From: Ruminococcus flavefaciens | GTDB taxonomy: Bacteria > Bacillota > Clostridia > Oscillospirales > Ruminococcaceae | DNA length: 64,000 bases | Direction: 5' to 3' | NCBI GenBank assembly: GCA_902760805.1 | Contig: CACWHY010000001.1 | Coordinates: 62,001-126,000 of the forward strand | Part shown: piece after piece, positions 1 to 64,000 of the stretch | Layout: every line of letters starts with the position of its first letter | Numbering within the stretch: the first letter of the stretch is position 1 | Translations under genes and position numbers: made by a program | The notes under the pieces: generated by a model | The model's input: only the letters and a program-made list of their open reading frames with translations | Databases searched by the model: none | What the model was told of the DNA's origin: nothing

Positions 1-1
1 A

Positions 2-1720
2 AAGTCCGAATTTGCGTATTATTTGGATGAGCCGAAGCAGAGCGAGACTGCGAAAAGATCTCTGGATGAGCTTCGGGAAAGATCCGGATCTCTTCTCCCG
101 CAGCAGATCCGGATACTGGATCCCTGCATGGGGAGCGGCCACATTCTCACTTATGCTTTCGATGTACTGATGCTGATCTACACCTCCAGCGGCTGGTCTG
201 AACGTGATGCTGCAAGGTCCATAGTTGAAAACAATCTCTTCGGGCTGGACGTTGACAAGAGGGCTTATCAGCTGGCGTACTTTGCTGTCATGATGAAAGC
301 GAGGCAGTACGACCGCCGAATTTTAGCGGAAAACGTCCGTCCAAGACTAGCTTGCTTCGCCGGCATGGGGGAGAGGGACACCTCCCCTTTAGTAGAGCCT
401 ATAGCCGGATTTGTCCAGCAGTTCCAAAACGGAGAGCTCCTTGGATCACTCATGGATGTGACCATACCTGAGGGCGTGGAAGACTCTGCTGAGAGCTTTG
501 ACGGAGCCTCGTCACTTACCCGCCAGGAGCTAAAGGATATGGTCAGCGCTGCACGGCTCCTTGATGAGAAGTACCATGTTGTTGTCACAAATCCACCCTA
601 TATGGGACACGGGGATATGAGCGCAATATTGTCCGAATTCGTGAAGAAAAGGTATCCTCTCTCCAAGACCGACCTGTTTGCTTGTTTTATCGAGAAATGC
701 GGCAGGATGACCAAAACCGGCGGCTTCTGCGCAATGATCACCCAGCAGGCTTGGATGTTTTTGTCCAGCTATCAGGGGCTCCGCCGCCAGCTCCTCGACC
801 GGACCACGGTGAACATGGCTCACCTTGGCCCACGAGCCTTTGACGAGATCGGCGGAGAGGTGGTCCAGCCCACTGCCTTCGTTGACAGGATCTGTCAGAT
901 CCCGGACTACCGGGCGGTCTATGTAAGGCTGACGGGAGCCTCCGGAGAGGCCGCCAAGGAGGAGCTTTTTATCAGCGAAAAGCAACGGTATATAGCTAAA
1001 AAAGAGGACTTCACCAAGATCCCCGGACAGCCTGTTGCCTACGATCTTCCACCGCAGGTGATCCAGGCTTTTGACAGCTCTCCGGCGCTTTCTCAGCTGG
1101 CGGAGACACGCCTTGGAATGACCACCGCCGACAATGCTCGCTTCACCAGGTTTTGGTTTGAGCCTGCCCTGGAGCGCTGCATTTTCTCCGCAAATAACGA
1201 GGAGGAGGTCTTTGCGGCCGGAAAAAAATGGGTGCCCTACAACAAGGGCGGCCGCTTCCGGAAGTGGTACGGCAACCTTGATGTTGTAGTGAACTGGGAG
1301 AACAAAGGCGCCGAAATACGGGGATTTTCGGGGCCTAATGGCAGGATCCGCTCCACCGTTCCAAACACGGGATACTACTTTAGGGAGTGTGCCACCTGGT
1401 CGAAGATCTCCGCAGGAACTATCGGGTTCCGCTATCGTCCGCCTGGATCGATCTTCGACGTGGCAGGAGCCTGCCTTTACTCCGATGAGCTGCTGTGGAT
1501 GCTGGCCTTTGCCAACTCCGCCGTGGCTATGCTGATCCTGCGCACTCTTTCGCCCACGCTGAATTACGAGGGCAGCCACATCTCGGCTCTGCCTGTGAAG
1601 CTGGATGAGCGCTTCCGGGCTCAGGTGGAGCAGCTGACGGAGGAGAATATCGCTCTCAGCCGTCGGGATTGGGACAGCTTCGAGACCTCCTGGGATTTTC
1701 AGCGCCACCCTCTTATTTGA
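2..1720 (+). CDS. pglX: PglX-family BREX adenine DNA methyltransferase, 5' end outside window, short C-terminus
   Basis: The reading frame is open to the left edge, so the start lies outside the window. The part seen (about 573 residues) carries an N6-adenine methyltransferase core: SAM motif I DPCMGSGH at bases 119-142 and catalytic motif NPPY at bases 590-601. The wording around them (YAFDVLM, YGLD-like FGLDVD, AVMMKARQYDRR) is typical of PglX, the methyltransferase that marks host DNA in BREX phage defence. The frame stops right after a FETSWDF-type segment, where family members, as I recall them, continue for several hundred residues. No pglZ or brxL follows; a terminator and sulfur genes do. 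It could be a truncated, split or switchable pglX copy. Family assignment is firm; activity is uncertain. Confidence 0.85.
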   Translation, partial: KSEFAYYLDEPKQSETAKRSLDELRERSGSLLPQQIRILDPCMGSGHILTYAFDVLMLIYTSSGWSERDAARSIVENNLFGLDVDKRAYQLAYFAVMMKARQYDRRILAENVRPRLACFAGMGERDTSPLVEPIAGFVQQFQNGELLGSLMDVTIPEGVEDSAESFDGASSLTRQELKDMVSAARLLDEKYHVVVTNPPYMGHGDMSAILSEFVKKRYPLSKTDLFACFIEKCGRMTKTGGFCAMITQQAWMFLSSYQGLRRQLLDRTTVNMAHLGPRAFDEIGGEVVQPTAFVDRICQIPDYRAVYVRLTGASGEAAKEELFISEKQRYIAKKEDFTKIPGQPVAYDLPPQVIQAFDSSPALSQLAETRLGMTTADNARFTRFWFEPALERCIFSANNEEEVFAAGKKWVPYNKGGRFRKWYGNLDVVVNWENKGAEIRGFSGPNGRIRSTVPNTGYYFRECATWSKISAGTIGFRYRPPGSIFDVAGACLYSDELLWMLAFANSAVAMLILRTLSPTLNYEGSHISALPVKLDERFRAQVEQLTEENIALSRRDWDSFETSWDFQRHPLI

Positions 1721-1733
1721 TATAGTGGAACTG

Positions 1734-1765
1734 ACCGCCTTCTTTTTTAGAGGGCGGTTTTTATT
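1734..1765 (+). terminator. Rho-independent terminator after pglX
   Basis: A 10-bp stem (ACCGCCTTCT pairing with AGAGGGCGGT, one G-U) closes a T5 loop and is followed by a T-rich run. Confidence 0.85.
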
Positions 1766-1922
1766 TCAGACCAAAATAATAGGAAGTAGATCTCTTGATA
1801 TATTGGGGAAAACACGGTTTGTCTGAGGCTAAACCTACTAAACCTATTTGATATATTTGTATTGATATTAGCTAAAGCTGTGAAAGAGTTTTATGTAAAT
1901 CTCCGAAAAACAAAAAAGCCTC

Positions 1923-1951
1923 TTGACAATTTCCTGAAATGGGAGTATGAT
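1923..1951 (+). promoter_or_regulatory. Promoter of sulfate transport operon
   Basis: TTGACA at 1923-1928, 17-base spacer, TATGAT at 1946-1951. Transcription would start near 1958, about 70 bases before the leader peptide. Confidence 0.8.
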
Positions 1952-1967
1952 ATAGCTACACCGCAAA

Positions 1968-1996
1968 CATAGTAAACAACTATGAATACTATGTAT
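1968..1996 (+). promoter_or_regulatory. Candidate Rrf2/CymR-like operator in sulfate operon leader
   Basis: CATAGT (1968-1973) is inverted as ACTATG (1979-1984), followed by ATACTATGTAT (1986-1996). The word ACTATGAA recurs inside the promoter of the metY operon (13014-13021), and ATACT/AGTAT occurs at the promoter of the Rrf2 gene. A site downstream of the start could block elongating polymerase. The regulator assignment is inference. Confidence 0.4.
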
Positions 1997-2025
1997 TGCA
2001 AAAATTCTCTTAGGGAGGTACTCCT

Positions 2026-2094
2026 ATGAAAAGCTATTTCGCAGCAGGCGGAGTGATACGTTGTTGTCTTGAGCTGACTGCTGATATATCGTAA
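2026..2094 (+). CDS. Leader peptide with tandem Cys codons (22 aa)
   Basis: A 23-codon ORF starts with ATG behind a strong AGGGAGG site (2012-2018) and ends 30 bases before the sulfate-binding lipoprotein. It encodes a 22-residue peptide with adjacent cysteines at residues 13-14 (TGT TGT, bases 2062-2067) in an RCCLEL context. The position between promoter and first transport gene, and the Cys-Cys pair, fit a cysteine-responsive leader that stalls ribosomes when cysteinyl-tRNA is scarce. CAGCAG (2042-2047) can pair with CTGCTG (2078-2083) around the Cys codons. No terminator hairpin lies between it and the next gene, so any control would act on translation or through Rho. Function is inference. 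Confidence 0.6.
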   Translation: MKSYFAAGGVIRCCLELTADIS

Positions 2095-2124
2095 ATCAAA
2101 TGAGAATTGAAAGAGGTTTTTATT

Positions 2125-3162
2125 ATGAAAAAGAACATTTTCCGTTTATCCGCACTTGCACTGGCCATCGTCACAGGAGCTTCTGCTCTGGTTTCCTGCG
2201 GAAGCAAGTCCGAGGCTGCTGAGAACAAGAATTTCTCCATTATCAACGTTTCCTACGACCCCACCCGTGAGCTTTACGCATCCTACAATGAGGCCTTCAA
2301 GAAGCACTGGGAGGCTGAACACGACTCCACAGTTGAGATCACTCAGTCCCACGGCGGCTCCGGAAAGCAGGCTCTTGAGGTGGCTAACGGCAACCCGGCT
2401 GACGTTGTGACTCTGGCTCTTGAGTACGATGTCAAGGCAGTTGAGGACGCCGGCCTTATCGAGCCCGGCTGGGTGGACGAATTCCCGCTGGACAGCTCCC
2501 CCTACACATCAACTATCGTTTTCCTTGTTAGAAAGGGCAACCCTAAGGACATTCACGATTGGGGAGATCTTGTGAAGGAGGACGTTGGCGTCATCACTCC
2601 TAATCCTAAGACCTCCGGCGGCGCACGCTGGAACTACCTTGCTGCTTGGGCTTGGGCTCAGGGCGAGTACAATAACGACGAGCAGAAGGTGATCGACTAC
2701 ATCACCGAGCTCTACAAGCACGTTCTGGTGCTGGATTCCGGCGCAAGAGGATCAACGACTTCCTTCGTTGAGAACGGCCAGGGCGACGTGCTCCTTGCTT
2801 GGGAGAACGAGGCATTCCTTTCACTGAAGGAGTATCCTGACGACTACGAGATCGTAACTCCCAGCATCAGTATCCTTGCTCAGCCCTCAGTTGCTGTTGT
2901 TGACAAGATCGTTGACAAAAACGGCACCCGTGAGGTGGCTACAGAGTATCTGAACTACCTCTACTCAGAGGAGGCTCAGCGCATCGCCGGCGAGAATTTC
3001 TACCGTCCTTCCAATGAGACAGTTCTGGCAGAATTCAGCGATGTATTCGACCTTAACATCAACCTTGTGACTATCAACGACTTCGGCGGCTGGGACGAGG
3101 CATTCGAGAAGCACTTCGCAGACGGAGGACTCTTCGACCAGATCTTCGAGGGCGAGGCTTGA
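2125..3162 (+). CDS. sbp: Sulfate ABC transporter substrate-binding lipoprotein
   Basis: A 345-residue protein of the Sbp/CysP sulfate- and thiosulfate-binding family. It has a lipoprotein signal peptide with lipobox LVSC near residue 26, so it should be anchored outside the membrane. Family wording includes NVSYDPTREL near the mature N-terminus, QSHGGSGKQA, NPADVVTLALEYD, NPKTSGGARWNYLAAWAW and a region ending in INDFGGW. I chose ATG 2125 because AAAGAGG (2110-2116) sits 8 bases upstream and the signal peptide starts there; an in-frame TTG at 2107 lacks this. First structural gene of sbp-cysT-cysW-cysA. Confidence 0.93.
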   Translation: MKKNIFRLSALALAIVTGASALVSCGSKSEAAENKNFSIINVSYDPTRELYASYNEAFKKHWEAEHDSTVEITQSHGGSGKQALEVANGNPADVVTLALEYDVKAVEDAGLIEPGWVDEFPLDSSPYTSTIVFLVRKGNPKDIHDWGDLVKEDVGVITPNPKTSGGARWNYLAAWAWAQGEYNNDEQKVIDYITELYKHVLVLDSGARGSTTSFVENGQGDVLLAWENEAFLSLKEYPDDYEIVTPSISILAQPSVAVVDKIVDKNGTREVATEYLNYLYSEEAQRIAGENFYRPSNETVLAEFSDVFDLNINLVTINDFGGWDEAFEKHFADGGLFDQIFEGEA

Positions 3163-3186
3163 TTTCCGGAAAACTGAGGGATAAAT

Positions 3187-4017
3187 ATGAAGAAAAAAGT
3201 GAGGATAATTCCAGGCTTTGGCCTCACCATGGGAGTTACGCTGGCAATACTCAGCATAGTTGTTCTGATCCCGCTGGCGTCCCTGGTGGTGTTCACCGCC
3301 AAGCTGAGCATTAGCGATATTTTGGAGGTCATCACCAGGAAGCGAGTTCTTGCCAGCTTCCGGGTGAGCCTTCTGACAGCCTTCATCGCCTCAGCGGTGA
3401 ACGCAGTTATGGGAGTTGTCCTTGCTTGGGTCCTTGTGAGGTACGACTTCCCGTTCAAACGCCTGCTGGACGGCCTTATCGAGCTGCCCTTCGCACTTCC
3501 CACGGCGGTGGCAGGAATTTCACTGACATCGCTCTACGCCGACACCGGCTTTATGGGAAAACTCTTTGCGAAGGCTGGGATCAGGATAGCGTACACTCGG
3601 CTGGGCATAATCATTGCGCTGATATTCATCGGCATACCATTTGTTGTGCGGACCGTTCAGCCGGTCCTCGAGAAGCTGGACCCCCTATATGAAGAGGCCG
3701 CCGGCATTCTCGGGGCAAGCCGTGGACAGATCTTCCGGAGGGTGATACTTCCGGAGCTCCGCCCAGCGATCTTTACGGGCTTCGGACTGGCATTCGGCAG
3801 ATGTCTCGGCGAGTACGGAAGCGTAGTTTTCATCGCCGGAAACAAGCCCTTTGAGACAGAGATAACTCCGCTTATGATAATGTCGGAGCTTCAGGAATAC
3901 GACTACTCCAGCGCCACGGCAATAGCACTTGTCATGCTGGCGGCGGCCTTCCTGATACTTTTCCTTGTAAACCTTATACAGATAAGAAATGCAAAAATAT
4001 TGAAGGGAGGTCACTGA
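3187..4017 (+). CDS. cysT: Sulfate ABC transporter permease CysT
   Basis: 276-residue inner-membrane permease with about six hydrophobic segments. The binding-protein-dependent transport signature is clear around residues 170-215 (EEAAGILGASRGQIFRRVILPELRPAI, then FGRCLGEYGSVVFI), the usual CysT wording. It starts 24 bases after sbp with a GAGGGA ribosome site, and its stop is separated by a single base from the start of cysW. It forms the heteromeric channel with CysW. Confidence 0.94.
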   Translation: MKKKVRIIPGFGLTMGVTLAILSIVVLIPLASLVVFTAKLSISDILEVITRKRVLASFRVSLLTAFIASAVNAVMGVVLAWVLVRYDFPFKRLLDGLIELPFALPTAVAGISLTSLYADTGFMGKLFAKAGIRIAYTRLGIIIALIFIGIPFVVRTVQPVLEKLDPLYEEAAGILGASRGQIFRRVILPELRPAIFTGFGLAFGRCLGEYGSVVFIAGNKPFETEITPLMIMSELQEYDYSSATAIALVMLAAAFLILFLVNLIQIRNAKILKGGH

Positions 4018-4018
4018 T

Positions 4019-4900
4019 ATGGCACAGAGCACCAGAGGACAGGTGGTTTCCCGTGAAGGCACTGGCCAGATCCACGAGAATACCCGTGGCTCAAAGGCGG
4101 TAAAGCTGCTGCTTATCGGGATAAGCGTGGTGTTTCTGGTGATCATGCTGGTGCTGCCGCTGATCACGGTCATCACTGAGTCCCTAAAAAAAGGTTTTGC
4201 GGAATATGCGGCCTCAGTCACCGACGAGGACACAAAAAGCGCCGTGCAGCTGACCCTTCAGGCCACAGTTTTTGCTGTTGTGATCAATACGGTATTTGGC
4301 CTTTGCGCAGCCTGGGCAGTGACCAGATTTCACTTCCGTGGGAAGAAGCTGCTGGTGACGCTCATCGACCTTCCGGTAACGGTATCGCCGATCATCGCCG
4401 GACTGATCTATGTGCTGACCTTCGGCCGACAGAGTGCGATCTTCCCCTTCTTGGAGGAGCACGGCTTAGAGGTGGTCTATGCAGTTCCCGGCATAATCCT
4501 GGCAACAGTTTTCGTTACATTCCCCTTCATTTCAAGGGAGCTGATACCCGTTTTGGAGACCATCGGCACTGACGAGGAGGAGGCTGCGGCCATGATGGGA
4601 GCCGGCGGCTTCACGATCTTCCGCAAGATAACCTTCCCCCATATCCGCTGGGCGCTGCTTTACGGAGTAGTTCTCTGCGCAGCCAGAGCAATGGGCGAAT
4701 TCGGCGCTGTTTCGGTGCTTTCCGGACATCTTCGAGGAAAAACTGTCACACTGCCCCTCCATGTGGAGATCCTCTTCGGCGACAACAAATTCATGCCGGC
4801 ATTTGCAGTCTCCAGCATTTTGGTAGTATTCGCAGTGATCATACTCATTGTCAGGAGCGTGGTGGAATACATTGGAAGGGTGAAGAAAAATGTACATTGA
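4019..4900 (+). CDS. cysW: Sulfate ABC transporter permease CysW
   Basis: 293-residue permease, partner of CysT. About 35 hydrophilic residues precede the first membrane segment (LLLIGISVVFLVIMLVLPL). The ABC-contact loop reads EEAAAMMGAGGFTIFRKITFP followed by ARAMGEFGAVSVLSG, the CysW form of the motif, and LPLHVEILF, also typical. A GGGAGG site 9 bases upstream supports the ATG. Its end overlaps cysA by 11 bases, suggesting coupled translation. Confidence 0.94.
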   Translation: MAQSTRGQVVSREGTGQIHENTRGSKAVKLLLIGISVVFLVIMLVLPLITVITESLKKGFAEYAASVTDEDTKSAVQLTLQATVFAVVINTVFGLCAAWAVTRFHFRGKKLLVTLIDLPVTVSPIIAGLIYVLTFGRQSAIFPFLEEHGLEVVYAVPGIILATVFVTFPFISRELIPVLETIGTDEEEAAAMMGAGGFTIFRKITFPHIRWALLYGVVLCAARAMGEFGAVSVLSGHLRGKTVTLPLHVEILFGDNKFMPAFAVSSILVVFAVIILIVRSVVEYIGRVKKNVH

Positions 4901-5948
4901 GCTGAAAAACGTAAACAAGAAATACGGCGATTTCAAGGCCTCTGACAACGTTAGCTTCAGTATAGAAAAGGGCAAGCTGATCGGACTTCTTGGACCAAGC
5001 GGCAGCGGAAAGACCACGATCCTCCGAATGATCGCCGGTCTGGAAAAGCCTGACAGCGGCCAGATCATCATCGACGGCAAGGTGGTCAACGATGTGCCTG
5101 CCAGCAAGCGTGGCATCGGTTTTGTCTTTCAGAGCTACGCACTTTTCCGCTATATGACGGTGTTTGAGAACGTTGCCTTCGGGCTTCGTGTCCAGAAGGC
5201 TGACAAGAAAACGATCGCTCCCAGAGTTCGTGAGCTTATCAAGCTGGTCGGACTGGAGGGCTTCGAGGATCGCTATCCAAGCCAGCTTTCCGGCGGCCAG
5301 CGCCAGAGAGTGGCCTTTGCCAGAGCGCTTGCTCCAAATCCCCAGGTGCTGCTTCTTGACGAGCCCTTCGCAGCTATAGACGCCAAGGTCCGCCAGGAAC
5401 TGCGCAGCTGGCTGAAGGAGATGATCGCCAAGTTGGGCGTGACAAGTATTTTCGTGACTCATGACCAGGACGAGGCGATCGAGGTCGCCGATGAGATAAT
5501 CGTCACAAACAGCGGCAGGATTGAGCAGGCCGGAACTCCCATAGACGTTTACCAAAACCCTAAAACCGCCTTCACTTCGGCATTTTTCGGCCAGACCGCC
5601 CAGCTTGAGAGCTACGAGGCATTCAAGTCCTTCCAGGAGGTAGGCGACTACGACAAGGCGATCGTACGTCCGGAATTCATCAAGATCACCAAGAAAAATG
5701 AGGTGCAGAAGTACAAGAGCTCAGCGGTGGAGGGCATTGTTGAGCGAGTGGAATTCCGGGGAAATTACATCGAATTCACCGTGAAATGCAATGGCAGCGT
5801 TTTCACCGCTCGCCGTGAGCTTGATCAGGAGCCTGTTAGCGTTGGAGAGGTGGTGGACGTGTTCATCTACCGGATCTTCGTCACCAAGGGCAATGAGGTG
5901 CGTTTGGTGGAAAACAGCGCTCTCCGTGAGGAGTCAGTTGTTATCTGA
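4890..5948 (+). CDS. cysA: Sulfate ABC transporter ATP-binding protein CysA
   Basis: 352-residue ATPase. Walker A GPSGSGKT at residues 35-42, Q-loop FQSYALF, signature LSGGQRQRVAFARAL near residue 133, Walker B LLLDEPFAAID and the THDQDEA H-loop are all intact. The last 115 residues form a TOBE-like regulatory extension (AIVRPEFIKI, then VERVEFRGNYIEF). It powers sulfate import with the two preceding permeases and is the last gene of the transport operon; a terminator follows at once. Confidence 0.95.
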   Translation: MYIELKNVNKKYGDFKASDNVSFSIEKGKLIGLLGPSGSGKTTILRMIAGLEKPDSGQIIIDGKVVNDVPASKRGIGFVFQSYALFRYMTVFENVAFGLRVQKADKKTIAPRVRELIKLVGLEGFEDRYPSQLSGGQRQRVAFARALAPNPQVLLLDEPFAAIDAKVRQELRSWLKEMIAKLGVTSIFVTHDQDEAIEVADEIIVTNSGRIEQAGTPIDVYQNPKTAFTSAFFGQTAQLESYEAFKSFQEVGDYDKAIVRPEFIKITKKNEVQKYKSSAVEGIVERVEFRGNYIEFTVKCNGSVFTARRELDQEPVSVGEVVDVFIYRIFVTKGNEVRLVENSALREESVVI

Positions 5949-5960
5949 GAATACAAAAAA

Positions 5961-5994
5961 GGCTGCGGAAGGCTATTCTGCGGCCATTTTTTTT
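5961..5994 (+). terminator. Terminator after cysA
   Basis: GGCTGCGGAA (5961-5970) pairs with TTCTGCGGCC (5976-5985), two G-U pairs, followed by ATTTTTTTT. Confidence 0.88.
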
Positions 5995-6030
5995 GCTTCA
6001 AAAAAGTGAGATCAAATTCTACAAAACATA

Positions 6031-6059
6031 TTGACTTGCTCGGAATTGTGTGATATAAT
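6031..6059 (+). promoter_or_regulatory. Promoter of hemA/siroheme operon
   Basis: TTGACT, 17-base spacer, TATAAT; hemA starts 28 bases downstream. Confidence 0.8.
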
Positions 6060-6087
6060 ATCAAAGTAAAAGAAGGACGGTGAGAGA

Positions 6088-7212
6088 ATGAATTGCCTTA
6101 GTATTGATCATAAGCGTGCTGACAGGGAGCTGCGCAGCCTTTTTGCATTCGGCCGGGAGCAGCGTGAGAGCCTTGCAGCTGAGCTTTCTCTTCGGGGAGC
6201 GGGCTCCTCGGTGATATTATGTACCTGCAACCGTACAGAGCTCTATTTTTCGGGGAATTTCCCATGTGTGAGCGACGCTGCTCTGGAGTGCCTGGCCGCA
6301 GCTGGTCAGGTCTCTCCCGAGGAGATCGCTGGGGTCGTGCTGAGCTATACCGGCACCAAGGCGGCGCTTCATCTTTTCCAGGTGGCCAGCGGGATAGCCT
6401 CCATGATAATCGGCGAGGACGAGATCCTTGGTCAGGTGAAAAACGCCTATCAGGAGGCAGCTTCGTCGGGCAGAACAGATGCTGAACTGAACACCATATT
6501 TCAGGCTGCAATCGCCTGTGCCAAGCGGATCAAGACCGAAACAGCCCTGTCGAAGAGCTCAGTCTCTGCGGCGACCTTGGCTGCAAACGAGGCGGCTGCT
6601 TTTGGCGAGAGCGTCCGAGTGCTGGTGATAGGCGCCTCCGGAAAGATCGGCAGCAGTGTGTTGAAAAACCTGCTCTCTCACAAGAACGTCACTGCCGCTG
6701 CTACCTTCCGCAGCCAATCCAGAAATGCAGTGCCGGAGGGGGCTGAAATGGTGGAGTACAGCCGCCGCTATGAGTACATATCTCAGGCTGACTGCGTGAT
6801 AAGTGCTACATCGAGCCCTCACTTCACAGTGACAGCTGCGGAGCTTCGCAAATGGCTGAATGACGGGAAAGATCGGCTTTTCATCGACCTTGCCGTACCT
6901 GCGGATATCGACAGCTCAGCCGCAAAGCTGCCGGGGGTGAAGGTCATGGGGATCGACCATTTCCGTGAGCTGGCCGGGCGGAACAATGAGCTGAAAATGA
7001 CCAGCGCTGCTCAGGCGGAGGAGATCATCGCCGGGGAGCTGGATGAGCTGCGAAAAAAGCTGATATTTCGGGAGTTTCTCCCTCGTTTGGAGCAGACAGC
7101 ACGGGCGGTGGGACAGCTATCTCCCACGGGGCTGATCTATCGGCTCCGTGACGAGCTGGATCCGGACAGCTTCAGGAGCGTGCTGAGAGTACTGGAAAGG
7201 GCAGGTGAGTAA
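6088..7212 (+). CDS. hemA: Glutamyl-tRNA reductase
   Basis: 374-residue enzyme converting glutamyl-tRNA to glutamate-1-semialdehyde with NADPH, the first committed step to tetrapyrroles. The catalytic cysteine lies in CTCNRTELYF (Cys47). The GEDEILGQVKNAY motif follows near residue 112, then a Rossmann domain (VLVIGASGKIGSSVLKNL) with a GxSGxxG variant of the usual GxGxxG. It is somewhat shorter than the roughly 420 residues of many homologues, the loss being at the C-terminal dimer helix. First gene of a tightly packed six-gene operon; the next gene starts one base after its stop. Confidence 0.93.
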   Translation: MNCLSIDHKRADRELRSLFAFGREQRESLAAELSLRGAGSSVILCTCNRTELYFSGNFPCVSDAALECLAAAGQVSPEEIAGVVLSYTGTKAALHLFQVASGIASMIIGEDEILGQVKNAYQEAASSGRTDAELNTIFQAAIACAKRIKTETALSKSSVSAATLAANEAAAFGESVRVLVIGASGKIGSSVLKNLLSHKNVTAAATFRSQSRNAVPEGAEMVEYSRRYEYISQADCVISATSSPHFTVTAAELRKWLNDGKDRLFIDLAVPADIDSSAAKLPGVKVMGIDHFRELAGRNNELKMTSAAQAEEIIAGELDELRKKLIFREFLPRLEQTARAVGQLSPTGLIYRLRDELDPDSFRSVLRVLERAGE

Positions 7213-7213
7213 A

Positions 7214-7825
7214 ATGGCGTATTTTCCTTTCTTTTCGGACGTTTCCGGCAAGCTCTGCCTGATCGTGGGCGGTGGAAAAGTTGCCCTTCGCAAAGCTGAA
7301 AAGCTGCTGCCATTCCAGCCGAAGATCAGGGTGGTCTCACCGGAATTTTGCAAGGGATTCGAGCAGCTGCCGGTGGAGCTGATACGCAGAGATTTTCGGG
7401 ACAGTGACCTGGAGGGCGCCTTCATGGTGATCTCAGCAACGGGGAACGAGACCGTCAGCAGGCAGATCTTCCGGCTTTGCAGCAATCGAAGGATCCCTGT
7501 GAACACGGTGGATGACAAGGAAAAGTGCAGCTTTATTTTTCCGGCGTTGGTGCAGGCTGGCTGCGTTACAGCCGGGATCTCAACAGGGGGAGCAAGCCCG
7601 GTTTTTGCCCGGTATCTTGCGGAAAAGTCCAGAGAGATCCTCAGCGGGAGACTTGCGGACATCGGTATGCTCCTGGCGGAGCAGCGTCCGAGGATCTTGG
7701 AGCGGTTTTCCACAGAAGCTGGCCGGAGATTGGCTATGGAGGCCCTTCTTGACAGGTGCCTCAGCGGAGAGGAGCTCCCAGATCTCAGGCAGATCGAGGC
7801 AATTTTAGAGGAGGTGGAGGAATGA
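7214..7825 (+). CDS. Precorrin-2 dehydrogenase / sirohydrochlorin ferrochelatase-like (Met8 type)
   Basis: 203-residue protein of the CysG N-terminal/Met8/YlnF family. It opens with FSDVSGKLCLIVGGGKVALRKAEKL, an NAD-binding GGGxVA motif, and has the family segments VNTVDDKEKCSFIFPA and GISTGGASPVFARYLAEK. It should oxidise precorrin-2 to sirohydrochlorin and may insert iron to give siroheme. No separate chelatase gene is nearby. I prefer ATG 7214 with AGGTG six bases upstream over the in-frame GTG at 7205 that overlaps hemA. Its stop overlaps hemC (ATGA). Confidence 0.88.
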   Translation: MAYFPFFSDVSGKLCLIVGGGKVALRKAEKLLPFQPKIRVVSPEFCKGFEQLPVELIRRDFRDSDLEGAFMVISATGNETVSRQIFRLCSNRRIPVNTVDDKEKCSFIFPALVQAGCVTAGISTGGASPVFARYLAEKSREILSGRLADIGMLLAEQRPRILERFSTEAGRRLAMEALLDRCLSGEELPDLRQIEAILEEVEE

Positions 7826-8694
7826 AGATCCGTATCGGAACAAGGGGCAGCAGGCTGGCTCTGATACAGGCTGAAATGGTGGAAAACGCCATAAGATCGG
7901 CATTTCCGGCTGCTGAGACCGAGCTGGTGAAGATCACAACAAAGGGCGACCGAGTGACTGACCGGCCCATCGACCAGATCGGCGGACGGGGAGTTTTCAT
8001 CGGCGAGATCGAGGCTGCGCTGGCTTCAGGTCAGATCGACGCTGCGGTCCACAGCGCCAAGGATATGGCCATTTCTCTGGCTCCGGGAACAGTCATCGGT
8101 GCCGTTCTGCCTAGGGCTTGTCCGCTGGATACGCTGGTCATTCGCCGTGAAATAGCGGAGAAGCTGTCTGCTGATCCGCTGGGGAAGTACCGTGTGGGCA
8201 CCAGCAGCAACCGCAGGAAAAATGCCGCTGCCAGGCTACTCCCGAACAGCGTTTTTGCCGATATTAGGGGGAATGTGGACACTCGCCTGCAAAAGCTCCA
8301 CAGCGGAGAGTACGACTGCATAATGCTGGCTCAGGCGGGATTGAGCCGACTTGGGATGGCTGAGGATCCACGTTTCGTCTTCCGCCGGCTGACCCCGGAG
8401 GAGTCCCTCCCAGCGCCCTGTCAGGGGATCATCGCAGTTCAGTCACGAACGGGAGAATTTGCCGAAATATTGGGAAAGATCACAGACCAGGCGGCTCTGA
8501 TCTGCTTTGAAACAGAGCGTGAGGTGCTAAGGCTGCTCAATGCCGGCTGCTCAACGCCCGTGGGAGCATTGGCGGAGCTTATAAACGGCGAGCTGCGGCT
8601 GTCGGTGACCCTGGATCAGCGAAGGCTGATTTCCGGCAGCGCTCCGGCGGATGAGAGGTTTGCCCTTGCGGAAAGGCTGGTGAGGCAGCTATGA
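7822..8694 (+). CDS. hemC: Hydroxymethylbilane synthase (porphobilinogen deaminase)
   Basis: 290-residue enzyme joining four porphobilinogens. Start ATG 7822 overlaps the previous stop and follows GGAGGTGGAGG. The protein begins with the canonical IRIGTRGSRLALIQA and has KGDRVTD, the substrate-binding SAKDMAISL, RRKNAAARLL-like arginines, and the cofactor-attachment cysteine Cys243 in AGCSTPVGA. Its stop overlaps the next start by four bases. Confidence 0.94.
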   Translation: MKIRIGTRGSRLALIQAEMVENAIRSAFPAAETELVKITTKGDRVTDRPIDQIGGRGVFIGEIEAALASGQIDAAVHSAKDMAISLAPGTVIGAVLPRACPLDTLVIRREIAEKLSADPLGKYRVGTSSNRRKNAAARLLPNSVFADIRGNVDTRLQKLHSGEYDCIMLAQAGLSRLGMAEDPRFVFRRLTPEESLPAPCQGIIAVQSRTGEFAEILGKITDQAALICFETEREVLRLLNAGCSTPVGALAELINGELRLSVTLDQRRLISGSAPADERFALAERLVRQL

Positions 8695-10154
8695 CGGGGA
8701 AGGTTTATTTGGTGGGAGCAGGCTGCGGCGGCCCGGAGCTTCTGACACTTCGTGGGAAGGAGCTTCTGGAGAGCTGCACGGCGGTGGCTTATGACGCACT
8801 GGCGGACCGGCGGATCCTTCGGTTTGTGCCGGAAAATTCCCGAAAAATAGCCGTTGGAAAGCGTTCGGGAGCCCACAGCGTTCCCCAGGAACAGATCAGC
8901 CGGCTGCTTGTGGAGCTGGCACTTTCCGGGGAAACTGTTGTGCGGCTGAAGGGCGGCGACCCCTTCGTTTTTGGCCGGAGCAGCGAGGAAATCAGCGCTC
9001 TTCGGGAGGCCGGGGTGCCTTTTGAGGTGGTGCCGGGGATCTCCTCCTGTATTGCGGTGCCGGAGCTGGCCGGGATCCCGGTGACCTCACGCCGAGTGAG
9101 CCGTGGCTTTCGGGTGATCACTGCCGCAACCGCCGAAGGTGAGCCGCTTTTTGAGCGATATGCGGCCACGGAGGAGACACTGGTCTTCCTTATGGGGCTG
9201 GCTAAGGTCGGGGAAATAGCTCAGGGGCTGATCCGTGGCGGAATGTCTCCCCAGACCCCGGCTGCGGTCATTTCCGAGGGAGCTTCTCCACGTCAGAAAA
9301 CCGTTCACGGCAGTCTTGACGACATTGCGGAAAAGGCGAAAAACAGCAGTTCTCCGGCAATCATCGTGGTGGGAGAAACTGCCGCTTTCGACCTTCGTGC
9401 AAAGGTTTTCACGGAGCTTGGAGGAGTTTCCGCAGCGGTGGTGGGAACGGAGAGCTTCACCTCTCGCACAGGTCTGCTCCTGGCAGAAAAAGGGGCAAAC
9501 GTCACTGAGCTGCCCATAGTGAAGATCACCGAAAGATCGGGCGGTGCCGGCCTTGACCGAGCCATTTCTCAGCTGAGCAGCTACAGCGCTCTGGCCTTTG
9601 TGAGCAGACACGGTGTGGAGCTGTTTTTCCGCAGAATGAAGGCGCTTCGGGCGGATCTGCGAAGCCTTGCGGGTGTGAAGATAGCCGCTGTTGGCAGCTC
9701 CACGGCAGCCGCCTTGGAGGAGCACGGCCTGATCCCGGATCTGGTGCCGGAGGAGTTCACCTCCGCCGCTCTTGGTGAGCGCCTTGCAGAAGAGCTTCCC
9801 AGGGGCAGCCGTGTACTGATACTGCGCAATGAGAACGGCTCGCCGGAGCTTGCAGAAAGGCTGACCTCTGCCGGGATCTTGGCTGAGGAGATCGCCCTCT
9901 ACGGCACCAAGGCCGAGGCTGACGGAGAGCTGCCGGAGGACTGCCGATTCGTGGCTTTCGGAAGCTCAGCAGGAGTCGGTGCATTTGCTGAAACCGGCTA
10001 TATTTTGCCGAAAAACGCCGCTGTGATATGCATAGGGGAGGAGACTGCTCAGGCTGCTCGAAAGCAGTTCGGAAGGGCAGTTGCTGCTCATCCTCACACA
10101 GCGGAGGGAATTGTTGAAACTATCATCAGGGAGGCCAAAAATGAAACGATTTAG
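8691..10154 (+). CDS. cobA-hemD: Uroporphyrinogen-III C-methyltransferase / uroporphyrinogen-III synthase fusion
   Basis: 487-residue bifunctional protein. Residues 1 to about 240 are the SAM-dependent methyltransferase: VYLVGAGCGGPELLTLRG, VRLKGGDPFVFGRSSEE, VPGISSCIAVPELAGIPVT, and LVFLMGL. Residues from about 245 form the HemD synthase fold (SYSALAFVSRHGVELFF, VGSSTAAALEEHG, RVLILRNENG, and a final VCIGEETAQAARK). Together they cyclise hydroxymethylbilane and methylate uroporphyrinogen III to precorrin-2. The fusion is common in clostridia. It ends 14 bases into hemB. Confidence 0.94.
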   Translation: MTGKVYLVGAGCGGPELLTLRGKELLESCTAVAYDALADRRILRFVPENSRKIAVGKRSGAHSVPQEQISRLLVELALSGETVVRLKGGDPFVFGRSSEEISALREAGVPFEVVPGISSCIAVPELAGIPVTSRRVSRGFRVITAATAEGEPLFERYAATEETLVFLMGLAKVGEIAQGLIRGGMSPQTPAAVISEGASPRQKTVHGSLDDIAEKAKNSSSPAIIVVGETAAFDLRAKVFTELGGVSAAVVGTESFTSRTGLLLAEKGANVTELPIVKITERSGGAGLDRAISQLSSYSALAFVSRHGVELFFRRMKALRADLRSLAGVKIAAVGSSTAAALEEHGLIPDLVPEEFTSAALGERLAEELPRGSRVLILRNENGSPELAERLTSAGILAEEIALYGTKAEADGELPEDCRFVAFGSSAGVGAFAETGYILPKNAAVICIGEETAQAARKQFGRAVAAHPHTAEGIVETIIREAKNETI

Positions 10155-11106
10155 AAGACTTCGTTCATCCGGTGCGCTGAGGGATCTTGTCAGGGAGACA
10201 AGGCTCACTGCCGGAGAGCTGATATACCCCATATTCGTGGAGGAGGGCATCGGTATCAAGCAGCCCGTGGACTCCATGCCCGGTATCTTTCGTTATTCTA
10301 TCGACAGGCTGGATGAGGAGCTGGACCGCATCGTTCAGGCCGGGATCGCCGGTGTCATGATCTTCGGGATCCCCAAGGTCAAGGACGAGCTGGCCACCTC
10401 AGCCTACGACGACAACGGTATCGCACAGCAGGCCGTCCGCCGCATAAAAAAGCGCTGTCCGCAGCTTCTTGCCGTTGCTGATGTGTGCCTTTGCGAGTAC
10501 ACCTCTCACGGCCATTGCGGAGTAGTCTGCGGCTGTGAGATCCTCAACGATGAGACTCTTCCTCTTCTGGGGAAAATGTCCGTAAGTCTGGCAAAGGCCG
10601 GGGCAGACATCATCGCTCCCTCCGACATGATGGACGGAAGAGTGGCAGCCATAAGGCAGTCACTGGACGAGGCCGGCTTCCTGAACACTCCGATAATGGC
10701 CTACAGCGCAAAGTTCGCATCCGGCTATTATTCGCCGTTTAGGGACGCTGCGGACTCAGCCCCGGGTTTCGGCGACAGGCGCTCTTACCAAATGGACTGC
10801 GCCAACGTCCGTGAGGCTCTGCTGGAGATCGAGGAGGACATTGCGGAGGGAGCTGACATCGTTATGGTCAAACCTGCGCTGGCTTATCTGGACGTGGTGA
10901 GAGCTGCCCGAGACCGCTTCGATGCGCCGATCGCTGCCTATAACGTGAGCGGAGAATACTCCATGGTGAAGGCCGCAGCTGAGCGTGGCTGGATCGACGA
11001 AAAGCGCATAGTTCTGGAAAATCTCACGTCTATCAAGCGTGCCGGAGCCGGGATAATCATCACCTATCACGCACTTGACGCCGCAAAATGGCTGGAGGAA
11101 ACATGA
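10141..11106 (+). CDS. hemB: Delta-aminolevulinic acid dehydratase (porphobilinogen synthase)
   Basis: 321-residue enzyme condensing two aminolevulinates. It shows the zinc-binding cysteines in DVCLCEYTSHGHCGVV, the Schiff-base region around SAKFASGYYSPFRDAA and MVKPALAYLDVV, and the C-terminal NVSGEYSMVKAAA. ATG 10141 has GGGAGG 7 bases upstream and matches the usual N-terminus (RFRRLRSSGALRDLVRET). It overlaps cobA-hemD by 14 bases and hemL by four. Confidence 0.95.
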   Translation: MKRFRRLRSSGALRDLVRETRLTAGELIYPIFVEEGIGIKQPVDSMPGIFRYSIDRLDEELDRIVQAGIAGVMIFGIPKVKDELATSAYDDNGIAQQAVRRIKKRCPQLLAVADVCLCEYTSHGHCGVVCGCEILNDETLPLLGKMSVSLAKAGADIIAPSDMMDGRVAAIRQSLDEAGFLNTPIMAYSAKFASGYYSPFRDAADSAPGFGDRRSYQMDCANVREALLEIEEDIAEGADIVMVKPALAYLDVVRAARDRFDAPIAAYNVSGEYSMVKAAAERGWIDEKRIVLENLTSIKRAGAGIIITYHALDAAKWLEET

Positions 11107-12362
11107 AAACTGATCGTTCAAAAAAATTATACGAGAGAGCCTGTCAGCTCATGCCCGGGGGAGTGAACAGCCCTGTTCGAGCCTTTCGCAGTGTTGGCAG
11201 ATCCCCTCTGTTCATCGATCACGCTGAGGGCAGCCGGATCATTGATGCTGACGGCAACATCTTCATCGACTACGTTTGCTCCTGGGGACCGGATATCCTG
11301 GGACACGGCTGCCCGGCTGTGATCCGGGCGGTGCAGGAGCGTCTGGCTCACGGCTTGACCTTCGGTGCCTGTCATGAGGGCGAGATCCTTCTTGCGGAGA
11401 AGATCCGGGATCATTTTCCCTCAATGGAGCTGATCCGCCTTGTGAGCTCCGGCACTGAGGCTGTTATGAGCGCGGTCCGGGCGGCAAGAGGCTATACAGG
11501 CCGTGACTTCATCGTGAAATTCGAGGGCTGCTACCACGGCCACTCAGACGGACTTCTGGTGAAGGGCGGCTCTGGTCTGCTGACGGGGGCTTTGCCGGGA
11601 AGCGCCGGTGTGCCGTCAGGCTACACGGAGGCCACCCTCCTTGCCAGGTACAATGACCTTTCCTCAGTGGAGGAGCTTTTTGCTCGCTGCGGAAGCCGGA
11701 TAGCCTGCGTCATCGTGGAGCCCTGCGCTGCGAATATGGGCGTAGTTCCGCCGAAAAAAGGCTTTCTGGAAGGCCTTCGCAGTATCACTGAGAAGCACGG
11801 AGCTCTGCTGATCTTCGACGAGGTTATCACAGGATTTCGGCTGAGTATCGGCGGAGCCCAGCAGCTCTACGGCGTGAAGCCTGATTTGACAACTCTGGGC
11901 AAGATCGTAGGCGGAGGAATGCCCCTTGCTGCATACGGCGGACGCCGTGAGATCATGGAGACCGTTGCTCCGCTGGGGTCGGTCTACCAGGCAGGAACTC
12001 TTTCCGGAAACCCCATAGCCACCGCAGCCGGAGCAGCTGCTATCTCTGAGCTGGAAAAGCGTCCGGAGCTCTACACTGAGCTGGAAATAAAGACTGCCAA
12101 GCTGGAAGACGCCGCACTTTCCGCCGGCCTTAACGTGAACAGAGCCGGCTCGCTGATGACGGTATTCTTCACAAATAAGAAGGTCACAGACTACTCCTCA
12201 GCAACGGCCTGCGACACCGAGGCGTACTCCCGCTATTTCGGTTATCTTCTGGAAAACGGCATCTACACAGCCCCCTCACAGTTCGAGGCCATGTTTGTTT
12301 CGGCAGCCCACACCGAGGAAGAGATCGAACAGACCTGCCAACTGATAAAAGCCTATAAATAG
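11103..12362 (+). CDS. hemL: Glutamate-1-semialdehyde 2,1-aminomutase
   Basis: 419-residue PLP enzyme making 5-aminolevulinate. Family markers: LMPGGVNSPVRAF at the start, SSGTEAVMSAVRAARG, the FEGCYHGHSDGLLVKGGSG block, IFDEVITGFR and the PLP lysine Lys267 in TLGKIVGGGMP. ATG 11103 is chosen because GGAGG lies 4-5 bases upstream; ATG 11088 would add five residues with no ribosome site. Last gene of the operon, which supplies uroporphyrinogen III and siroheme; no hemE is present, so the flux seems aimed at siroheme rather than heme. Confidence 0.95.
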   Translation: MKTDRSKKLYERACQLMPGGVNSPVRAFRSVGRSPLFIDHAEGSRIIDADGNIFIDYVCSWGPDILGHGCPAVIRAVQERLAHGLTFGACHEGEILLAEKIRDHFPSMELIRLVSSGTEAVMSAVRAARGYTGRDFIVKFEGCYHGHSDGLLVKGGSGLLTGALPGSAGVPSGYTEATLLARYNDLSSVEELFARCGSRIACVIVEPCAANMGVVPPKKGFLEGLRSITEKHGALLIFDEVITGFRLSIGGAQQLYGVKPDLTTLGKIVGGGMPLAAYGGRREIMETVAPLGSVYQAGTLSGNPIATAAGAAAISELEKRPELYTELEIKTAKLEDAALSAGLNVNRAGSLMTVFFTNKKVTDYSSATACDTEAYSRYFGYLLENGIYTAPSQFEAMFVSAAHTEEEIEQTCQLIKAYK

Positions 12363-12365
12363 CGA

Positions 12366-12394
12366 AAAAGGTACTCCCGAGGGAGTACCTTTTC
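12366..12394. terminator. Bidirectional terminator between hemL and the Rrf2 gene
   Basis: GGTACTCCC (12370-12378) and GGGAGTACC (12381-12389) form a stem flanked by A5 and T4, so it can serve both converging genes. Confidence 0.82.
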
Positions 12395-12844
12395 TCATAT
12401 GTAGTACATTGGCTCAGAGATGCTGTCCTCCACTAGGCCGTTGTATTTTCCGGCTAGGTCGGAGAGTGAGATCTTGTGAGCATGGTCTCTCAGCAGCGCC
12501 GACATTCGGCTCCAGAGAGTGTCGTCAAGGGCCTCTGTCACAAGGGGGTCCCATTTTTCCTCAAAGCTGACCTGGCCGAGCACGCTGCTGTCAAGAGCGT
12601 CGATTATCTCAGCCAAAGTGATCTTTGAGGCAGAACGGGAGAGCGTGTAGCCGCCCTTGGCGCCCTTCACACTTCTGATGATCCCTGCGTGTCGCAGCAG
12701 CGGCAGGATCTGTTCCAGGTATTTTGCGGAAATGCTTTGCCTCTGGGAAATGTTGACCACCTTGACAACGTTTTCAGTTGGAGCGTTCACGCATATATCC
12801 ACCAGGGCGATTATACCACATTCGACCTTAGAGGAGATCTTCAT
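12395..12844 (-). CDS. Rrf2-family transcriptional regulator (CymR-like)
   Basis: 149-residue winged-helix repressor. The N-terminus MKISSKVECGIIALVDI, the recognition segment ISAKYLEQILPLLRHAGIIRS and the wing VKGAKGGYTLSR are characteristic of Rrf2 proteins. No cluster of three cysteines is present (only two Cys, outside the IscR position), so it is not an Fe-S IscR; CymR of Bacillus, which controls sulfur genes, is the closest functional model. The start is 12844, with AAAGGA nine bases upstream, not the ATG ten codons earlier. It lies between the siroheme and sulfur operons and divergent from metY, so it probably controls them (inference). Confidence 0.88.
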   Translation of the reverse strand: MKISSKVECGIIALVDICVNAPTENVVKVVNISQRQSISAKYLEQILPLLRHAGIIRSVKGAKGGYTLSRSASKITLAEIIDALDSSVLGQVSFEEKWDPLVTEALDDTLWSRMSALLRDHAHKISLSDLAGKYNGLVEDSISEPMYYI

Positions 12845-12885
12845 ATTCTTCAGTCCTTTCATTATATAATACAAAACCTATATAC

Positions 12886-12896
12886 ATACTAAGTAT
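12886..12896. promoter_or_regulatory. Candidate Rrf2 operator overlapping its own promoter
   Basis: Perfect palindrome ATACT-A-AGTAT overlapping the -10 box of the Rrf2 gene. It resembles ATACTATGTAT at 1986-1996 and the metY promoter spacer, which suggests autoregulation. Confidence 0.45.
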
Positions 12897-12920
12897 AGCA
12901 TGATCTGATGAAAAAATCAA
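12892..12920 (-). promoter_or_regulatory. Promoter of the Rrf2 gene
   Basis: On the minus strand TTGATT (12920-12915), 17-base spacer, TATACT (12897-12892). Confidence 0.7.
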
Positions 12921-13005
12921 GAGTTTTTCATTTGTGGGAAATGATGAATTTATCTAAATCATACTAAACAGATATGTAAAATAGGCTGAATATCAGAATA
13001 ACCTA

Positions 13006-13034
13006 TTGACTTACTATGAAAAGTAGGCTATAAT
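13006..13034 (+). promoter_or_regulatory. Promoter of metY-sulfite reductase-apr-cysDN operon with internal operator
   Basis: TTGACT (13006-13011), 17-base spacer, TATAAT (13029-13034). The spacer holds TACT(N6)AGTA (13012-13025), and AATAGG (12980-12985) is inverted as CCTATT (13002-13007) over the -35 box. Both would place a repressor on the promoter. Confidence 0.75.
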
Positions 13035-13063
13035 TGTAAAAAACAAATGAAAGCGGTGTTCAC

Positions 13064-14299
13064 ATGGGATTTAACACAATCCTGCTCCATGACGCCCCCG
13101 GCGGAGACCGGCATACCGGCGCAACTCTCACGCCTGTTTATCAGGTGAGCGCATTTGCCTATGATTCGGCGGAAAAGCTGGAGCAGGTCTTCGGCGGCAG
13201 AGCTCCTGGCTTTGCTTATACAAGGATCGGCAACCCAACAGTCGATGCCTTCGAGAAGCGTATGGCGGCTTTGGAGGGCGGTGTTGGAGCAGTTGCCTGT
13301 TCCTCGGGAATGGCCGCAGTGACAATGACTCTGCTGACCATGCTTCGCTCCGGGGACGAGATCATTGCCGGATCCGGGCTCTTCGGCGGAACGATCGACC
13401 TCTTCGGCGACCTTGAAGCACTTGGCATCACCGTTCGTTATGCTGAGACCGTGGATCCGCAGACTGTGGAGAGCCTGATAACTGACCGTACAAGGGCAGT
13501 TTTTGCGGAGCTGATCAGCAACCCAAAGCTCAGCGTTGTGGACGTTGAGGCGGTGTCGAAAACCTGTCAGGAGCACGGACTTCCCCTGATCATTGACAGC
13601 ACAACGGCTACTCCCTATCTGGTGCAGCCTTTGAAGCTGGGAGCGGACATTGTGGTCCACTCGGGATCCAAGTACATAAACGGCGGCGGAAATTCCCTCA
13701 GCGGCGTGATCGTTGACGGAGGCACCTTCCGCTTTGACCCGGAGCGCTACCCTGGCTTTGCGGAGTACAAAAAGTTCGGCAGCCGTGCCTTCCTTGCAAA
13801 ACTGAGAAACGGCATTTGGCGGAATTCCGGTGCCTGTCTCTCACCGTTCAATGCATATCTCAATCAGGTGGGCATCGAGACATTGGGACTTCGAATGGAG
13901 CGCCTTTGCAGCAATGCACTTGCCCTTGCGAAAGCTCTTCGTGAACTGGGTCTGGAAGTCAGATACCCCGGCCTTCCCGATGATCCGGACTTCCATCTTG
14001 TGGAGAGACAGCTTGGCGGAAAGGGCGGCGCAATCCTAACTGTGAGGGCAGGCAGCCGAGAGCGTGCCTTCCGCCTGATAAACAGCCTGAAATACGCTCT
14101 CATAGCAACAAATATCGGTGACGTGAGAACTCTCGTGATCCACCCGGCCAGCACGATCTACCTCCACAGCACAAAGGAGCAAATGGAAAGCGCCGGAGTT
14201 TTCGACGACACTATCAGGATAAGTATCGGTATTGAGGACCCGGAGGATCTGATCGGTGATTTTCGTCAGGCGTTCCTCCAGTCAGGAAAGGAGAATTGA
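13064..14299 (+). CDS. metY: O-acetylhomoserine sulfhydrylase (MetY-type PLP enzyme)
   Basis: 411-residue Cys/Met-metabolism PLP enzyme. It shows GATLTPVYQVSAFAYDSAEKLE, YTRIGNPTVDAFEKRMAALEGG, ACSSGMAAVTMTLL, FGGTIDLF, and the PLP lysine Lys203 in HSGSKYINGGG. These fit O-acetylhomoserine aminocarboxypropyltransferase, which makes homocysteine directly from a sulfide source. It is first in the operon with a ThiS-like carrier, an E1-like activator and a JAMM protease, the arrangement described for thiocarboxylate-dependent homocysteine synthesis in Wolinella succinogenes. The sulfur donor may therefore be a carrier protein rather than free sulfide. The downstream sulfite reductase starts one base after its stop. 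Confidence 0.9.
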   Translation: MGFNTILLHDAPGGDRHTGATLTPVYQVSAFAYDSAEKLEQVFGGRAPGFAYTRIGNPTVDAFEKRMAALEGGVGAVACSSGMAAVTMTLLTMLRSGDEIIAGSGLFGGTIDLFGDLEALGITVRYAETVDPQTVESLITDRTRAVFAELISNPKLSVVDVEAVSKTCQEHGLPLIIDSTTATPYLVQPLKLGADIVVHSGSKYINGGGNSLSGVIVDGGTFRFDPERYPGFAEYKKFGSRAFLAKLRNGIWRNSGACLSPFNAYLNQVGIETLGLRMERLCSNALALAKALRELGLEVRYPGLPDDPDFHLVERQLGGKGGAILTVRAGSRERAFRLINSLKYALIATNIGDVRTLVIHPASTIYLHSTKEQMESAGVFDDTIRISIGIEDPEDLIGDFRQAFLQSGKEN

Positions 14300-14300
14300 C

Positions 14301-15164
14301 ATGGCAACTGATTACGCAGCCCTCAAAAAGGGCGGATTTATGCGGCAGAAACAGAAAAACTGTTTCTCCCTGAGACTTAGAGTGGTGGGCGGAAACGTCA
14401 CCGCAGGCCAGCTTGCAAAGATCGCTGAGGTGGCGGATGAGTTCGGCGACGGCCACGTTCATCTGACCTCACGCCAGAGCATCGAGATCCCCTTCATCAA
14501 GCTGGATCAGATCGAAGAGGTGAAGGCTGCTCTTGGTGAGGGCGGTGTTGAGCCGGGAGTTTGCGGCCCAAGAGTCCGCACAGTTACGGCCTGTCAGGGC
14601 AGTGCGATCTGTCCCAGCGGATGTATCGACACCTACTCTCTGGCCAAGGAGCTTGACGACAGGTATTTCGCCAGAGAGCTCCCTCACAAGTTCAAGTTCG
14701 GCATAACCGGCTGTCAGAACAACTGCCTGAAATCCGAGGAAAATGACCTTGGCATAAAGGGCGGTATACGGGTGAGCTGGAGGGAGAGCGACTGCATTGG
14801 CTGCGGCGTCTGTGAGAAGGCCTGCCGCACAGGTGCGATCACTATCACTGACGGAAAGGTCAGCGTGACGGCTGACAAGTGCAACTTCTGCGGAAGGTGC
14901 GTCAAGTCCTGCCCCACCGATGCTTGGAATCAGGAGAATGGCTACATAGTCAGCTTCGGCGGACTTTTCGGCAACCACATCGCAAAGGGCGAGCCGGTGA
15001 TCCCTTTCATTGCAGACCACGACACTCTCATGAGGGTCTGTGATGCGGCGATACAGTTCTTTGACGACAATGCCCTCCCCGGTGAGCGCTTCAAGTTCAC
15101 CATTGACCGAGTTGGCAGGGAGAGCTTCAAGAATACTATCATGGAGGCGTATAACAATGGCTGA
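14301..15164 (+). CDS. Siroheme sulfite reductase with ferredoxin domain
   Basis: 287-residue protein. Residues 15-80 form a nitrite/sulfite reductase ferredoxin-like half-domain (GGNVTAGQLAKIAEVADEFG, HLTSRQSIEIPF). The siroheme/[4Fe-4S] ligands are in TACQGSAICPSGCIDT and TGCQNNCLKSEENDLGIKGG. Two more [4Fe-4S] sites follow (CIGCGVCEKACRTGAI and CNFCGRCVKSCPTDAW). This compact single-subunit layout is like AsrC/Fsr-type reductases and unlike CysI. It should reduce sulfite to sulfide with electrons entering through the ferredoxin part. ATG 14301 follows AAAGGAG; the siroheme operon just upstream would supply its cofactor. It overlaps the next gene by 8 bases. Confidence 0.88.
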   Translation: MATDYAALKKGGFMRQKQKNCFSLRLRVVGGNVTAGQLAKIAEVADEFGDGHVHLTSRQSIEIPFIKLDQIEEVKAALGEGGVEPGVCGPRVRTVTACQGSAICPSGCIDTYSLAKELDDRYFARELPHKFKFGITGCQNNCLKSEENDLGIKGGIRVSWRESDCIGCGVCEKACRTGAITITDGKVSVTADKCNFCGRCVKSCPTDAWNQENGYIVSFGGLFGNHIAKGEPVIPFIADHDTLMRVCDAAIQFFDDNALPGERFKFTIDRVGRESFKNTIMEAYNNG

Positions 15165-15402
15165 TTTCCAGATCACAGACAGTATAGACATCACAGACGC
15201 AGTTTGCCCGGTCACATTTGTTCGTGCGAAGGTGGCTTTGGAGGAGCTTGAGGTGGGAGACATCCTCTCGATCAGGCTCAACGACGGCGAGCCTGTGCAG
15301 AACGTTCCCCGCAGCATCAAGGAGGAGGGACACAAGGTCCTTCGCCTCACCGACAACGGCGACGGTACCTACGAGCTTATCGTTCGGAAGGAGGCCGAGT
15401 AA
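15157..15402 (+). CDS. TusA/SirA-family sulfur carrier protein
   Basis: 81-residue protein of the TusA/SirA/YedF family. The expected persulfide cysteine is Cys17 in DAVCPVTFVRAK, and LNDGEPVQNVPRSIKEEGH is family wording. The usual CPxP motif reads CPVT here. It overlaps the sulfite reductase by 8 bases and its stop overlaps the thioredoxin start (TAATG), so it is made with both. A role in handing reduced sulfur from the reductase to the carrier system is inference. Confidence 0.85.
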   Translation: MADFQITDSIDITDAVCPVTFVRAKVALEELEVGDILSIRLNDGEPVQNVPRSIKEEGHKVLRLTDNGDGTYELIVRKEAE

Positions 15403-15722
15403 TGGCTGAGAGGATCAGTGCGGCAGATTTTGACGAGAAGGTGCTCCGGTCACAGATCCCCGTTGCGGCGGACTTCTATTCGGACAGCTGTATACCCTGC
15501 AAGCGCCTTTCGCCGGTCATTTCACGGCTGGAGGAGGAGTTCTCAGGCAGGGTGAAGTTCGTCAAGATCAACGTGAATTTCGACTCAGAGCTGGCAGAGC
15601 AGTATGACGTTATGGCAGCTCCTACAGTAGTATTTTTCCGGGACGGGAATGAGACCGGACGCACAAGAGGCGCTGTCACTCAGGAGACACTGACCGGCGC
15701 TATCGAAGAGCTTTTGTTTTAA
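15402..15722 (+). CDS. Thioredoxin-like protein (CIPC active site)
   Basis: 106-residue single thioredoxin fold. Active site SCIPCKR replaces the classical WCGPC; the cis-proline region is intact (MAAPTVVFFRDGNETGR). No signal peptide, so cytosolic. It lies between the TusA-like protein and the ThiS-like carrier and may serve as reductant for AprAB or sulfite reductase, or resolve persulfides. A second, classical thioredoxin is encoded at 61282. Confidence 0.9.
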   Translation: MAERISAADFDEKVLRSQIPVAADFYSDSCIPCKRLSPVISRLEEEFSGRVKFVKINVNFDSELAEQYDVMAAPTVVFFRDGNETGRTRGAVTQETLTGAIEELLF

Positions 15723-15734
15723 GGAGAGATATAT

Positions 15735-15953
15735 ATGCAGATCACAGTTGCAGGAGTTAAAAAGCAGGTGGCTGAGGGACTTACCGTTGCTCAGCTTGTC
15801 ATCGACGAAAAGGTGGAAACTCCCCAGTACGTCACAGTCACTATCAACGATGAGTTCGTGGAGAGCGGACAGTTCGAGGCAACAGTCCTCAATGAAGGCG
15901 ACAGCGTGGAATTCCTCTATTTTATGGGAGGCGGAAGCTATGGCGCTTACTAA
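15735..15953 (+). CDS. ThiS/MoaD-like sulfur carrier with C-terminal extension (HcyS-type)
   Basis: 72-residue beta-grasp protein. It starts MQITVAGVKK and has the ThiS core GLTVAQLVID, VTVTINDEFV, LNEGDSVEFLYFMGGG. Unlike mature ThiS or MoaD the glycines are not terminal: five residues (SYGAY) follow GGG. A carrier must end in Gly-Gly to be adenylated, so the tail must be removed first; the JAMM protease two genes downstream is the obvious enzyme. The sulfur-assimilation neighbours and absence of thiG argue for HcyS (homocysteine synthesis) rather than thiamine. Its gene overlaps the E1-like gene by 14 bases. Confidence 0.87.
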   Translation: MQITVAGVKKQVAEGLTVAQLVIDEKVETPQYVTVTINDEFVESGQFEATVLNEGDSVEFLYFMGGGSYGAY

Positions 15954-16752
15954 TGAGCAGATCGAAAGGTACTCACGTCACATTATCCTGAAGGAGGTAG
16001 GCGTCAAGGGACAGAAGAAGCTCCTTGGTGCGAAGGTGCTGATCATCGGAGCAGGCGGCCTGGGAGCTCCTGCCGGGATGTACCTTGCAGCCGCCGGAGT
16101 CGGAACTATCGGTATCGCTGACGCAGACGAGGTGGATCTGTCCAACCTCCAGCGCCAGATCATCCACCAGACCGCCGACATCGGCAAGCCCAAGGTGGAG
16201 TCTGCAAAGGAGACCATGCAGGCCATAAATCCTGACGTGAACGTTATCACCTACCATGATTTCATCACAAGTGAGAACATCATGGAGATCATCAAGGACT
16301 ACGATTTCATAATCGACGGAACAGACAATTTTCCGGCGAAATTCCTCATAAACGACGCCTGCGTCATGGCGAAGAAGCCCTTTTCTCATGCGGGGATAAT
16401 CCGTTTCAAGGGTCAGCTTATGACCTACGTTCCGGGGCAGGGTCCATGCTATCGCTGCGTGTTCCGTGATCCCCCTCCGAAGGACGCCGTTCCCACCTGT
16501 AAGCAGGCCGGAGTCATCGGCGCAATGGGCGGAGTTATCGGCAGTCTTCAGGCGATGGAGGCTGTGAAGTACATCGTTGGAGTTGGTGAGCTGCTGACAG
16601 GCTGGCTGCTGACCTACGATGCGCTGACAATGGAGTTCCGCAAGGTGAAGCTCCCCACAGACACTCACAGCTGTGCGGTCTGCGGCGACCATCCAACTAT
16701 CACGGAGCTCATCGACTACGAGCAGGCTGAATGTGAGGGTACCGGTCTATGA
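15940..16752 (+). CDS. E1-like adenylyltransferase activating the sulfur carrier (MoeB/ThiF/HesA family, HcyF-type)
   Basis: 270-residue ATP-dependent activating enzyme. It opens with QIERYSRHIILKEVG and has the nucleotide site IIGAGGLGAPAGMYLAAAGVG, DEVDLSNLQRQIIH, IDGTDNFPAKFLIND, and two zinc CxxC pairs (CYRCVF and CAVCGD). It should adenylate the C-terminal glycine of the carrier so that sulfide can form a thiocarboxylate. ATG 15940 follows GGGAGG; earlier in-frame ATG positions fall in the carrier gene's shadow. ATGA overlap with the protease. Confidence 0.9.
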   Translation: MALTNEQIERYSRHIILKEVGVKGQKKLLGAKVLIIGAGGLGAPAGMYLAAAGVGTIGIADADEVDLSNLQRQIIHQTADIGKPKVESAKETMQAINPDVNVITYHDFITSENIMEIIKDYDFIIDGTDNFPAKFLINDACVMAKKPFSHAGIIRFKGQLMTYVPGQGPCYRCVFRDPPPKDAVPTCKQAGVIGAMGGVIGSLQAMEAVKYIVGVGELLTGWLLTYDALTMEFRKVKLPTDTHSCAVCGDHPTITELIDYEQAECEGTGL

Positions 16753-17156
16753 TCACGCTGAAAAAAGAAGACTACGACAGGATCCTTGCCCACGCAAAGT
16801 CTGAGGCTCCAGTGGAGGCCTGCGGACTTATCGGCGGAGTGAAAAACGGCGATGATAAGGAGATCCGGAAGGTGTATATCCTGACGAATACAGATCACGC
16901 CGAGGAGCACTTCACCCTTGACCCCAAGGAGCAGCTCAGCGCAGTGAAGGATATGCGTTCAGAGGGGCTGATCCCTCTGGGGAACTGGCACTCCCACCCC
17001 GTTTCACCCTCAAGGCCCTCTCAGGAGGACATAAGGCTGGCCTACGACAGCTCTGCCAGCTATCTGATCCTGTCACTTATGGAGGAGGAGCCGGTGCTGA
17101 ATTCCTTCCACATCGAGGAGGGAGTTTCCCAGAAGGAAGAGCTGGTCATCATTTAA
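16749..17156 (+). CDS. JAMM/MPN+ metalloprotease (Mec+/HcyD-type)
   Basis: 135-residue M67-family zinc peptidase. The JAMM motif is complete: Glu in EACGLIGG, then NWHSHPVSPSRPSQEDIRLAYD (HxH, Ser, Asp). Such enzymes trim residues after Gly-Gly in ThiS-like carriers or cut a carrier-amino acid bond to release product. Here both uses are plausible: removing the SYGAY tail and releasing homocysteine from the carrier. The four-base overlap with the activator gene supports joint function. Confidence 0.9.
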   Translation: MITLKKEDYDRILAHAKSEAPVEACGLIGGVKNGDDKEIRKVYILTNTDHAEEHFTLDPKEQLSAVKDMRSEGLIPLGNWHSHPVSPSRPSQEDIRLAYDSSASYLILSLMEEEPVLNSFHIEEGVSQKEELVII

Positions 17157-17170
17157 GAAGAGAGATTTTT

Positions 17171-18859
17171 ATGGAAACAGTGAGACTTAACACCGATATC
17201 CTGGTGATCGGAGGCGGAACAGCAGGCTGCTGGGCGGCGATCACGATTGCAGAGCAGTCCGGCCTTGACGTTCTGATCTGCGAAAAGGCTGGCATAAAGC
17301 GCAGCGGCTGTCTAGCGGCGGGAGTGAACGCTCTGAACGCCTATATCACTGAGGGGAAAACTCCTCAGGATTACGCTGATTACTGCGAAAAAGACGCCGC
17401 CGGTATCGTCCGGGGAGACCTTCTGCTGACCATGTCTGAGCGCCTCAACAGCGTCACTGAGAAGCTGGAGCGTCTTGGACTGGTCATTTTGAAAGACGAG
17501 CAGGGAAGGTACGCTGCCCGTGGAGACCGTAACATCAAGATCAACGGCGAGAACATCAAGCCCTTGATCGCTCAGGAGGTGCGCCGCCACAGCCAGATCT
17601 CTGTGCTGGAACACGTTGACATCACCGACCTTGAGACCTCCTCCGGCAGGGCATCAGGCGCCTACGGCTTCGGCATCGAGGACGGTACGTTTTACGCAAT
17701 CTCCGCAAAGGCCGTAATCATCGCAACAGGCGGTGCAGCCGGGCTCTACCGGCCGAACAACCCCGGCTTCTCCAAGCATAAGATGTGGTATCCGCCATTC
17801 AATACAGGAGCAGGCTACGCAATGGGCATACTTCACGGGGCGGAGATGACCACCTTCGAGATGAGATTTATCGCTCTGCGCTGCAAGGACACGATCGCTC
17901 CTACGGGAACGCTTGCACAGGGCGCAGGGGCAAAACAGATCAACGCTTTGGGTGAGGTCTATGAGCAAAAGTACGGCCTGACCACCTCTGAGCGAGTTTA
18001 CGGCACTGTCATGGAAAACCTGGCTGGGCGAGGTCCATGCTACCTTCGCACAAAGGGCATCAGCCGTGAGAAGGCTCAGTCTCTGGAGAAAGCATACTTG
18101 AACATGGCGCCCTCCCAGACTCTGAAATGGCTGGAGAGCGGCGTTCCTGTGGAGGAGCAGGATGTGGAGATCGAAGGCACTGAGCCCTACATCGTGGGCG
18201 GCCACACTGCCAGCGGTTTCTGGGTGGACACTGCAAGGATGACCACTATCCCGGGACTATTCGCCGCAGGTGATGTTTCCGGCGGAGCTCCTCAGAAGTA
18301 CGTTACCGGCGCTCTTGCTGAGGGCGAGATCGCAGGTGAGTCCGCTGTGAGATACGCAGAAAAGCTGATCCCGGAGCCTCTTCCGGAGGAGTCTGTTCAG
18401 GCTCACATCAACGAGACCGAGGGCTTTCTCAGCGGCAGGAAGAGCCTCTACACAGCTCCTCAGCTGGAGGAGGCCATGCAGACCGTCATGGACAAATACG
18501 CCGGCGGGATCGGGGCGAGCTATCGCTTCACAGAGGCCCAGCTGGACATCGCAGACCGCCGTATCGCTCAGCTTTTTGAGCTCTCAGGCCAGCTCTCTGC
18601 GGATAGCCCCCGTGAGCTGCTGAGGATCTATGAGCTGAGAGAGCGCCTTGTGGTCTGCCGGAGCGTTATCGCTCACCTGAGGGCTCGTCAGGAGACCCGC
18701 TGGCACTGCTTTGCGGAAAACCTTGACTGGCCTGAGAGAAATGACCGGGATTGGCGGAAATACGTCAATTCACGGCTGGAAAACGGCAAGATCCGTGTGA
18801 TCTTCCGTGAGCTTATCAGCGGAGGGGAGACCTATGAGCATAGCGATAAACAGGGATAA
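17171..18859 (+). CDS. aprA: Adenylylsulfate reductase alpha subunit (FAD)
   Basis: 562-residue flavoprotein. N-terminal FAD site TDILVIGGGTAGCWAAITIAEQ, then EKAGIKRSGCLAAGVNALNAYI, the AprA wording for the substrate cleft; ATGGAAGLYRPNNPG and GLFAAGDVSGGAPQKYVTGALAEG complete the FAD domain. It reduces adenosine 5'-phosphosulfate to sulfite and AMP with AprB. It is shorter than the roughly 620-670 residues of sulfate reducers. The neighbours (cysDN, single-subunit sulfite reductase) and lack of qmo and dsrAB point to assimilation. AprB starts 26 bases before its end. Confidence 0.9.
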   Translation: METVRLNTDILVIGGGTAGCWAAITIAEQSGLDVLICEKAGIKRSGCLAAGVNALNAYITEGKTPQDYADYCEKDAAGIVRGDLLLTMSERLNSVTEKLERLGLVILKDEQGRYAARGDRNIKINGENIKPLIAQEVRRHSQISVLEHVDITDLETSSGRASGAYGFGIEDGTFYAISAKAVIIATGGAAGLYRPNNPGFSKHKMWYPPFNTGAGYAMGILHGAEMTTFEMRFIALRCKDTIAPTGTLAQGAGAKQINALGEVYEQKYGLTTSERVYGTVMENLAGRGPCYLRTKGISREKAQSLEKAYLNMAPSQTLKWLESGVPVEEQDVEIEGTEPYIVGGHTASGFWVDTARMTTIPGLFAAGDVSGGAPQKYVTGALAEGEIAGESAVRYAEKLIPEPLPEESVQAHINETEGFLSGRKSLYTAPQLEEAMQTVMDKYAGGIGASYRFTEAQLDIADRRIAQLFELSGQLSADSPRELLRIYELRERLVVCRSVIAHLRARQETRWHCFAENLDWPERNDRDWRKYVNSRLENGKIRVIFRELISGGETYEHSDKQG

Positions 18860-19145
18860 GTGCATCGGCTGCGGAAGGTGCACACAGGCCTGTCCCGGCT
18901 CGCTTATCGGAATGAGCCAGGGTAAGGCGGTCATGCGCTACCCGGAGGAATGCTGGGGTTGTACGGCCTGTCTGAAGGAGTGTCCCGTCCATGCAGTGAG
19001 GCTGTTTTTGGGAGCCGACATCGGCGGCGGAGGAACTCTCCTGCACACCGAGCGCCAGGGCGAGATCCTGCGCTGGATCTTTGAGCGTCCCGACGGCACA
19101 GTACAGGAAATTCCCATAGATACACGAGAATCAAACAAGTATTAG
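18834..19145 (+). CDS. aprB: Adenylylsulfate reductase beta subunit (ferredoxin-like)
   Basis: 103-residue Fe-S protein with two [4Fe-4S] motifs: [15 protein letters not shown] and [16 protein letters not shown]. The tail ([21 protein letters not shown]) matches the AprB C-terminal extension that wraps the alpha subunit, though shortened. ATG 18834 follows GGAGGGGAG; the earlier in-frame ATG at 18807 has no such site. It passes electrons to the FAD of AprA; the physiological donor is not encoded here. Confidence 0.9.
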
Positions 19146-19156
19146 GAGATGATGTT

Positions 19157-20056
19157 GTGGCAGATCTTTCACACCTCGACCAGCTTGAAGCCGAGGCAAT
19201 CTATATAATCAGAGAGGTGGCTGCGGAATGTGAGCGCCCCGTAATGCTGTACTCTATCGGCAAGGACAGCTCAGTTATGCTGCACCTTGCAATGAAGGCA
19301 TTTTACCCTGAAAAACCGCCGTTTCCCTTCCTCCATGTGAACACCACATGGAAGTTCAAGGAGATGATCGAGTTCCGTGACAAAACTGCTGCACGGCTGG
19401 GTATCGAGATGCTGGAATACATCAACGAGGACGGCGTGAAGCAGGGGATAAACCCCTTCGACCACGGTGCCGCCTACACGGATATAATGAAGACTCAGGC
19501 TCTCAAGCAGGCTCTGGACAAATACGGCTTCACGGCTGCATTCGGCGGCGGACGCAGGGACGAGGAGAAGTCCCGTGCCAAGGAGAGGATCTTCTCCTTC
19601 CGCAGCGCCTCACACGCTTGGGATCCCAAAAATCAGCGTCCGGAGATGTGGAAGCTCTACAATACCCGCATCAACAAAGGTGAGAGCATAAGAGTTTTCC
19701 CCATTTCCAACTGGACAGAGAAGGACATCTGGCAGTATATCCGCCGGGAAAACATCGACATCGTTCCGCTGTATTTCGCCGCAGAGCGCCCTGTTGTGGA
19801 GCGTGACGGCAACATCATCATGGTGGACGATGAACGCTTCCGCCTGAGAGAGGGCGAGGTGCCCCAGATGAAATCTGTGCGTTTCAGAACTCTTGGCTGC
19901 TATCCGCTGACCGGCGGGATAGAGTCCACTGCGAACACTCTTGATGAGATCATTGCAGAAACTCTCAGCAGCGTCGAGTCCGAGCGTACATCAAGAGTCA
20001 TCGACAATGAGGCTGCCGGAAGCATGGAAAGAAGAAAGAGGGAGGGATATTTCTGA
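19157..20056 (+). CDS. cysD: Sulfate adenylyltransferase subunit 2
   Basis: 299-residue PP-loop ATPase making adenylyl sulfate (APS) from sulfate and ATP with CysN. Motifs: [18 protein letters not shown] (PP-loop), [51 protein letters not shown] and [12 protein letters not shown]. The start is GTG at 19157 behind AGGAGATGATGTT. TGATG overlap with cysN. Confidence 0.95.
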
Positions 20057-21738
20057 TGAAGGGACTGCTCAAATTCATAACCTGCGGCAGCGTAGATGAC
20101 GGAAAATCCACGCTTATCGGACATATCCTCTACGACTCAAAGCTGCTTTATACAGATCAGGAGCAGGCTCTGCGGCTGGACAGCAGAGTCGGCAGCAGGA
20201 ACGGCGAGATCGACTACTCCCTGCTGCTTGACGGCCTTATGGCTGAGCGTGAGCAGGGCATAACCATAGACGTTGCCTATCGCTATTTCACCACGGATAA
20301 GCGCAGCTTCATCGTTGCGGACACTCCCGGACATGAGGAATACACACGAAATATGGCTGTTGGCGCTTCTTTTGCGGAGCTTGCCGTGATCCTGGTGGAC
20401 GCTTCTCAGGGAGTGCTTGTGCAGACTCGCCGCCACGCAAGGATCTGCTCCCTCATGGGTATCAGGTACTTCGTTTTTGCGGTGAACAAAATGGATCTGG
20501 TCAATTTCAGTGAAGAGCGCTTTGAGGAGATCTCTAGGCAGATCGCCGAGCTCACAGAGGAACTCTCCCTCAGTAACACAACAGTCATCCCCCTGTCGGC
20601 AACTGACGGCGACAATGTTACCACACTGTCTCAGCGCACTCCTTGGTACAAGGGAACTTCGCTGCTGGAGTATCTGGAGGAGGTTGAGATCTCACCGGAA
20701 AATGCCGGAAAGGGCTTCTATATGCCGGTGCAGAGAGTCAGCCGCCCCGACCGCACATTCCGTGGCTCTCAGGGACAGATCGAGGCAGGGAGCGTTTCCG
20801 TGGGCGACGAGGTGAGAGTCCTCCCCAGCGGAGAGACCGCCTCTGTAAAGACTATCCTGGCCGCCGGAAAGGAGACCGAAACTGCCTTCGCCGGTCAGCC
20901 GGTAACTATCGTCCTTGACCGTGAGGTGGACGTTTCCCGAGGCTGCGTCATAGAAAAGGACAGCGGTCTTGCTCCCTACAGAGAGCTGAGCGTTTCGCTG
21001 CTGTGGATGGACGATGCGCCCCTTTCCCCCGGCAAGGAATACCTCATAAAGCTGGGCACCAAGCAGATCCCCGGCGTTCTCACAAAGATCTGCTACGCCG
21101 TTGACATAAACACCGGCAAGCATATCTCGGCGGAGAGCCTTTCCAAAAACGGCATCGCTCTGTGCGAGATCGTTCTCAGCGAGGCCATTACTGCCGATAC
21201 ATTTGCCCTTCACAGGACAATGGGCGAGCTGATCCTCATCGACAGGGTGAGCCATGCAACCTCAGCCTGCGGAGTAGTTCAGGCTCTCAGCGGTCAGGCT
21301 CGCACAGGCAATGCGGCTTCCTTCGTTTACGGCGGAGTTTCCGCAAGAGGAGATGTTTTCGAGGAGTTCTTCTACGACACCGAGACCCTCAGCGTCTTCC
21401 GCTATCAGCCTGTGACCTCCACCTACACTGTGGGCGACACTATCCCCGTAAAGGGCGAGAGCTACCGCTATCCCGACAGCTTTGACGTTATCGTCCTCAG
21501 AGACAGAGCTGCGGTGAAGGTCCGTGACAGAGTGGTGGAGGCTGTACTTCCTCTGGAGGAGTATGAATTCACCGGCCTTCCTCTGGTGAACGGACGAGGC
21601 TTTGAGATCTTTGCGGACTCGCCCGAGACCTTCCGCAGATTTCTCACAGAATATGACGACGCCGGCGACCGTGAGCGCCCTGAGTTCTTCCGCAAGTGGG
21701 TGCGTTTCGACACCTATCGGAAGGTAGTTATCAGATAA
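20056..21738 (+). CDS. cysN: Sulfate adenylyltransferase subunit 1 (GTPase)
   Basis: 560-residue EF-Tu-like GTPase driving APS synthesis. G1 GSVDDGKSTLIG, DxxG in DTPGHEEYTRNMA, NKMD and the translation-factor beta-barrels (MPVQRVSRPDRTFRGSQGQI) are intact. It is about 85 residues longer than E. coli CysN (475), the extra part being C-terminal; it is not a CysC APS-kinase domain, as no second P-loop is seen. The absence of APS kinase agrees with direct APS reduction by AprAB. Last gene of the operon. Confidence 0.95.
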   Translation: MKGLLKFITCGSVDDGKSTLIGHILYDSKLLYTDQEQALRLDSRVGSRNGEIDYSLLLDGLMAEREQGITIDVAYRYFTTDKRSFIVADTPGHEEYTRNMAVGASFAELAVILVDASQGVLVQTRRHARICSLMGIRYFVFAVNKMDLVNFSEERFEEISRQIAELTEELSLSNTTVIPLSATDGDNVTTLSQRTPWYKGTSLLEYLEEVEISPENAGKGFYMPVQRVSRPDRTFRGSQGQIEAGSVSVGDEVRVLPSGETASVKTILAAGKETETAFAGQPVTIVLDREVDVSRGCVIEKDSGLAPYRELSVSLLWMDDAPLSPGKEYLIKLGTKQIPGVLTKICYAVDINTGKHISAESLSKNGIALCEIVLSEAITADTFALHRTMGELILIDRVSHATSACGVVQALSGQARTGNAASFVYGGVSARGDVFEEFFYDTETLSVFRYQPVTSTYTVGDTIPVKGESYRYPDSFDVIVLRDRAAVKVRDRVVEAVLPLEEYEFTGLPLVNGRGFEIFADSPETFRRFLTEYDDAGDRERPEFFRKWVRFDTYRKVVIR

Positions 21739-21743
21739 AAACA

Positions 21744-21775
21744 GCCCCGAAGCGATCTCGCTCCGGGGCCGTTTT
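21744..21775 (+). terminator. Terminator after cysN
   Basis: GCCCCGAAGCGA pairs with TCGCTCCGGGGC (one mismatch), followed by CGTTTT. Confidence 0.75.
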
Positions 21776-21796
21776 GATATAGAGAGGTAAGTAGGA

Positions 21797-23161
21797 TCAC
21801 ATATGTCTGCCGTGGCCGGAGAAGGAGTCACCGCCGAAGCCGCTGCCGCCCATCATTCCGCCGCCGAAGCCCATTCCGCCTCCCATCATGCTGGCAGGGA
21901 TCTCAGAGACCTGAGATCCGTTGATGATGACTGTTCCGCCGTTGAGCTGAGCAGTGTAGTCGTAGTCGAAGGATGAGGTGTAGGCAGTGATGTCGAGCGT
22001 TCCGCCGTTTACATATACTGAGCCGTTTGAGTCAACTGCATCGGTGTCGCCCTGACCCATAACTATAGTGATCTCGCCGCCGTTGAACTCAGCCACAACG
22101 TCCATATAGCTGCTCTTGGAGGTGGCATTGATGCCTTCGTCAGAGGCAGAGATGTCAACAGTTCCGCCGTTGACCTGAACGTAGGTGGCCTCTAAGCCCT
22201 CAGAAGCGCTGACTGTGATCTGGCCGTCGTCGATCTGTAGACCGGTAGTTGCCTGGATACCGTCGCTGCCGGCTGTGATGTTGAAGCTGCCTCCTGCGAT
22301 CCAGATCCAGCCAACAGAGTTGTCCTCATCGTTTTCGCAGTGGAGACCGTCCTTATCGGCAGCGATCGTGAAGTCGCCTCCGCAGACTGCAATGGAGTCG
22401 TTTGCTTCCACAGCGTCCTCAGCACTTGTTATTGTGTAAGCTCCGCCTGTGATCTTCAGGTTGTCCTTGCAGGAAATGCCATTGCCGTAATTTGAGGTGA
22501 TCTCAAGGGAGCCAGTGCCGCTGAGCACAAGGTCGTCCTTGGAGAAGATCACTGCATCGGTGTTTGTGTCGCCGTCAGAGGTGAAGCTGCCTGTCACAGT
22601 CAGGGAATTCTCGCTGTCGGTGGTGGTGACGAAGCACTTATCAGCCGAGACCACATATATCGCCGGGAAGTCAGCATTTGTGATACTTACGCCGTCCAGC
22701 ACGAGCTGCACCTTAGCATCGTCGGCAGCCTCCACACGGATCGTGCAGTCCTCTGCTGAGCCGCTGATAACGTAGATGCCTGCCTCAGTAATGCTCAGGG
22801 TCTCGCCGTCGGAAGCTGTCAGGTACTGGGCCTCTGAAAGGTCAGGAGTTTGGAGAAGATCACGGTCGGTGAACACATCCTCAGTCTCCAGGATACCGCC
22901 GCTGTAGGCTGAGTATGAAGCGGATACTGCCTGAGCTTCTATCTTAGTAGGGGAGGAGCTCTCCTCGCTGCTTTCCTTCTTAGCGGTCGTTTCTTCCTGA
23001 GTTGTCTCGGCGGAGGTCTCCTCCTGAGTTTCCTCAGCTGAGGTCTCTGCAACAGGAGTTGTTCTCACGGACTTCTGCTCACCGCAGCCGGCAGCTCCGC
23101 TGAGAAGCATTGCCATTATAGTGATACCTGCCAAAGTTTTCTTCCACATATTGTTCATCAT
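21797..23161 (-). CDS. Beta-helical carbohydrate-binding lipoprotein (DUF4353-like)
   Basis: 454-residue lipoprotein: signal peptide with lipobox SGAAGC, then a Thr/Glu/Ser-rich linker (about residues 30-75). The body is a run of right-handed beta-helix turns (repeated GNGISCKDNLKITGG, DGLHCEND, GSDGIQATTGLQIDDG, EGINATSK, DAVDSNGSVYVNGG). This pattern is typical of DUF4353, the Cthe_2159-type polysaccharide-binding family of clostridia. The C-terminus is Gly/Met-rich and ends in GHGRHM. Start ATG 23161 is preceded by AAAGGGTG; the longer ATG at 23203 lacks one. Binding specificity cannot be read from sequence. Confidence 0.83.
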   Translation of the reverse strand: MMNNMWKKTLAGITIMAMLLSGAAGCGEQKSVRTTPVAETSAEETQEETSAETTQEETTAKKESSEESSSPTKIEAQAVSASYSAYSGGILETEDVFTDRDLLQTPDLSEAQYLTASDGETLSITEAGIYVISGSAEDCTIRVEAADDAKVQLVLDGVSITNADFPAIYVVSADKCFVTTTDSENSLTVTGSFTSDGDTNTDAVIFSKDDLVLSGTGSLEITSNYGNGISCKDNLKITGGAYTITSAEDAVEANDSIAVCGGDFTIAADKDGLHCENDEDNSVGWIWIAGGSFNITAGSDGIQATTGLQIDDGQITVSASEGLEATYVQVNGGTVDISASDEGINATSKSSYMDVVAEFNGGEITIVMGQGDTDAVDSNGSVYVNGGTLDITAYTSSFDYDYTAQLNGGTVIINGSQVSEIPASMMGGGMGFGGGMMGGSGFGGDSFSGHGRHM

Positions 23162-23209
23162 AAAAAACACCCTTTCTTCGGAAGCGTTATTGTTTGTTTC
23201 CATGGTCTT

Positions 23210-23239
23210 AGTATACCCCGGGTTTTTGAAAACGGTGAA
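23210..23239 (-). promoter_or_regulatory. Possible promoter of beta-helix lipoprotein
   Basis: Minus strand TTCACC, 18-base spacer, TATACT. The -35 box is weak. Confidence 0.4.
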
Positions 23240-23265
23240 GGGGAAAGGTGAAATTTCCCGGAAAC

Positions 23266-23343
23266 GATCGTGAGAGATCTTTCCAAAATGTGGAGATCTC
23301 GGTTGAAATATGGCAGGATCGTGAGGAGATCTTTCACAAATGG
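23266..23343. repeat. Imperfect direct repeat, two copies of about 26 bp
   Basis: GATCGTGAGAGATCTTTCC at 23266-23284 and GATCGTGAGGAGATCTTTC at 23317-23335, each followed by an A-run and TGTGG or TGG. Spacing is 51 bp, about five helical turns. It lies between two divergent promoters and could be a regulator binding site. Confidence 0.5.
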
Positions 23344-23403
23344 TTCTCTTTCAGATGCACTTGCTGATCATTGCGATTTTTTTAAGAAATTTTCAGATCC
23401 TAC

Positions 23404-23432
23404 TTGAAAAATACATAAAAACATGGTATAAT
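23404..23432 (+). promoter_or_regulatory. Promoter of the GGDEF gene
   Basis: TTGAAA, 17-base spacer, TATAAT. Confidence 0.75.
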
Positions 23433-23516
23433 ATTGATGTATAATTTGAACGTGTAGGGATATCTTTGGGCAATTTCCCGGTTCACAGCAGCCTGGACAG
23501 ATCTTACAGAAAGGAC

Positions 23517-25451
23517 ATGATCACTAAGATGAATGGCAAGATCATTGAGATCGCATTGATAGTTGCAGGTATTGATGAGGAGTATCAAAACGGCGTATTA
23601 GAGGGCGTGATCTCCTTTGCTAAGGAGAATAATGTGAATATCTCGTGCTTCTCGGCATTTGGTGGAGTGATCTCCAACAACCGCTATGATGAGGGCGAGT
23701 ACAATATCTATTCTCTGGTAAATTACTCAAAATTTGACGGTGTGATCTTGCTTAACAATACTATCGGAGCTCCCGAGCATAAAAATCAGATCATCGAGAA
23801 GGCCAGGGCTTCAAAGCTGCCGGTGGTAGTTCTTGACTGCGATGATTTCCCGGAATTCCACAATATCCGGATAGATAACACCAGTGCTATGAAGGAGATC
23901 GTCCGCCATGTGATAACTCAGCACAGCGCAAAGACTATCAGCTATGTTTCTGGACCCCTGGCCAATCCTGAGGCTCGTGACAGGTATGAGGCCTTCCTCA
24001 GTGTTATGGCGGAAAATGGCCTTGCTGCCGATGCTAGGAGAGTTTATTTCGGCGAGTTCCGTGCTATCGACGGCCGGCGTGCAGTGGAGAGCTTCCTGAA
24101 GTCCGGGCTGTCTGTGCCGGATGCCATAGTTTGCGCAAACGATGCTATGGCTCTGTCAGTCATAGCTGAGCTGGAAAGAAACGGCTATAGAGTGCCGGAG
24201 GACATCATCGTCACCGGCTTCGACAATACATACAACGCCCGCCATCACTGCCCGGCGCTGACAACTGTTCTGCGTCCGCTGAATATGGCCGGATATAAGG
24301 CCTGCGAGGCACTTCTTACTCTTATTGAAGGCGGTCAGGCGGAGCAGGAGATCATGCTGGAGGCAAAGCCGGTCTTCACCGAAAGCTGCGGCTGTAGGAG
24401 CGTTTTTGCTGACGATATGAAGCTCTACAAAAAGAGCGCCTATAAGCTCATAGACAGCTGCCGGACAGACATCTCTCTCCTCAACCGCATGACCAGTGAG
24501 CTGGCAGAGACCGAGACTGCTGAGGAGAATATCAGCGTTATCAGCCGGTTTATCGGGGAGCTGGATTGTGAGCGCTGCTGCATTTGCCTTTGCTCTGAGT
24601 GGAACGGCGCCTTCAACGAGAAGTGGCGTGGCAGGACCGCTGACGAGTACCAGATTCACGGCTACACCAAGACTATGAGCGCTCCTCTTATCTGGGATAA
24701 GGGCGAGATCAGGTCTTCGGTCAGCTTTTTCAGCGCCGATATGCAGCCTGAGCCGCTGACTGGCGGCGGAAATATCAGCTATTTTCTGCCCCTGCATTTC
24801 CGTGAGAGATGCCTGGGCTACTATGTGATCACAAACGGGGATTTCCCCATAAAAAGCCTGCTGTGCCATTCTCTCATGATGAATATCAGCAACTCTATCG
24901 AGAATATCCGCAAGCTGCTCAGCCTCAACAGCGTTATCCAGGAGCTGGACAGACTCTACGTCATCGATCCCCTCTGCGGCATTTTCAACCGCAACGGCTT
25001 CATTCGGGAGGCGGATATACTCTTCCGCCAGTGCAAGGAGAACGGCTCGCCGCTCCTGATCTCGTTCATAGATATGGACGGACTGAAGCTGATCAACGAC
25101 AACTACGGCCACAAGGAGGGCGATTTTGCGCTCCAGCGCCTTGCCTCCGTGATAACTGAGTGCTGCAAGAACGGCCGGATTTGCGCCAGATTTGGGGGAG
25201 ATGAGTTCATCATCGTTGGTGCAGACGCCGAGGAAGAGGACGCCGAAGCTCTTGAGCGTTCGTTCAAGAGCCGCCTTGAGAGCGTAAACAAAATGATCGG
25301 GAAGCCATATGAGGTGGCTGCCAGCATCGGTACGATAGTTACTGAGATCCAGCCTGACAAGACACTGTTCAACCTGATCACACAGGCCGACGAGATAATG
25401 TACGAGAAGAAAAAACGCAAAAAGACCTCCCGGTATCTCCGGAAGGCCTGA
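23517..25451 (+). CDS. LacI-type periplasmic-binding-like sensor fused to a diguanylate cyclase (GGDEF)
   Basis: About 644 residues. The first 290 or so match the ligand-binding domain of LacI/GalR regulators (IALIVAGIDEEYQNGVLEG, VVLDCDDFPEFHNIRIDN, ANDAMALSVIAELERNGYRVPEDIIVTGFDN). A linker of about 170 residues follows, then a GGDEF domain with DPLCGIFNRNGF, ISFIDMDGLKLIND and an intact RFGGDEFIIV. There is no helix-turn-helix, signal peptide or membrane segment, so it is a soluble sensor. The product-inhibition RxxD motif is missing upstream of GGDEF. Start is uncertain: TTG 23466 has AGGGA five bases upstream, ATG 23517 and ATG 23529 have less ideal spacing from AAAGGA. It should make c-di-GMP in response to a sugar-like ligand (inference). 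Confidence 0.85.
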   Translation: MITKMNGKIIEIALIVAGIDEEYQNGVLEGVISFAKENNVNISCFSAFGGVISNNRYDEGEYNIYSLVNYSKFDGVILLNNTIGAPEHKNQIIEKARASKLPVVVLDCDDFPEFHNIRIDNTSAMKEIVRHVITQHSAKTISYVSGPLANPEARDRYEAFLSVMAENGLAADARRVYFGEFRAIDGRRAVESFLKSGLSVPDAIVCANDAMALSVIAELERNGYRVPEDIIVTGFDNTYNARHHCPALTTVLRPLNMAGYKACEALLTLIEGGQAEQEIMLEAKPVFTESCGCRSVFADDMKLYKKSAYKLIDSCRTDISLLNRMTSELAETETAEENISVISRFIGELDCERCCICLCSEWNGAFNEKWRGRTADEYQIHGYTKTMSAPLIWDKGEIRSSVSFFSADMQPEPLTGGGNISYFLPLHFRERCLGYYVITNGDFPIKSLLCHSLMMNISNSIENIRKLLSLNSVIQELDRLYVIDPLCGIFNRNGFIREADILFRQCKENGSPLLISFIDMDGLKLINDNYGHKEGDFALQRLASVITECCKNGRICARFGGDEFIIVGADAEEEDAEALERSFKSRLESVNKMIGKPYEVAASIGTIVTEIQPDKTLFNLITQADEIMYEKKKRKKTSRYLRKA

Positions 25452-25458
25452 TGGACAG

Positions 25459-25483
25459 GAGCCGTGTGTCTGCACGGCTCTTT
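25459..25483 (+). terminator. Hairpin after the GGDEF gene
   Basis: GAGCCGTG pairs with CACGGCTC around a six-base loop, but only three T follow; it may attenuate rather than stop transcription. Confidence 0.45.
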
Positions 25484-25504
25484 CAGCATGATATGGAGGA
25501 AAAT

Positions 25505-27019
25505 ATGAGAAAACTATTAGCACTTATCACAGCTCTTGCTGCCTGTGGAGCCCTTTTTTCCTGCGGTCAGGATCCAGCCGAGACCGATGATCCCGAGGAG
25601 ACCACTGAGGCTGTAACTGAAGAGATCACTGAGGAGGAGGCTGAGGAGGAAACTGCTGAGCCTGATGAGCCGGAGGAACGCACGGTGGGCATCTCCTTCG
25701 ATTTGCCGCCCCTTGTCAGCGCTGCACTTCACGGAGTTTTCGGATCGGACGTCTACATCAAGGAGAACACTGATGAGATCCACCGGAATTATGTTGGACA
25801 GTTCGGCACTCCTGTGGAGATCGGCGGCGAGCTCTTAGAGGAGTCCATACTTCGCTTTGAGTACGATCCGGACAACATGGGAGATGTTCCGCCAGGGAAT
25901 TTGTCCCTCATCTTTTATAACGAGAAGGAGTCCCGATATGACACGATAAAGAGGATACGCCTTGACGAGGAGAAGCATACGATCTCTGCTAAGATCACTG
26001 AGCCGGGTACATACTTTTTGTTCGACACCGGGGAAAAGGCTCACACCACGGTCTATGAGGACGATGAGTACAAGTTCCGCATAGCCATTCCGGAGGAGAT
26101 CGAACTGCGGTACGTTTCAAGCTATCTTGAAGACGACGAAGAGGGAAAATTCAAGGTGCTCCTGGAATGTGAGAAAAACGATAAGATCCAGGTGGGCATC
26201 GAGTATCTTGAGCGCCCCGGCTACAGCAATACAGTTGAAATGGTGGACGCTATCTGCGAGACCTTAGATTCTCAGGAGACGCTCTATCAAATGGGCAGCG
26301 TTACAGGTGCTGACGGCTCTACGGGCTATTATTTCGTGGTCGATTTCTCCGAGGGCGATGATAAGGCATACAGTATCAACTGCTTCTATCCTCTCAATGA
26401 TACGGAGTGCATCAACATCTGGTACGGCTTCAAGGACCTGGAGCTTCTTGATAAGGCTATGACATCACTAGAGAGCTTCGAGTTCACCGGCCACTACTCC
26501 AAGCCCCAGGATCCTGCTGTTAAGAAGCAGAACGAGACCTGTCCCATAAATGCAAACAGCGTGACCTTTGAGCTTCCTGTGGGAGTTACAATGGCTCCCG
26601 GTGACGGAAGCACAACTCCCAGCACAGACGATCCGGACCACCTGATCAGCCAGATCTACGAGGATTGCAGGATCAACGGCTATGACGGTCTGCGAAACAT
26701 CTTCATCGAGGGCGAAAAGAACGGTATCGCTCCGGCGACTGAGGCCGACGCCTACCGGCAGTCCATTGACGGGGTGAACGGCATAAAGTGCGTTCGCAGC
26801 GACGAGGTGGAGCTCTCCAACGGCAAGAAGGGCTATATCCTCCAGATAGAGACTGAGGGCGATGACCAGCTTGAGCCCACCTGCTATATCAACGGATATT
26901 TTGAGACAAACTTAGCAAGCTGGACTGTTCGGGTGACAGTTATCGCTGACGCAGATATGGACCGGGCCAAAAAGGACGAGCTTTATAAGGTCGTCTGCGG
27001 CGTGGACGTTGACGTTTGA
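25505..27019 (+). CDS. Lipoprotein of unknown function with acidic linker
   Basis: 504 residues. Signal peptide with lipobox LFSC near residue 20, then a strongly acidic Glu/Thr stretch to about residue 60. The rest is globular, with two similar-looking halves that each end near a segment on input length or fit (FYPLNDTECINIWYGFKD; CYINGYFETNLASWTVRVTVIADAD). I do not recognise a family. ATG 25505 follows GGAGG. It lies 54 bases after the GGDEF gene, so it might be read through from it. Confidence 0.7.
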   Translation: MRKLLALITALAACGALFSCGQDPAETDDPEETTEAVTEEITEEEAEEETAEPDEPEERTVGISFDLPPLVSAALHGVFGSDVYIKENTDEIHRNYVGQFGTPVEIGGELLEESILRFEYDPDNMGDVPPGNLSLIFYNEKESRYDTIKRIRLDEEKHTISAKITEPGTYFLFDTGEKAHTTVYEDDEYKFRIAIPEEIELRYVSSYLEDDEEGKFKVLLECEKNDKIQVGIEYLERPGYSNTVEMVDAICETLDSQETLYQMGSVTGADGSTGYYFVVDFSEGDDKAYSINCFYPLNDTECINIWYGFKDLELLDKAMTSLESFEFTGHYSKPQDPAVKKQNETCPINANSVTFELPVGVTMAPGDGSTTPSTDDPDHLISQIYEDCRINGYDGLRNIFIEGEKNGIAPATEADAYRQSIDGVNGIKCVRSDEVELSNGKKGYILQIETEGDDQLEPTCYINGYFETNLASWTVRVTVIADADMDRAKKDELYKVVCGVDVDV

Positions 27020-27021
27020 TA

Positions 27022-27058
27022 AAAAAGCCTCCTATGAGCTTTCATAGGAGGCCTTTTC
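27022..27058. terminator. Bidirectional terminator
   Basis: Perfect 11-bp stem GCCTCCTATGA / TCATAGGAGGC with a GCTT loop, flanked by A6 and CTTTTCTT, between converging genes. Confidence 0.9.
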
Positions 27059-30000
27059 TTATGCTGTAAGCATGATCTCTGAGATGAATGTAACGATGTC
27101 TGCTGTTCCGCCGGTTTGGGTGTAGCTGTAGTAGGAGAGGATCGCAGAAGCGTCGGTAGCATCGATGTACTGATCGCCGTTTACGTTAGCTGCGGTCTGT
27201 TCACGGTCGGTCAGGATCAAAGGCTCACCGGTCTGATTTGCAGCGTAGATGGTCAGTACCGCAGAAGCGTCAGTAGCGTCGATAACGCCGTCGCCGTCCA
27301 CATCGCCCATGTTCACATCTTCGGATCCGGGGTCGAGAAGGTAGACATATCTGCCGTTTTGGTCTGTGCCGTTTGCAGTATTCGTGGAAACGCTGTACAT
27401 TTCCAGGAGCTGCCCCTCCTCGTCGAAGAGACTTATCTCCGCAGCACCGTCGTTTATGTTCCTTATAGTACACTGCGCCGGACGCTGACCGTTTATGACT
27501 TCGTAATAGTCGGATGCAAAAGCACCAAGCTCCTCATTTGAGAAGAATGAGAAGTATTCCGGGTCGCCCAGATAAAAGAGCTGCTCGCCCCCAAAGCCGT
27601 CTAAGCTGAAGGTGCGTTTGCTGAAGGCGCTTCTCTCATGGGTCTCTTCGGAGCCATTCTCGAAAGTGAAGGAGATGTTCTTTCCGCTCAACTCATAGGT
27701 GAATTTCTCCTCATGCTTATCGGTCTGATAGACTATCTTTCCTGTGCCGTCCTCGTTGAAATAGAAGAATCGCACGTCGCAGTAGTCGTCTATGTATGTA
27801 CTTCCGCTCCAGACTCCGGGAATAATGTCACAGTAGTCTGCAATGCAGGCGGGCATACCGAAGTTATCGGTGAATGTGCCGTCAAATCGGTCTATCTGGT
27901 AGAAGGACTCTGCAATGATCTCACCGTCGCTGTCTCTGGTGTAGAGGGAGACGTACACCTCTGAGCCGTTGCCACGAACTGCCTCACCGTCATTTGGACG
28001 CTCGCCGAAAAGTTCCTCCTCATAGCGCATGGCAAGCTCAACAAGCTCGTCATTGCTGAAGAACATGAAGTCTAAGATATGGCCCATGCTCTGGTACTTG
28101 TAGACCTCTTCGGTGCCGTCCTCCCAGACAGCTGTGAAGCAGTTTTTGTTATTCCAGGTGATCTTAGCGGTGTGGGCAGCGGAGCTGTTTGCGTCTGTGT
28201 ATGAGAGCGTGCTACCGTCGTATTCAAGAGCTATTGCACGCTCCTCTCCGTTGGACTGCTCGATGAAGGCGCTTCCGTAGCCCTCAGGATCTCCACGATA
28301 TAAATAGCGGTCAGTGGAGTCCGATGTTCCCCACCAGATACCTTCACGAAGAGCGTACTCAGGATCAACGGGACTGTAGATCATGGAGCTGTTCATCGCT
28401 CTGTCCATAACAGTGATCTGATAATCGGTCATTCCGGTCACATCACAGGTGAAGGTCGCAGTGCCGTCGCTGGAATACTCCGGAAGGATAACGTCCATGA
28501 TGTTGTATTCAAAAAGCTCGTTGTTATGATGCTCAGCAAGGCAGTCGAGTATGATGGAGTCATGATCATAGTGATTTAAGTAGTCCAGTCCGTAGAAAAC
28601 AAAGGAGTTTTCGCCGTTCATCACTGTGCTTGCAGCGACCAGGTCATCCTCAAAGGTATCCTCGTTGTTAAACGAAAGCTCAGGATCGTAGCCGTTTATG
28701 AACAAAGCGTCCAGATCCTTGTCGGAGGCTGTGACTGTCAGCAGCTTCCTGCCGTCCTTCTCCTCAAGAACAGATGTGACCTTGGGAGCTGTCTTGTCCA
28801 CCACGAACTCTCTGCTGATAGTCTGTTTGTGGTCCTCAGCGCCGGGATAGTCGATGTAAGCGCTGATCTCAGCCGTGTACTTTCCCTCCGGAAGAGTAGT
28901 CAGATCGTATGAAGGAGTGCATACCATCGTAAGATGAGAGGGCTTCCATTCCGGTGCGTATTCTGTGAGCAGCTCGCCCTGCTCATTGTAGATCATGATG
29001 TCTGAGAATTTAGCCTGTCTCAGAGGGAGAAAGCTGTATGCCAGGGTATCTGCTATATAGTCATCATCGGGCGAGATGTAGATCATCCCGTCACGGAGAG
29101 CCTGGATCTTTTCCTGGATCTGGGGATCGTCATGGATCAGCTCCATAGCCTTTTGGGTGTTGAATGATCCGTCCTCAGAAGCGGCCTCGTGGTCAAGGAG
29201 CTGATTTATCAGGAGAGTGAGCTGACCCAGAGGAAGATCGTTGATAAGCTCGTTGGAGCCTGCGAATGAGCCGAATTCCGGAGCTGCCAGAAGACCGTCG
29301 TCAAAGATCGGTACATCAGCCCAGTCTCCGTGGAAGCCCAGAAGGGGGATCGAGATCGGGCAGCAGTTCTCATTGGGAGCGAAGTAAACGAAGCCCTCGA
29401 TGAAAAATCCGTTTAGGAAGTGGCTCTCATACTCCTTGAGGAAATTGGGGTCAAGGGAAACATCGAAGCGGACCTTAGCAGTTTCTCCGGCAGGGATAGG
29501 CTCAAGCTGGGTCTGCTCTAGGGTGAAATCGATGCTCCTGGTGCCGGTGATAACAAAATCGGAGTATGTATCGCTGAAGTAATATGAGTCGCTGTCAAGA
29601 TAGAGGTAGGGAGTTCCCAGATCCACGGTCTTGTCAGAAATGTTTTTTATCTCAATATCGAAGTTGAAGCTGTCGCCAAGCTGGTCGCCAAGCTCGATCT
29701 TTGCAAGGCCATTTGTGCCGGTAACGATAACGTTGTCTTCCAGAAGGTTTGAAAGGCTGATAAGTCCGGCGCCCTGTCGTCTTGGGCTGACGAATTCTCC
29801 GTCATAGGTGTAGGGGACTGCGGAGTTCATCAGCAGGTTTTTGATGTAGGCGGTCTTCTCTGAGCCGGTCAGATCCAGTCCCTGCTTTTTGAGGTACTGA
29901 TCCGCAGCCGCCACGCAGCCTGCAACGTATGGCGTTGCCATGGAGGTGCCGCCTAATTTCTCATAGCCGTCGTAGTAGCTTGCAGAGAGCACATCTCCGC

Positions 30001-31666
30001 CAACGCCCATGATCTCGGGGTCGATGCTCAGGGACGAGCTGACACCGCTGGAGCTGAAGCTGCTGACGCTTGGGGGGAGATCCTCCTTGACCGGATCCTC
30101 GTCGGAGAATGTCACCTTCACATCGCTCATGCCCATGAGGATCTCGCCGTCTTCATAAAGGACGCTGGCCATAGGGATAGGAGCATCACCGTTTGAAACG
30201 CCTGTTCTTGGTGCGGTGAATGAGTCGCAGGAAATGACCGCAACGGCTCCTGCATTATAAGCATTGATGCACTTTTCTTCGTATGTGATCCCGCCGCTGT
30301 CATAGCACAGCGCTATCTTTCCGGTAAGATCGGCCTCGCCGATGTCCTCAACAGATGCCTCACCGACGTATACTGCCTGGTACTCATGACCGGCAAGCTC
30401 TGAGCAGAGGTGTTCGGTGCTTCCGTCCACATAGGAGAACTTCTTTCCGCCGGCGGTGAAGGTGAACACCTCCAGCTTTGGGTTGTCGGCAGAAGCCACT
30501 GAGAAAACGGTTGGGAAGATCGCAGGCTCATTGACAGTACCCGTGTCAACATTTGCCGTAATATTGGGACCGTCATAGCCAAGGTAGCTCTCGCCCTCGT
30601 TTCCGGCGGCAGCGCAGAGGGTGATGCCTGCGTTGTCCACAGCCTTGATGATGTCGGCATAAACGATGTCCTGGATGCCTTCGTTGGAGCTTCCAAGGCT
30701 CATGTTGATAACGTCTGCCTTTAGAGCAACAGCGTCCTCCAGAGCAGCAGCGATAGCCTCATCTGTGCAGTAGCTGTCGAAGACTCCGTCGCCCACTTCT
30801 TCCTTCTGGAAGATCTTCATGAATGCAATCTGAGCGTCCGGAGCGATGCCCGAGATCGGGTCGCCCTTTGGAGTAGCTGTCCTGTTTCCGGCAGCGATAC
30901 CTGCCACATGGGTGCCATGGTAGATATCCTCGTCTGCGACCTCGTAGGGAGTATCATCCGAGTAGTCGTAAACGTAGGGCAGCTTGCTGCTGACATATGC
31001 CTTTTCGGGATCGACCTCAGAGGTGAATTTTTTGTCCTTGGCCAGAGTGCTGACCTGTTCCTTTGAGAGCTTGTTGTCCAGTGCATCTATAGCCATGAAC
31101 ATACTGTGAGCGGTGTTCAGCTCAGTGTCAAGGATAGCTATGAGCTCGCCCTCGCCTGTGGCGCCTGTGATCTCCTGAAACTCAGGAACACCAGCCATAG
31201 AGCCGGACTCAGTCATCATAGGCTTAGGAGCGCTGTATGTGCAGCTTGGGCAAATATCCTCGATCAGGGGCGAGTTTTTAGCCTCCTCTATAACGCTCTC
31301 AGGCAGCTGGCAGGAAAAGCCGTTGAAAACCAGGCTGTACCTGAAACCGATCTCCAGATCGGGGTAAAGCTGGCGGAGGTAGCCTTCGGCTCTGTCCTGA
31401 AGGCTTTCAATGACCGTACCGATCTTTTCGGCCTGGGGAGAGTCGATGAATTCGGCTCCCATGTCGGCGGCCTGATCCGAGGCGAGAACAGAGTCGCCCT
31501 TCAGCTTGACGATGACCGGAATGAGCTGACCCTCCTGAGCGTTCTCAGCAGAGATCTCCTGCTGTGCAGCCGCAGCCGCCGGTGGGATAGCTCCCAGTGT
31601 CCATGAACAGCCGATAGCCGCAGCAGATACTGTGCTTAAAAGCCTGCTGAAAGTTTTTTTGTCCAT
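27059..31666 (-). CDS. Secreted subtilisin-family (S8) peptidase with PA insert and C-terminal dockerin
   Basis: 1535 residues. Signal peptide ends near AAAA at residues 31-34, then an inhibitor-like pro-region (to about 140). The S8 domain has its triad in AILDTELN (Asp), YHGTHVAGIAAGN (His) and GTSMATPYVAG (Ser); the Asp motif departs from the usual DTGI. A protease-associated insert lies between His and Ser (LTGKIALCYDSGG, NAGAVAVISCDSF), as in streptococcal C5a-peptidase-type subtilases. Fn3-like and repeated domains follow. The last 75 residues form a dockerin: GDVDGDGVIDATDASAVL and NVNGDQYIDATDASAIL, two calcium loops. This suggests attachment to a cellulosome-like scaffold. ATG is preceded by AAAGGA. 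Confidence 0.92.
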   Translation of the reverse strand: MDKKTFSRLLSTVSAAAIGCSWTLGAIPPAAAAAQQEISAENAQEGQLIPVIVKLKGDSVLASDQAADMGAEFIDSPQAEKIGTVIESLQDRAEGYLRQLYPDLEIGFRYSLVFNGFSCQLPESVIEEAKNSPLIEDICPSCTYSAPKPMMTESGSMAGVPEFQEITGATGEGELIAILDTELNTAHSMFMAIDALDNKLSKEQVSTLAKDKKFTSEVDPEKAYVSSKLPYVYDYSDDTPYEVADEDIYHGTHVAGIAAGNRTATPKGDPISGIAPDAQIAFMKIFQKEEVGDGVFDSYCTDEAIAAALEDAVALKADVINMSLGSSNEGIQDIVYADIIKAVDNAGITLCAAAGNEGESYLGYDGPNITANVDTGTVNEPAIFPTVFSVASADNPKLEVFTFTAGGKKFSYVDGSTEHLCSELAGHEYQAVYVGEASVEDIGEADLTGKIALCYDSGGITYEEKCINAYNAGAVAVISCDSFTAPRTGVSNGDAPIPMASVLYEDGEILMGMSDVKVTFSDEDPVKEDLPPSVSSFSSSGVSSSLSIDPEIMGVGGDVLSASYYDGYEKLGGTSMATPYVAGCVAAADQYLKKQGLDLTGSEKTAYIKNLLMNSAVPYTYDGEFVSPRRQGAGLISLSNLLEDNVIVTGTNGLAKIELGDQLGDSFNFDIEIKNISDKTVDLGTPYLYLDSDSYYFSDTYSDFVITGTRSIDFTLEQTQLEPIPAGETAKVRFDVSLDPNFLKEYESHFLNGFFIEGFVYFAPNENCCPISIPLLGFHGDWADVPIFDDGLLAAPEFGSFAGSNELINDLPLGQLTLLINQLLDHEAASEDGSFNTQKAMELIHDDPQIQEKIQALRDGMIYISPDDDYIADTLAYSFLPLRQAKFSDIMIYNEQGELLTEYAPEWKPSHLTMVCTPSYDLTTLPEGKYTAEISAYIDYPGAEDHKQTISREFVVDKTAPKVTSVLEEKDGRKLLTVTASDKDLDALFINGYDPELSFNNEDTFEDDLVAASTVMNGENSFVFYGLDYLNHYDHDSIILDCLAEHHNNELFEYNIMDVILPEYSSDGTATFTCDVTGMTDYQITVMDRAMNSSMIYSPVDPEYALREGIWWGTSDSTDRYLYRGDPEGYGSAFIEQSNGEERAIALEYDGSTLSYTDANSSAAHTAKITWNNKNCFTAVWEDGTEEVYKYQSMGHILDFMFFSNDELVELAMRYEEELFGERPNDGEAVRGNGSEVYVSLYTRDSDGEIIAESFYQIDRFDGTFTDNFGMPACIADYCDIIPGVWSGSTYIDDYCDVRFFYFNEDGTGKIVYQTDKHEEKFTYELSGKNISFTFENGSEETHERSAFSKRTFSLDGFGGEQLFYLGDPEYFSFFSNEELGAFASDYYEVINGQRPAQCTIRNINDGAAEISLFDEEGQLLEMYSVSTNTANGTDQNGRYVYLLDPGSEDVNMGDVDGDGVIDATDASAVLTIYAANQTGEPLILTDREQTAANVNGDQYIDATDASAILSYYSYTQTGGTADIVTFISEIMLTA

Positions 31667-31720
31667 AAGATCTGTCCTTTCAATAATAGTATATCATGTA
31701 AGCCCGAAGGCTATGTTAGT

Positions 31721-31749
31721 ATTATAGCACAGATCCTTGAATAAAGCAA
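31721..31749 (-). promoter_or_regulatory. Promoter of the S8 peptidase gene
   Basis: Minus strand TTGCTT (31749-31744), 17-base spacer, TATAAT (31726-31721). Confidence 0.72.
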
Positions 31750-31756
31750 CGGAATC

Positions 31757-31790
31757 TAAAAAAAAGCCTCCCTGCACATTGCAGAGAGGC
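31757..31790 (-). terminator. Terminator of gltX
   Basis: On the minus strand GCCTCTCTGCA and TGCAGGGAGGC form an 11-bp stem (one G-U) followed by eight T. Confidence 0.88.
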
Positions 31791-31798
31791 GAAGTGAC

Positions 31799-33253
31799 TT
31801 ATTCAAGCTCGCTGATCGCAAGTCTGATCCTGTCAAGAGACTCTTCCTTGCCGAAGACCTCCATGAGCTCGGTAGCGCCGCCGGGGGTAATTCCCTGACG
31901 GGCAACAGCTATGCGGATAGCCCACATAACAGCGCCGGCCTTTTTCTCCTTAGAAGCGGCGTAGTCCTTGAGGACGGCGAAAAGCTGGTCGTTGTTCCAG
32001 TCGGAAACGGCCTCCAGCAGCGGCAGGCAGTCCTTCAGTACCTCCAGGCAGCTCTCGGGAGTGGTCTTGTTCTTCTTATTTGTGTAGAGGGAGCTGTCCA
32101 TGTCAAGGCGGCTGGTGACGAATGCCACGCTGTCCTTGATGTCGGAGAATGCTGAGATCCTGCTGTGGAGGAGCTCTGCCAGCTTCTTCTTGTTGACGTT
32201 ATCGCCGCAGATCTCATCGAGGATCGGCAGAGCCTTCTCCTGGTAAAGATCCTCGGGCATTTTCTTGATGTATTCGGAGTTGAACCATCTCAGCTTCTCA
32301 TAATCGAAAACTGCGGGAGACTTGCTCAGACCCTCCATGGAGAAGGCCTTCTTCAGCTCGTCCATAGTGAAGAACTCCTGGTTGCTGTCCTTGGGACACC
32401 AGCCCAGCAGAGCGATATAGTTCACGATAGCCTCGGGGAGGTAGCCGTCAGCCACCAGATCCTGGAAGCTCACTGCTCCGTGGCGCTTCGAGAGCTTGGA
32501 AACATTGCCGTCCTCGTCCTTGCCCATGAGCAGGGGAAGATGAACGTAGCAGGGCCTCTCCCAGCCGAAAGCGTCGTAGAGAAGGCAGTATTTCGGGGTA
32601 GATGTCAGGTACTCGTTGCCTCTTACAACATGGGTAACGCCCATGAGGTAGTCGTCCACAACATGGCAGAAGTTGTATGTAGGGTAGCCGTCAGCCTTCA
32701 TCATTACCTGATCACGGAGCTCACTATTGTCGATAGAGACCTCGCCGTATACCTGGTCGAAGTAGCTTGTAGTGCCGGTGTCGGGCATTCTCTGGCGGAT
32801 AACATAGGGCTTGCCCTCAGCCAGATTTTTCTCGATCTCCTCCTTGGAGAGGCTGCGGCAGTGTCCGTCATAGCCTCCGATGCCCTTGTCGTCCTTCAGA
32901 GACTCCAAACGCTCGGGAGTACAGAAGCAGTAGTAAGCGTGGCCGCTGTCCACCAGCTTCTGAGCATATTCACGGTAGATCTCGAGGCGCTGGCTCTGGA
33001 TATAGGGGCCGTTCTCGCCGCCTACAACAGGGCCTTCATCGTAGTCGATGCCAGTCATTTCGAGAGTTTTGAGGATAACATCAGTAGCCCCCTCCACCAG
33101 GCGCACCTGATCGGTGTCCTCGATACGCAGGATGAACTTGCCCTCCTGAGACTTAGCCAGAAGGTAGGAATAAAGCGCCGTTCTCAGGTTACCGATGTGC
33201 ATGAAGCCGGTAGGTGAGGGCGCAAAACGTGTTTTGATAAGTTTGTCAGCCAT
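31799..33253 (-). CDS. gltX: Glutamyl-tRNA synthetase
   Basis: 484-residue class I synthetase. HIGH-type motif in APSPTGFMHIGNLRTALYSYLLA and KMSKS-type motif KLSKRHGA are clear. ATG 33253 has AAGGAG seven bases upstream; the longer frame is upstream noise. It charges tRNA-Glu, which also feeds hemA in this window. Monocistronic with its own promoter and terminator. Confidence 0.96.
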   Translation of the reverse strand: MADKLIKTRFAPSPTGFMHIGNLRTALYSYLLAKSQEGKFILRIEDTDQVRLVEGATDVILKTLEMTGIDYDEGPVVGGENGPYIQSQRLEIYREYAQKLVDSGHAYYCFCTPERLESLKDDKGIGGYDGHCRSLSKEEIEKNLAEGKPYVIRQRMPDTGTTSYFDQVYGEVSIDNSELRDQVMMKADGYPTYNFCHVVDDYLMGVTHVVRGNEYLTSTPKYCLLYDAFGWERPCYVHLPLLMGKDEDGNVSKLSKRHGAVSFQDLVADGYLPEAIVNYIALLGWCPKDSNQEFFTMDELKKAFSMEGLSKSPAVFDYEKLRWFNSEYIKKMPEDLYQEKALPILDEICGDNVNKKKLAELLHSRISAFSDIKDSVAFVTSRLDMDSSLYTNKKNKTTPESCLEVLKDCLPLLEAVSDWNNDQLFAVLKDYAASKEKKAGAVMWAIRIAVARQGITPGGATELMEVFGKEESLDRIRLAISELE

Positions 33254-33286
33254 GGTTTTCTCCTTATTAAAATAGATACTGTGGAT

Positions 33287-33315
33287 ATTATAACACGATC
33301 TTCGGCAAAATGCAA
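33287..33315 (-). promoter_or_regulatory. Promoter of gltX
   Basis: Minus strand TTGCAT, 17-base spacer, TATAAT. Confidence 0.75.
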
Positions 33316-33395
33316 TAATTAGTTTTAGAATATATCTTTGATGACCTAGGTTTCGCCGGAGCTGGGGAAGGTGTGCAAATTTTTTGTAAAAACCC

Positions 33396-33424
33396 TTGCA
33401 ATCCGCCGAAAGCTGTGATATAAT
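33396..33424 (+). promoter_or_regulatory. Promoter of the MATE/GH5/GNAT operon
   Basis: TTGCAA, 17-base spacer, TATAAT. Confidence 0.75.
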
Positions 33425-33477
33425 AGGCAAACCGGAGCGCAAGCTGCCGGTGATCACCTCAGAAAAGAAGGATATTT

Positions 33478-34890
33478 ATGCTATCAAGTTTCAGACAAAA
33501 ATTCATAGGGAACAGGCAATTCTACCGCAGTGTTCTGGTAATGGTAGTGCCGATGATCCTGCAAAACCTGGTAACGAATTTCGTTAGCCTTATAGACAAT
33601 ATCATGGTGGGTCAGACCGGTACCGAGCCCATGAGCGGAGTCTCGATCGTCAACCAATTCATCTTTGTTTTCAATATTACTTTGTTCGGAGCAGTCTCCG
33701 GTCCGGGAATCTTCGGAGCCCAATTCTACGGCAAGGGCGACGCTGAGGGCCAGCGCTACACCTTCCGTTTCCGCCTTGGGATATGCACTGCGATAGTGAT
33801 TGCAGGAGGAGTGCTGTTCGGCCTTTTCGACCGCCAGCTGATCTCGCTGTTTCTCAGCAAGGACGACCAGCCGGAGAAGATCGCTGCCACACTGGACTAC
33901 GGCCTGAGATACATGAAGATCATGCTCATCGGACTGATCCCATTTGGCTTGGGACAGGCCTATTCCAGCGTTGTTCGTGAGTGCGGCCACACATCCGTCC
34001 CCATGATCGGGTCCATGTGCGCAGTTGGAGTAAATCTGCTGCTGGACTACACCCTGATCTTCGGAAAGCTGGGAATGCCGAAAATGGGCGTGGAGGGCGC
34101 CGCCATCGCCACAGTGATCGCCAAGTTCATCGAGGCGGGCGTGGTGATCCTCTGGACACACCTTAACACCGGAAAAATCCGCTGTGCTATGGGGATCTTC
34201 GACAGTCTCTTCGTCCCGGGAGACCTTGCTGCGGCCATGGTGAAAAAGGGCTTTCCCCTCTTCATCAACGAGTTCCTATGGGCGGCCGGGATGAGCGTGA
34301 TCGCTCAGTTCTACTCAGCCAGAGGCCTTGACGTAGTTGCTGCAAGGAACATCTCTCTGACCATGACCAATCTCTTCGGAGCGGTCTACATCCAGCTTGG
34401 AGCCTGCATCGCCATACTTGTGGGAGCAAGGCTGGGAGCGAACAAGCTAAAAGAAGCCCGGGATCTGGACAACAAGCTGCTGTTTTTCGCTGTGGCAGTT
34501 TCCACAGTCCTGGCGGTGTGCATGATACCGCTGGCAGGCGCCTTCCCAGATCTCTACCGCACGGAGGCGGAGGTGCGGACCCTGGCCTCCTACATGATAC
34601 TGATACAGGCTTTAGTGCTGCCGCTTTGGTCATACACCAATGCCTGCTATTTCACCCTGAGAAGCGGCGGAAAGATCGGCCTTACCTTCCTGTTTGACTT
34701 CGGCACCACCTGGCTGATCTACATACCGCTGGCCTATGTGCTGTCCTACCACACCAAGCTGGACATACACATTGTTTTTGCAATAGTCAATTTTGCGGAG
34801 CTGCTGAAGGTAGTCCTCGGCTACTTCATGGTCCGCAGTGATATATGGATAAACAATATCGTCGGAGGCGATGAGCCTGAGACAGAATGA
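33478..34890 (+). CDS. MATE-family multidrug/cation antiporter
   Basis: 470-residue membrane protein with about 12 hydrophobic segments in two homologous halves. MATE wording: VPMILQNLVTNFVSLIDNIMVGQTG near the N-terminus and NISLTMTNLFGAVYIQLG in the second half, with the charged C-terminus typical of clostridial MatE proteins. AGAAGGA lies upstream of ATG 33478. The substrate is not predictable. A GH5 gene follows 12 bases later, probably on the same transcript. Confidence 0.92.
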   Translation: MLSSFRQKFIGNRQFYRSVLVMVVPMILQNLVTNFVSLIDNIMVGQTGTEPMSGVSIVNQFIFVFNITLFGAVSGPGIFGAQFYGKGDAEGQRYTFRFRLGICTAIVIAGGVLFGLFDRQLISLFLSKDDQPEKIAATLDYGLRYMKIMLIGLIPFGLGQAYSSVVRECGHTSVPMIGSMCAVGVNLLLDYTLIFGKLGMPKMGVEGAAIATVIAKFIEAGVVILWTHLNTGKIRCAMGIFDSLFVPGDLAAAMVKKGFPLFINEFLWAAGMSVIAQFYSARGLDVVAARNISLTMTNLFGAVYIQLGACIAILVGARLGANKLKEARDLDNKLLFFAVAVSTVLAVCMIPLAGAFPDLYRTEAEVRTLASYMILIQALVLPLWSYTNACYFTLRSGGKIGLTFLFDFGTTWLIYIPLAYVLSYHTKLDIHIVFAIVNFAELLKVVLGYFMVRSDIWINNIVGGDEPETE

Positions 34891-34902
34891 GAGGAATTTT
34901 TT

Positions 34903-35850
34903 ATGTACAAAAGAGGTTTTATCAAGGGAATAAACTTAGGCGGCTGGATGTCTCAGTGCGATTACAGCAAGGAGCGTCTTGACGGCTTCATCACAGAGAA
35001 GGATATTGAGCAGATCGCAGCATGGGGCTTCGACCATGTTCGTCTGCCCTTCGACTACAACATCGTTCAAAACAGCGACGGCAGCTTCATCGAGGAGGGC
35101 TTCCGCAGACTGGAGGAGGCTGTCTCCCTCAGCAAGAAGCACGGCCTGAGGATAGTTCTTGACCTGCACAAGACCGCAGGCTTCTCCTTCGATCATGGCG
35201 AGGAGGAGTCCGGATTTTTCGACAGCGAGGAGCTCCAGGAGAAGTTCTATTCTCTCTGGGAGGAAATGGCCAGCCGCTTCGGAAACGACACCGAGAACAT
35301 CGTTTTTGAGCTGCTCAATGAGGTCACAGACGAGGAGTTCATCGGCCGCTGGAACAAGATCGCCGCAAAGTGTATTGAGCGGATCCGCAAGATAGCGCCG
35401 ACTGTCGGTATCCTTCTGGGAAGCTATCACAACAACGGCGCTCGTGAAGTGGCAGCTCTTGACGTGCCCTTTGACGAGAACCTGATCTACAACTTCCACT
35501 GCTACGATCCGCTGAAATTCACTCATCAGGGCGCAACTTGGACACCCGTCATCGACCCTGACGCCCGTCAGCCCTTTGAGGAGAGCGGCGTTTCCGAGGC
35601 TTACTTCGAGGAGCTTTTCTCCGCAGCCATCGCCAAGGCCGAGAAGGACGGAGTTACCCTGTACTGCGGTGAATACGGTGTTATCGACAGAGTTCCTGCC
35701 GAGGACGTTGTGAAGTGGTACGCCGCCATAAATGCAGTTCTGGAGAAGCACAAGATCGGCCGAAGCGCATGGTGCTACAAGGAAATGGACTTCGGCATCA
35801 CCGACGCAAGACTTGACGGCTGCCGTGACGAGCTTCTGAGGTATATGTGA
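34903..35850 (+). CDS. Glycoside hydrolase family 5 (cytosolic)
   Basis: 315-residue TIM-barrel of the GH5 type. It starts FIKGINLGGWMSQ, then WGFDHVRLPFDYNIV, LDLHKTAGFSFDH, the acid/base Glu in FELLNEVTDEEF and the nucleophile Glu in LYCGEYGVIDR. There is no signal peptide and no dockerin, unlike the secreted cellulases of such organisms, so it should act on imported oligosaccharides or a glycoside inside the cell. It overlaps or abuts the GNAT gene. Confidence 0.9.
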   Translation: MYKRGFIKGINLGGWMSQCDYSKERLDGFITEKDIEQIAAWGFDHVRLPFDYNIVQNSDGSFIEEGFRRLEEAVSLSKKHGLRIVLDLHKTAGFSFDHGEEESGFFDSEELQEKFYSLWEEMASRFGNDTENIVFELLNEVTDEEFIGRWNKIAAKCIERIRKIAPTVGILLGSYHNNGAREVAALDVPFDENLIYNFHCYDPLKFTHQGATWTPVIDPDARQPFEESGVSEAYFEELFSAAIAKAEKDGVTLYCGEYGVIDRVPAEDVVKWYAAINAVLEKHKIGRSAWCYKEMDFGITDARLDGCRDELLRYM

Positions 35851-36284
35851 TGATCCGGGAGAGCGGAAGCGGCGACCTCCGGCAGCTCCTGGAGCTGTAC
35901 ACCCACCTCCACGAGAAGGAGATCCCGCCGGACAGCGAGCATCTTCGTGAGACCTGGGCTTCGATCTGTGCCGACCCCAATTACCACATAGTGGTGTGGG
36001 AGGAGCAGGGGAGGATCGTGTCCGCCTGCCTGTGCCTGATCGTGCCGAATTTGACCAGAGGAGTCCGCCCCTTCGCCCTAGTGGAGAACGTGGTCACTCA
36101 CAGCGACTTCCGGGGAAGAGGCTTCGCAACGGCCTGTCTTGACTACGCCTCTGAGCTGGCAAGGAGCAAGGGCTGCTACAAGATCATGCTGATCACAGGC
36201 ACTAAGGAGCAGTCCACTTTGGAATTTTACCGCAGAGCAGGATTTTCCTCCGAGGAGAAAACTGCCTTTTACAAGCACCTGTAA
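35850..36284 (+). CDS. GNAT-family N-acetyltransferase
   Basis: 144-residue acetyltransferase. The acetyl-CoA loop reads VVTHSDFRGRGFATACLDYA, followed by CYKIMLITGTKEQSTLEFYRRAGF, the standard C-terminal GNAT strand. I prefer ATG 35850, with GAGG eight bases upstream, over GTG 35847. It starts on the last base of the GH5 stop codon. Substrate unknown. Confidence 0.87.
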   Translation: MIRESGSGDLRQLLELYTHLHEKEIPPDSEHLRETWASICADPNYHIVVWEEQGRIVSACLCLIVPNLTRGVRPFALVENVVTHSDFRGRGFATACLDYASELARSKGCYKIMLITGTKEQSTLEFYRRAGFSSEEKTAFYKHL

Positions 36285-36385
36285 ACAGCTGTATTTCGCT
36301 GGAAATTGGAATTCGCTGTTTGTGGTATAGTCTTTTTTGCCGCCAAATGCTATGATGAGAGCATCAAAGCAAAGGAGGTATCATC

Positions 36386-36868
36386 GTGGATACTATCAAG
36401 ATCGGGAGATTCCTCAAGGAGCTCCGCAAGGAAAACAAATTGACTCAGGAACAGCTCGGCGAGAAGCTGGGAGTCACCAACAAGACCGTTTCTCGTTGGG
36501 AGACCGGTACCTATCTTCCGCCGGTGGAGTGCCTCTCCATGCTGTCGGAAATGTACGGTGTCTCGATCAATGAGCTGGTGGCCGGGGAAAGGCTGGACCA
36601 TGAGCGCTTCAGCGAGGCGGCAGACGAAAATCTGACTCAGGCACTGGAGGAAAACGAGAAGCGCCGTAAGGCCACCGAACAGAAGCTGAGCATAATGATG
36701 CTGCTGTCCACCTTAGTGGCTGCGGCCGTGATCCTTCTGATACCGGGCGGAGGGCAATTCGCCGGAAGAAAGCTGCTGATCATTGGCCTGGTGGTAGTTT
36801 TGGCCTTCATCAGCAATACCCTCTGCCTAACAGCGATGCTTCTGAACAAGGAGAAAAGCGGAAAATAG
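36386..36868 (+). CDS. XRE-family regulator with two C-terminal membrane segments
   Basis: 160 residues. HTH_3 domain at about residues 8-60 (IGRFLKELRKENKLTQEQLGEKLG, KTVSRWETGTYLPPVE). Two hydrophobic segments near residues 104-121 and 128-150 would anchor it in the membrane. Start is GTG 36386 behind a perfect AAAGGAGGT. Such proteins are common in clostridia and are poorly understood; a membrane-tethered DNA-binding role is inference. Confidence 0.85.
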   Translation: MDTIKIGRFLKELRKENKLTQEQLGEKLGVTNKTVSRWETGTYLPPVECLSMLSEMYGVSINELVAGERLDHERFSEAADENLTQALEENEKRRKATEQKLSIMMLLSTLVAAAVILLIPGGGQFAGRKLLIIGLVVVLAFISNTLCLTAMLLNKEKSGK

Positions 36869-36984
36869 ATCTCAGGTGTGCTTTTTTCGGCACTTGGAAG
36901 GCTTGCTATAATACAGCTGGTATAATGTCGCTATATGAGGTATCACTGGCTGAATATCATCACAAAATAAGTTCAAAACAGCTG

Positions 36985-37012
36985 AAAGCTCTCCCTAGGG
37001 AGAGCTTTTTTC
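36985..37012 (+). terminator. Terminator
   Basis: AAAGCTCTCCC and GGGAGAGCTTT form a stem, followed by a T-run. It is 115 bases after the XRE gene; the intervening bases hold TATAAT-like words but no supported gene. Confidence 0.85.
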
Positions 37013-37043
37013 ATGAGGGGGAAAAAGTCGTACATGAAAGTCA

Positions 37044-37072
37044 TTGACCAAAATATCCACCGGTGGTATAAT
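37044..37072 (+). promoter_or_regulatory. Promoter of the Wzy-like/PBP operon
   Basis: TTGACC, 17-base spacer, TATAAT. Confidence 0.8.
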
Positions 37073-37122
37073 ATAAAGTAATGGATATTGCATCAAATCT
37101 TTCTGATATAAGGTAGTGAAAT

Positions 37123-38976
37123 ATGGCTAAAATTTCAAAAAAATCCGCTGCTCCTCCGGAGATCCCCGGCTATCGGGTCTGGATCGTTTGTGCAGCGATA
37201 TGTGCGGCCTTTGCCGGGATCTTCCTGTCAAGGCTCCACATCGAGGAGCTCACCGGACGCTCCTTGGAGATCTTTGCCAGCAGCGACGGGCTGTACGCCG
37301 ACTGGTTTTTATACTGTAAGGAAATTTTTTACGTCCTGTTAGCAGCTTTGATCAGCGTTTATGCACTGGGAGAGAGAATGTTCCCCGACCGCCCCTGCCG
37401 GGATAACCCTCTGTATACGAAAAAGGGACTGCCCCTGGTGATCTGTGCAGGGAGCTACCTGCTGCTGAACGTGCTCTCCTCGCTTTTCTCCGAGAACAAG
37501 GAGGTCACGCTGCTGGGCGTTTGTACCGAATTTGAGGGCTCTGCGGCGATATTTGCCTATGTTGTGCTGTTCCTATTTGGAGCAAATTTCCTTACGGGTA
37601 AGAGGATCCGCAGCTTCTACGAAAAGGCTCTTCTGACCCTTCTGGCGGTGGTAACGGCCGCTTCCGTATTTGAGTACACCGTTATGCCGATCATGAAGCT
37701 GCCCTTCATGAAGTACCTGATCGCACCGGCCCAGTTCCGTGAGAACGCCGCCAGTCTTGAGGCCGCCAACGACTTCCGTGAGGTCATCCTCATGTTCTAC
37801 AATTCCAACTACACCGGCAGCTTTTTCACCCTGGCCTTTCCTATGTCAGTCTACTTCCTGATGACTGCCAAAAAGCCGATATATCGCCTTGGAGCAGCTG
37901 TTCTCTCCGCCGGAGCGATGGCGGTCGGGATAATGACCAACTCAACAGCTGCCTTTTACATCATGGCTGCGGAGCTGGTTTTTCTGGCAGTTTTCGCTCT
38001 GGTAAAGGGAGTCCTTCCCGTGAAGACCGCCGCTGTGTCAGTCTGCGCATTTGCTGTGCTGGCAGTTGGCGTGAATTTCGCAACAGGCAATGATCTCATG
38101 GGAAACCTGCTGAAAAGCGCCTCCAACGAAGGCTCCTATTCTGTCGGAGAACAGGCCTACTGGCTGAAAAGCGTCACTGTCAGCGGCGACACAGTCTACC
38201 TGGTAGGACGTGAAACGGAATACTTCATAACTCCTCCAACTGCCGAAGGACAGCAGCTTTCCGCTTCTGCCGGAGAGGGGCAGCCGATCGTTTCTCAGCA
38301 GCAGACCAGCGACAGGCTGGTGATCCATGACATTTCCACAAATACGGATATAACGGCGGAGGTACATGAGGGCGTTCTGTACATCGACTGCGGCTACAGG
38401 ACAACTCTTGACTTTGCCGTGACTACCAATGGTGTCAAGGCAATCATCCAGAATGCGGCGCTGACAGACGATCTTCCCACGGCTCCCATGGCGGAGTCCA
38501 GCCTTACGAAATACTACGGATTTGCTACCGGAAGAGGCTATATTTGGCTGAATTCCCTGCCGATCCTCCGCAGCTGTATCTTCCTTGGGAAAGGCGCAGG
38601 CAACTTCCCGTTCTGGTTTACTCAGAACGACCTGGCAGGCCTTTGCGTCACCAACGGAACTTCCCGAATAGTCATCGACAAGCCACACAGTATGTATCTC
38701 CAGATCGCCGTTACCAGCGGTATCATCGCACTTCTTGCGGTGCTGATCCTCTTTGGGGGAGCTGTTTTCAAGGGCGGCGCTGAGCTGCTTAGGCTGAAAA
38801 AAGGCTCTCTGAGCAATGAGGACAGCCTTCTGCTTTGCCTTTTCACGGGAGTCTGCGGCTATATGGTGATATCTCTGGTCAACGATAGCTCAGTGACTGT
38901 TGCACCGTTTTTCTGGCTGAATTTCGGCGTTTTATGCAACCTTCTCCTGACCAGGAAGGAGGTAGCCCATGATTGA
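37123..38976 (+). CDS. O-antigen ligase/polymerase-like (Wzy_C) membrane protein
   Basis: 617 residues with about ten membrane segments and a large extracellular loop (about residues 335-480) inserted before the C-terminal part. The motif FLGKGAGNFPFWF followed by IDKPHSMYLQIAVTSGIIALLAVL matches the GxG...PHxxYLQ...G pattern of O-antigen-ligase-like proteins. In Gram-positives such proteins polymerise or attach surface glycans. The gene overlaps the following penicillin-binding protein gene by 8 bases, so the two probably act together on the cell surface (inference). AAGGTAGTG precedes ATG. Confidence 0.78.
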   Translation: MAKISKKSAAPPEIPGYRVWIVCAAICAAFAGIFLSRLHIEELTGRSLEIFASSDGLYADWFLYCKEIFYVLLAALISVYALGERMFPDRPCRDNPLYTKKGLPLVICAGSYLLLNVLSSLFSENKEVTLLGVCTEFEGSAAIFAYVVLFLFGANFLTGKRIRSFYEKALLTLLAVVTAASVFEYTVMPIMKLPFMKYLIAPAQFRENAASLEAANDFREVILMFYNSNYTGSFFTLAFPMSVYFLMTAKKPIYRLGAAVLSAGAMAVGIMTNSTAAFYIMAAELVFLAVFALVKGVLPVKTAAVSVCAFAVLAVGVNFATGNDLMGNLLKSASNEGSYSVGEQAYWLKSVTVSGDTVYLVGRETEYFITPPTAEGQQLSASAGEGQPIVSQQQTSDRLVIHDISTNTDITAEVHEGVLYIDCGYRTTLDFAVTTNGVKAIIQNAALTDDLPTAPMAESSLTKYYGFATGRGYIWLNSLPILRSCIFLGKGAGNFPFWFTQNDLAGLCVTNGTSRIVIDKPHSMYLQIAVTSGIIALLAVLILFGGAVFKGGAELLRLKKGSLSNEDSLLLCLFTGVCGYMVISLVNDSSVTVAPFFWLNFGVLCNLLLTRKEVAHD

Positions 38977-40642
38977 GCGAACAGTGGCACTGCTTGTGAG
39001 CAGCTGCCTGCTCCTTTCAGTTTTCTCATGTGGAGAAAGATCCACCAGCCCTCCGGCAGCTCAGTTTTCCTCCCCGAAAGTCATCGCTGCTGACGGCAGC
39101 CAGCTGAGCCTGCCCACCGCAGCGATCTACCCGATCGACGGAGAGAAGGTCTCACGGACAGGCCTTGAGCTGGTCTGTGAGGCGGCTGGCGTGAAGGCCT
39201 CGCCGGAGGCCGCCGACCAGATCTGGTTTGGAGAAAACATTTTCGGCGCCGGACTTGCCTCCGTCGTGTTTTTCGGAAAGCACGCTGCTTCTCTTGACGA
39301 CAGTCAGTGGAAGGCGCTTGCCTCCATAGCTGCCGACCCTGAGCGCTGTCAGGATGCCCTGGATCCTGAAAAAAACACCGGTACCTTCAGCCCTCACGCT
39401 CACGAGGCTGACCGAGTTCCGGAGTGTTCCTACATGGACGCTATGACTGACCAGATCGCTGACGATATTGCTCAGCAGCGTGGCGTTTCCCGAAATGAAG
39501 CCTTCCGTCTTCTCTACAGCGATGGCGTGACCGTTGAAACGCCCTTCCGCCCGGAGATCCAGGCTGCTGCCGAGCGTGTTTACAGCGATAAGACCAGCTT
39601 CACTGACAGCTATTCTGAGAGCTTCCCCCAGTCCGCCTTTGCCGCCATTGACTACAGCGGCAGCATGGTCGCACTTGTGGGCGGCAACAACGGAAATCAT
39701 GCCTACGACAGAGCCTGGAGGACACTCCACCCTATAGGCTCCTCCATAAAGCCTTTGTCAGTTTATTCTCCGGCACTTATTGACGGCCGCATCAGTTTTT
39801 CCAGCCTGGTTGACGACTCTCCCATACCTGAGATGAGCAGTCCCCAGGAGCAGTGGCCGAGAAATTACGACCGCATCTATGACGGTGAGATCACCGTGAC
39901 CTACGCCCTCCGCCAGTCCAAAAATACTGTTCCCGTGAGGCTAGTAATAGAGTCAGGCCCCGGAAGGAGCTTTGATTTCCTCAGCGAAAAGCTGGGCTTT
40001 ACCACACTTGCTCCCCAGGACAAAGATATCCCGAACATGGCTCTTGGTTACCTTAGCAGGGGAGTTTCCGTAACGGAGCTGGCTGCGGCCTATCAGGTCT
40101 TCGGCAGCGGAGGGATCTACACGCCTCCTGCTTTCTATACGAAGGTCACAGATGCTAAGGGCAATGTCTTAGCGGAAAACCGCCGTCAGTCCATTGAGGC
40201 GATGTCCAGTGCTGATGCCTGGATTATGAATCGTCTGCTTTACTACAACATCAGCAAGGACGACGGCATCGCTTATGCTGCACGGCTCAGCGACGGCCGA
40301 GAGGTCATTGGAAAGACCGGCACCGTTGACAACGAGCTGGGGCTGGATTCCGACAGACTATTTGTGGGAGGAACTCCCGATTTTTGTGCAGCTGTTTGGC
40401 TGGGCTATGACCAGGCAGGAGCCTCTATCGAGGACGTGGAGTACAAAACTCCGGCAGCGATCTGGAGGGCGATTTTTGAGCAGATCCCCGGCGAGCATGA
40501 CAGCTTCCAGCCCGACAGCAGCGTCATTGAGGCGGAATACTGCACCGAGTCAGGGGGACTTGCCTGCGATAAATGCCAGTCTACGGAGACAGGCTACTAT
40601 AAGGAGGGCACTCTTCCGGAGAGCTGCCCCCTTCACAGCTAA
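38969..40642 (+). CDS. Penicillin-binding protein, transpeptidase with half of a transglycosylase domain
   Basis: 557 residues. Signal peptide with lipobox VFSC, so a lipoprotein. The transpeptidase triad is present: SxxK in IGSSIKPLSVY, SxN in RQSKNTVPV, KTG in IGKTGTVDNE. Upstream is IWFGENIFGAGLASVVFFGKHA, which resembles the second half of a GT51 glycosyltransferase domain (YFG...G...A...YFGK), while the catalytic EDxxFxxHxG part is missing. It therefore looks like a class A PBP that kept only D,D-transpeptidase function. AAGGAGGT precedes ATG 38969. The C-terminus has a cysteine pair, CDKC, of unclear use. Confidence 0.85.
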   Translation: MIERTVALLVSSCLLLSVFSCGERSTSPPAAQFSSPKVIAADGSQLSLPTAAIYPIDGEKVSRTGLELVCEAAGVKASPEAADQIWFGENIFGAGLASVVFFGKHAASLDDSQWKALASIAADPERCQDALDPEKNTGTFSPHAHEADRVPECSYMDAMTDQIADDIAQQRGVSRNEAFRLLYSDGVTVETPFRPEIQAAAERVYSDKTSFTDSYSESFPQSAFAAIDYSGSMVALVGGNNGNHAYDRAWRTLHPIGSSIKPLSVYSPALIDGRISFSSLVDDSPIPEMSSPQEQWPRNYDRIYDGEITVTYALRQSKNTVPVRLVIESGPGRSFDFLSEKLGFTTLAPQDKDIPNMALGYLSRGVSVTELAAAYQVFGSGGIYTPPAFYTKVTDAKGNVLAENRRQSIEAMSSADAWIMNRLLYYNISKDDGIAYAARLSDGREVIGKTGTVDNELGLDSDRLFVGGTPDFCAAVWLGYDQAGASIEDVEYKTPAAIWRAIFEQIPGEHDSFQPDSSVIEAEYCTESGGLACDKCQSTETGYYKEGTLPESCPLHS

Positions 40643-40720
40643 CGATATTAAGGGGAGACCCTTGATATAAAAATGGGCCGTATCTATGAAGAAACGGCCT
40701 GAAGAAAAGGAGTGGTTTTT

Positions 40721-43700
40721 ATGAACAGACAGCTGAAAAAGCTAGTTTCGTTCACAGCGGCAGCGGCTGTTTTGGCGAACACCATGTTGATGAGCGTCGA
40801 TGCAGCTTATGTCGGTGAGAGACTGACCGAGAACGATTTCGATTCTATGGTGAGCATGGCCGATAAGGACATACTGATCGAAAACGGCACTACCGAGTCT
40901 CTTACCAACGGGGATCAGCTGGTTGTCATCGATGAGGACGGCACCAAGAGACTGATCAGCCTTGAGGAAGGCATCACAGGCATCTACACCTATTCCTCTA
41001 CCACATTGGGACAGTATAACTATCTGTCACCAACACCGTCATCTTTCTCATTCGATTACTTCGACCCTAACTACCAGCTCTCCACAGAGACCGATGTGTT
41101 TATTGCCGGTATCGGTGAGCGTTTCGCTCTTATGGACAATGAGGGCAAGGTCGTCTCGAAGAAGTATGACCAGATCATTTGGATGTCACACGGCTTCTAC
41201 TTCGTTAAAGACGGCGATGCTCAGGGAGTTGTGGATCAGGAAGGAAACGAAGTGCTCACGCCTAATGCCAAATACCTCGACATCACTTTGGCAAGTGACG
41301 GAAAGCATTTCCTCATCCATACCGAGGACGGAGACTATTTTGCCGATACCAAGGGCAAGAAGGTGTCCGAGACCTACCCGGAGATCCGCGGTATTGACTA
41401 CTTCGAGCCTTGGAGCTCATGTTCGTGGGATATCACCCCCAGACAGGAGCAGCTGAAATATTTCAGAGGCGACTTCTTCAAGGTCAAAAAAAGCGACGGC
41501 AGCATTGATCTGCTGAATAATGATCTTGAGACTATCGTACAGAATTGCTCCGATATCTATCTAAACGACGATAAGTCCATGACTATCTACAATAAGGATG
41601 CAGATGGACATACCATGTACTCATTTATGGATAGTGAAGGAAAATTCGTCTACAAGGAAGCTCAGTCCTTCAATAGATATTCGTACTATGACGAGCACGA
41701 CGATTACCACTATTTTTACATTATGAAGAAGGACGGAGTCTACAGCGTTCTTGACAAGGACTACAATGTGACAAAGACCTTTGATGAGCTGGAGACCTTC
41801 AGTGTGGGAGACAAAGAATTCTTCCGGTCAGGAACTGAGCTTTACAACGAAAGGATGGAGCTGGTATCTGAGAACTTCGACTACGATCTGTATGACTACG
41901 GAAGCAGCTATGCGTTCCTTACAAAGGACGATGAGTATTACGTTGCCAGCGCAGATCTCACCAAGATCACTCACTTTGATTTCCCATATCAGATCGATGG
42001 CGTCAAGGGCTATATCGACGGCTTCAGCTTCAACAGCGACAGCTTCCTGGTCTATACCTGTGAATATGCTGACCAGGAAGCCGTAGACAACGATGAACCG
42101 TCTACCTTTACCATTAAGTATTATGTAAACGAAAACGGCGAGTTCGTTGATGTCAGCGAGTATTACGACTACCGTGGATCTGTTGATTCTGAGGTGCTCT
42201 TAGTTCAGACTCAGGAGTCCGGTGCTTTTACGGCCATTGACATGGACGGCAAGAAGCTGGCTGATATCCCCGAGGAATACACAAATTATTTCGGAGATCT
42301 GATCACAGCCTTCAAGCCCGTTGGAAACTATGACTTTGACCTTGTTGAGTTCGGAAGATACAACATCTTCTCAGACGCAGCCAAGACAAAGTTCAGCGTT
42401 TACGATGAGAAGATGGAGCTCTTAGAGGCAGATGTTCCCGGCGTTTACGACGGATACTACCGCTATTACAGCTCACAGACAGAAGAGACCGATGATCAGA
42501 GCTCTGACGGCGTAAACTATCCCGATCAGTCCTCCTCCGGCCGCAAGGTGGGCTTCTACAAGCCCGGCACAGGTGTAATCTTTGAGCCTGAGTACGACAA
42601 TATCTCCTTCACAAAGGATGTCATCATCCTTGAAAAAGACGGCAGAACTCAGATCGCTGACTACACCGGAAAGATCCTTGAGGATTGGGAAGGAAAATAC
42701 TCCTACGACGGCGGAACAGGCTCTGCTTTCCTTACAAGGCTCACCTTAAACTGGAAGCGTGACAATGATACTAAGACCATTGTTTACAACACTGAGAGCA
42801 AGACAGTTGAGTATACTCAGGAAGGCCTTTTCGACGATGTAAGTATCTTTGACGGCGATTATGCGATCGTAACTGTTTATCCCAAGAAGTCAGATGATGA
42901 TCTTTGGTCGAGCAACAGAACAGAATATGGTCTTCTTAAGATCGACGGAACATTGATCGTTCGTCCCTGCGAGCTTTATACTCTTAGCATACTGAACGGC
43001 TATAGAACTAAGAACGAAGAGACCGGCGAATATGAGTTCATCGATGGGACCTTTGTTTATATCAACTATGAGATTTTCCCGATAGATGATCTTATCCCTG
43101 AATTCAACGAAAAGTACGATGCGGATCTGGCCATCAAGATCAATGACGAGAGAGCTCAACTGTTCAAGGAAGGCAAATGGCTGCTGTACGACATGGACGG
43201 CAATGTCCTCTATGACAACTCACTTGATATGTATAAGTTTAACAATGATCTCAGTCTCATAAGGATCAGCCGTGAGGTAGAGAAAACTGAAATGGTCTAC
43301 AATTGGGAGACCGATCAGTATGCCCCTGAAACTCGTAAGTATAAAATTGATTTCAAGGGTATCATAGATATCAACGGAAGAGTTCTTGCAGATCCTATGT
43401 TTGACGGAAATGAAAAATACGCAAGTATGTCCTGCACAATGCTGTCCGGAGGCTTTGCGTCTATATCCTACTACTTTGATGATATAAAAAAGCGCTTCAA
43501 GGCAATTGTATTCACCGGCGAGGATCTCTTCAACGAGATGACTGAGAAGTACGGATATGATCTGGCATATGCACAAGGCGGCGACCTGTACATCGTTCAG
43601 AAGGACGATCTTGTGGGAGTTGCCGACAAGGACAACAATGTGATCATCCCTGTGGAGTACACGGATATCCTTTCGTTCAACGAGCACGCTGTAGTCGGTA

Positions 43701-44269
43701 CCATGAAGGACGTTAAGAGCCAGCTTGCTCAGAGCCCATTTACCGACAAGCTGAGAGCACTTCCCGACGGAAGCTATCTCCTCTACGCTAGAACTCAGGA
43801 CAACAAGATCCGTCCGTTCGTCATCAAGACAGTGGAGGATCCTGTGGAGACCACGACTACCACAGTTACCACAACTGCCGCACCTGAGACAACTACCACA
43901 GCAGCTCAGACCACAGCTACACCTGATGTGACAACAGCAGCACCGGGCTCCACAACGCCTCCTGCAACAACAGTACCTGGCCCCAAGACACCTAGGTATG
44001 ACAGGACAAGTGCTGAGCGTGGAGACTATAACGCTGACGGAATAGTTGACGCATCTGATGCTTCAGATATCCTTATGGTCTATGCGATCATCCAGACCGG
44101 TGGAGCTGAAGAGCTTGCTAAGGAAGATATTACCTTCGGAGATCTTGACGGCGACGGCGAGCTCAATGCAGCCGATGCATCCCTCGCTCTGAGATACTAC
44201 TCATTTATCCAGACCGGCGGAAAGAAGTCCTTTGCCGAATACATGGACGAGGGACTTGACCAGCAATAA
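40721..44269 (+). CDS. Secreted WG-repeat protein with Thr-rich linker and dockerin
   Basis: 1182 residues. Signal peptide ends near VDAAY (residue 29). Most of the protein is a long series of beta-rich repeats of the WG/KWG type (FALMDNEGKVVSKKYDQI, GVVDQEGNEVLTPNAKY, LLYDMDGNVLYD, GVADKDNNVIIPVEYTDI). A Thr/Pro-rich linker (about residues 1045-1085) leads to a C-terminal dockerin with two calcium loops (DYNADGIVDASDASDIL and DLDGDGELNAADASLAL). ATG 40721 has AAAGGAG eight bases upstream; GTG 40712 is worse. Probably a scaffold-bound surface protein; WG repeats have no settled role. Confidence 0.87.
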   Translation: MNRQLKKLVSFTAAAAVLANTMLMSVDAAYVGERLTENDFDSMVSMADKDILIENGTTESLTNGDQLVVIDEDGTKRLISLEEGITGIYTYSSTTLGQYNYLSPTPSSFSFDYFDPNYQLSTETDVFIAGIGERFALMDNEGKVVSKKYDQIIWMSHGFYFVKDGDAQGVVDQEGNEVLTPNAKYLDITLASDGKHFLIHTEDGDYFADTKGKKVSETYPEIRGIDYFEPWSSCSWDITPRQEQLKYFRGDFFKVKKSDGSIDLLNNDLETIVQNCSDIYLNDDKSMTIYNKDADGHTMYSFMDSEGKFVYKEAQSFNRYSYYDEHDDYHYFYIMKKDGVYSVLDKDYNVTKTFDELETFSVGDKEFFRSGTELYNERMELVSENFDYDLYDYGSSYAFLTKDDEYYVASADLTKITHFDFPYQIDGVKGYIDGFSFNSDSFLVYTCEYADQEAVDNDEPSTFTIKYYVNENGEFVDVSEYYDYRGSVDSEVLLVQTQESGAFTAIDMDGKKLADIPEEYTNYFGDLITAFKPVGNYDFDLVEFGRYNIFSDAAKTKFSVYDEKMELLEADVPGVYDGYYRYYSSQTEETDDQSSDGVNYPDQSSSGRKVGFYKPGTGVIFEPEYDNISFTKDVIILEKDGRTQIADYTGKILEDWEGKYSYDGGTGSAFLTRLTLNWKRDNDTKTIVYNTESKTVEYTQEGLFDDVSIFDGDYAIVTVYPKKSDDDLWSSNRTEYGLLKIDGTLIVRPCELYTLSILNGYRTKNEETGEYEFIDGTFVYINYEIFPIDDLIPEFNEKYDADLAIKINDERAQLFKEGKWLLYDMDGNVLYDNSLDMYKFNNDLSLIRISREVEKTEMVYNWETDQYAPETRKYKIDFKGIIDINGRVLADPMFDGNEKYASMSCTMLSGGFASISYYFDDIKKRFKAIVFTGEDLFNEMTEKYGYDLAYAQGGDLYIVQKDDLVGVADKDNNVIIPVEYTDILSFNEHAVVGTMKDVKSQLAQSPFTDKLRALPDGSYLLYARTQDNKIRPFVIKTVEDPVETTTTTVTTTAAPETTTTAAQTTATPDVTTAAPGSTTPPATTVPGPKTPRYDRTSAERGDYNADGIVDASDASDILMVYAIIQTGGAEELAKEDITFGDLDGDGELNAADASLALRYYSFIQTGGKKSFAEYMDEGLDQQ

Positions 44270-44278
44270 TACCTACAG

Positions 44279-44310
44279 CCGCAGCAGTTGACCCTGCTGC
44301 GGTTTTTTCT
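44279..44310 (+). terminator. Terminator after the WG-repeat gene
   Basis: CCGCAGCAG / CTGCTGCGG stem, TTGACC loop, then TTTTTT. Confidence 0.92.
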
Positions 44311-44338
44311 TGCATATCAGCTCAGACCGTGGTATAAT
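44310..44338 (+). promoter_or_regulatory. Promoter of the nuclease gene
   Basis: TTGCAT, 17-base spacer, TATAAT; it begins on the tail of the preceding terminator. Confidence 0.75.
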
Positions 44339-44361
44339 AATGCTGGAGAGGAGTGATGAAG

Positions 44362-45354
44362 ATGAGAGCATTTGCAGCCCTTGCCGCAGCGCTGATGCTG
44401 TCACTGTGCAGCTGTCAGATATTGCCGGAGACCCAGGTCAGCGTTTCGCCCTTCACATTCCACAGTTCTGAGAGCTCCCAGAAACCGGAGGAGCTCCCAG
44501 AAGAGAGCGGCAGCTTTGACCTGTCACTTGTGCCGGAGTTTTCCGGAGAGCCAAGCACCGTGATACACGGGGATATCCCATATTTCACAAAGGATGATCT
44601 GACCAGCGAGCCCTTTGAATACTACTCCGAGCTGGACAGCCTTGGGCGCTGCGGTATCACTTTTTCCTGCGTCTGTCAGGAGATCATGCCTACTGAGAAG
44701 CGTGGCTCGATCGGTGCAGTGAAGCCCACCGGCTGGCATTACGACAAGTACGACTTTGTTGACGGGAAGTACCTGTACAACCGCTGCCATTTGCAGGGCT
44801 ACCAGCTCACCGGCGAGAATGCCAACGAGCGCAACCTGATCACCGGCACAAGGTGGTTCAACACAGAGGGTATGCTGCCCTTTGAGAATGAGGTGGCCTC
44901 TTACGTCCGCCGCACTGGCAACCACGTCCTTTACCGGGTAACGCCGGAGTTTCAGGGGGATGACCTTCTGGCTAGAGGAGTTCTCATGGAGGCCTATTCC
45001 GTAGAAGACAGCGGCGCCGGAGTCTGCTTCTGCGTGTTCTGCTATAACGCCTATCCGGGAGTTTCGATCGACTACGCAACGGGTGACAACCGCCTTTCGG
45101 ACCCCTCTCTTGCGGAGGAAGCTCCTCAGAATACCCGGGAGCCCGAGACCAGATCCGGCTATTCTCCGGCGGAGGACTGCGATTTCGTGCTGAATACCAA
45201 CTCCATGAAGATACACCTTCCGGGCTGCGAAAGTGTTCAGAAGATCTCCGACAAAAACCGTCAGGAGTACAGTGGAAGCTACGATGAGCTGATCGAGAAG
45301 GGTTACTCTCCCTGCGGAGCCTGTCACCCGGAGCACTCTGTTGCACAAAGTTGA
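44362..45354 (+). CDS. Secreted DNA/RNA non-specific endonuclease (EndA/NucA-like) lipoprotein
   Basis: 330 residues. Lipobox LCSC near residue 17. The beta-beta-alpha-metal nuclease core reads YNRCHLQGYQLTGENANERN followed by LITGTRWFN, like streptococcal DNA-entry nuclease EndA but with RCHL where RSHL is usual; the catalytic His and metal Asn are kept. The last 45 residues carry a Cys-rich segment (NTNSMKIHLPGCESV ... YSPCGACHP) like the Ada-type metal-binding module seen on many such nucleases. ATG 44362 is chosen for its eight-base spacing from AGGAG. It may degrade extracellular DNA or serve uptake. Confidence 0.88.
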   Translation: MRAFAALAAALMLSLCSCQILPETQVSVSPFTFHSSESSQKPEELPEESGSFDLSLVPEFSGEPSTVIHGDIPYFTKDDLTSEPFEYYSELDSLGRCGITFSCVCQEIMPTEKRGSIGAVKPTGWHYDKYDFVDGKYLYNRCHLQGYQLTGENANERNLITGTRWFNTEGMLPFENEVASYVRRTGNHVLYRVTPEFQGDDLLARGVLMEAYSVEDSGAGVCFCVFCYNAYPGVSIDYATGDNRLSDPSLAEEAPQNTREPETRSGYSPAEDCDFVLNTNSMKIHLPGCESVQKISDKNRQEYSGSYDELIEKGYSPCGACHPEHSVAQS

Positions 45355-45404
45355 CACGGATCTATCACAGAACGAACACAGTTCTGCGCTACAATAAAAA
45401 AGTA

Positions 45405-45497
45405 ACACAGGGGAGCTCGTTGGACGGGCTGAGAGGGAGCTGGCAGCTTCGACCCTAAAACCTGATGCGGATAATGCCGCCGTAGGAAGCATAGCTG
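45405..45497 (+). promoter_or_regulatory. TPP riboswitch (THI box)
   Basis: The conserved THI-box words are present in order: GGGAGC-type 5' strand, GGGCTGAGAGGG (45426-45437), ACCCT, ACCTGATGCGGATAATGCCG (45460-45479) and CGTAGGAAGC. A terminator follows directly, so TPP binding should stop transcription of thiE-thiD-thiC. Confidence 0.95.
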
Positions 45498-45503
45498 ACG
45501 TAC

Positions 45504-45537
45504 ACGGAGACATTGCGGAAAATGCCTCCGTTTTTTT
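45504..45537 (+). terminator. Riboswitch-controlled terminator
   Basis: ACGGAG-A-CATT pairs with AATG-C-CTCCGT (one mismatch), followed by seven T; this is the expression platform of the TPP riboswitch. Confidence 0.88.
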
Positions 45538-45554
45538 ATGAAAGGCGGCTCAAT

Positions 45555-46187
45555 ATGAAGCTAACACGAGAAAATACCCTGCTTTACGCAGTTACCGACC
45601 GCCGCTGGACAGGGGAGCTCACTCTCCTCCAGCAGATCGAGGCGGCGCTCAAGGGCGGGATCACCATGCTCCAGCTCAGAGAAAAGGAGCTGGGCTTCGA
45701 TGAGTTCCTCCAGGAAGCGATCCAGGTCAAGGCGCTGTGCAGCAGGTACGGCGTTCCCCTTATCATAAACGACAACGTGGAGGTGGCTCTGAAAAGCGGA
45801 GCTGACGGCGTTCACGTTGGTCAGAGCGACATGGAGGCCGGCGATGTCCGCACTCTCATGGGCGGTGACCGGATAGTGGGAGTTACCGCCAAGACCGTAG
45901 AACAGGCCTTAGCAGCTCAGGCGGCAGGTGCGGACTACCTTGGCTCCGGAGCAGTTTTCGGCTCCGCCACAAAGACCGACACCAAGAAAATGGAGCTTTC
46001 CACCTTTTCCCAGATCTGCGCTGCGGTCAAGATCCCCGTTGTGGCTATCGGCGGAGTCAGCCGTGAGAACATCTCTCAGCTCAACGGCCTTGGAGCCTCA
46101 GGAGCGGCAGTTGTCTCCGGCATTTTCGCAGCAAATGACATTGAAGCTGAGTGCAGAGCGCTCAGACAGCTTGCAGAAAAACTCTAA
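45555..46187 (+). CDS. thiE: Thiamine-phosphate synthase
   Basis: 210-residue TIM-barrel joining hydroxymethylpyrimidine diphosphate to thiazole phosphate. Motifs: YAVTDRRWTG, MLQLREKELGFDEFL, LIINDNVEVALKSGADGVHVGQSDM, VGVTAKTVEQA, DYLGSGAVFGSATKTD and AIGGVSREN. ATG 45555 follows AAAGGCGG; the frame upstream runs into the riboswitch terminator. First gene of the riboswitch-controlled operon. Confidence 0.95.
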   Translation: MKLTRENTLLYAVTDRRWTGELTLLQQIEAALKGGITMLQLREKELGFDEFLQEAIQVKALCSRYGVPLIINDNVEVALKSGADGVHVGQSDMEAGDVRTLMGGDRIVGVTAKTVEQALAAQAAGADYLGSGAVFGSATKTDTKKMELSTFSQICAAVKIPVVAIGGVSRENISQLNGLGASGAAVVSGIFAANDIEAECRALRQLAEKL

Positions 46188-46195
46188 CTGCTTAT

Positions 46196-46230
46196 AAGCG
46201 GCAGACCGGGGGCACCACTCTCTGTCGCTT
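46196..46230 (+). other. Intercistronic hairpin between thiE and thiD
   Basis: AAGCGGCAGA and TCTGTCGCTT form a 10-bp stem with one G-U around a 15-base loop. No T-run follows, so a processing or mRNA-stability role is more likely than termination. Confidence 0.5.
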
Positions 46231-46266
46231 CAAATAAAATTAGTGCATCTCAGAAAGGAGCAAACT

Positions 46267-47070
46267 ATGAGAACTGCATTAACTATCGCTGGGAGCGATC
46301 CCAGCGGAGGCGCCGGCATTCAGGCAGACATCAAGACCATGACCGCTCACGGGGTTTTTGCCATGAGCGCAGTCACGGCTCTGACTGCCCAGAATACGAC
46401 CGGCGTTACAGGCATCATGGAGGTCACTCCCGATTTTCTCGGCCAGCAGCTGGATCGTATCTTCACTGATATTTTTCCTGACGCCGTTAAGATCGGAATG
46501 GTCTCATCGGCGGAGCTCATCGAGGTCATCGCCGAAAAGCTGGCGGAGTACAAGGCTCAGAACATCGTTCTGGACCCGGTAATGGTGGCCACCAGCGGAG
46601 CAAGGCTGATCAGCAGCGAGGCTGTGGAAACTCTCACAAAGCGGCTTTTCCCGCTGGCAAGAGTGATCACTCCCAACGTACCCGAGGCGGAGGTGCTCAC
46701 AGGCCGTGAGATCAAGGACGCCCAGGATATGGAGTCTGCCGCAGCTGAGATCTACGCAAAATTCGGCTGCGCAGTCCTTCTTAAGGGAGGACACTCAGTC
46801 AACCGGGGCAGCGATGTTCTGGCTGACGAAAGGGGACAGCGCTGGTTCAGGGGAGTTGTTGTGGAAAACCCCAACACCCACGGCACCGGCTGTACTCTCT
46901 CAAGTGCCATTGCCTCAGAGCTGGCAAAGGGCAGAGATCTGGACAAAGCGGTGGAGCTGGCCAAGGAGTATCTCTCCGGAGCTCTTTCAGCTATGCTTGA
47001 CCTTGGAAAAGGCAGCGGACCGCTGGATCACACATTCGATATCAAAAGCAGATTTGCACAGGAGGAATAA
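46267..47070 (+). CDS. thiD: Hydroxymethylpyrimidine/phosphomethylpyrimidine kinase
   Basis: 267-residue ribokinase-fold enzyme phosphorylating HMP and HMP-P. N-terminal [19 protein letters not shown], then [40 protein letters not shown] and the anion-hole/catalytic [15 protein letters not shown] are complete. ATG 46267 has AAAGGAG 7 bases upstream. Three-base-scale spacing to thiC. Confidence 0.96.
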
Positions 47071-47072
47071 CA

Positions 47073-48383
47073 ATGAACTATCATACACAAATGGAAGCCG
47101 CAAAAATGGGCATCATCACTCCCGAAATGGAGATCGTAGCAAAGAAGGAATACATCGACCCCGAGGAGCTCCGTGAGCTGGTTGCAAAGGGCGAGGTAGC
47201 GATCCCCTGCAACGTGCGCCACAAGGCTATCTCTCCCGAGGGTATCGGTACAAAGATGCGCACAAAGATCAACGTTAACCTGGGAATTTCCGGCGACGCT
47301 AAGAACTACGACGTAGAGATGCAGAAGGTGGAGCTGGCCCACAAGTTCGGCGCCGAGGCTATCATGGATCTGAGCAACTACGGCAAGACCAACACATTCC
47401 GCAAAAAGCTGGTAGAGAAGTCTCCTGCAATGATCGGAACAGTTCCCATGTACGACGCTATCGGCTATCTGGAGAAGGATCTGCTGGAGATCACAGCAGA
47501 GGACTTCCTGAAGGTAGTTCGTGCTCACGCTGAGGAGGGCGTTGACTTCATGACTATCCACGCCGGTATCAACCGCCGTGCTGTGGAGGCCTTCATGAGA
47601 GAGGGCAGAAAAATGAACATCGTTTCCCGTGGAGGCTCACTGCTTTTTGCATGGATGATGATGACCGGAAACGAAAACCCCTTCTACGAGTTCTACGACA
47701 AGGTGCTGGACATCCTCTACGAGTACGACGTAACTATCAGCCTTGGTGACGCTCTCCGTCCCGGATGTATCGACGATGCAACTGACGCCGGTCAGATCTC
47801 TGAGCTGATCGAGCTGGGCAACCTCACCAAGCGTGCCTGGGAGCGCAATGTTCAGGTAATGGTAGAGGGTCCCGGACACATGGCAATGAACGAGATCGAA
47901 GCAAACATGAAGCTCCAGAAGAGGATCTGCCACAACGCTCCCTTCTACGTTCTTGGGCCTCTGGTAACTGATATTTTCCCCGGCTACGACCACATCACCT
48001 CTGCTATCGGCGGAGCTATCGCAGCTGCCAGCGGAGCTGATTTCCTGTGCTACGTCACACCTGCCGAGCACCTGCGCCTGCCGGACGTAAACGACGTTAA
48101 GGAGGGCATCATGGCCAGCAAGATCGCTGCTCATGCTGCCGACATCGCAAAGGGAGTTCCCCACGCCAGAGACAAGGACAACGCTATGGCTGAGGCTCGC
48201 CACGAAGTTGATTGGGAGAAGATGTTCGACATCGCAGTTGACCCTGAGAAGGCAAGAGCGTATTTCGAGAGCACTCCTCCGGCTGACCGCCACACCTGCT
48301 CTATGTGCGGCAAGATGTGTGCAGTCCGCACAACAAACATGATCCTTGCCGGTGAGAAGGTAGAATTCTGCACCGAGAAATAA
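47073..48383 (+). CDS. thiC: Phosphomethylpyrimidine synthase
   Basis: 436-residue radical-SAM-type enzyme converting aminoimidazole ribotide to HMP-P. The C-terminal cluster motif [11 protein letters not shown] (CX2CX4C) is intact. Core wording [45 protein letters not shown] and [12 protein letters not shown] is standard. It is the short clostridial form lacking the N-terminal domain of enterobacterial ThiC. Last gene of the operon. No thiG, thiS or thiH is near, so thiazole synthesis or salvage must be encoded elsewhere. Confidence 0.96.
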
Positions 48384-48389
48384 AAGAAA

Positions 48390-48425
48390 CGCCCGAAGAC
48401 GATCGCTGTCTTCGGGCGATTTTTT
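48390..48425 (+). terminator. Terminator after thiC
   Basis: Perfect 11-bp stem CGCCCGAAGAC / GTCTTCGGGCG followed by ATTTTTT. It lies between converging genes. Confidence 0.92.
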
Positions 48426-48427
48426 GC

Positions 48428-49606
48428 TCAGATCTGAGCTTTAGCTGCAATGCGGTAGATCTCGGCGATGTCCTCAGCGGAGAGCTTCACGAAGCCTCCT
48501 GTGCGGCCGTCGCCGATACCGAATTTCTCCACCAGTGCTGGGATGTCCTCTTCCTTAGCGCCTAGCTCGGCAAAGTTGATCGGCATCCCGATACTGCGGA
48601 GGAACTTCCTGAAACGTGCGATACCCTCACGGGCAGTGTTTTCGGGGCACTCAAAGTCCATCTCACAGCCCCAGACTCTCACGGCAGCCTGAGCCATGCG
48701 GAGAACGTTGTGGCTGCAAACGAACTCCATCCAAGCCGGCATGATCACAGCCAGACCTGCACCGTGTGCGCAGTCGTAAAGGGCGGAGAGCTCGTGCTCG
48801 ATGCCGTGGCTGTTCCAGTCCTGCTCACGTCCGACACCTACGATGTTGGTGTGAGCAACAGTTCCTGCCCACATGATGTTGGCTCTAGCCTGATAGTTGT
48901 TGGGATCTGCGATAACACGGGGAGTTTCCTTGATCATAGTCAGGAGCACAGCCTCGCAGAGCCGGTCGGTGATCTCCACCTCAGCAGTGTTGGTGAAGTA
49001 CCTCTCAAAAACGTGAGCCATGATGTCAGTTGCACCGCAGGCTGTCTGGTAAGCCGGAAGAGTGCAGGTCAGCTCAGGGTCCATGATCGAGAAACGGGGT
49101 CGGATAAGGTCGGAGCCTGCACCTCTTTTAAGGCCGCCCTCCTCCTTAGTGATGACTGAGTCGCCGGAGCCCTCGCTTCCGGCAGCAGCGATCGTCAGGA
49201 CAGTTGCCACAGGAAGAGCAGCCTCGGGGCTCTTTCCGCAGTAGAAGTCCCAGAAATCTCCGTCGTAGGGAACGCCCATAGCGATGGCCTTTGAGGAGTC
49301 GATGACAGATCCTCCGCCAACTGCCAGAATGAAGTCGATACCCTTGCTGCGGCAAAGGTCGATGCCCTCGTAAACCAGGGTATCACGGGGATTTGGCTTA
49401 ACTCCGCCCAGCTCGGTGTAGGCGATGCCATACTCCTCCAGTGACTTCTTCACACGGTCCAGCAGGCCGCTCTTGACAGCGCTTCCACCGCCGAAATGGA
49501 GAAGCACATTGGTGCCGCCGTGCTTCTTGACGTACTTGCCGGCCTCGTTCTCTGAGCCCTTGCCGAAGACGAATTCTGTGGGACTGTAAAACTGAAAATT
49601 ATCCAT
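48428..49606 (-). CDS. Iron-containing alcohol dehydrogenase (butanol dehydrogenase type)
   Basis: 392-residue group III dehydrogenase. Nucleotide region VLLHFGGGSAVKSGLLD and AVGGGSVIDSSKAIA; metal ligands Asp in GATDIMAHVFERYF and His in GIEHELSALYDCAHGAGLAVI. Closest in style to clostridial BdhA/YqhD alcohol dehydrogenases, which reduce aldehydes with NAD(P)H. AAGGAGG precedes the ATG. It overlaps the end of the upstream epimerase gene by 8 bases, so both form one operon. Confidence 0.92.
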   Translation of the reverse strand: MDNFQFYSPTEFVFGKGSENEAGKYVKKHGGTNVLLHFGGGSAVKSGLLDRVKKSLEEYGIAYTELGGVKPNPRDTLVYEGIDLCRSKGIDFILAVGGGSVIDSSKAIAMGVPYDGDFWDFYCGKSPEAALPVATVLTIAAAGSEGSGDSVITKEEGGLKRGAGSDLIRPRFSIMDPELTCTLPAYQTACGATDIMAHVFERYFTNTAEVEITDRLCEAVLLTMIKETPRVIADPNNYQARANIMWAGTVAHTNIVGVGREQDWNSHGIEHELSALYDCAHGAGLAVIMPAWMEFVCSHNVLRMAQAAVRVWGCEMDFECPENTAREGIARFRKFLRSIGMPINFAELGAKEEDIPALVEKFGIGDGRTGGFVKLSAEDIAEIYRIAAKAQI

Positions 49607-50618
49607 TGATAAGCTCCTCCTTGGCTTTGTTTATTGCAGAAATGACCTTGTCGCACCACTGGTCGAACTCCGGATCGTCCTTCTGGAGCTCCGGGTGGGC
49701 GAGTATATTCTCTATGGCAGCTCTTATGCCCTGATCTGCCCGTACAGTTGCCGTAAAACCGGGAACTGCACGCTTTATCTTGCTGTTGTCGAAAACCACG
49801 GTGCAGGCCTTGTCGCCGATGAGGCTACCCTCTAGGTCGTAGTCGCTGACCGCCGCCAGGAACTCAGAAGGAACGTGAACAGCCATCAGCTGGACACCCA
49901 GAGTGTCGGCGATGATACGGTATATCTGGTTCCAGGTCACGCTCTCGTCGGAGGTGATGTGGAATGCCTGACCGATAGCGTGGATATTTCCGCAAAGCCC
50001 TGCGTAAGCCTTGGCGAAGTCGGAGTTGTGAGTGATCGTCCAGAGTGAGGTACCGTCGCCGTGGATAATGACCGGCTTGCCCTGGATCATTCTCTTGATC
50101 ACCTGCCAGCTTCCGTTATTTCCGTGAACACCCAGCGGCACCGAGCGCTCGTCGTAGGTGTGGCTTGGCCGAACTATCGTCACGGGGAAGCCCCTTTCCC
50201 GGTACATTCTCATTAGGAACTCCTCGCAGGCGATCTTGTTCCGTGAATACTGCCAGTAGGGATTTGCCAGGGGAGTGCTCTCAGTGATCCTGGGGTCAGA
50301 GAGCGGCTTCTGGTAGGCTGAGGCGGAGCTGATGTAGATGTACTGCTTGGTCTTTCCGCAAAAAAGCCGGAAGTCCCTCTCGACCTGATCAGGTACAAAT
50401 CCGATGAATTCGCCCACCACATCAAAGCTCATGTCCTTCAATGCAGCGGCAGCTTCCTCCTCGTTATTGATGTCGCCGGTGATGACGGTGACGTTTTCCG
50501 GCAGCTCAGTGCTTCGGCTGCCACGGTTGAACAGGTAGAGCTCATGACCCTGACTTGCAAGAAGCCTGGTGATGGCCATGCTGATCGTACCTGTTCCGCC
50601 GATGAATAAGATCTTCAT
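49599..50618 (-). CDS. NAD-dependent epimerase/dehydratase-like (extended SDR)
   Basis: 339-residue Rossmann protein. It opens with ILFIGGTGTISMAITRLLASQGHELYLFNRG; the glycine motif GGTGxI and FxGF/QYIYISSASAYQKP are of the isoflavone-reductase/epimerase type. Instead of the usual YxxxK an SRNKIACEEFL stretch provides the lysine. ATG 50618 follows GGGAGG. Substrate unknown; first gene of a two-gene operon with the alcohol dehydrogenase. Confidence 0.87.
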   Translation of the reverse strand: MKILFIGGTGTISMAITRLLASQGHELYLFNRGSRSTELPENVTVITGDINNEEEAAAALKDMSFDVVGEFIGFVPDQVERDFRLFCGKTKQYIYISSASAYQKPLSDPRITESTPLANPYWQYSRNKIACEEFLMRMYRERGFPVTIVRPSHTYDERSVPLGVHGNNGSWQVIKRMIQGKPVIIHGDGTSLWTITHNSDFAKAYAGLCGNIHAIGQAFHITSDESVTWNQIYRIIADTLGVQLMAVHVPSEFLAAVSDYDLEGSLIGDKACTVVFDNSKIKRAVPGFTATVRADQGIRAAIENILAHPELQKDDPEFDQWCDKVISAINKAKEELING

Positions 50619-50649
50619 AGGTTTTCCCTCCCATTTGTTTATTGTATTC

Positions 50650-50678
50650 ATTATACAATTAACCGGCAGGATCGTCAA
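50650..50678 (-). promoter_or_regulatory. Promoter of the epimerase-alcohol dehydrogenase operon
   Basis: Minus strand TTGACG, 17-base spacer, TATAAT. Confidence 0.78.
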
Positions 50679-50720
50679 TACATCTGCTGCATTTCTTATC
50701 AAAACAGTGACCGATGTCAC

Positions 50721-50749
50721 TTGACGGGAAGCCTTTACTATGATATAAT
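50721..50749 (+). promoter_or_regulatory. Promoter of the 627-residue dockerin gene
   Basis: TTGACG, 17-base spacer, TATAAT. Confidence 0.78.
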
Positions 50750-50809
50750 ATTATCAATGGCGGAAAGTCCGCCTAGCATGATATGGAACTATCTCAAGGG
50801 GGAATTATT

Positions 50810-52693
50810 ATGAAAAAAGCGCTTTCATTAGTTGCTGCCGCAGCTCTGGCTATGACCTGCACTGCTCTGCCTGTCAACGCAGAGGACGTTGTTAAGGCAA
50901 ATGTTCCGGATGCGGTCTATGACCAGCTTTTGGACGGCTACAACAAGTATACCTTCGATCAGGACTCTGACGGAGTGGTCACTCAGGAGGAGCTGGAGAC
51001 CAGCTATCAGCTGGATCTTGACCTGACAGGGATCGACGATCTTTCATTCCTGAAGGATCTGAAGGCCTGTAGGACCTTGGAGCTGAGCAACGGAACTATC
51101 ACCGATATTTCGGCAGTCAAGGAGATGCCTTCCCTTGCAAACCTCAGACTTACAGCTCTTCCGCTGGAGGATCTTTCCAGCATCAAGGGCGTGAACCTTT
51201 ACAGCATGGACATCGAGCAAATGGATCAGATCTCGCTGGAGGAAAAGCTGGATCTCGTGACCTGGACTGAGGCCAAGATCGACAAGGGCTTTTCCGTGAT
51301 GCTCGAGCCAACTCCCCGTGGACTTTTCTACGATGAGGGCTTCTGGCTGAAGATAGACGACACCTCCATTGCCGAGAGGACCGACAGATTTACTTCCGCA
51401 GAGAATTTCGAGATCTACGGCAACCAAGTCGGCACCACCGCCTACCATATTTTTAAGGGCGAGGACGAGGTGCTCTCAGGAGAGATAACCGTTTCGCCTT
51501 TTGAGGTAAAGAGCGAGCCTCTTGACGACACAGCAGACACCTCCGAGGTGGTGCCCTGCCTTTGGTACGGCGAGCAGGTCGCTGTCCTTGAGGAAGGAGC
51601 CCTCTACGGCATCAAGGACCACTTAGCCTTAAAGTATTCGGATAATGCCGCTGATCTGGGCTATTTCTACGAGAAAAATGCGGCAGGCGACTACTTCTAC
51701 TACGATATGCTTCTGGAGAATGACGGCACTCTCTTCATCAACAACGTGAAGGTGGAGGGACTGACCTTCGACCATTTGACCTATCATGGCGCAGTTACCG
51801 CTGATAATGAGTTCTACAAATTCTATGAGGTGGGCGGATCTGAGACTCCTGTGCTGATCTGCTCTGACTATGCCGATCATCCGTACAATTCCGACCATTA
51901 CTATATCAGCACAAGCGGTGAACTGATATGGTATACGGTGGACTACACCGCTTCCGGAAAGGCCCTCCCCAGCACAATTGCGACTGGCATAAAGTCGCCT
52001 GTTTCCTGCGAATACGACCTTTTCGTGGACAAGGACGGCGTGCTCTGGAAGTGCAGCAGCTACAGCGGCTTCTCCAAGACCAAGGTCGCCAGCGGAGTTG
52101 TGGAGTGCGGCTACTACACCCTCTACGACGGCGGAACGACTTACGGCTACAAGCTGGAGGACGGCACCTATCATCAGGTCTCCAGCGGCAAGGAGATCAA
52201 CGTGGTGGAGACTCCGGTCTATGTGAACGACAAGTTCATCAACGACGGCGTGTTCTATATCCACCAGCTCTCACAGAAATACACCAATGGCCAGGACTCA
52301 CTGATCCGGTGGTTCATTGACAAGGATCATGTGCTCACTGTGGATTTCATAGGTCAGCATTTTGCTATAGACGGCGTTGATAAGGCGATCGCAGGGACCT
52401 ACAGTGAGATCACCGACAAGAGCTACGTTTGGTTCATCAGGAGCGACGGCAGCATTTGGAGCTACTGCATCGACGATCAGTCCTTGAAAAAGCATCACAG
52501 CGCCGGAACAGCTCCAGTGAAGTTCGACGTGAACGGCGATGGCGAGTTCAACATCTCTGATGCAGTCGTTCTGCAAAAGTGGCTCCTTGGCGACGGTACT
52601 GAGCTCGCAAACGGCGCTGCTGCTGACGCTGACGGCGACGGACGCACAAGCGTTTTCGACCTGATCCTCATGAAGCAGGCTCTGGTTGACTGA
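50810..52693 (+). CDS. Secreted dockerin protein with EF-hand-like and leucine-rich N-terminus
   Basis: 627 residues. Signal peptide ends at VNAED (about residue 24). An EF-hand-like loop DQDSDGVVTQEEL is followed by a short leucine-rich stretch (LDLTGIDDLSFLKDLKACRTLELSNGTITDISAV). The middle is beta-rich with repeated Tyr/Gly segments that I do not recognise, perhaps propeller-like. The C-terminus is a dockerin (DVNGDGEFNISDAVVLQKWLL and DADGDGRTSVFDLILMKQALV). ATG 50810 follows AAGGGGG. Probably a cellulosome-associated surface protein. Confidence 0.86.
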   Translation: MKKALSLVAAAALAMTCTALPVNAEDVVKANVPDAVYDQLLDGYNKYTFDQDSDGVVTQEELETSYQLDLDLTGIDDLSFLKDLKACRTLELSNGTITDISAVKEMPSLANLRLTALPLEDLSSIKGVNLYSMDIEQMDQISLEEKLDLVTWTEAKIDKGFSVMLEPTPRGLFYDEGFWLKIDDTSIAERTDRFTSAENFEIYGNQVGTTAYHIFKGEDEVLSGEITVSPFEVKSEPLDDTADTSEVVPCLWYGEQVAVLEEGALYGIKDHLALKYSDNAADLGYFYEKNAAGDYFYYDMLLENDGTLFINNVKVEGLTFDHLTYHGAVTADNEFYKFYEVGGSETPVLICSDYADHPYNSDHYYISTSGELIWYTVDYTASGKALPSTIATGIKSPVSCEYDLFVDKDGVLWKCSSYSGFSKTKVASGVVECGYYTLYDGGTTYGYKLEDGTYHQVSSGKEINVVETPVYVNDKFINDGVFYIHQLSQKYTNGQDSLIRWFIDKDHVLTVDFIGQHFAIDGVDKAIAGTYSEITDKSYVWFIRSDGSIWSYCIDDQSLKKHHSAGTAPVKFDVNGDGEFNISDAVVLQKWLLGDGTELANGAAADADGDGRTSVFDLILMKQALVD

Positions 52694-52706
52694 GAGGAGG
52701 ATGCGT

Positions 52707-53180
52707 TTGGAACACATCATCAGAACTCTTAGGCCGGAGGAATTCCCGCTTCTGGAGGACTTCCTCTACGAGGCCATTTTCATACCGGAGGGCGTTCAGC
52801 CGCCTCCCCGTGAGATCATAAGGCAGCCGGAGATCTGGCTGTATATCGAGGATTTCGGCACCAAGCCCTGGGACATCGCCTATGCTGCGGAGGTCTCAGG
52901 AAAAGTCGTGGGAGCGGCCTGGGTGCGGATCATGGACGACTACGGCCACATCGACGACGATACGCCTTCGCTTGCTATTGCACTGTACAGCCAGTTCCGG
53001 AGCAAGGGTCTGGGAACTGAGCTCATGGCGGCTCTCATGGAGGAGCTCCGCAAAAGGGGCTGCAAGCGAGTATCCCTTTCTGTGCAGAAGGAAAACCGAG
53101 CCGTCGGACTTTACCGGAAGTGCGGATTTGAGGTGCTCTCAGACAAAGGCGATGAGCTTATCATGGCGGCCAGCCTATAA
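52707..53180 (+). CDS. GNAT-family N-acetyltransferase (TTG start)
   Basis: 157 residues. Acetyl-CoA loop LYSQFRSKGLGTELMAALMEEL and the C-terminal VSLSVQKENRAVGLYRKCGFEVL are typical of GNAT enzymes. TTG 52707 is preferred: AGGAGG ends six bases upstream, whereas ATG 52701 directly abuts that site. It starts 13 bases after the dockerin gene and probably shares its transcript. Substrate unknown. Confidence 0.87.
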   Translation: MEHIIRTLRPEEFPLLEDFLYEAIFIPEGVQPPPREIIRQPEIWLYIEDFGTKPWDIAYAAEVSGKVVGAAWVRIMDDYGHIDDDTPSLAIALYSQFRSKGLGTELMAALMEELRKRGCKRVSLSVQKENRAVGLYRKCGFEVLSDKGDELIMAASL

Positions 53181-53186
53181 AAACAA

Positions 53187-53227
53187 GCCCGGAAGCGGTC
53201 AAAACGACTGCCTCCGGGCATTTTTTA
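53187..53227. terminator. Bidirectional terminator
   Basis: GCCCGGAAGCGGTC and GACTGCCTCCGGGC form a long stem (one mismatch, one G-U) with A-rich and T-rich flanks between converging genes. Confidence 0.85.
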
Positions 53228-53707
53228 TTTGGTGAAAAGCTGTATCACACCGGACAGGATCAGAGCGAGTATGGGGAAGCCCACAACTGTGCCCAGCCAC
53301 TTTCCGGCAGCTGTTTTTCGGGGAATGTAAGGCTTTAGGTCTTCGGTTCCCGGAATCAGCCAGGCCTTTGTGCGGCCCACCCAATACCAGTCGATGAAGA
53401 GCCTGTCGAAAAGCCCTGCGATAAGGTATATCGCCCCGATCTGGAGCGTTCTGTCCCAGAAGCCCTCTGCGCCGTTGAGCAGGCAGACAACTGACGGGAT
53501 AACTGTGAACATGGGGACGAAGAGCAGCAGCGTCACGATGGTGCTGGTGCGGCGGATCTTTTCTTTTGTGGTCAGGCCTAGCTCCACCACTCTGTCCTTC
53601 ACGTCCTGCTCGTAGAAAACCACCATTCCCATGGGGCCGTCTGCGATACCCACAACGCAGATCAGCAGCATCCAAAAGCTGTATGCAATGCCTTCAAGAA
53701 CTACCAT
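53225..53707 (-). CDS. Small integral membrane protein, function unknown
   Basis: 160 residues with four predicted membrane segments (VVLEGIAYSFWMLLICVVGI, STIVTLLLFVPMFTVIPSVV, LQIGAIYLIAGLFDRLFIDW, WLGTVVGFPILALILSGVI). I do not recognise a family. Start ATG 53707 has AGGAG seven bases upstream; GTG 53713 is too close to it. It is the last gene of the ahcY-methyltransferase operon. Confidence 0.75.
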   Translation of the reverse strand: MVVLEGIAYSFWMLLICVVGIADGPMGMVVFYEQDVKDRVVELGLTTKEKIRRTSTIVTLLLFVPMFTVIPSVVCLLNGAEGFWDRTLQIGAIYLIAGLFDRLFIDWYWVGRTKAWLIPGTEDLKPYIPRKTAAGKWLGTVVGFPILALILSGVIQLFTK

Positions 53708-53719
53708 AAACACTCTCCT

Positions 53720-54538
53720 TTAGTCAGATCCCGGGCGGTTTTTCGGGCTGAGCTGCCAGAATGCCACAGCGCTTGCAGCCGCAACGTTCAGCGAGTCCAC
53801 ACCCTCCGCCATTGGGATCTTTACAGTGTAGTCACAGGCTGAGATCGTGGCCTCTTTCAGGCCGTCGCCCTCAGTTCCGAGGATCACTGCCAGCCGCTTT
53901 TCGGCTCCCAATTTTCTGTCGTTTATGGGAACAGTGTCCTCCCGAAGAGCCATGGCAGCCGTGGCCAGCCCCTGATTTTTCAGGAAGGAAACGTATTCCG
54001 GCGAGCCCTCAGGCAGATACGCCCAAGGCACCTGGAACACCGTTCCCATGCTGACTCTTACTGAGCGCCGCAGCATTGGGTCGCTGCACCCAGGAGTCAG
54101 CATCACAGCGTCAAAGGAGAGAGCCGCTGCTGAGCGGAATATCGCTCCCACGTTGGTCTGGTTGGTGATGTCCTCCAGCACAGCCACACGGCCTGCGTTT
54201 TGGAGGAGCTGTAAGGGCTCACGTTCAGGAAGTCTCTTCATCACAGCCAGCAGCCCTTGTGTCATGCGAAAGCCTGTCAGCTCAGTGAGAAGCTCCTCAG
54301 AGGCGGTGTAAACAGGGATCTCTCCGCATTTTTCGATGATGTCAGCTGCCTGGCCTGAGATCAGCCTTTCCGAGGTCAGCAGCGATACCGGCTCATAGCC
54401 TGCTGAAAGGGCAGTCCGGATCACCTTAGGGCTTTCGGCGACGAAGATCCCCTGCCGCCGGAGCAGCTTTTCCGATGTGAAGCGATACGGCTCCAGCTCC
54501 GGGAGATCAAGGCTCTCCAGCCTGATGATGTTTGCCAT
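53720..54538 (-). CDS. TrmH/SpoU-family RNA 2'-O-methyltransferase
   Basis: 272 residues. N-terminal substrate-binding part, then the knotted SPOUT domain with motif 1 VLEDITNQTNVGAIFRSAAA, motif 2 VILGTEGDGL and motif 3 IPMAEGVDSLNVAAASAVAFW. It should methylate rRNA or tRNA with SAM. It starts five bases after ahcY, so the enzyme's by-product SAH is handled by the gene just upstream. Confidence 0.92.
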   Translation of the reverse strand: MANIIRLESLDLPELEPYRFTSEKLLRRQGIFVAESPKVIRTALSAGYEPVSLLTSERLISGQAADIIEKCGEIPVYTASEELLTELTGFRMTQGLLAVMKRLPEREPLQLLQNAGRVAVLEDITNQTNVGAIFRSAAALSFDAVMLTPGCSDPMLRRSVRVSMGTVFQVPWAYLPEGSPEYVSFLKNQGLATAAMALREDTVPINDRKLGAEKRLAVILGTEGDGLKEATISACDYTVKIPMAEGVDSLNVAAASAVAFWQLSPKNRPGSD

Positions 54539-54543
54539 TAAGG

Positions 54544-55791
54544 TCAGTCCACCTGCCAGCTGCTGAGGTATTTCTCCTGCTCAGGAGTGAGCTTATCGAT
54601 CTCGATGCCCCAGAATCTCAGCTTGCGGTCAGCCACCTCGTTGTCCACCTCATCGGGAACGTAGATGATCTTATCTGTGAGCTTGTCACGGTTATTAGCA
54701 AGATAAGCAGCGGTCAGAGCCTGGATTCCGAAGGACATATCCATGATCTCAGCAGGGTGGCCGTCGCCGGCGGCAAGGTTGACCAGTCTGCCCTCTCCGA
54801 TAACGTAAACGCTGTTGCCGTTGGAGAGCTTGAATCCGTCGATGTTGTTTCTTGCCAGCCAAGTGGAAACGCAGTTCTCCCTCAGCCAAGCCACGTCCAC
54901 CTCACAGTCGAAGTGTCCGGCATTGCAGAGGATAGCGCCGTCCTTCATGTTCATAAAGGACTTCTCAGTGATAACGTCCTTGCAGCCTGTAACAGTTACG
55001 AAGAAATCGCCGATCTTGGCGGCCTCCTCCATTTTCATCACAGTGAAGCCGTCCATAGCAGCCTCAAGAGCCTTAACGGGCTCCACCTCAGTGATGATGA
55101 CCTTAGCGCCGAGGCCCTTTGCTCTCATAGCAACGCCCTTTCCGCACCAGCCGTAGCCTGCAACAACAACGTATTTTCCGGCGACGATTAGGTTAGTTGT
55201 GCGGTTGATGCCGTCCCAAACAGACTGGCCTGTGCCATAGCGATTGTCGAAGAGGTGCTTGCAGCGAGCGTCGTTTACCAGAGCCATGGGGAATTTCAGC
55301 TCACCTGCCTTGTTCATAGCGATAAGTCTGATGATACCTGTAGTTGTCTCCTCACAGCCGCCGATAACATTGGGGATAAGCTCCGGGTATTCTGTGTGGA
55401 TAAGGTTTACCAGGTCGCCGCCGTCGTCGATGATGATGTTAGGGCCGATCTTTACCACCTCGGAGATATGCTCATGGTACTCCTCAGCAGTAGCGCCGTG
55501 CCAAGCAAAAACGTTCAGGCCGTCGTGTACAAGTGCAGCGGCAACGTCGTCCTGAGTTGACAGGGGATTGCTGCCGGTTATGTACATCTCAGCGCCTCCT
55601 GCTGCCAGTACCTTGCACAGGTAAGCTGTCTTAGCCTCCAGGTGGATCGAGAGTGCCACCTTCAGGCCTGTGAAGGGCTTGTCTCTGAGGAAATCCTCCT
55701 CGATGCTGCGGAGGATCGACATATTCTGCTTTACCCACTGGATCTTGCGTGCGCCGCTCTCCCAGAGGGAAGGGTCTCTGATAATGCTCAT
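54544..55791 (-). CDS. ahcY: S-adenosylhomocysteine hydrolase (short, archaeal/Thermotoga-type)
   Basis: 415 residues. NAD-binding site VVAGYGWCGKGVAMRAKGLG, LSIHLEAKTAYL, GGCEETTTGIIRL, NDARCKHLFDNRYGTGQSVWDGI and NAGHFDCEVDVAW are the AdoHcyase signatures. It lacks the roughly 40-residue insert of eukaryotic-type enzymes. It splits SAH to adenosine and homocysteine, feeding the homocysteine pool also fed by metY. With a SAH/MTA deaminase nearby it might instead act on S-inosylhomocysteine, as shown for the related enzyme of Methanocaldococcus (inference). Confidence 0.95.
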   Translation of the reverse strand: MSIIRDPSLWESGARKIQWVKQNMSILRSIEEDFLRDKPFTGLKVALSIHLEAKTAYLCKVLAAGGAEMYITGSNPLSTQDDVAAALVHDGLNVFAWHGATAEEYHEHISEVVKIGPNIIIDDGGDLVNLIHTEYPELIPNVIGGCEETTTGIIRLIAMNKAGELKFPMALVNDARCKHLFDNRYGTGQSVWDGINRTTNLIVAGKYVVVAGYGWCGKGVAMRAKGLGAKVIITEVEPVKALEAAMDGFTVMKMEEAAKIGDFFVTVTGCKDVITEKSFMNMKDGAILCNAGHFDCEVDVAWLRENCVSTWLARNNIDGFKLSNGNSVYVIGEGRLVNLAAGDGHPAEIMDMSFGIQALTAAYLANNRDKLTDKIIYVPDEVDNEVADRKLRFWGIEIDKLTPEQEKYLSSWQVD

Positions 55792-55825
55792 AGCTGTAGA
55801 TTCCTTTCAAAAGTATTGTAAGTCA

Positions 55826-55854
55826 ATTATAGCATTTTTTGAGAAGAAACGCAA
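55826..55854 (-). promoter_or_regulatory. Promoter of the ahcY operon
   Basis: Minus strand TTGCGT, 17-base spacer, TATAAT. Confidence 0.72.
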
Positions 55855-55879
55855 CAGTTATCGAAAAATTGATCAAAGA

Positions 55880-56425
55880 TCAGTCCTCAAGGTCGTTTTC
55901 TTCCTGATCCAGCTTCGCCTGAGCCTTGCGGTAGCGGTGTACTCGAAACTCGCAGAAAGCCACTTCTATAGCCATAAATATGGCGAAGGAGATGATGGTC
56001 TCTGTGATGAGCGAGCCGGTGAAAGAGCCCTTATCGTAGGCGTTGAAAAGCATGATAGCCACGGATAACGAGGCCGCCTCGATAAAGCAGTTCAAAAGCC
56101 GAAGAGCAAAGGCCTTGCCGGTCTTTTCTGTGGGAACGCTCCTGCCTGAAAGAGTTTTGGGAACGCCGGGCTCCTTGTTTCCCAGCATAGCGATGCCGAA
56201 GCCGGCGCAGATCACCAGCAGCTGTGCCAGATAGGGATAGGCCTTATCGGTGTCGTGGCGGATAAAGTGTATCGCCATCATCACAACGTCGAACAGCATA
56301 CCGAACACCACTGCAATGGCCATTGCGGTGGAAGTCTGCTGCATCTGACGCTCATCAGGTGTATCAGCTTTTTCTTTCAGCTTTCTGGAAACATAGCTCT
56401 CGAATTCATTATTATTGGTTTTCAT
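55880..56425 (-). CDS. Membrane protein paired with an XRE regulator
   Basis: 181 residues. A soluble start (MKTNNNEFESYVSRKLKEKADTPDERQ... ) is followed by four membrane segments (AIAVVFGMLFDVVMMAI, LAQLLVICAGFGIAML, LNCFIEAASLSVAIMLF, ITETIISFAIFMAIEVAF) and a basic/acidic tail. The family is not recognised, but the layout matches proteins encoded next to small XRE regulators in clostridia. GAGGAGG precedes ATG 56425, which lies inside the end of the XRE gene (14-base overlap). Confidence 0.8.
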   Translation of the reverse strand: MKTNNNEFESYVSRKLKEKADTPDERQMQQTSTAMAIAVVFGMLFDVVMMAIHFIRHDTDKAYPYLAQLLVICAGFGIAMLGNKEPGVPKTLSGRSVPTEKTGKAFALRLLNCFIEAASLSVAIMLFNAYDKGSFTGSLITETIISFAIFMAIEVAFCEFRVHRYRKAQAKLDQEENDLED

Positions 56426-56636
56426 GGTCAAATTCCTCCTCATTTTCAGTCCAAAAAAGATCATTGAGTGTTTTCCCCAGAACACGGCATATAGCCACGC
56501 AGAGGTTGAGCGTAGGGTTATAGTTCCCGGACTCGATCATGCTGATAGTCTGCCGAGTTACCCCCACGGCATCAGCTAGCTGCTGCTGGTTCATATCGTT
56601 CTCCATTCTGGCAATTTTCATTTTTTTGTTCTTCAT
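56412..56636 (-). CDS. Small XRE-family (HTH_3) regulator
   Basis: 74 residues, essentially one helix-turn-helix: MNQQQLADAVGVTRQTISMIESGNYNPTLNL, then CRVLGKTLNDLFW. This is the YozG/Cro type. ATG 56636 has GGGAG seven bases upstream; ATG 56642 sits too close to it. Co-transcribed with the membrane protein gene and perhaps regulating this pair. Confidence 0.9.
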   Translation of the reverse strand: MKNKKMKIARMENDMNQQQLADAVGVTRQTISMIESGNYNPTLNLCVAICRVLGKTLNDLFWTENEEEFDHENQ

Positions 56637-56681
56637 GGGCATTCTCCCTTCATATGAACAGTATAGCTATCCTGTAATTGT

Positions 56682-56710
56682 ATTATACACTATGCTTTTC
56701 AAAATGTCAA
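56682..56710 (-). promoter_or_regulatory. Promoter of the XRE/membrane pair
   Basis: Minus strand TTGACA, 17-base spacer, TATAAT: a consensus promoter. Confidence 0.82.
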
Positions 56711-56805
56711 GTATAATTTACAAAAATCTTGCTATTTTTTGAAAATTGTCATCTAGCGGCTTTCTTTCCTTATATAAAAAAGAGTTTCCCGCAGCTCTCA
56801 GGCAG

Positions 56806-56834
56806 TTGAACTTTTTGGGAAAGTGTGTTATAAT
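56806..56834 (+). promoter_or_regulatory. Promoter of the deaminase gene
   Basis: TTGAAC, 17-base spacer, TATAAT. Confidence 0.78.
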
Positions 56835-56862
56835 CATACTATACTATATCAGGAGGTAAAAT

Positions 56863-58137
56863 ATGAACTACTTGATAAAGGGCGGACTTGCTCTGCTTAG
56901 CGATAATGGAAAATACTTCACCCAGGAAAAGGACATCTATGTCAGCGACGGAAAAATCAGCTTCATTCCGCCAAAGGACAGCGAGTACGAGGTCATAAAT
57001 GCTGCCGGACAGCTGGTCATGCCAGGCCTTGTGAATATGCACACCCACGCCTATATGTCGATCTTCCGCAACTATGCTGATGACGTCAGCTTCGACGAGT
57101 GGCTGTTCAAGCGGATCATGCCCGTGGAGGACACCCTTGAAAGAGAGGATATGCTCTGGACCAACCTGCTCTCCTGCATAGAGATGATCCAGACCGGCAC
57201 CACCTGCTTCGTGGATATGCATATGTTTGAGGGCAGCTCCTGTCAGGCTGCGGCTGAGTCCGGCCTTCGTGCAGTTATCGGCAGGGGACTTGTGGGCAGC
57301 GACATCAACGGTGACGGCCGTGAGCGTGTGGAGCAGGCTCTCCGGGAGAAGGAGCGCTATGAGAGCAGCATGATCAGGTTTGCCCTGGCTCCTCATGCGA
57401 TCTACAGCTGCAACGAGGATATGTACCGCCAAATCTCAGAGCTTGCTGCTGAAATGGGTCTGCTGAAGGAAACTCACCTTTCCGAGAGCATAGGCGAGGT
57501 GGAAAACGCAAAGGCTCAGTACGGACGCTCGCCGGTGCAGATAATGGCCGACAGCGGCTTCCTTGACGGCGGAGCTATCCTAGCACACTGCGTACATCTC
57601 TCCGATGAGGATGCTGAGCTTATACGCAGCTCAGGATCCACTATCGTGACTAATCCTGCCAGCAATGCAAAGCTGGGCAACGGTATCGCTCCCGTGGCGA
57701 AGTACCTTGACATGGGCATAAATATGTGTATCGGAACAGACGGAGTTTCCAGCAACAACACCCTGAATATGTTCCGTGAAATGGCTCTGCTCTCCCTTAT
57801 GCAGAAGGGCGCAAACAGTGACTGTACGGTGCTTTCCGCTGACCAGGTGATCGCAATGGCAACTGTCAACGCAGCAAAGGCTCTTGGAATGGAAGGCAGG
57901 CTGGGCACTATCAGCGAGGGGGCTGAGGCTGACCTGATCTTCCTTGATCTCAATGCAAGCTCCCTCTTCCCAAACAACAACGTAGTTTCCTCACTGTGCT
58001 ACTCCGCAAACGGCTCTGAGGTAGTCTCGGTAATGGCCGGCGGCAAGCTGCTTATGAAGAACAGAGAGCTGCTGACTATCGACAGAGAGAGGGTCTACAG
58101 CGAGGTCAGAAGGATCCAGAAAAAATATTTTTCATAA
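56863..58137 (+). CDS. Amidohydrolase, S-adenosylhomocysteine/methylthioadenosine deaminase type
   Basis: 424-residue metal-dependent hydrolase. Metal ligands HxH in GLVNMHTHAYMS, His in KETHLSES, His in ILAHCVHLSDED and Asp in IGTDGVSSNNTLNMF; VMPGLVNMHTH and AGAEADLIFLDL-type ends are classical for the MtaD/SsnA group. It probably deaminates SAH or methylthioadenosine. AGGAGG lies five bases before ATG. ahcY lies 1 kb away on the other strand. Confidence 0.88.
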   Translation: MNYLIKGGLALLSDNGKYFTQEKDIYVSDGKISFIPPKDSEYEVINAAGQLVMPGLVNMHTHAYMSIFRNYADDVSFDEWLFKRIMPVEDTLEREDMLWTNLLSCIEMIQTGTTCFVDMHMFEGSSCQAAAESGLRAVIGRGLVGSDINGDGRERVEQALREKERYESSMIRFALAPHAIYSCNEDMYRQISELAAEMGLLKETHLSESIGEVENAKAQYGRSPVQIMADSGFLDGGAILAHCVHLSDEDAELIRSSGSTIVTNPASNAKLGNGIAPVAKYLDMGINMCIGTDGVSSNNTLNMFREMALLSLMQKGANSDCTVLSADQVIAMATVNAAKALGMEGRLGTISEGAEADLIFLDLNASSLFPNNNVVSSLCYSANGSEVVSVMAGGKLLMKNRELLTIDRERVYSEVRRIQKKYFS

Positions 58138-58149
58138 GGAGCAGGCACT

Positions 58150-59925
58150 ATGTGCTGGAATATCTGTTTTTGGCTGATGATCTTGGCCTTGGCAGGATCG
58201 GTCTGCGAGGCTATATGGCTAACACTTCGGCCTGAGAAGAAGACCCCGATCATGACGCCCATGAATATCCTGTTGTCAGGTACCTTCGCAGCGGCCTATC
58301 TCGGACTTCTCCCTGTTTACAAGACCATCATTTTTGACGTGACCGGAGGTCCTGCCGGAGCCATAAAGACCGGACTTCTTTCACTGGTCAACACTCTTCA
58401 GGTCTTCTCCATGGACTCAGATGCCGAGATGATCCTTACCTCAGTGAACGAGAGCGGCTCGGCTTTTTCCGGAGCCTATTCGCTGCTAATGGCGGTGATC
58501 TCAGCGGCAGCGCCTGTGCTGACCTTCGGCTTCATCGTTTCATTCCTGATCAATTTCTCTGCTTACCGCAGGTATCTGATCAAGTGGTTTCGTGACGCAT
58601 ACATTTTCACTGAGCTAGATCAGCGCTCGCTGGCTCTTGCGCAGGACCTCCGCAAAAACCACCGCAGGTCTGTGATAGTTTTTACTGATGTTTTCCTCGG
58701 AGATGACGAGGTCTCGGCTGAGCTTTTCGACGCAGCAAGATCCATGGGAGCGATCTGCTTCAAGAAGGACGTTTTGGCGGTGGACTTCACCCGTCACAGC
58801 GCCTCCGCTAAGATCTCGATCTTTGCAATGAGCAGCGACGAGAGTGATAACATTTCCCAGTCCATGCAGCTTATGGAGAAATTCAGACGCCGCAAAAACA
58901 CTGAGCTGTACATCTTTTCTGACAGCATTGAGAGCGAGCTGGCCGTGGCAGCGTCAGCCGCCGGAGAGCTCCGTGTGCGCCGGGTCAACGAAGCCCAGTC
59001 TCTTATCGACCGGATCCTCTGGGAGGACAGCGGCAGGCTTTTCCTGGAGGCTAAGGAGGCAAGGGCGGACAAGTCCGGCATGATCCCTGTGAACGTCACC
59101 GTTCTTGGAATGGGGCGCTACGGCTCGGCAATGGTAAGGTCTCTTGTCTGGTACGGCCAGATGACCGGGTACTTCATCAACATCGACGTTTACGACATCG
59201 ATCCCATGGCTGAGGAGCACTTCGCCTACATCTGCCCGGAGCTCATGAGCCCTGATCACAACGGCAATACCGCCGAGGGCGAGAGCAAGTACAAGATCAC
59301 GATCCATTCCGGCACAGATGTTTTCACACGTTCTTTTGCGGAAAAGTTCAAGAAGGGACCTCTGCCCACAAGGATCATCGCAGCTCTGGGGAGCGACTCT
59401 ATGAACGTTCGTGGAGCAGTTGATGCAAGAGCTTTCTGCGAGCAGCTGGGGATCCACCCGACCATACAGGCTGTGATCCACGATCCGGCCTCGTCTGAGC
59501 TCATAAGCAGCGCTGTGGATTTCAAGCAAAAAGCCTATGATATACAGTGCATAGGCGACATCAGACGCTCCTATTCCGAGCAGGTGGTGATCAACTCCGA
59601 CCTGGTGGCAGAGGCGCTGAAAAGGCACCTTAACTGGGGCAATGAGGAGGAATTCTGGCGTTATGAGTACAATTTCCGCTCGTCGATCGCCTCTGCGATC
59701 CACAAGAGAGCAAGAATGGGCTGCTCAGCAGTGGATCCCTCCGTCACGGACAAGATCATTGACCTTGAGCACTGCCGCTGGAACGCCTATATGCGCAGTA
59801 TCGGCTACAGCTACAGTGGGAGCCGGGATCCCTCCACAAGAAACGACCTTGGACGGTTGCACCATGACCTTGTGAACACAAGCCTGCTCAATGATCGGGA
59901 AAGACAAAATGACATGAATGTTTGA
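58150..59925 (+). CDS. Membrane protein with tandem Rossmann-like (TrkA-N-type) region and C-terminal RyR domain
   Basis: 591 residues. Three to four membrane segments within the first 140 residues (ICFWLMILALAGSVCEAIWL, ILLSGTFAAAYLGLLPVY, LLMAVISAAAPVLTFGFIVSF). A soluble region follows with a first alpha/beta domain (SVIVFTDVFLGDDEVSAELF) and a second with a GxGxxG nucleotide motif (VTVLGMGRYGSAMVRSL). The last 60 residues (DLEHCRWNAYMRSIGYSYSG ... LHHDLVNTSLLNDRERQND) match the RyR domain of ryanodine receptors found in some bacterial proteins. Co-transcribed with the deaminase (12-base gap). AAGGAG precedes ATG. A role in sensing nucleotides or NAD-like ligands is inference. Confidence 0.78.
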   Translation: MCWNICFWLMILALAGSVCEAIWLTLRPEKKTPIMTPMNILLSGTFAAAYLGLLPVYKTIIFDVTGGPAGAIKTGLLSLVNTLQVFSMDSDAEMILTSVNESGSAFSGAYSLLMAVISAAAPVLTFGFIVSFLINFSAYRRYLIKWFRDAYIFTELDQRSLALAQDLRKNHRRSVIVFTDVFLGDDEVSAELFDAARSMGAICFKKDVLAVDFTRHSASAKISIFAMSSDESDNISQSMQLMEKFRRRKNTELYIFSDSIESELAVAASAAGELRVRRVNEAQSLIDRILWEDSGRLFLEAKEARADKSGMIPVNVTVLGMGRYGSAMVRSLVWYGQMTGYFINIDVYDIDPMAEEHFAYICPELMSPDHNGNTAEGESKYKITIHSGTDVFTRSFAEKFKKGPLPTRIIAALGSDSMNVRGAVDARAFCEQLGIHPTIQAVIHDPASSELISSAVDFKQKAYDIQCIGDIRRSYSEQVVINSDLVAEALKRHLNWGNEEEFWRYEYNFRSSIASAIHKRARMGCSAVDPSVTDKIIDLEHCRWNAYMRSIGYSYSGSRDPSTRNDLGRLHHDLVNTSLLNDRERQNDMNV

Positions 59926-59942
59926 GGAGTTCATCAAATTCC

Positions 59943-59971
59943 TTGCATTTTACAGAATACTATGTTATAAT
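59943..59971 (+). promoter_or_regulatory. Promoter of the small membrane protein gene
   Basis: TTGCAT, 17-base spacer, TATAAT; the -10 box lies inside a palindrome. Confidence 0.78.
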
Positions 59972-60014
59972 GAATGCAAGCATTCATTATAATTTATCTG
60001 AATGCAAGCATTCA
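59965..60014 (+). promoter_or_regulatory. Double palindromic operator
   Basis: Two copies of the perfect palindrome TGAATGCAAGCATTCA (59971-59986 and 59999-60014), centres 28 bp apart. The first is extended by TTATAA arms to a perfect 28-bp inverted repeat over the -10 box (59965-59992). This is the form expected for a dimeric repressor such as a TetR-family protein, not encoded in this window. Confidence 0.75.
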
Positions 60015-60063
60015 TGAATGAGGGAAACTCCTCAAGGGATATTCTCAAAAAGGGGATGATCAT

Positions 60064-60501
60064 ATGAGTAAAAACAAAAAAGAAAAATTCCAGCTCAAGG
60101 TGCCGGTCTCAAAGCTGAGGCCTTGGTCTGCTGCGGCACATATCGGCTGTATCATGCACATTATCGCACTAGTGGTCTTCCTGGGACCGGAGGGCGGTTT
60201 CACCGGCGGAGCTATCCGTGTGCTGGCTGCTGTTCTACAGATCACGGCGGCAGCAATGATGATCTACGGCTGGGTGAATGTGATCATGCTAAAAAAGAAG
60301 GATCATCTGTTTTCGCCAAGCTCCATGGAAAGATCCCTTTCCTTCGGAGCAGTCGCTGCCGGCGGACTGCTGGCTATCGTAGTTGCGGTGATGCAGCTGA
60401 TCTTCCTGACCTCCTCGTCAATGGTACTGCTGATGATCTTCGGCGGAGCCCTTGCGCTGGACGGTGCGCTCTACATATACACAGTTTTCGATAAGGATTG
60501 A
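60064..60501 (+). CDS. Small membrane protein under palindromic control
   Basis: 145 residues with four membrane segments (AAHIGCIMHIIALVVFL, IRVLAAVLQITAAAMMIYGW, SFGAVAAGGLLAIVVAVM, VLLMIFGGALALDGALYIY) after a basic start. Family not recognised. The double operator in its promoter suggests induction by a small molecule. ATG 60064 follows GGGGATGATC, a modest site. A terminator follows. Confidence 0.72.
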   Translation: MSKNKKEKFQLKVPVSKLRPWSAAAHIGCIMHIIALVVFLGPEGGFTGGAIRVLAAVLQITAAAMMIYGWVNVIMLKKKDHLFSPSSMERSLSFGAVAAGGLLAIVVAVMQLIFLTSSSMVLLMIFGGALALDGALYIYTVFDKD

Positions 60502-60504
60502 TAC

Positions 60505-60538
60505 GGCGCCTCCTAGGGGAGGCGTCTTCTTTTTTTAT
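60505..60538 (+). terminator. Terminator
   Basis: GGCGCCTCC / GGAGGCGTC stem (one G-U), TAGG loop, then TTCTTTTTTT. Confidence 0.88.
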
Positions 60539-60640
60539 CCGAGTGGAGCGTTCGGAATTGAATGATCGAGGCTTAGCTGCTTATAATAATAAGAGGACAG
60601 GATGAAATGTGAACAAAATGTGAATTTTCAAAAAAGCCTC

Positions 60641-60669
60641 TTGACAAATGAAATTTAATTTGATACAAT
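60641..60669 (+). promoter_or_regulatory. Promoter of gpx-trx-trxB operon
   Basis: TTGACA, 17-base spacer, TACAAT. Confidence 0.8.
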
Positions 60670-60678
60670 CTAATTGTA
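60664..60678 (+). promoter_or_regulatory. PerR/Fur-like operator over the -10 box
   Basis: TACAAT-CTA-ATTGTA is a perfect 6-3-6 inverted repeat, similar to the 15-bp PerR box TTATAATNATTATAA. Location over the -10 box of a peroxidase operon fits peroxide-responsive repression (inference). Confidence 0.5.
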
Positions 60679-60718
60679 CACAAAGCAAATACCAAATATT
60701 ATAAAGGAGGAATAGTGT

Positions 60719-61261
60719 ATGTCGATCTATGATCTGAAAGTCAAGAAGAGAAAAGAGGGTGAGCTTGATCTGGCCGAAATGAAGGGCAAGGTGCTGCTCA
60801 TTGTGAACACAGCTACCGGCTGCGGATTTACTCCTCAGTATGAGGGTATCGAGAAGCTCTATGAAAAGTATCATGATCAGGGATTTGAGGTGCTCGATTT
60901 CCCCTGCAACCAGTTCGGAAATCAGGCTCCCGGCTCCGATGCTGAGATCCATGAGTTCTGCACTGCACGATACAAAACAAAGTTCGATCAGCTTGCTAAG
61001 ATAGACGTGAACGGCGAGAACGAGTCGCCCGTGTTCACTCTCTTAAAGGAGGCCGCTCCTCAGGATCCTGAGGTCAAGGGACTCAAAAACAAGATGGCTG
61101 TAAAGGCTATCGAGAAGCTGAGCAAGACTTGCCAGAAGCCCGGAGATATCCTATGGAATTTCACAAAGTTCCTGGTGGACAGAGAGGGTAATGTGGTCAA
61201 GCGCTACAGCCCCACAGCTCCCCCGGAGGACATCGACGCTGACATCGCTAAGCTCATCTGA
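60719..61261 (+). CDS. Glutathione peroxidase-family thiol peroxidase
   Basis: 180 residues. Active-site region NTATGCGFTPQYEGIEKLYEKY has Cys in place of selenocysteine; the FPCNQFGNQAPGS block and LWNFTKFLVDREGNVV complete the family (Gln and Trp of the catalytic tetrad present). Firmicute members use thioredoxin, and thioredoxin and its reductase follow at once, so they likely act as one peroxide-removing chain. AGGAGG lies eight bases upstream of ATG 60719. Confidence 0.93.
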   Translation: MSIYDLKVKKRKEGELDLAEMKGKVLLIVNTATGCGFTPQYEGIEKLYEKYHDQGFEVLDFPCNQFGNQAPGSDAEIHEFCTARYKTKFDQLAKIDVNGENESPVFTLLKEAAPQDPEVKGLKNKMAVKAIEKLSKTCQKPGDILWNFTKFLVDREGNVVKRYSPTAPPEDIDADIAKLI

Positions 61262-61281
61262 GCTCTGAAAGGAGAATGATT

Positions 61282-61596
61282 ATGGCTGTAATTGAAGTAA
61301 ACAAAGACAATTTTGCAAGCGAGGTGCTTTCTTCGGACAAGCCCGTTGTTGCAGATTTTTACGCAGACTGGTGCGGCCCCTGCAAGGCGCTCCGCCCTAT
61401 CCTGGAGGAGCTTTCCGGAGAGCGTGAGGACGTGAAGTTCGTGTCTGTCAACATCGACGACGAGGACGAGCTTGCGGACGAATATGACGTTTCATCTATC
61501 CCCTGCGTGGTGGTTTTCAAGAACGGTCAGGAGGCTGCAAGAAGCATCGGGATCAAGCCGAAGGACGCTATCGAGGAAATGGTCGGAGGTGCCTGA
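61282..61596 (+). CDS. trxA: Thioredoxin
   Basis: 104 residues with the classical active site YADWCGPCKALRPIL and cis-Pro SSIPCVVVFKNG; note an additional cysteine right after that proline. ATG 61282 has GGAG seven bases upstream and gives the usual N-terminus AVIEVNKDNF. Ends directly before trxB. Confidence 0.95.
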   Translation: MAVIEVNKDNFASEVLSSDKPVVADFYADWCGPCKALRPILEELSGEREDVKFVSVNIDDEDELADEYDVSSIPCVVVFKNGQEAARSIGIKPKDAIEEMVGGA

Positions 61597-62493
61597 ATGT
61601 ACGATATCATCATTGTTGGAGCAGGCCCTGCCGGCATGACTGCGGCGATCTACGGACGCCGTGCCGGAAAGAGCGTGCTGGTGCTTGAGGCCGCAAGCTA
61701 CGGCGGCCAGATAATCAATACTCCTGATGTGGAGAACTATCCCTCGGCGGCTCATATCTCCGGCTTTGACCTGGCAACTCAGATCTATGAGCAGGCCAAG
61801 GCTCTTGGAGCAGAGTTTGCTTTTGAGAAGGTCACAGGCATCGAGGACGGCGATGTGAAGACCGTTGTCACTGCCAAAAACCGCTACGAGGGACGAGCTG
61901 TGATCATTGCAACAGGCTCTGAGAACAGAAAGCTGGGAGTTGCCGGCGAGGACGAGCTGGTGGGCAGGGGAGTTTCCTACTGCGCAACCTGCGACGGAGC
62001 CTTCTACCGGAAGAAAACTGTGGCCGTGGTGGGCGGAGGTAATACCGCTCTGGAGGACGCACTCTATCTGGCAGATCTGGCGGAAAAGGTCTACCTTATC
62101 CATCGCCGTGACCAGTTCAGAGGTGACGAGACAACGGTCGCCCGTCTTCGTGAGCGAGAGAATGTTGAGCTTGTGCTCAACAGCAGGGTCACCGGCCTTA
62201 TCGCCGAGAAAAAGCTGAAGGCAGTGGAGGTCACCGACAAGGATGGCAATACTTCTCAGCTTGAGGTGAACGGTCTCTTCGTGGCTGTTGGAAGAGTTCC
62301 CGAAAACCAGAACTTCGCCTCTGTTATCGAGCTGGACGGCGCCGGCTATGCAGTCGCCGGAGAGAACTGCCGTACAAGGTCCGCCGGGATATTCGTTGCC
62401 GGAGATAATCGTGTGAAGGACGTTCGTCAGCTCGTTACCGCAACAGCAGACGGTGCAGTCGCTGCGACCGAGGCCATAAAGTATCTTGCCTGA
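61597..62493 (+). CDS. trxB: Thioredoxin reductase
   Basis: 298-residue flavoprotein. FAD site IIVGAGPAGMTAAIYGRRAG, redox-active CATCDGAFYRKK, NADPH site VVGGGNTALEDALYLAD and the C-terminal GIFVAGDNRVKDVRQLVTATADGA are complete. GGAGG is eight bases upstream. Reduces TrxA for the peroxidase and perhaps for AprAB. Confidence 0.96.
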   Translation: MYDIIIVGAGPAGMTAAIYGRRAGKSVLVLEAASYGGQIINTPDVENYPSAAHISGFDLATQIYEQAKALGAEFAFEKVTGIEDGDVKTVVTAKNRYEGRAVIIATGSENRKLGVAGEDELVGRGVSYCATCDGAFYRKKTVAVVGGGNTALEDALYLADLAEKVYLIHRRDQFRGDETTVARLRERENVELVLNSRVTGLIAEKKLKAVEVTDKDGNTSQLEVNGLFVAVGRVPENQNFASVIELDGAGYAVAGENCRTRSAGIFVAGDNRVKDVRQLVTATADGAVAATEAIKYLA

Positions 62494-62499
62494 AATGCC

Positions 62500-62528
62500 T
62501 TGACAAAGGGCTGTTCATAGTTTATAAT
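62500..62528 (+). promoter_or_regulatory. Promoter of the GNAT gene at 62681
   Basis: TTGACA, 17-base spacer, TATAAT: consensus. It starts seven bases after trxB. Confidence 0.85.
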
Positions 62529-62534
62529 TAGCGT

Positions 62535-62680
62535 AGAGCGAAAGCTCATATCTTACTAAAAGGAGTCCGTTGTTTGAAAAATAATAACAGAACTGAGATA
62601 GCAGCGTAAACGAGAGGTTTGCGAATACTGTCTCACACAAACCTCCCGTTGTCCGGTCAACTATTTCAGGAGGAAAAACA
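62535..62680 (+). promoter_or_regulatory. Structured 5' leader with possible mini-ORF and SD-sequestering hairpin
   Basis: A leader of about 145 bases. AAAAGGAG (62558-62565) precedes TTG TTT GAA AAA TAA, a possible four-codon ORF. GAGGTTTG (62614-62621) pairs with CAAACCTC (62638-62645), extended by AACG/CGTT across one mismatch. The same CCTCC (62642-62646) could instead pair with the GGAGG (62669-62673) ribosome site of the GNAT gene. This resembles translational attenuation; it is inference from pairing by eye. Confidence 0.45.
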
Positions 62681-63340
62681 ATGAATAATAATGACTATAT
62701 CATCAGACCCGAAACACCTAACGACTACCGCTGCGTAGAGGAAATGGCCAGAGAGGCGTTCTGGAATTTGAGCGTTCCCGGCTGCTCTGAGCACTACTTT
62801 ATCCATGTGCTGAGAAAGCATCCGGCCTTTATCCCGGAGCTGGACTTCGTTCTGGAGTCAGACGGAGAGATCTTGGGCTGCGTTATGTACTCGAGATCCG
62901 AACTCATGGACGATGAGGGGAACGGAAAAACTGTCCTCACCATGGGCCCCCTCTGCGTTCGTCCCGGTCATCAGCGGAAGGGCATAGGAAAGCGGCTGCT
63001 GGAGCACACCTTTGCTCTGGCAAAGGATATAGGATACGACGTTGTTATCAACTTCGGCAACCCGGATAACTATGTTGCCCGTGGATATAAGAGCTGCAAG
63101 AGATATAACATCACATTCAGAGACTTCGGCTCGTTCCCGGCAGCACTGCTGGTGAAGGAGCTGATCCCGGGAGCCCTTGACGGCAGACACTGGAGGTATT
63201 TCCAGAACGATGCGGACGCTCCCTGCGAGGACGAAGAGGCGGTCGAGAAGTACGATGCGCTCTTCCCGAAAAAGGAAAAGGCCTGGCAGCCCAGTCAGGA
63301 GGAATTCTATATCCACAGTCACTCGGAACTCACCTGGTGA
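62681..63340 (+). CDS. GNAT-family N-acetyltransferase
   Basis: 219 residues. N-terminal RPETPNDYRCVEEMAREAFW, acetyl-CoA loop LCVRPGHQRKGIGKRLLEHTF, then DVVINFGNPDNYVARGYKSC. The C-terminal 70 residues (ALLVKELIPGALDGRHWRYF) match the YhbS-like group of clostridial acetyltransferases. AGGAGG precedes ATG. Substrate unknown. Confidence 0.92.
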   Translation: MNNNDYIIRPETPNDYRCVEEMAREAFWNLSVPGCSEHYFIHVLRKHPAFIPELDFVLESDGEILGCVMYSRSELMDDEGNGKTVLTMGPLCVRPGHQRKGIGKRLLEHTFALAKDIGYDVVINFGNPDNYVARGYKSCKRYNITFRDFGSFPAALLVKELIPGALDGRHWRYFQNDADAPCEDEEAVEKYDALFPKKEKAWQPSQEEFYIHSHSELTW

Positions 63341-63347
63341 ATAAAGA

Positions 63348-63374
63348 AAGGCTCCCCTCGGGGAGTCTTTTTTT
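63348..63374 (+). terminator. Terminator after the GNAT gene
   Basis: GGCTCCCC / GGGGAGTC stem (one G-U), followed by seven T. Confidence 0.88.
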
Positions 63375-63397
63375 GCAAAAAGTGAAATGTAACGGCC

Positions 63398-63535
63398 TTG
63401 CATCTCGACTATATAGGTAAGAGGACCTCTACCCTTACGAAAGGGGGGATCTATTTTGCGGATCTGACCAGGGACGTTTACGGACGTGGGATAGATATAC
63501 GCACAGAGGACATTTCCGAATATTTGAACGGATAA
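63398..63535 (+). CDS. Candidate small ORF or gene remnant (45 codons)
   Basis: Open frame starting at TTG 63398, with no convincing ribosome site there; a strong AAGGGGGG lies inside it at 63441-63448. The last 30 residues look protein-like (YFADLTRDVYGRGIDIRTED, then ISEYLNG). A clean terminator follows eight bases after the stop. No ATG start is available, so this may be the 3' remnant of a gene. I do not recognise a family. Confidence 0.35.
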   Translation: MHLDYIGKRTSTLTKGGIYFADLTRDVYGRGIDIRTEDISEYLNG

Positions 63536-63542
63536 CAGATCA

Positions 63543-63571
63543 GGCGCCTTCTGAAAAGAAGGCGCCTTTCG
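63543..63571 (+). terminator. Terminator
   Basis: Perfect 10-bp stem GGCGCCTTCT / AGAAGGCGCC with a GAAA loop, followed by TTTC. Confidence 0.75.
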
Positions 63572-63604
63572 ATCAAAAAATCATTCCTATGATAAAAAAA
63601 CCAC

Positions 63605-63633
63605 TTGCAATCCTCTCCAAGATGTGTTATAAT
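63605..63633 (+). promoter_or_regulatory. Promoter upstream of tRNA-Gly
   Basis: TTGCAA, 17-base spacer, TATAAT. Confidence 0.78.
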
Positions 63634-63656
63634 AAATGCAAAGACATTCATTATAA
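63627..63656 (+). promoter_or_regulatory. Palindrome matching the operator at 59965
   Basis: TTATAATAAATG and CATTCATTATAA form an inverted repeat (one mismatch, six-base spacer) over the -10 box, and ATTATAAATTATCTGAA follows as at the 59.97 kb operator. Confidence 0.6.
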
Positions 63657-63760
63657 ATTATCTGAAAGCCCTTGCAGATACGCAGATCAAAGATCAGCTC
63701 CCTGCATATCGGGCGATTATAACCTATTCGCTTCGCTTATATGTTATGATCAAGAACGAT

Positions 63761-63835
63761 GCAGATATAGTATAGTGGTCATTACTTCAGTTTCCCAAAC
63801 TGAGGAGGCGGGTTCGATTCCCGTTATCTGCTCCA
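63761..63835 (+). tRNA. tRNA-Gly (anticodon CCC)
   Basis: 75 bases with encoded CCA. Acceptor stem GCAGATA / TATCTGC; anticodon stem TCAGT / ACTGA with loop TTCCCAA giving anticodon CCC (codon GGG); T-arm GCGGG-TTCGATT-CCCGT; discriminator base T, as usual for bacterial glycine tRNAs. A terminator follows. Confidence 0.96.
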
Positions 63836-63854
63836 GCGCCGAGTTGAACTCGCT

Positions 63855-63885
63855 AAAGCGGTCTGGTATTTCTGGGCCGCTTTTT
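63855..63885 (+). terminator. Terminator after tRNA-Gly
   Basis: AAAGCGGTC pairs with GGCCGCTTT (one G-U) around the loop, followed by TTTTT. Confidence 0.8.
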
Positions 63886-63914
63886 GCTGCCTTGCCGAAA
63901 ATGGCGGCTGCTCC

Positions 63915-63943
63915 TTGACAAATCTGCGAAAATATGCTAAACT
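63915..63943 (+). promoter_or_regulatory. Promoter of rnpB
   Basis: TTGACA, 17-base spacer, TAAACT, eight bases before the likely 5' end of RNase P RNA. Confidence 0.8.
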
Positions 63944-63950
63944 ATACCTG

Positions 63951-64000
63951 TGAGCAGACTATGCGGCAGCATGAACGCTTTAGTTCATGAGGAAAGTCCG
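63951..64000 (+). ncRNA. rnpB: RNase P RNA, 5' part (runs off window)
   Basis: The last 50 bases contain the P3 hairpin CATGAAC-GCTTTA-GTTCATG followed by GAGGAAAGTCCG, the conserved CR-I start of bacterial RNase P RNA. Only about the first 50 of the usual 350-400 bases are in the window. Confidence 0.88.

Follow-up and report, generated by a model that had tools for sequence, protein, structure and literature searches.

Putative assimilatory sulfate-to-homocysteine gene island in Ruminococcus flavefaciens joining a short AprAB-type reductase to a HcyS-like sulfur carrier

The sulfur genes carried by a 64,000-nucleotide stretch of Ruminococcus flavefaciens DNA (hereafter the window) probably encode an assimilatory pathway from sulfate to homocysteine, in which an APS-using enzyme of the AprAB type, a TusA relay and a HcyS thiocarboxylate would together deliver sulfur to MetY. 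We favor this reading because of the gene content, the conserved catalytic residues, the carrier tails, the loop class of MetY, the gene fusions seen in related loci, and because neither an APS kinase nor CysH was found in the genome.

The ORF listing places 11 ORFs on the plus strand within 13064-21738, in the order MetY, SiR, TusA, thioredoxin, HcyS, HcyF, HcyD, AprA, AprB, CysD and CysN. Successive ORFs are spaced by +1, -8, -1, +12, -14, -4, +14, -26, +11 and -1 nt (gaps positive, overlaps negative), the largest intergenic gap, counted from the coordinates, being 14 nt. Ten of the products were identified by Pfam and NCBIfam profile scans and CysD by PF01507 (Table 1). The first-pass annotation had described eleven tightly clustered genes on one strand covering sulfate to homocysteine; coordinates and profile-based identities bear out both the clustering and the content, and the count of eleven fits, although TusA (15157-15402) and the thioredoxin (15402-15722) had gone unnamed. 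The same-strand block reaches upstream to position 2107, taking in genes for a sulfate transporter and the siroheme pathway. The siroheme genes exceed their NCBIfam cut-offs, save the HemD half of CobA-HemD (82 vs 246); they would supply the SiR cofactor, and genes of this pathway also neighbour AprA in several relatives, among them L014, L016 and L021. Divergent from the operon is a regulator that we take to belong to the Rrf2 family, a relative of which was found by tblastn upstream of metY, on the opposite strand, in L002, L003 and L012. The C-terminal domain of CysN (about residues 410-560) is uncharacterised, with no Pfam match and a best Foldseek E of only 0.85 for its fold model.

Table 1. 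Sulfur-related features of the window, with positions counted from its first nucleotide
Feature	Position	Strand	Evidence
Sulfate ABC transporter	2107-5948	+	NCBIfam matches over cut-off
Sbp, sulfate-binding protein	2107-3162	+	NCBIfam 451 bits
CysT	3187-4017	+	NCBIfam 366 bits
CysW	4019-4900	+	NCBIfam 337 bits
CysA	4890-5948	+	CysA-type TIGR00968, 353 bits
Siroheme pathway: HemA, CysG-N (Met8-like), HemC, CobA-HemD, HemB, HemL	6088-12362	+	NCBIfam
Regulator, presumably Rrf2 family	12395-12874	-	ORF, divergent from operon
MetY-type PLP sulfhydrylase, HcyS-linked short-loop kind	13064-14299	+	Cys_Met_Meta_PP 363 bits
SiR, 287-aa siroheme/4Fe-4S sulfite reductase with inserted ferredoxin domain	14301-15164	+	Pfam/NCBIfam
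TusA/SirA sulfurtransferase	15157-15402	+	Pfam TusA 72 bits
Operon thioredoxin (CIPC)	15402-15722	+	Pfam 79 bits
HcyS, ThiS-like carrier ending FMGGG-SYGAY	15735-15953	+	Pfam ThiS 43 bits; TIGR01683 58 bits
HcyF, MoeB/ThiF-like E1 without rhodanese domain	15940-16752	+	Pfam ThiF 291 bits
HcyD, JAMM/JAB metalloprotease	16749-17156	+	Prok-JAB 83 bits
AprA-short, FAD subunit of AprAB-type assimilatory reductase	17171-18859	+	NF005331, PDB 8a8o
AprB-short, ferredoxin subunit, 103 aa, eight cluster cysteines	18834-19145	+	PDB 8a8o_C
CysD, ATP sulfurylase catalytic subunit	19157-20056	+	PF01507, 193 bits
CysN, GTPase subunit	20056-21738	+	TIGR02034, 532 bits over residues 5-408

AprA-short passes the NF005331 model for adenylyl-sulfate reductase subunit alpha (893 bits, curated cut-off 557), and its best PDB match is 8a8o, at 604 bits vs 279 for A. 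fulgidus AprA. AprB-short matches 8a8o_C with 83 bits over residues 1-96. Both subunits fail the dissimilatory models, AprA scoring 308 under TIGR02061 (cut-off 642) and AprB 40.5 under TIGR02060 (cut-off 135.7). These equivalog cut-offs and the PDB ranking, in which the alpha subunit comes closest to an assimilatory enzyme, the Methanothermococcus PAPS reductase, rule out the dissimilatory identity for which AprAB is best known. A repeat polyferredoxin scores 93 against AprB-short, through summed repeats. In one even draw of 398 Bacillota genomes, the window's own included, AprA-short was over the cut-off in 65, and, judging by titles, numerous Clostridia and Fibrobacter records from rumen and gut have it too. 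A class-wide search at a loose E-value placed 10 of 243 over the cut-off, its matches being swamped by flavoprotein paralogues. Metagenome surveys could miscount this assimilatory type of AprAB as dissimilatory sulfate reduction.

We predict that the window's enzyme uses APS because the 96.5%-complete genome yielded no APS kinase and because Asn replaces Ser122 of the PAPS reductase in the substrate loop, which aligns as D119-R120-N121 against K120-R121-S122. The best match to the APS kinase profile covers 42 profile positions with 22 bits and sits in a 306-aa P-loop protein. Nor was CysH found by a PF01507 search of this genome, where CysD is the sole match. Among AprA copies of the window's clade, 57 of 62 come from genomes in which APS kinase had no match of full length, in a survey that for some genomes scored just a share of the first-look candidates (59 of 71, for example). 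More broadly, 34 of 35 Ser/Ala/Gly-type copies occur with an APS kinase and 72 of 84 Asn/Asp-type copies without one, a tally that includes 41 of the 80 named loci and presets kinase adjacency to 'no' for these 41 and the window. A recheck detected no CysC in the stretches of the five named loci whose genomes hold a kinase, and two pairs of loci are duplicates in AprA (L044 and L112, identical also in MetY; L165 and L166). A PAPS-reducing enzyme like that of Methanothermococcus is nevertheless suggested by the best PDB match, by an arginine common to both enzymes (R120 in the window) and by three contrary copies of the Asn type that are linked to an APS kinase (L145, L199 and L070, the last with an NRN loop and, on recheck, CysC some 4 kb away from AprA, on the far side of CysN, and lying outside the tally). 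Against this stand the kinase not found in the window's genome, the replacement of K120 and S122 by D and N, and the tally itself, and we regard a PAPS-reducing role here as very unlikely. The whole KRS triplet was rejected as a PAPS marker; KRN copies without an APS kinase exist (G616, G458, G482, G575, G596 and G316), so Lys alone does not mark PAPS use, and the third loop position alone tracks the kinase. Three independent pairs of loop and kinase changes fall on supported branches of the AprA tree (mean 1.7 concordant, 0.3 contrary; not significant), a FastTree-only, unrooted tree with flagged long branches. On an unrooted tree the Ser/Asn change may have run in either direction.

The carrier genes agree with the tailed carrier and JAMM protease proposed in the first-pass annotation. 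HcyS ends in FMGGG-SYGAY, and residues follow GGG in all 58 HcyS-type carriers of related loci. Such a tail is not a perfect marker, since a ThiS-like protein in L057 has a tail of 1 aa. Several weaker ThiS/MoaD matches read on without a stop. In HcyF (270 aa) the ThiF domain, over 11-246, was the only one matched, and the Cys of PTCKQAG and the two CxxC pairs are conserved across 30 aligned rows, and the metal-site motif HSH-x(7)-S-x(2)-D of HcyD is intact and conserved across 31. AprA-short and HcyS co-occur across the 398 genomes, the former being present in 32 of 43 HcyS genomes vs 33 of 355 others, where HcyS was called at a line of 65.4 bits set by eye after viewing the match list. Just under that line fall G300 and a second copy in G285 (65.0-65.2 bits, with stops) as well as G356 (63.4 bits, without a stop), which has AprA.

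SiR matches NIR_SIR (102 bits), NIR_SIR_ferr (77) and Fer4 in Pfam, and its best PDB match is the C-terminal half of the F420-dependent sulfite reductase. Its CX5C and CX3C cysteines are conserved in 44 aligned rows, the CP motif of TusA in 28 and the C-x-P-C of the thioredoxin in 26. SiR and TusA share a single frame in 11 related loci and HcyS and HcyF form one ORF in three; these fusions argue for protein-to-protein sulfur transfer, and at the level of sequence they favor the earlier suggestion that sulfur is kept on proteins. Of the 58 loci, five showed no TusA near HcyS (two of these lie at contig ends, three are of one genus), and no more than 29 yielded the thioredoxin.

In the pathway we propose, sulfate would be imported by Sbp-CysTWA and activated to APS by CysDN, and the short FAD/[4Fe-4S] AprAB-type enzyme would act on APS rather than PAPS, yielding sulfite and AMP. 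Sulfite would next be reduced by the small siroheme enzyme SiR, and neighbouring TusA would receive the sulfur, in all likelihood bound as a cysteine persulfide; the thioredoxin of the operon is the presumed reductant in this transfer. As reported for Wolinella, HcyD would cut the HcyS tail off after the glycines and HcyF would adenylate the freed C-terminus. TusA-borne sulfur may convert this adenylate to a thiocarboxylate, which MetY would join to O-acetylhomoserine; HcyD would finally free homocysteine and recycle HcyS, both steps again as reported for Wolinella. Such a relay would account for the arrival of sulfite reductase output at the thiocarboxylate without free sulfide. The joint proposal that sulfur stays protein-bound from SiR to homocysteine by way of a loop-deleted MetY, and that the Ser/Asn loop change accompanies gain or loss of APS kinase, is possible but tentative; were sulfur so bound, the thioredoxin may resolve the disulfide during transfer from TusA to the HcyS acyl-adenylate.

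The loop of the operon MetY, a sequence proxy for carrier use rather than a measure of activity, is of the carrier-linked kind. The loop segment spans 12-19 residues in all 41 HcyS-linked copies and, counted on the alignment, 17 in Wolinella MetY (3ri6), vs 27-34 in 38 of 47 unlinked MetYs and complete absence in eight of the 47. The sets include duplicates (L044 and L112 are identical; L212 and L233 hold one MetY gene), without which 40 linked and 46 unlinked copies remain, 37 of the latter with 27-34 residues. The operon is unlikely to be the sole homocysteine route of the cell: two further MetYs encoded by the genome, paralogues of this one, exceed the cut-off of the canonical O-acetylhomoserine sulfhydrylase model TIGR01326 (620 and 596 bits), and a canonical MetY is present in all 32 HcyS genomes tested, suggesting that homocysteine can probably also be made from free sulfide.

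HcyS passes the ThiS model TIGR01683 (58 vs a cut-off of 37), as a carrier for thiazole or molybdopterin synthesis might, yet the genome has a separate thi cluster (ThiS-ThiF-ThiG-ThiH-ThiE-like, named by eye) whose own ThiS has no tail after its glycines, and in Pfam the ThiS family, MoaD included, has no match in the genome other than these two proteins. We reject such a role as extremely unlikely. Canonical MetYs work with free sulfide, and the operon MetY might likewise take free sulfide from SiR while HcyS, HcyF and HcyD thiolate another, co-regulated target. Its whole-length similarity is higher to the enzymes that take free sulfide (358 bits with 8sf5) than to MetY of Wolinella (305 bits), and HcyS-HcyF-HcyD modules without AprAB exist (L213-L217), some without MetY in the fetched stretch. 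The intermediate short loop common to the carrier-linked copies and Wolinella MetY speaks against this, being found otherwise only in two MetYs beside SiR and in one on a short contig of a HcyS genome, and in none of the remaining unlinked copies read; in 42 of 58 loci, moreover, MetY and HcyS are no more than 9 kb apart. We consider free-sulfide use by this MetY unlikely. Were the carrier chemistry kept and O-acetylserine or O-phosphoserine the acceptor, the product would be cysteine, in line with O-acetylhomoserine and O-acetylserine sulfhydrylases forming one family, with the operon MetY falling under the TIGR01326 cut-off (408 vs 495 bits) and with the two MetYs already available for homocysteine. 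This is distinctly unlikely given two CysK-like 308-aa proteins in the genome (PALP family; named by eye) and the O-acetylhomoserine sulfhydrylase activity cited for Wolinella MetY, of the same loop class, in PMC6595629.

If the joint proposal on protein-bound sulfur and the loop change is right, what is a PAPS reductase in relatives and in a methanogen would be present in gut Clostridia as an APS-specific form. Three testable claims arise: that a single loop position sets APS vs PAPS use, that the MetY loop may decide between carrier and free sulfide, and that TusA relays sulfur from sulfite reductase to the thiocarboxylate.

Wolinella succinogenes reportedly has a HcyS/HcyF/HcyD/MetY protein-thiocarboxylate methionine pathway, the work of Krishnamoorthy and Begley in 2011 and Tran et al. 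in 2011 (PDB 3ri6). The pathway is cited in PMC5764234, PMC11568248 and PMC6595629. The window shares with it the tailed carrier, JAMM protease, E1 and short-loop MetY and, going by Iyer 2006 (PMC1779556), linked sulfate-reduction genes; on the window side the operon further includes TusA, thioredoxin and the genes for APS reduction of the AprAB type. Iyer, Burroughs and Aravind 2006 (PMC1779556) list a type 4e neighbourhood that includes sulfate-activating and sulfite-reducing genes in Wolinella and several low-GC Gram-positives, and describe fusions of ThiS with sulfite reductase from two actinobacteria. The combination is thus not the new kind of joining that the first-pass annotation saw in it, and its core has been published, the neighbourhood type in 2006 and the Wolinella route in 2011. 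Overall, gene content, carrier and co-occurrence are supported; a dissimilatory AprAB and a novel joining are not, and a sole homocysteine route is unlikely. New evidence here comprises the carrier tails, the MetY loop class, the SiR-TusA and HcyS-HcyF fusions, which do not appear in the passages of Iyer 2006 (PMC1779556) consulted, and the nearest kinship of AprAB to a methanogen PAPS reductase. Titles and abstract openings, mostly outside subscription journals, describe neither an AprAB-HcyS combination nor SiR-TusA fusions.

Like type 4e, the window has an E1 without a C-terminal rhodanese (HcyF) and a SirA/TusA (at 15157); it differs in having AprAB, with no kinase found, where the list in PMC1779556 has PAPS reductase and adenylylsulfate kinase. 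With dissimilatory AprAB (A. fulgidus 1jnr/2fja) it shares the FAD and two [4Fe-4S] architecture and remote homology across almost the entire alpha subunit, but the window enzyme is shorter and carries DRN in place of the QWQ loop. The nearest solved relative is MtPAPSR of Methanothermococcus thermolithotrophicus (Jespersen and Wagner 2023; PMC10322725), with which it has in common an assimilatory context, a short alpha (571 aa; 562 in the window) and a short beta (104 aa; 103); it differs in a genome in which no APS kinase was found and in having D119 and N121 in place of K120 and S122.

The first-pass annotation had proposed an eleven-gene, same-strand operon, and this was borne out by eleven ORFs with junctions of -26 to +14 nt. 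Ten identities came from Pfam and NCBIfam and that of CysD from PF01507, which upheld the earlier gene list except that TusA and thioredoxin had gone unnamed in it. PF01507 matched CysD alone in the genome, a draft of 44 contigs with 96.5% completeness, so no CysH was found there. With transport and tetrapyrrole genes lying upstream on the same strand, the region is a single sulfate-assimilation island, broken only by a divergent regulator, which we take to belong to the Rrf2 family. Repeats between this regulator and metY are possible operator sites. The C-terminal domain of CysN had no match in a Pfam search and is present in 25 of 28 CysN C-termini hand-picked for alignment, the other three having a different sequence there; its AlphaFold model (pLDDT 87, pTM 0.80) gave no fold match against the PDB by Foldseek (best E 0.85).

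Features of the sulfate-assimilation island and other elements of the window
Feature	Position	Strand	Remark
Sulfate-assimilation island	2107-21738		
Sulfate ABC transporter	2107-5948	+	upstream of operon
HemA, CysG-N, HemC, CobA-HemD, HemB, HemL	6088-12362	+	upstream of operon
Divergent regulator	12395-12874	opposite to operon	
11-nt inverted repeat and 15-nt imperfect direct repeat	12908-12931 and 12973-13029		between regulator and metY
Operon, 11 ORFs	13064-21738	+	MetY, SiR, TusA, thioredoxin, HcyS, HcyF, HcyD, AprA, AprB, CysD, CysN
CysN C-terminal domain	21283-21735		about 130 residues
General thioredoxin (WCGPCK by eye), then thioredoxin-reductase-like ORF	61276-62493		separate from operon thioredoxin

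A search of genome contigs with AprA gave 420 encoding stretches, the best 80 of which were used as loci, many of them stopping at contig ends. AprA, AprB, CysD and CysN stand side by side in 75 of these 80; in locus L062 they are about 2 kb more widely spaced, and in L005, L015, L025 and L069 CysN, or CysD and CysN, are absent from the stretch. All seven genes of the second module (MetY to HcyD) are found in the stretch of 23 loci, HcyS preceding AprA in 13 of them and following it in 10. HcyS itself occurs in 28 of the 80, a 29th match (L057) being a ThiS-like protein. Record titles among the 80 include Ruminococcus-like organisms, Roseburia, Blautia, Lachnospira, Clostridium, Fibrobacter and others, and the nearest of them, with 91% identity in AprA, belongs to a Ruminococcus sp. 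of roe deer origin. The first-pass annotation had offered co-occurrence of aprAB with a tailed carrier as a check, and the two do keep company: among 398 Bacillota genomes (an even draw, the window's included), AprA-short, the FAD subunit, exceeds the NF005331 cut-off in 65, HcyS is called in 43 (65.4-bit line set by eye, no internal stop), and both occur in 32 (Fisher p 4.5e-20, treating genomes as independent of kinship). The genome of L216 has HcyS and no AprA, with a reductase near CysDN that is presumably CysH-like by length and motif. A group of AprA-short proteins with the loop xWD (13 of 119 copies: L167, L171, L173, L176-L182 and L203-L205) had no CysDN or HcyS matches in a search of the neighbourhood.

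Within 9 kb of HcyS at 58 loci, many retrieved via AprA and several with absences at contig ends, we found SiR in 56, HcyD in 55, TusA in 53, MetY in 42 and thioredoxin in 29. TusA and SiR overlap by 8 nt in the window, and in 11 loci (L104, L154, L187, L189, L190, L195, L198, L200, L212, L213 and L217; the L187 frame is partial, at a contig edge) they share one open frame, with TusA C-terminal and its cysteine retained. Iyer et al. (2006, PMC1779556) already proposed that SirA/TusA replaces a missing rhodanese, and according to a 2026 paper (PMC13188885) four assimilatory sulfite reductases yield zero-valent sulfur directly. Taken with the linkage and fusions, these publications lead us to favour sulfur transfer from SiR to TusA to HcyS, in which TusA would carry a persulfide and thioredoxin may take part.

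HcyS ends in FMGGG-SYGAY, and the ThiS of the genome's own thi cluster stops exactly at GGG; a genome search gave no third match to the Pfam ThiS family (ThiS/MoaD). Of 60 frames with the GGG motif from related loci, two are ThiS-like and were set aside (L057, with a one-residue tail, and the second gene of L143, with none), and all 58 remaining carriers have at least one residue beyond GGG, the tail sequence being free. L143 (G611) thus holds two ThiS-like genes: the carrier with a tail reads GGG-AR, whereas the other stops at GGG. HcyS and HcyF form a single ORF in L154, L212 and L213, the E1 beginning shortly beyond GGG, so that, judging from the frames, only proteolysis could expose the carrier C-terminus. 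The JAMM residues, TusA CP and HcyF cysteines are conserved (28-31 aligned rows), as is thioredoxin CxPC (26 rows).

A loop may bear on whether MetY takes sulfur from the carrier or as free sulfide. Some 30 positions past K203, which its motif suggests to be the PLP lysine, the operon MetY is without about 10 residues. Among 92 MetY proteins, this segment spans 12-19 residues in all 41 linked ones (window included); in the 47 unlinked ones it spans 27-34 in 38, 0-1 in eight and 19 in one (L187, whose genome has HcyS on another contig), and in four beside SiR, HcyF or HcyD only it is 18 in two and 28-29 in two. Among the best 60 of 104 PDB matches, alignment lengths point to 12-28 inserted residues for 8sf5, 7kb0, 8wko, 4kam, 8erb/8eqw, 8ovh, 2ctz and 4oc9, to about 5 for 2cb1 and to no insertion for 3ri6; the residue-by-residue view covered 8sf5, 7kb0, 8wko, 4kam, 8erb, 8eqw and 3ri6. 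The operon MetY thus resembles 3ri6, the entry for the Wolinella succinogenes enzyme, in missing the insertion of other sulfhydrylase-like sequences. The Wolinella MetY reportedly uses a protein thiocarboxylate. Over its whole length, however, the operon MetY is more similar to free-sulfide enzymes than to 3ri6, which counts against carrier use. The genome has two MetY paralogues, 38% and 37% identical to the operon copy, and of 32 HcyS genomes examined (25 from the set of 43, plus seven named ones) every one also has a canonical MetY, so the carrier route is likely linked to sulfate and suited to low sulfide, running alongside direct sulfhydrylation.

The best PDB match of AprA is Methanothermococcus PAPS reductase (alpha subunit, 8a8o; 604 bits, versus 279 for A. 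fulgidus AprA), and residues 1-96 of the 103-residue AprB align with the beta subunit of that enzyme. Jespersen and Wagner (PMC10322725) ascribe PAPS use to Lys120, Arg121 and Ser122 and note that in A. fulgidus a clash between Gln145 and the 3'-phosphate would be expected; the corresponding residues of the window's AprA are D119, R120 and N121. A search of the window's draft genome (96.5% complete) gave no APS kinase, and this, with the structural argument, points to APS use. Counting scores over 180 bits as full-length (some candidate lists scored only in part), a kinase was found in 7 of 51 AprA-short genomes (41 of the 80 named loci and 10 with G handles) and in 35 of 64 further ones. Across 119 AprA copies, 34 of the 35 with Ser, Ala or Gly as third loop residue are accompanied by a kinase, whereas 72 of the 84 with Asn or Asp are not; kinase and AprA are no more than 7 kb apart for 25 of the former and 2 of the latter. 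Contrary cases are L145 and L199 (Asn, adjacent kinase), L144 (Ser, no kinase, genome 63% complete) and ten Asn/Asp copies with a kinase elsewhere in the genome. The AprA tree shows no more than about four changes of this residue, and the independent-pair test has three pairs, so the correlation is suggestive, not proven. Beyond the copies counted, L070 (2569-5655) also runs against the pattern: its AprA is of the Asn type (NRN), and in its operon CysN is followed by a CysC-like APS kinase. This slightly lowered our confidence both in the overall route, from sulfate through APS, sulfite, TusA-borne sulfur and HcyS thiocarboxylate to homocysteine, which we still consider fairly probable, and in the more doubtful proposal that sulfur stays protein-bound from SiR onwards while the loop residue changes alongside kinase gain or loss.

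The module fits the type 4e neighbourhood of Iyer et al., a type that is already published, and its mode of action probably resembles that of the Wolinella pathway. Two features set it apart from the type 4e list, an AprAB branch without a kinase and a thioredoxin, and the literature consulted gave no description of the SiR-TusA and HcyS-HcyF fusions of relatives.
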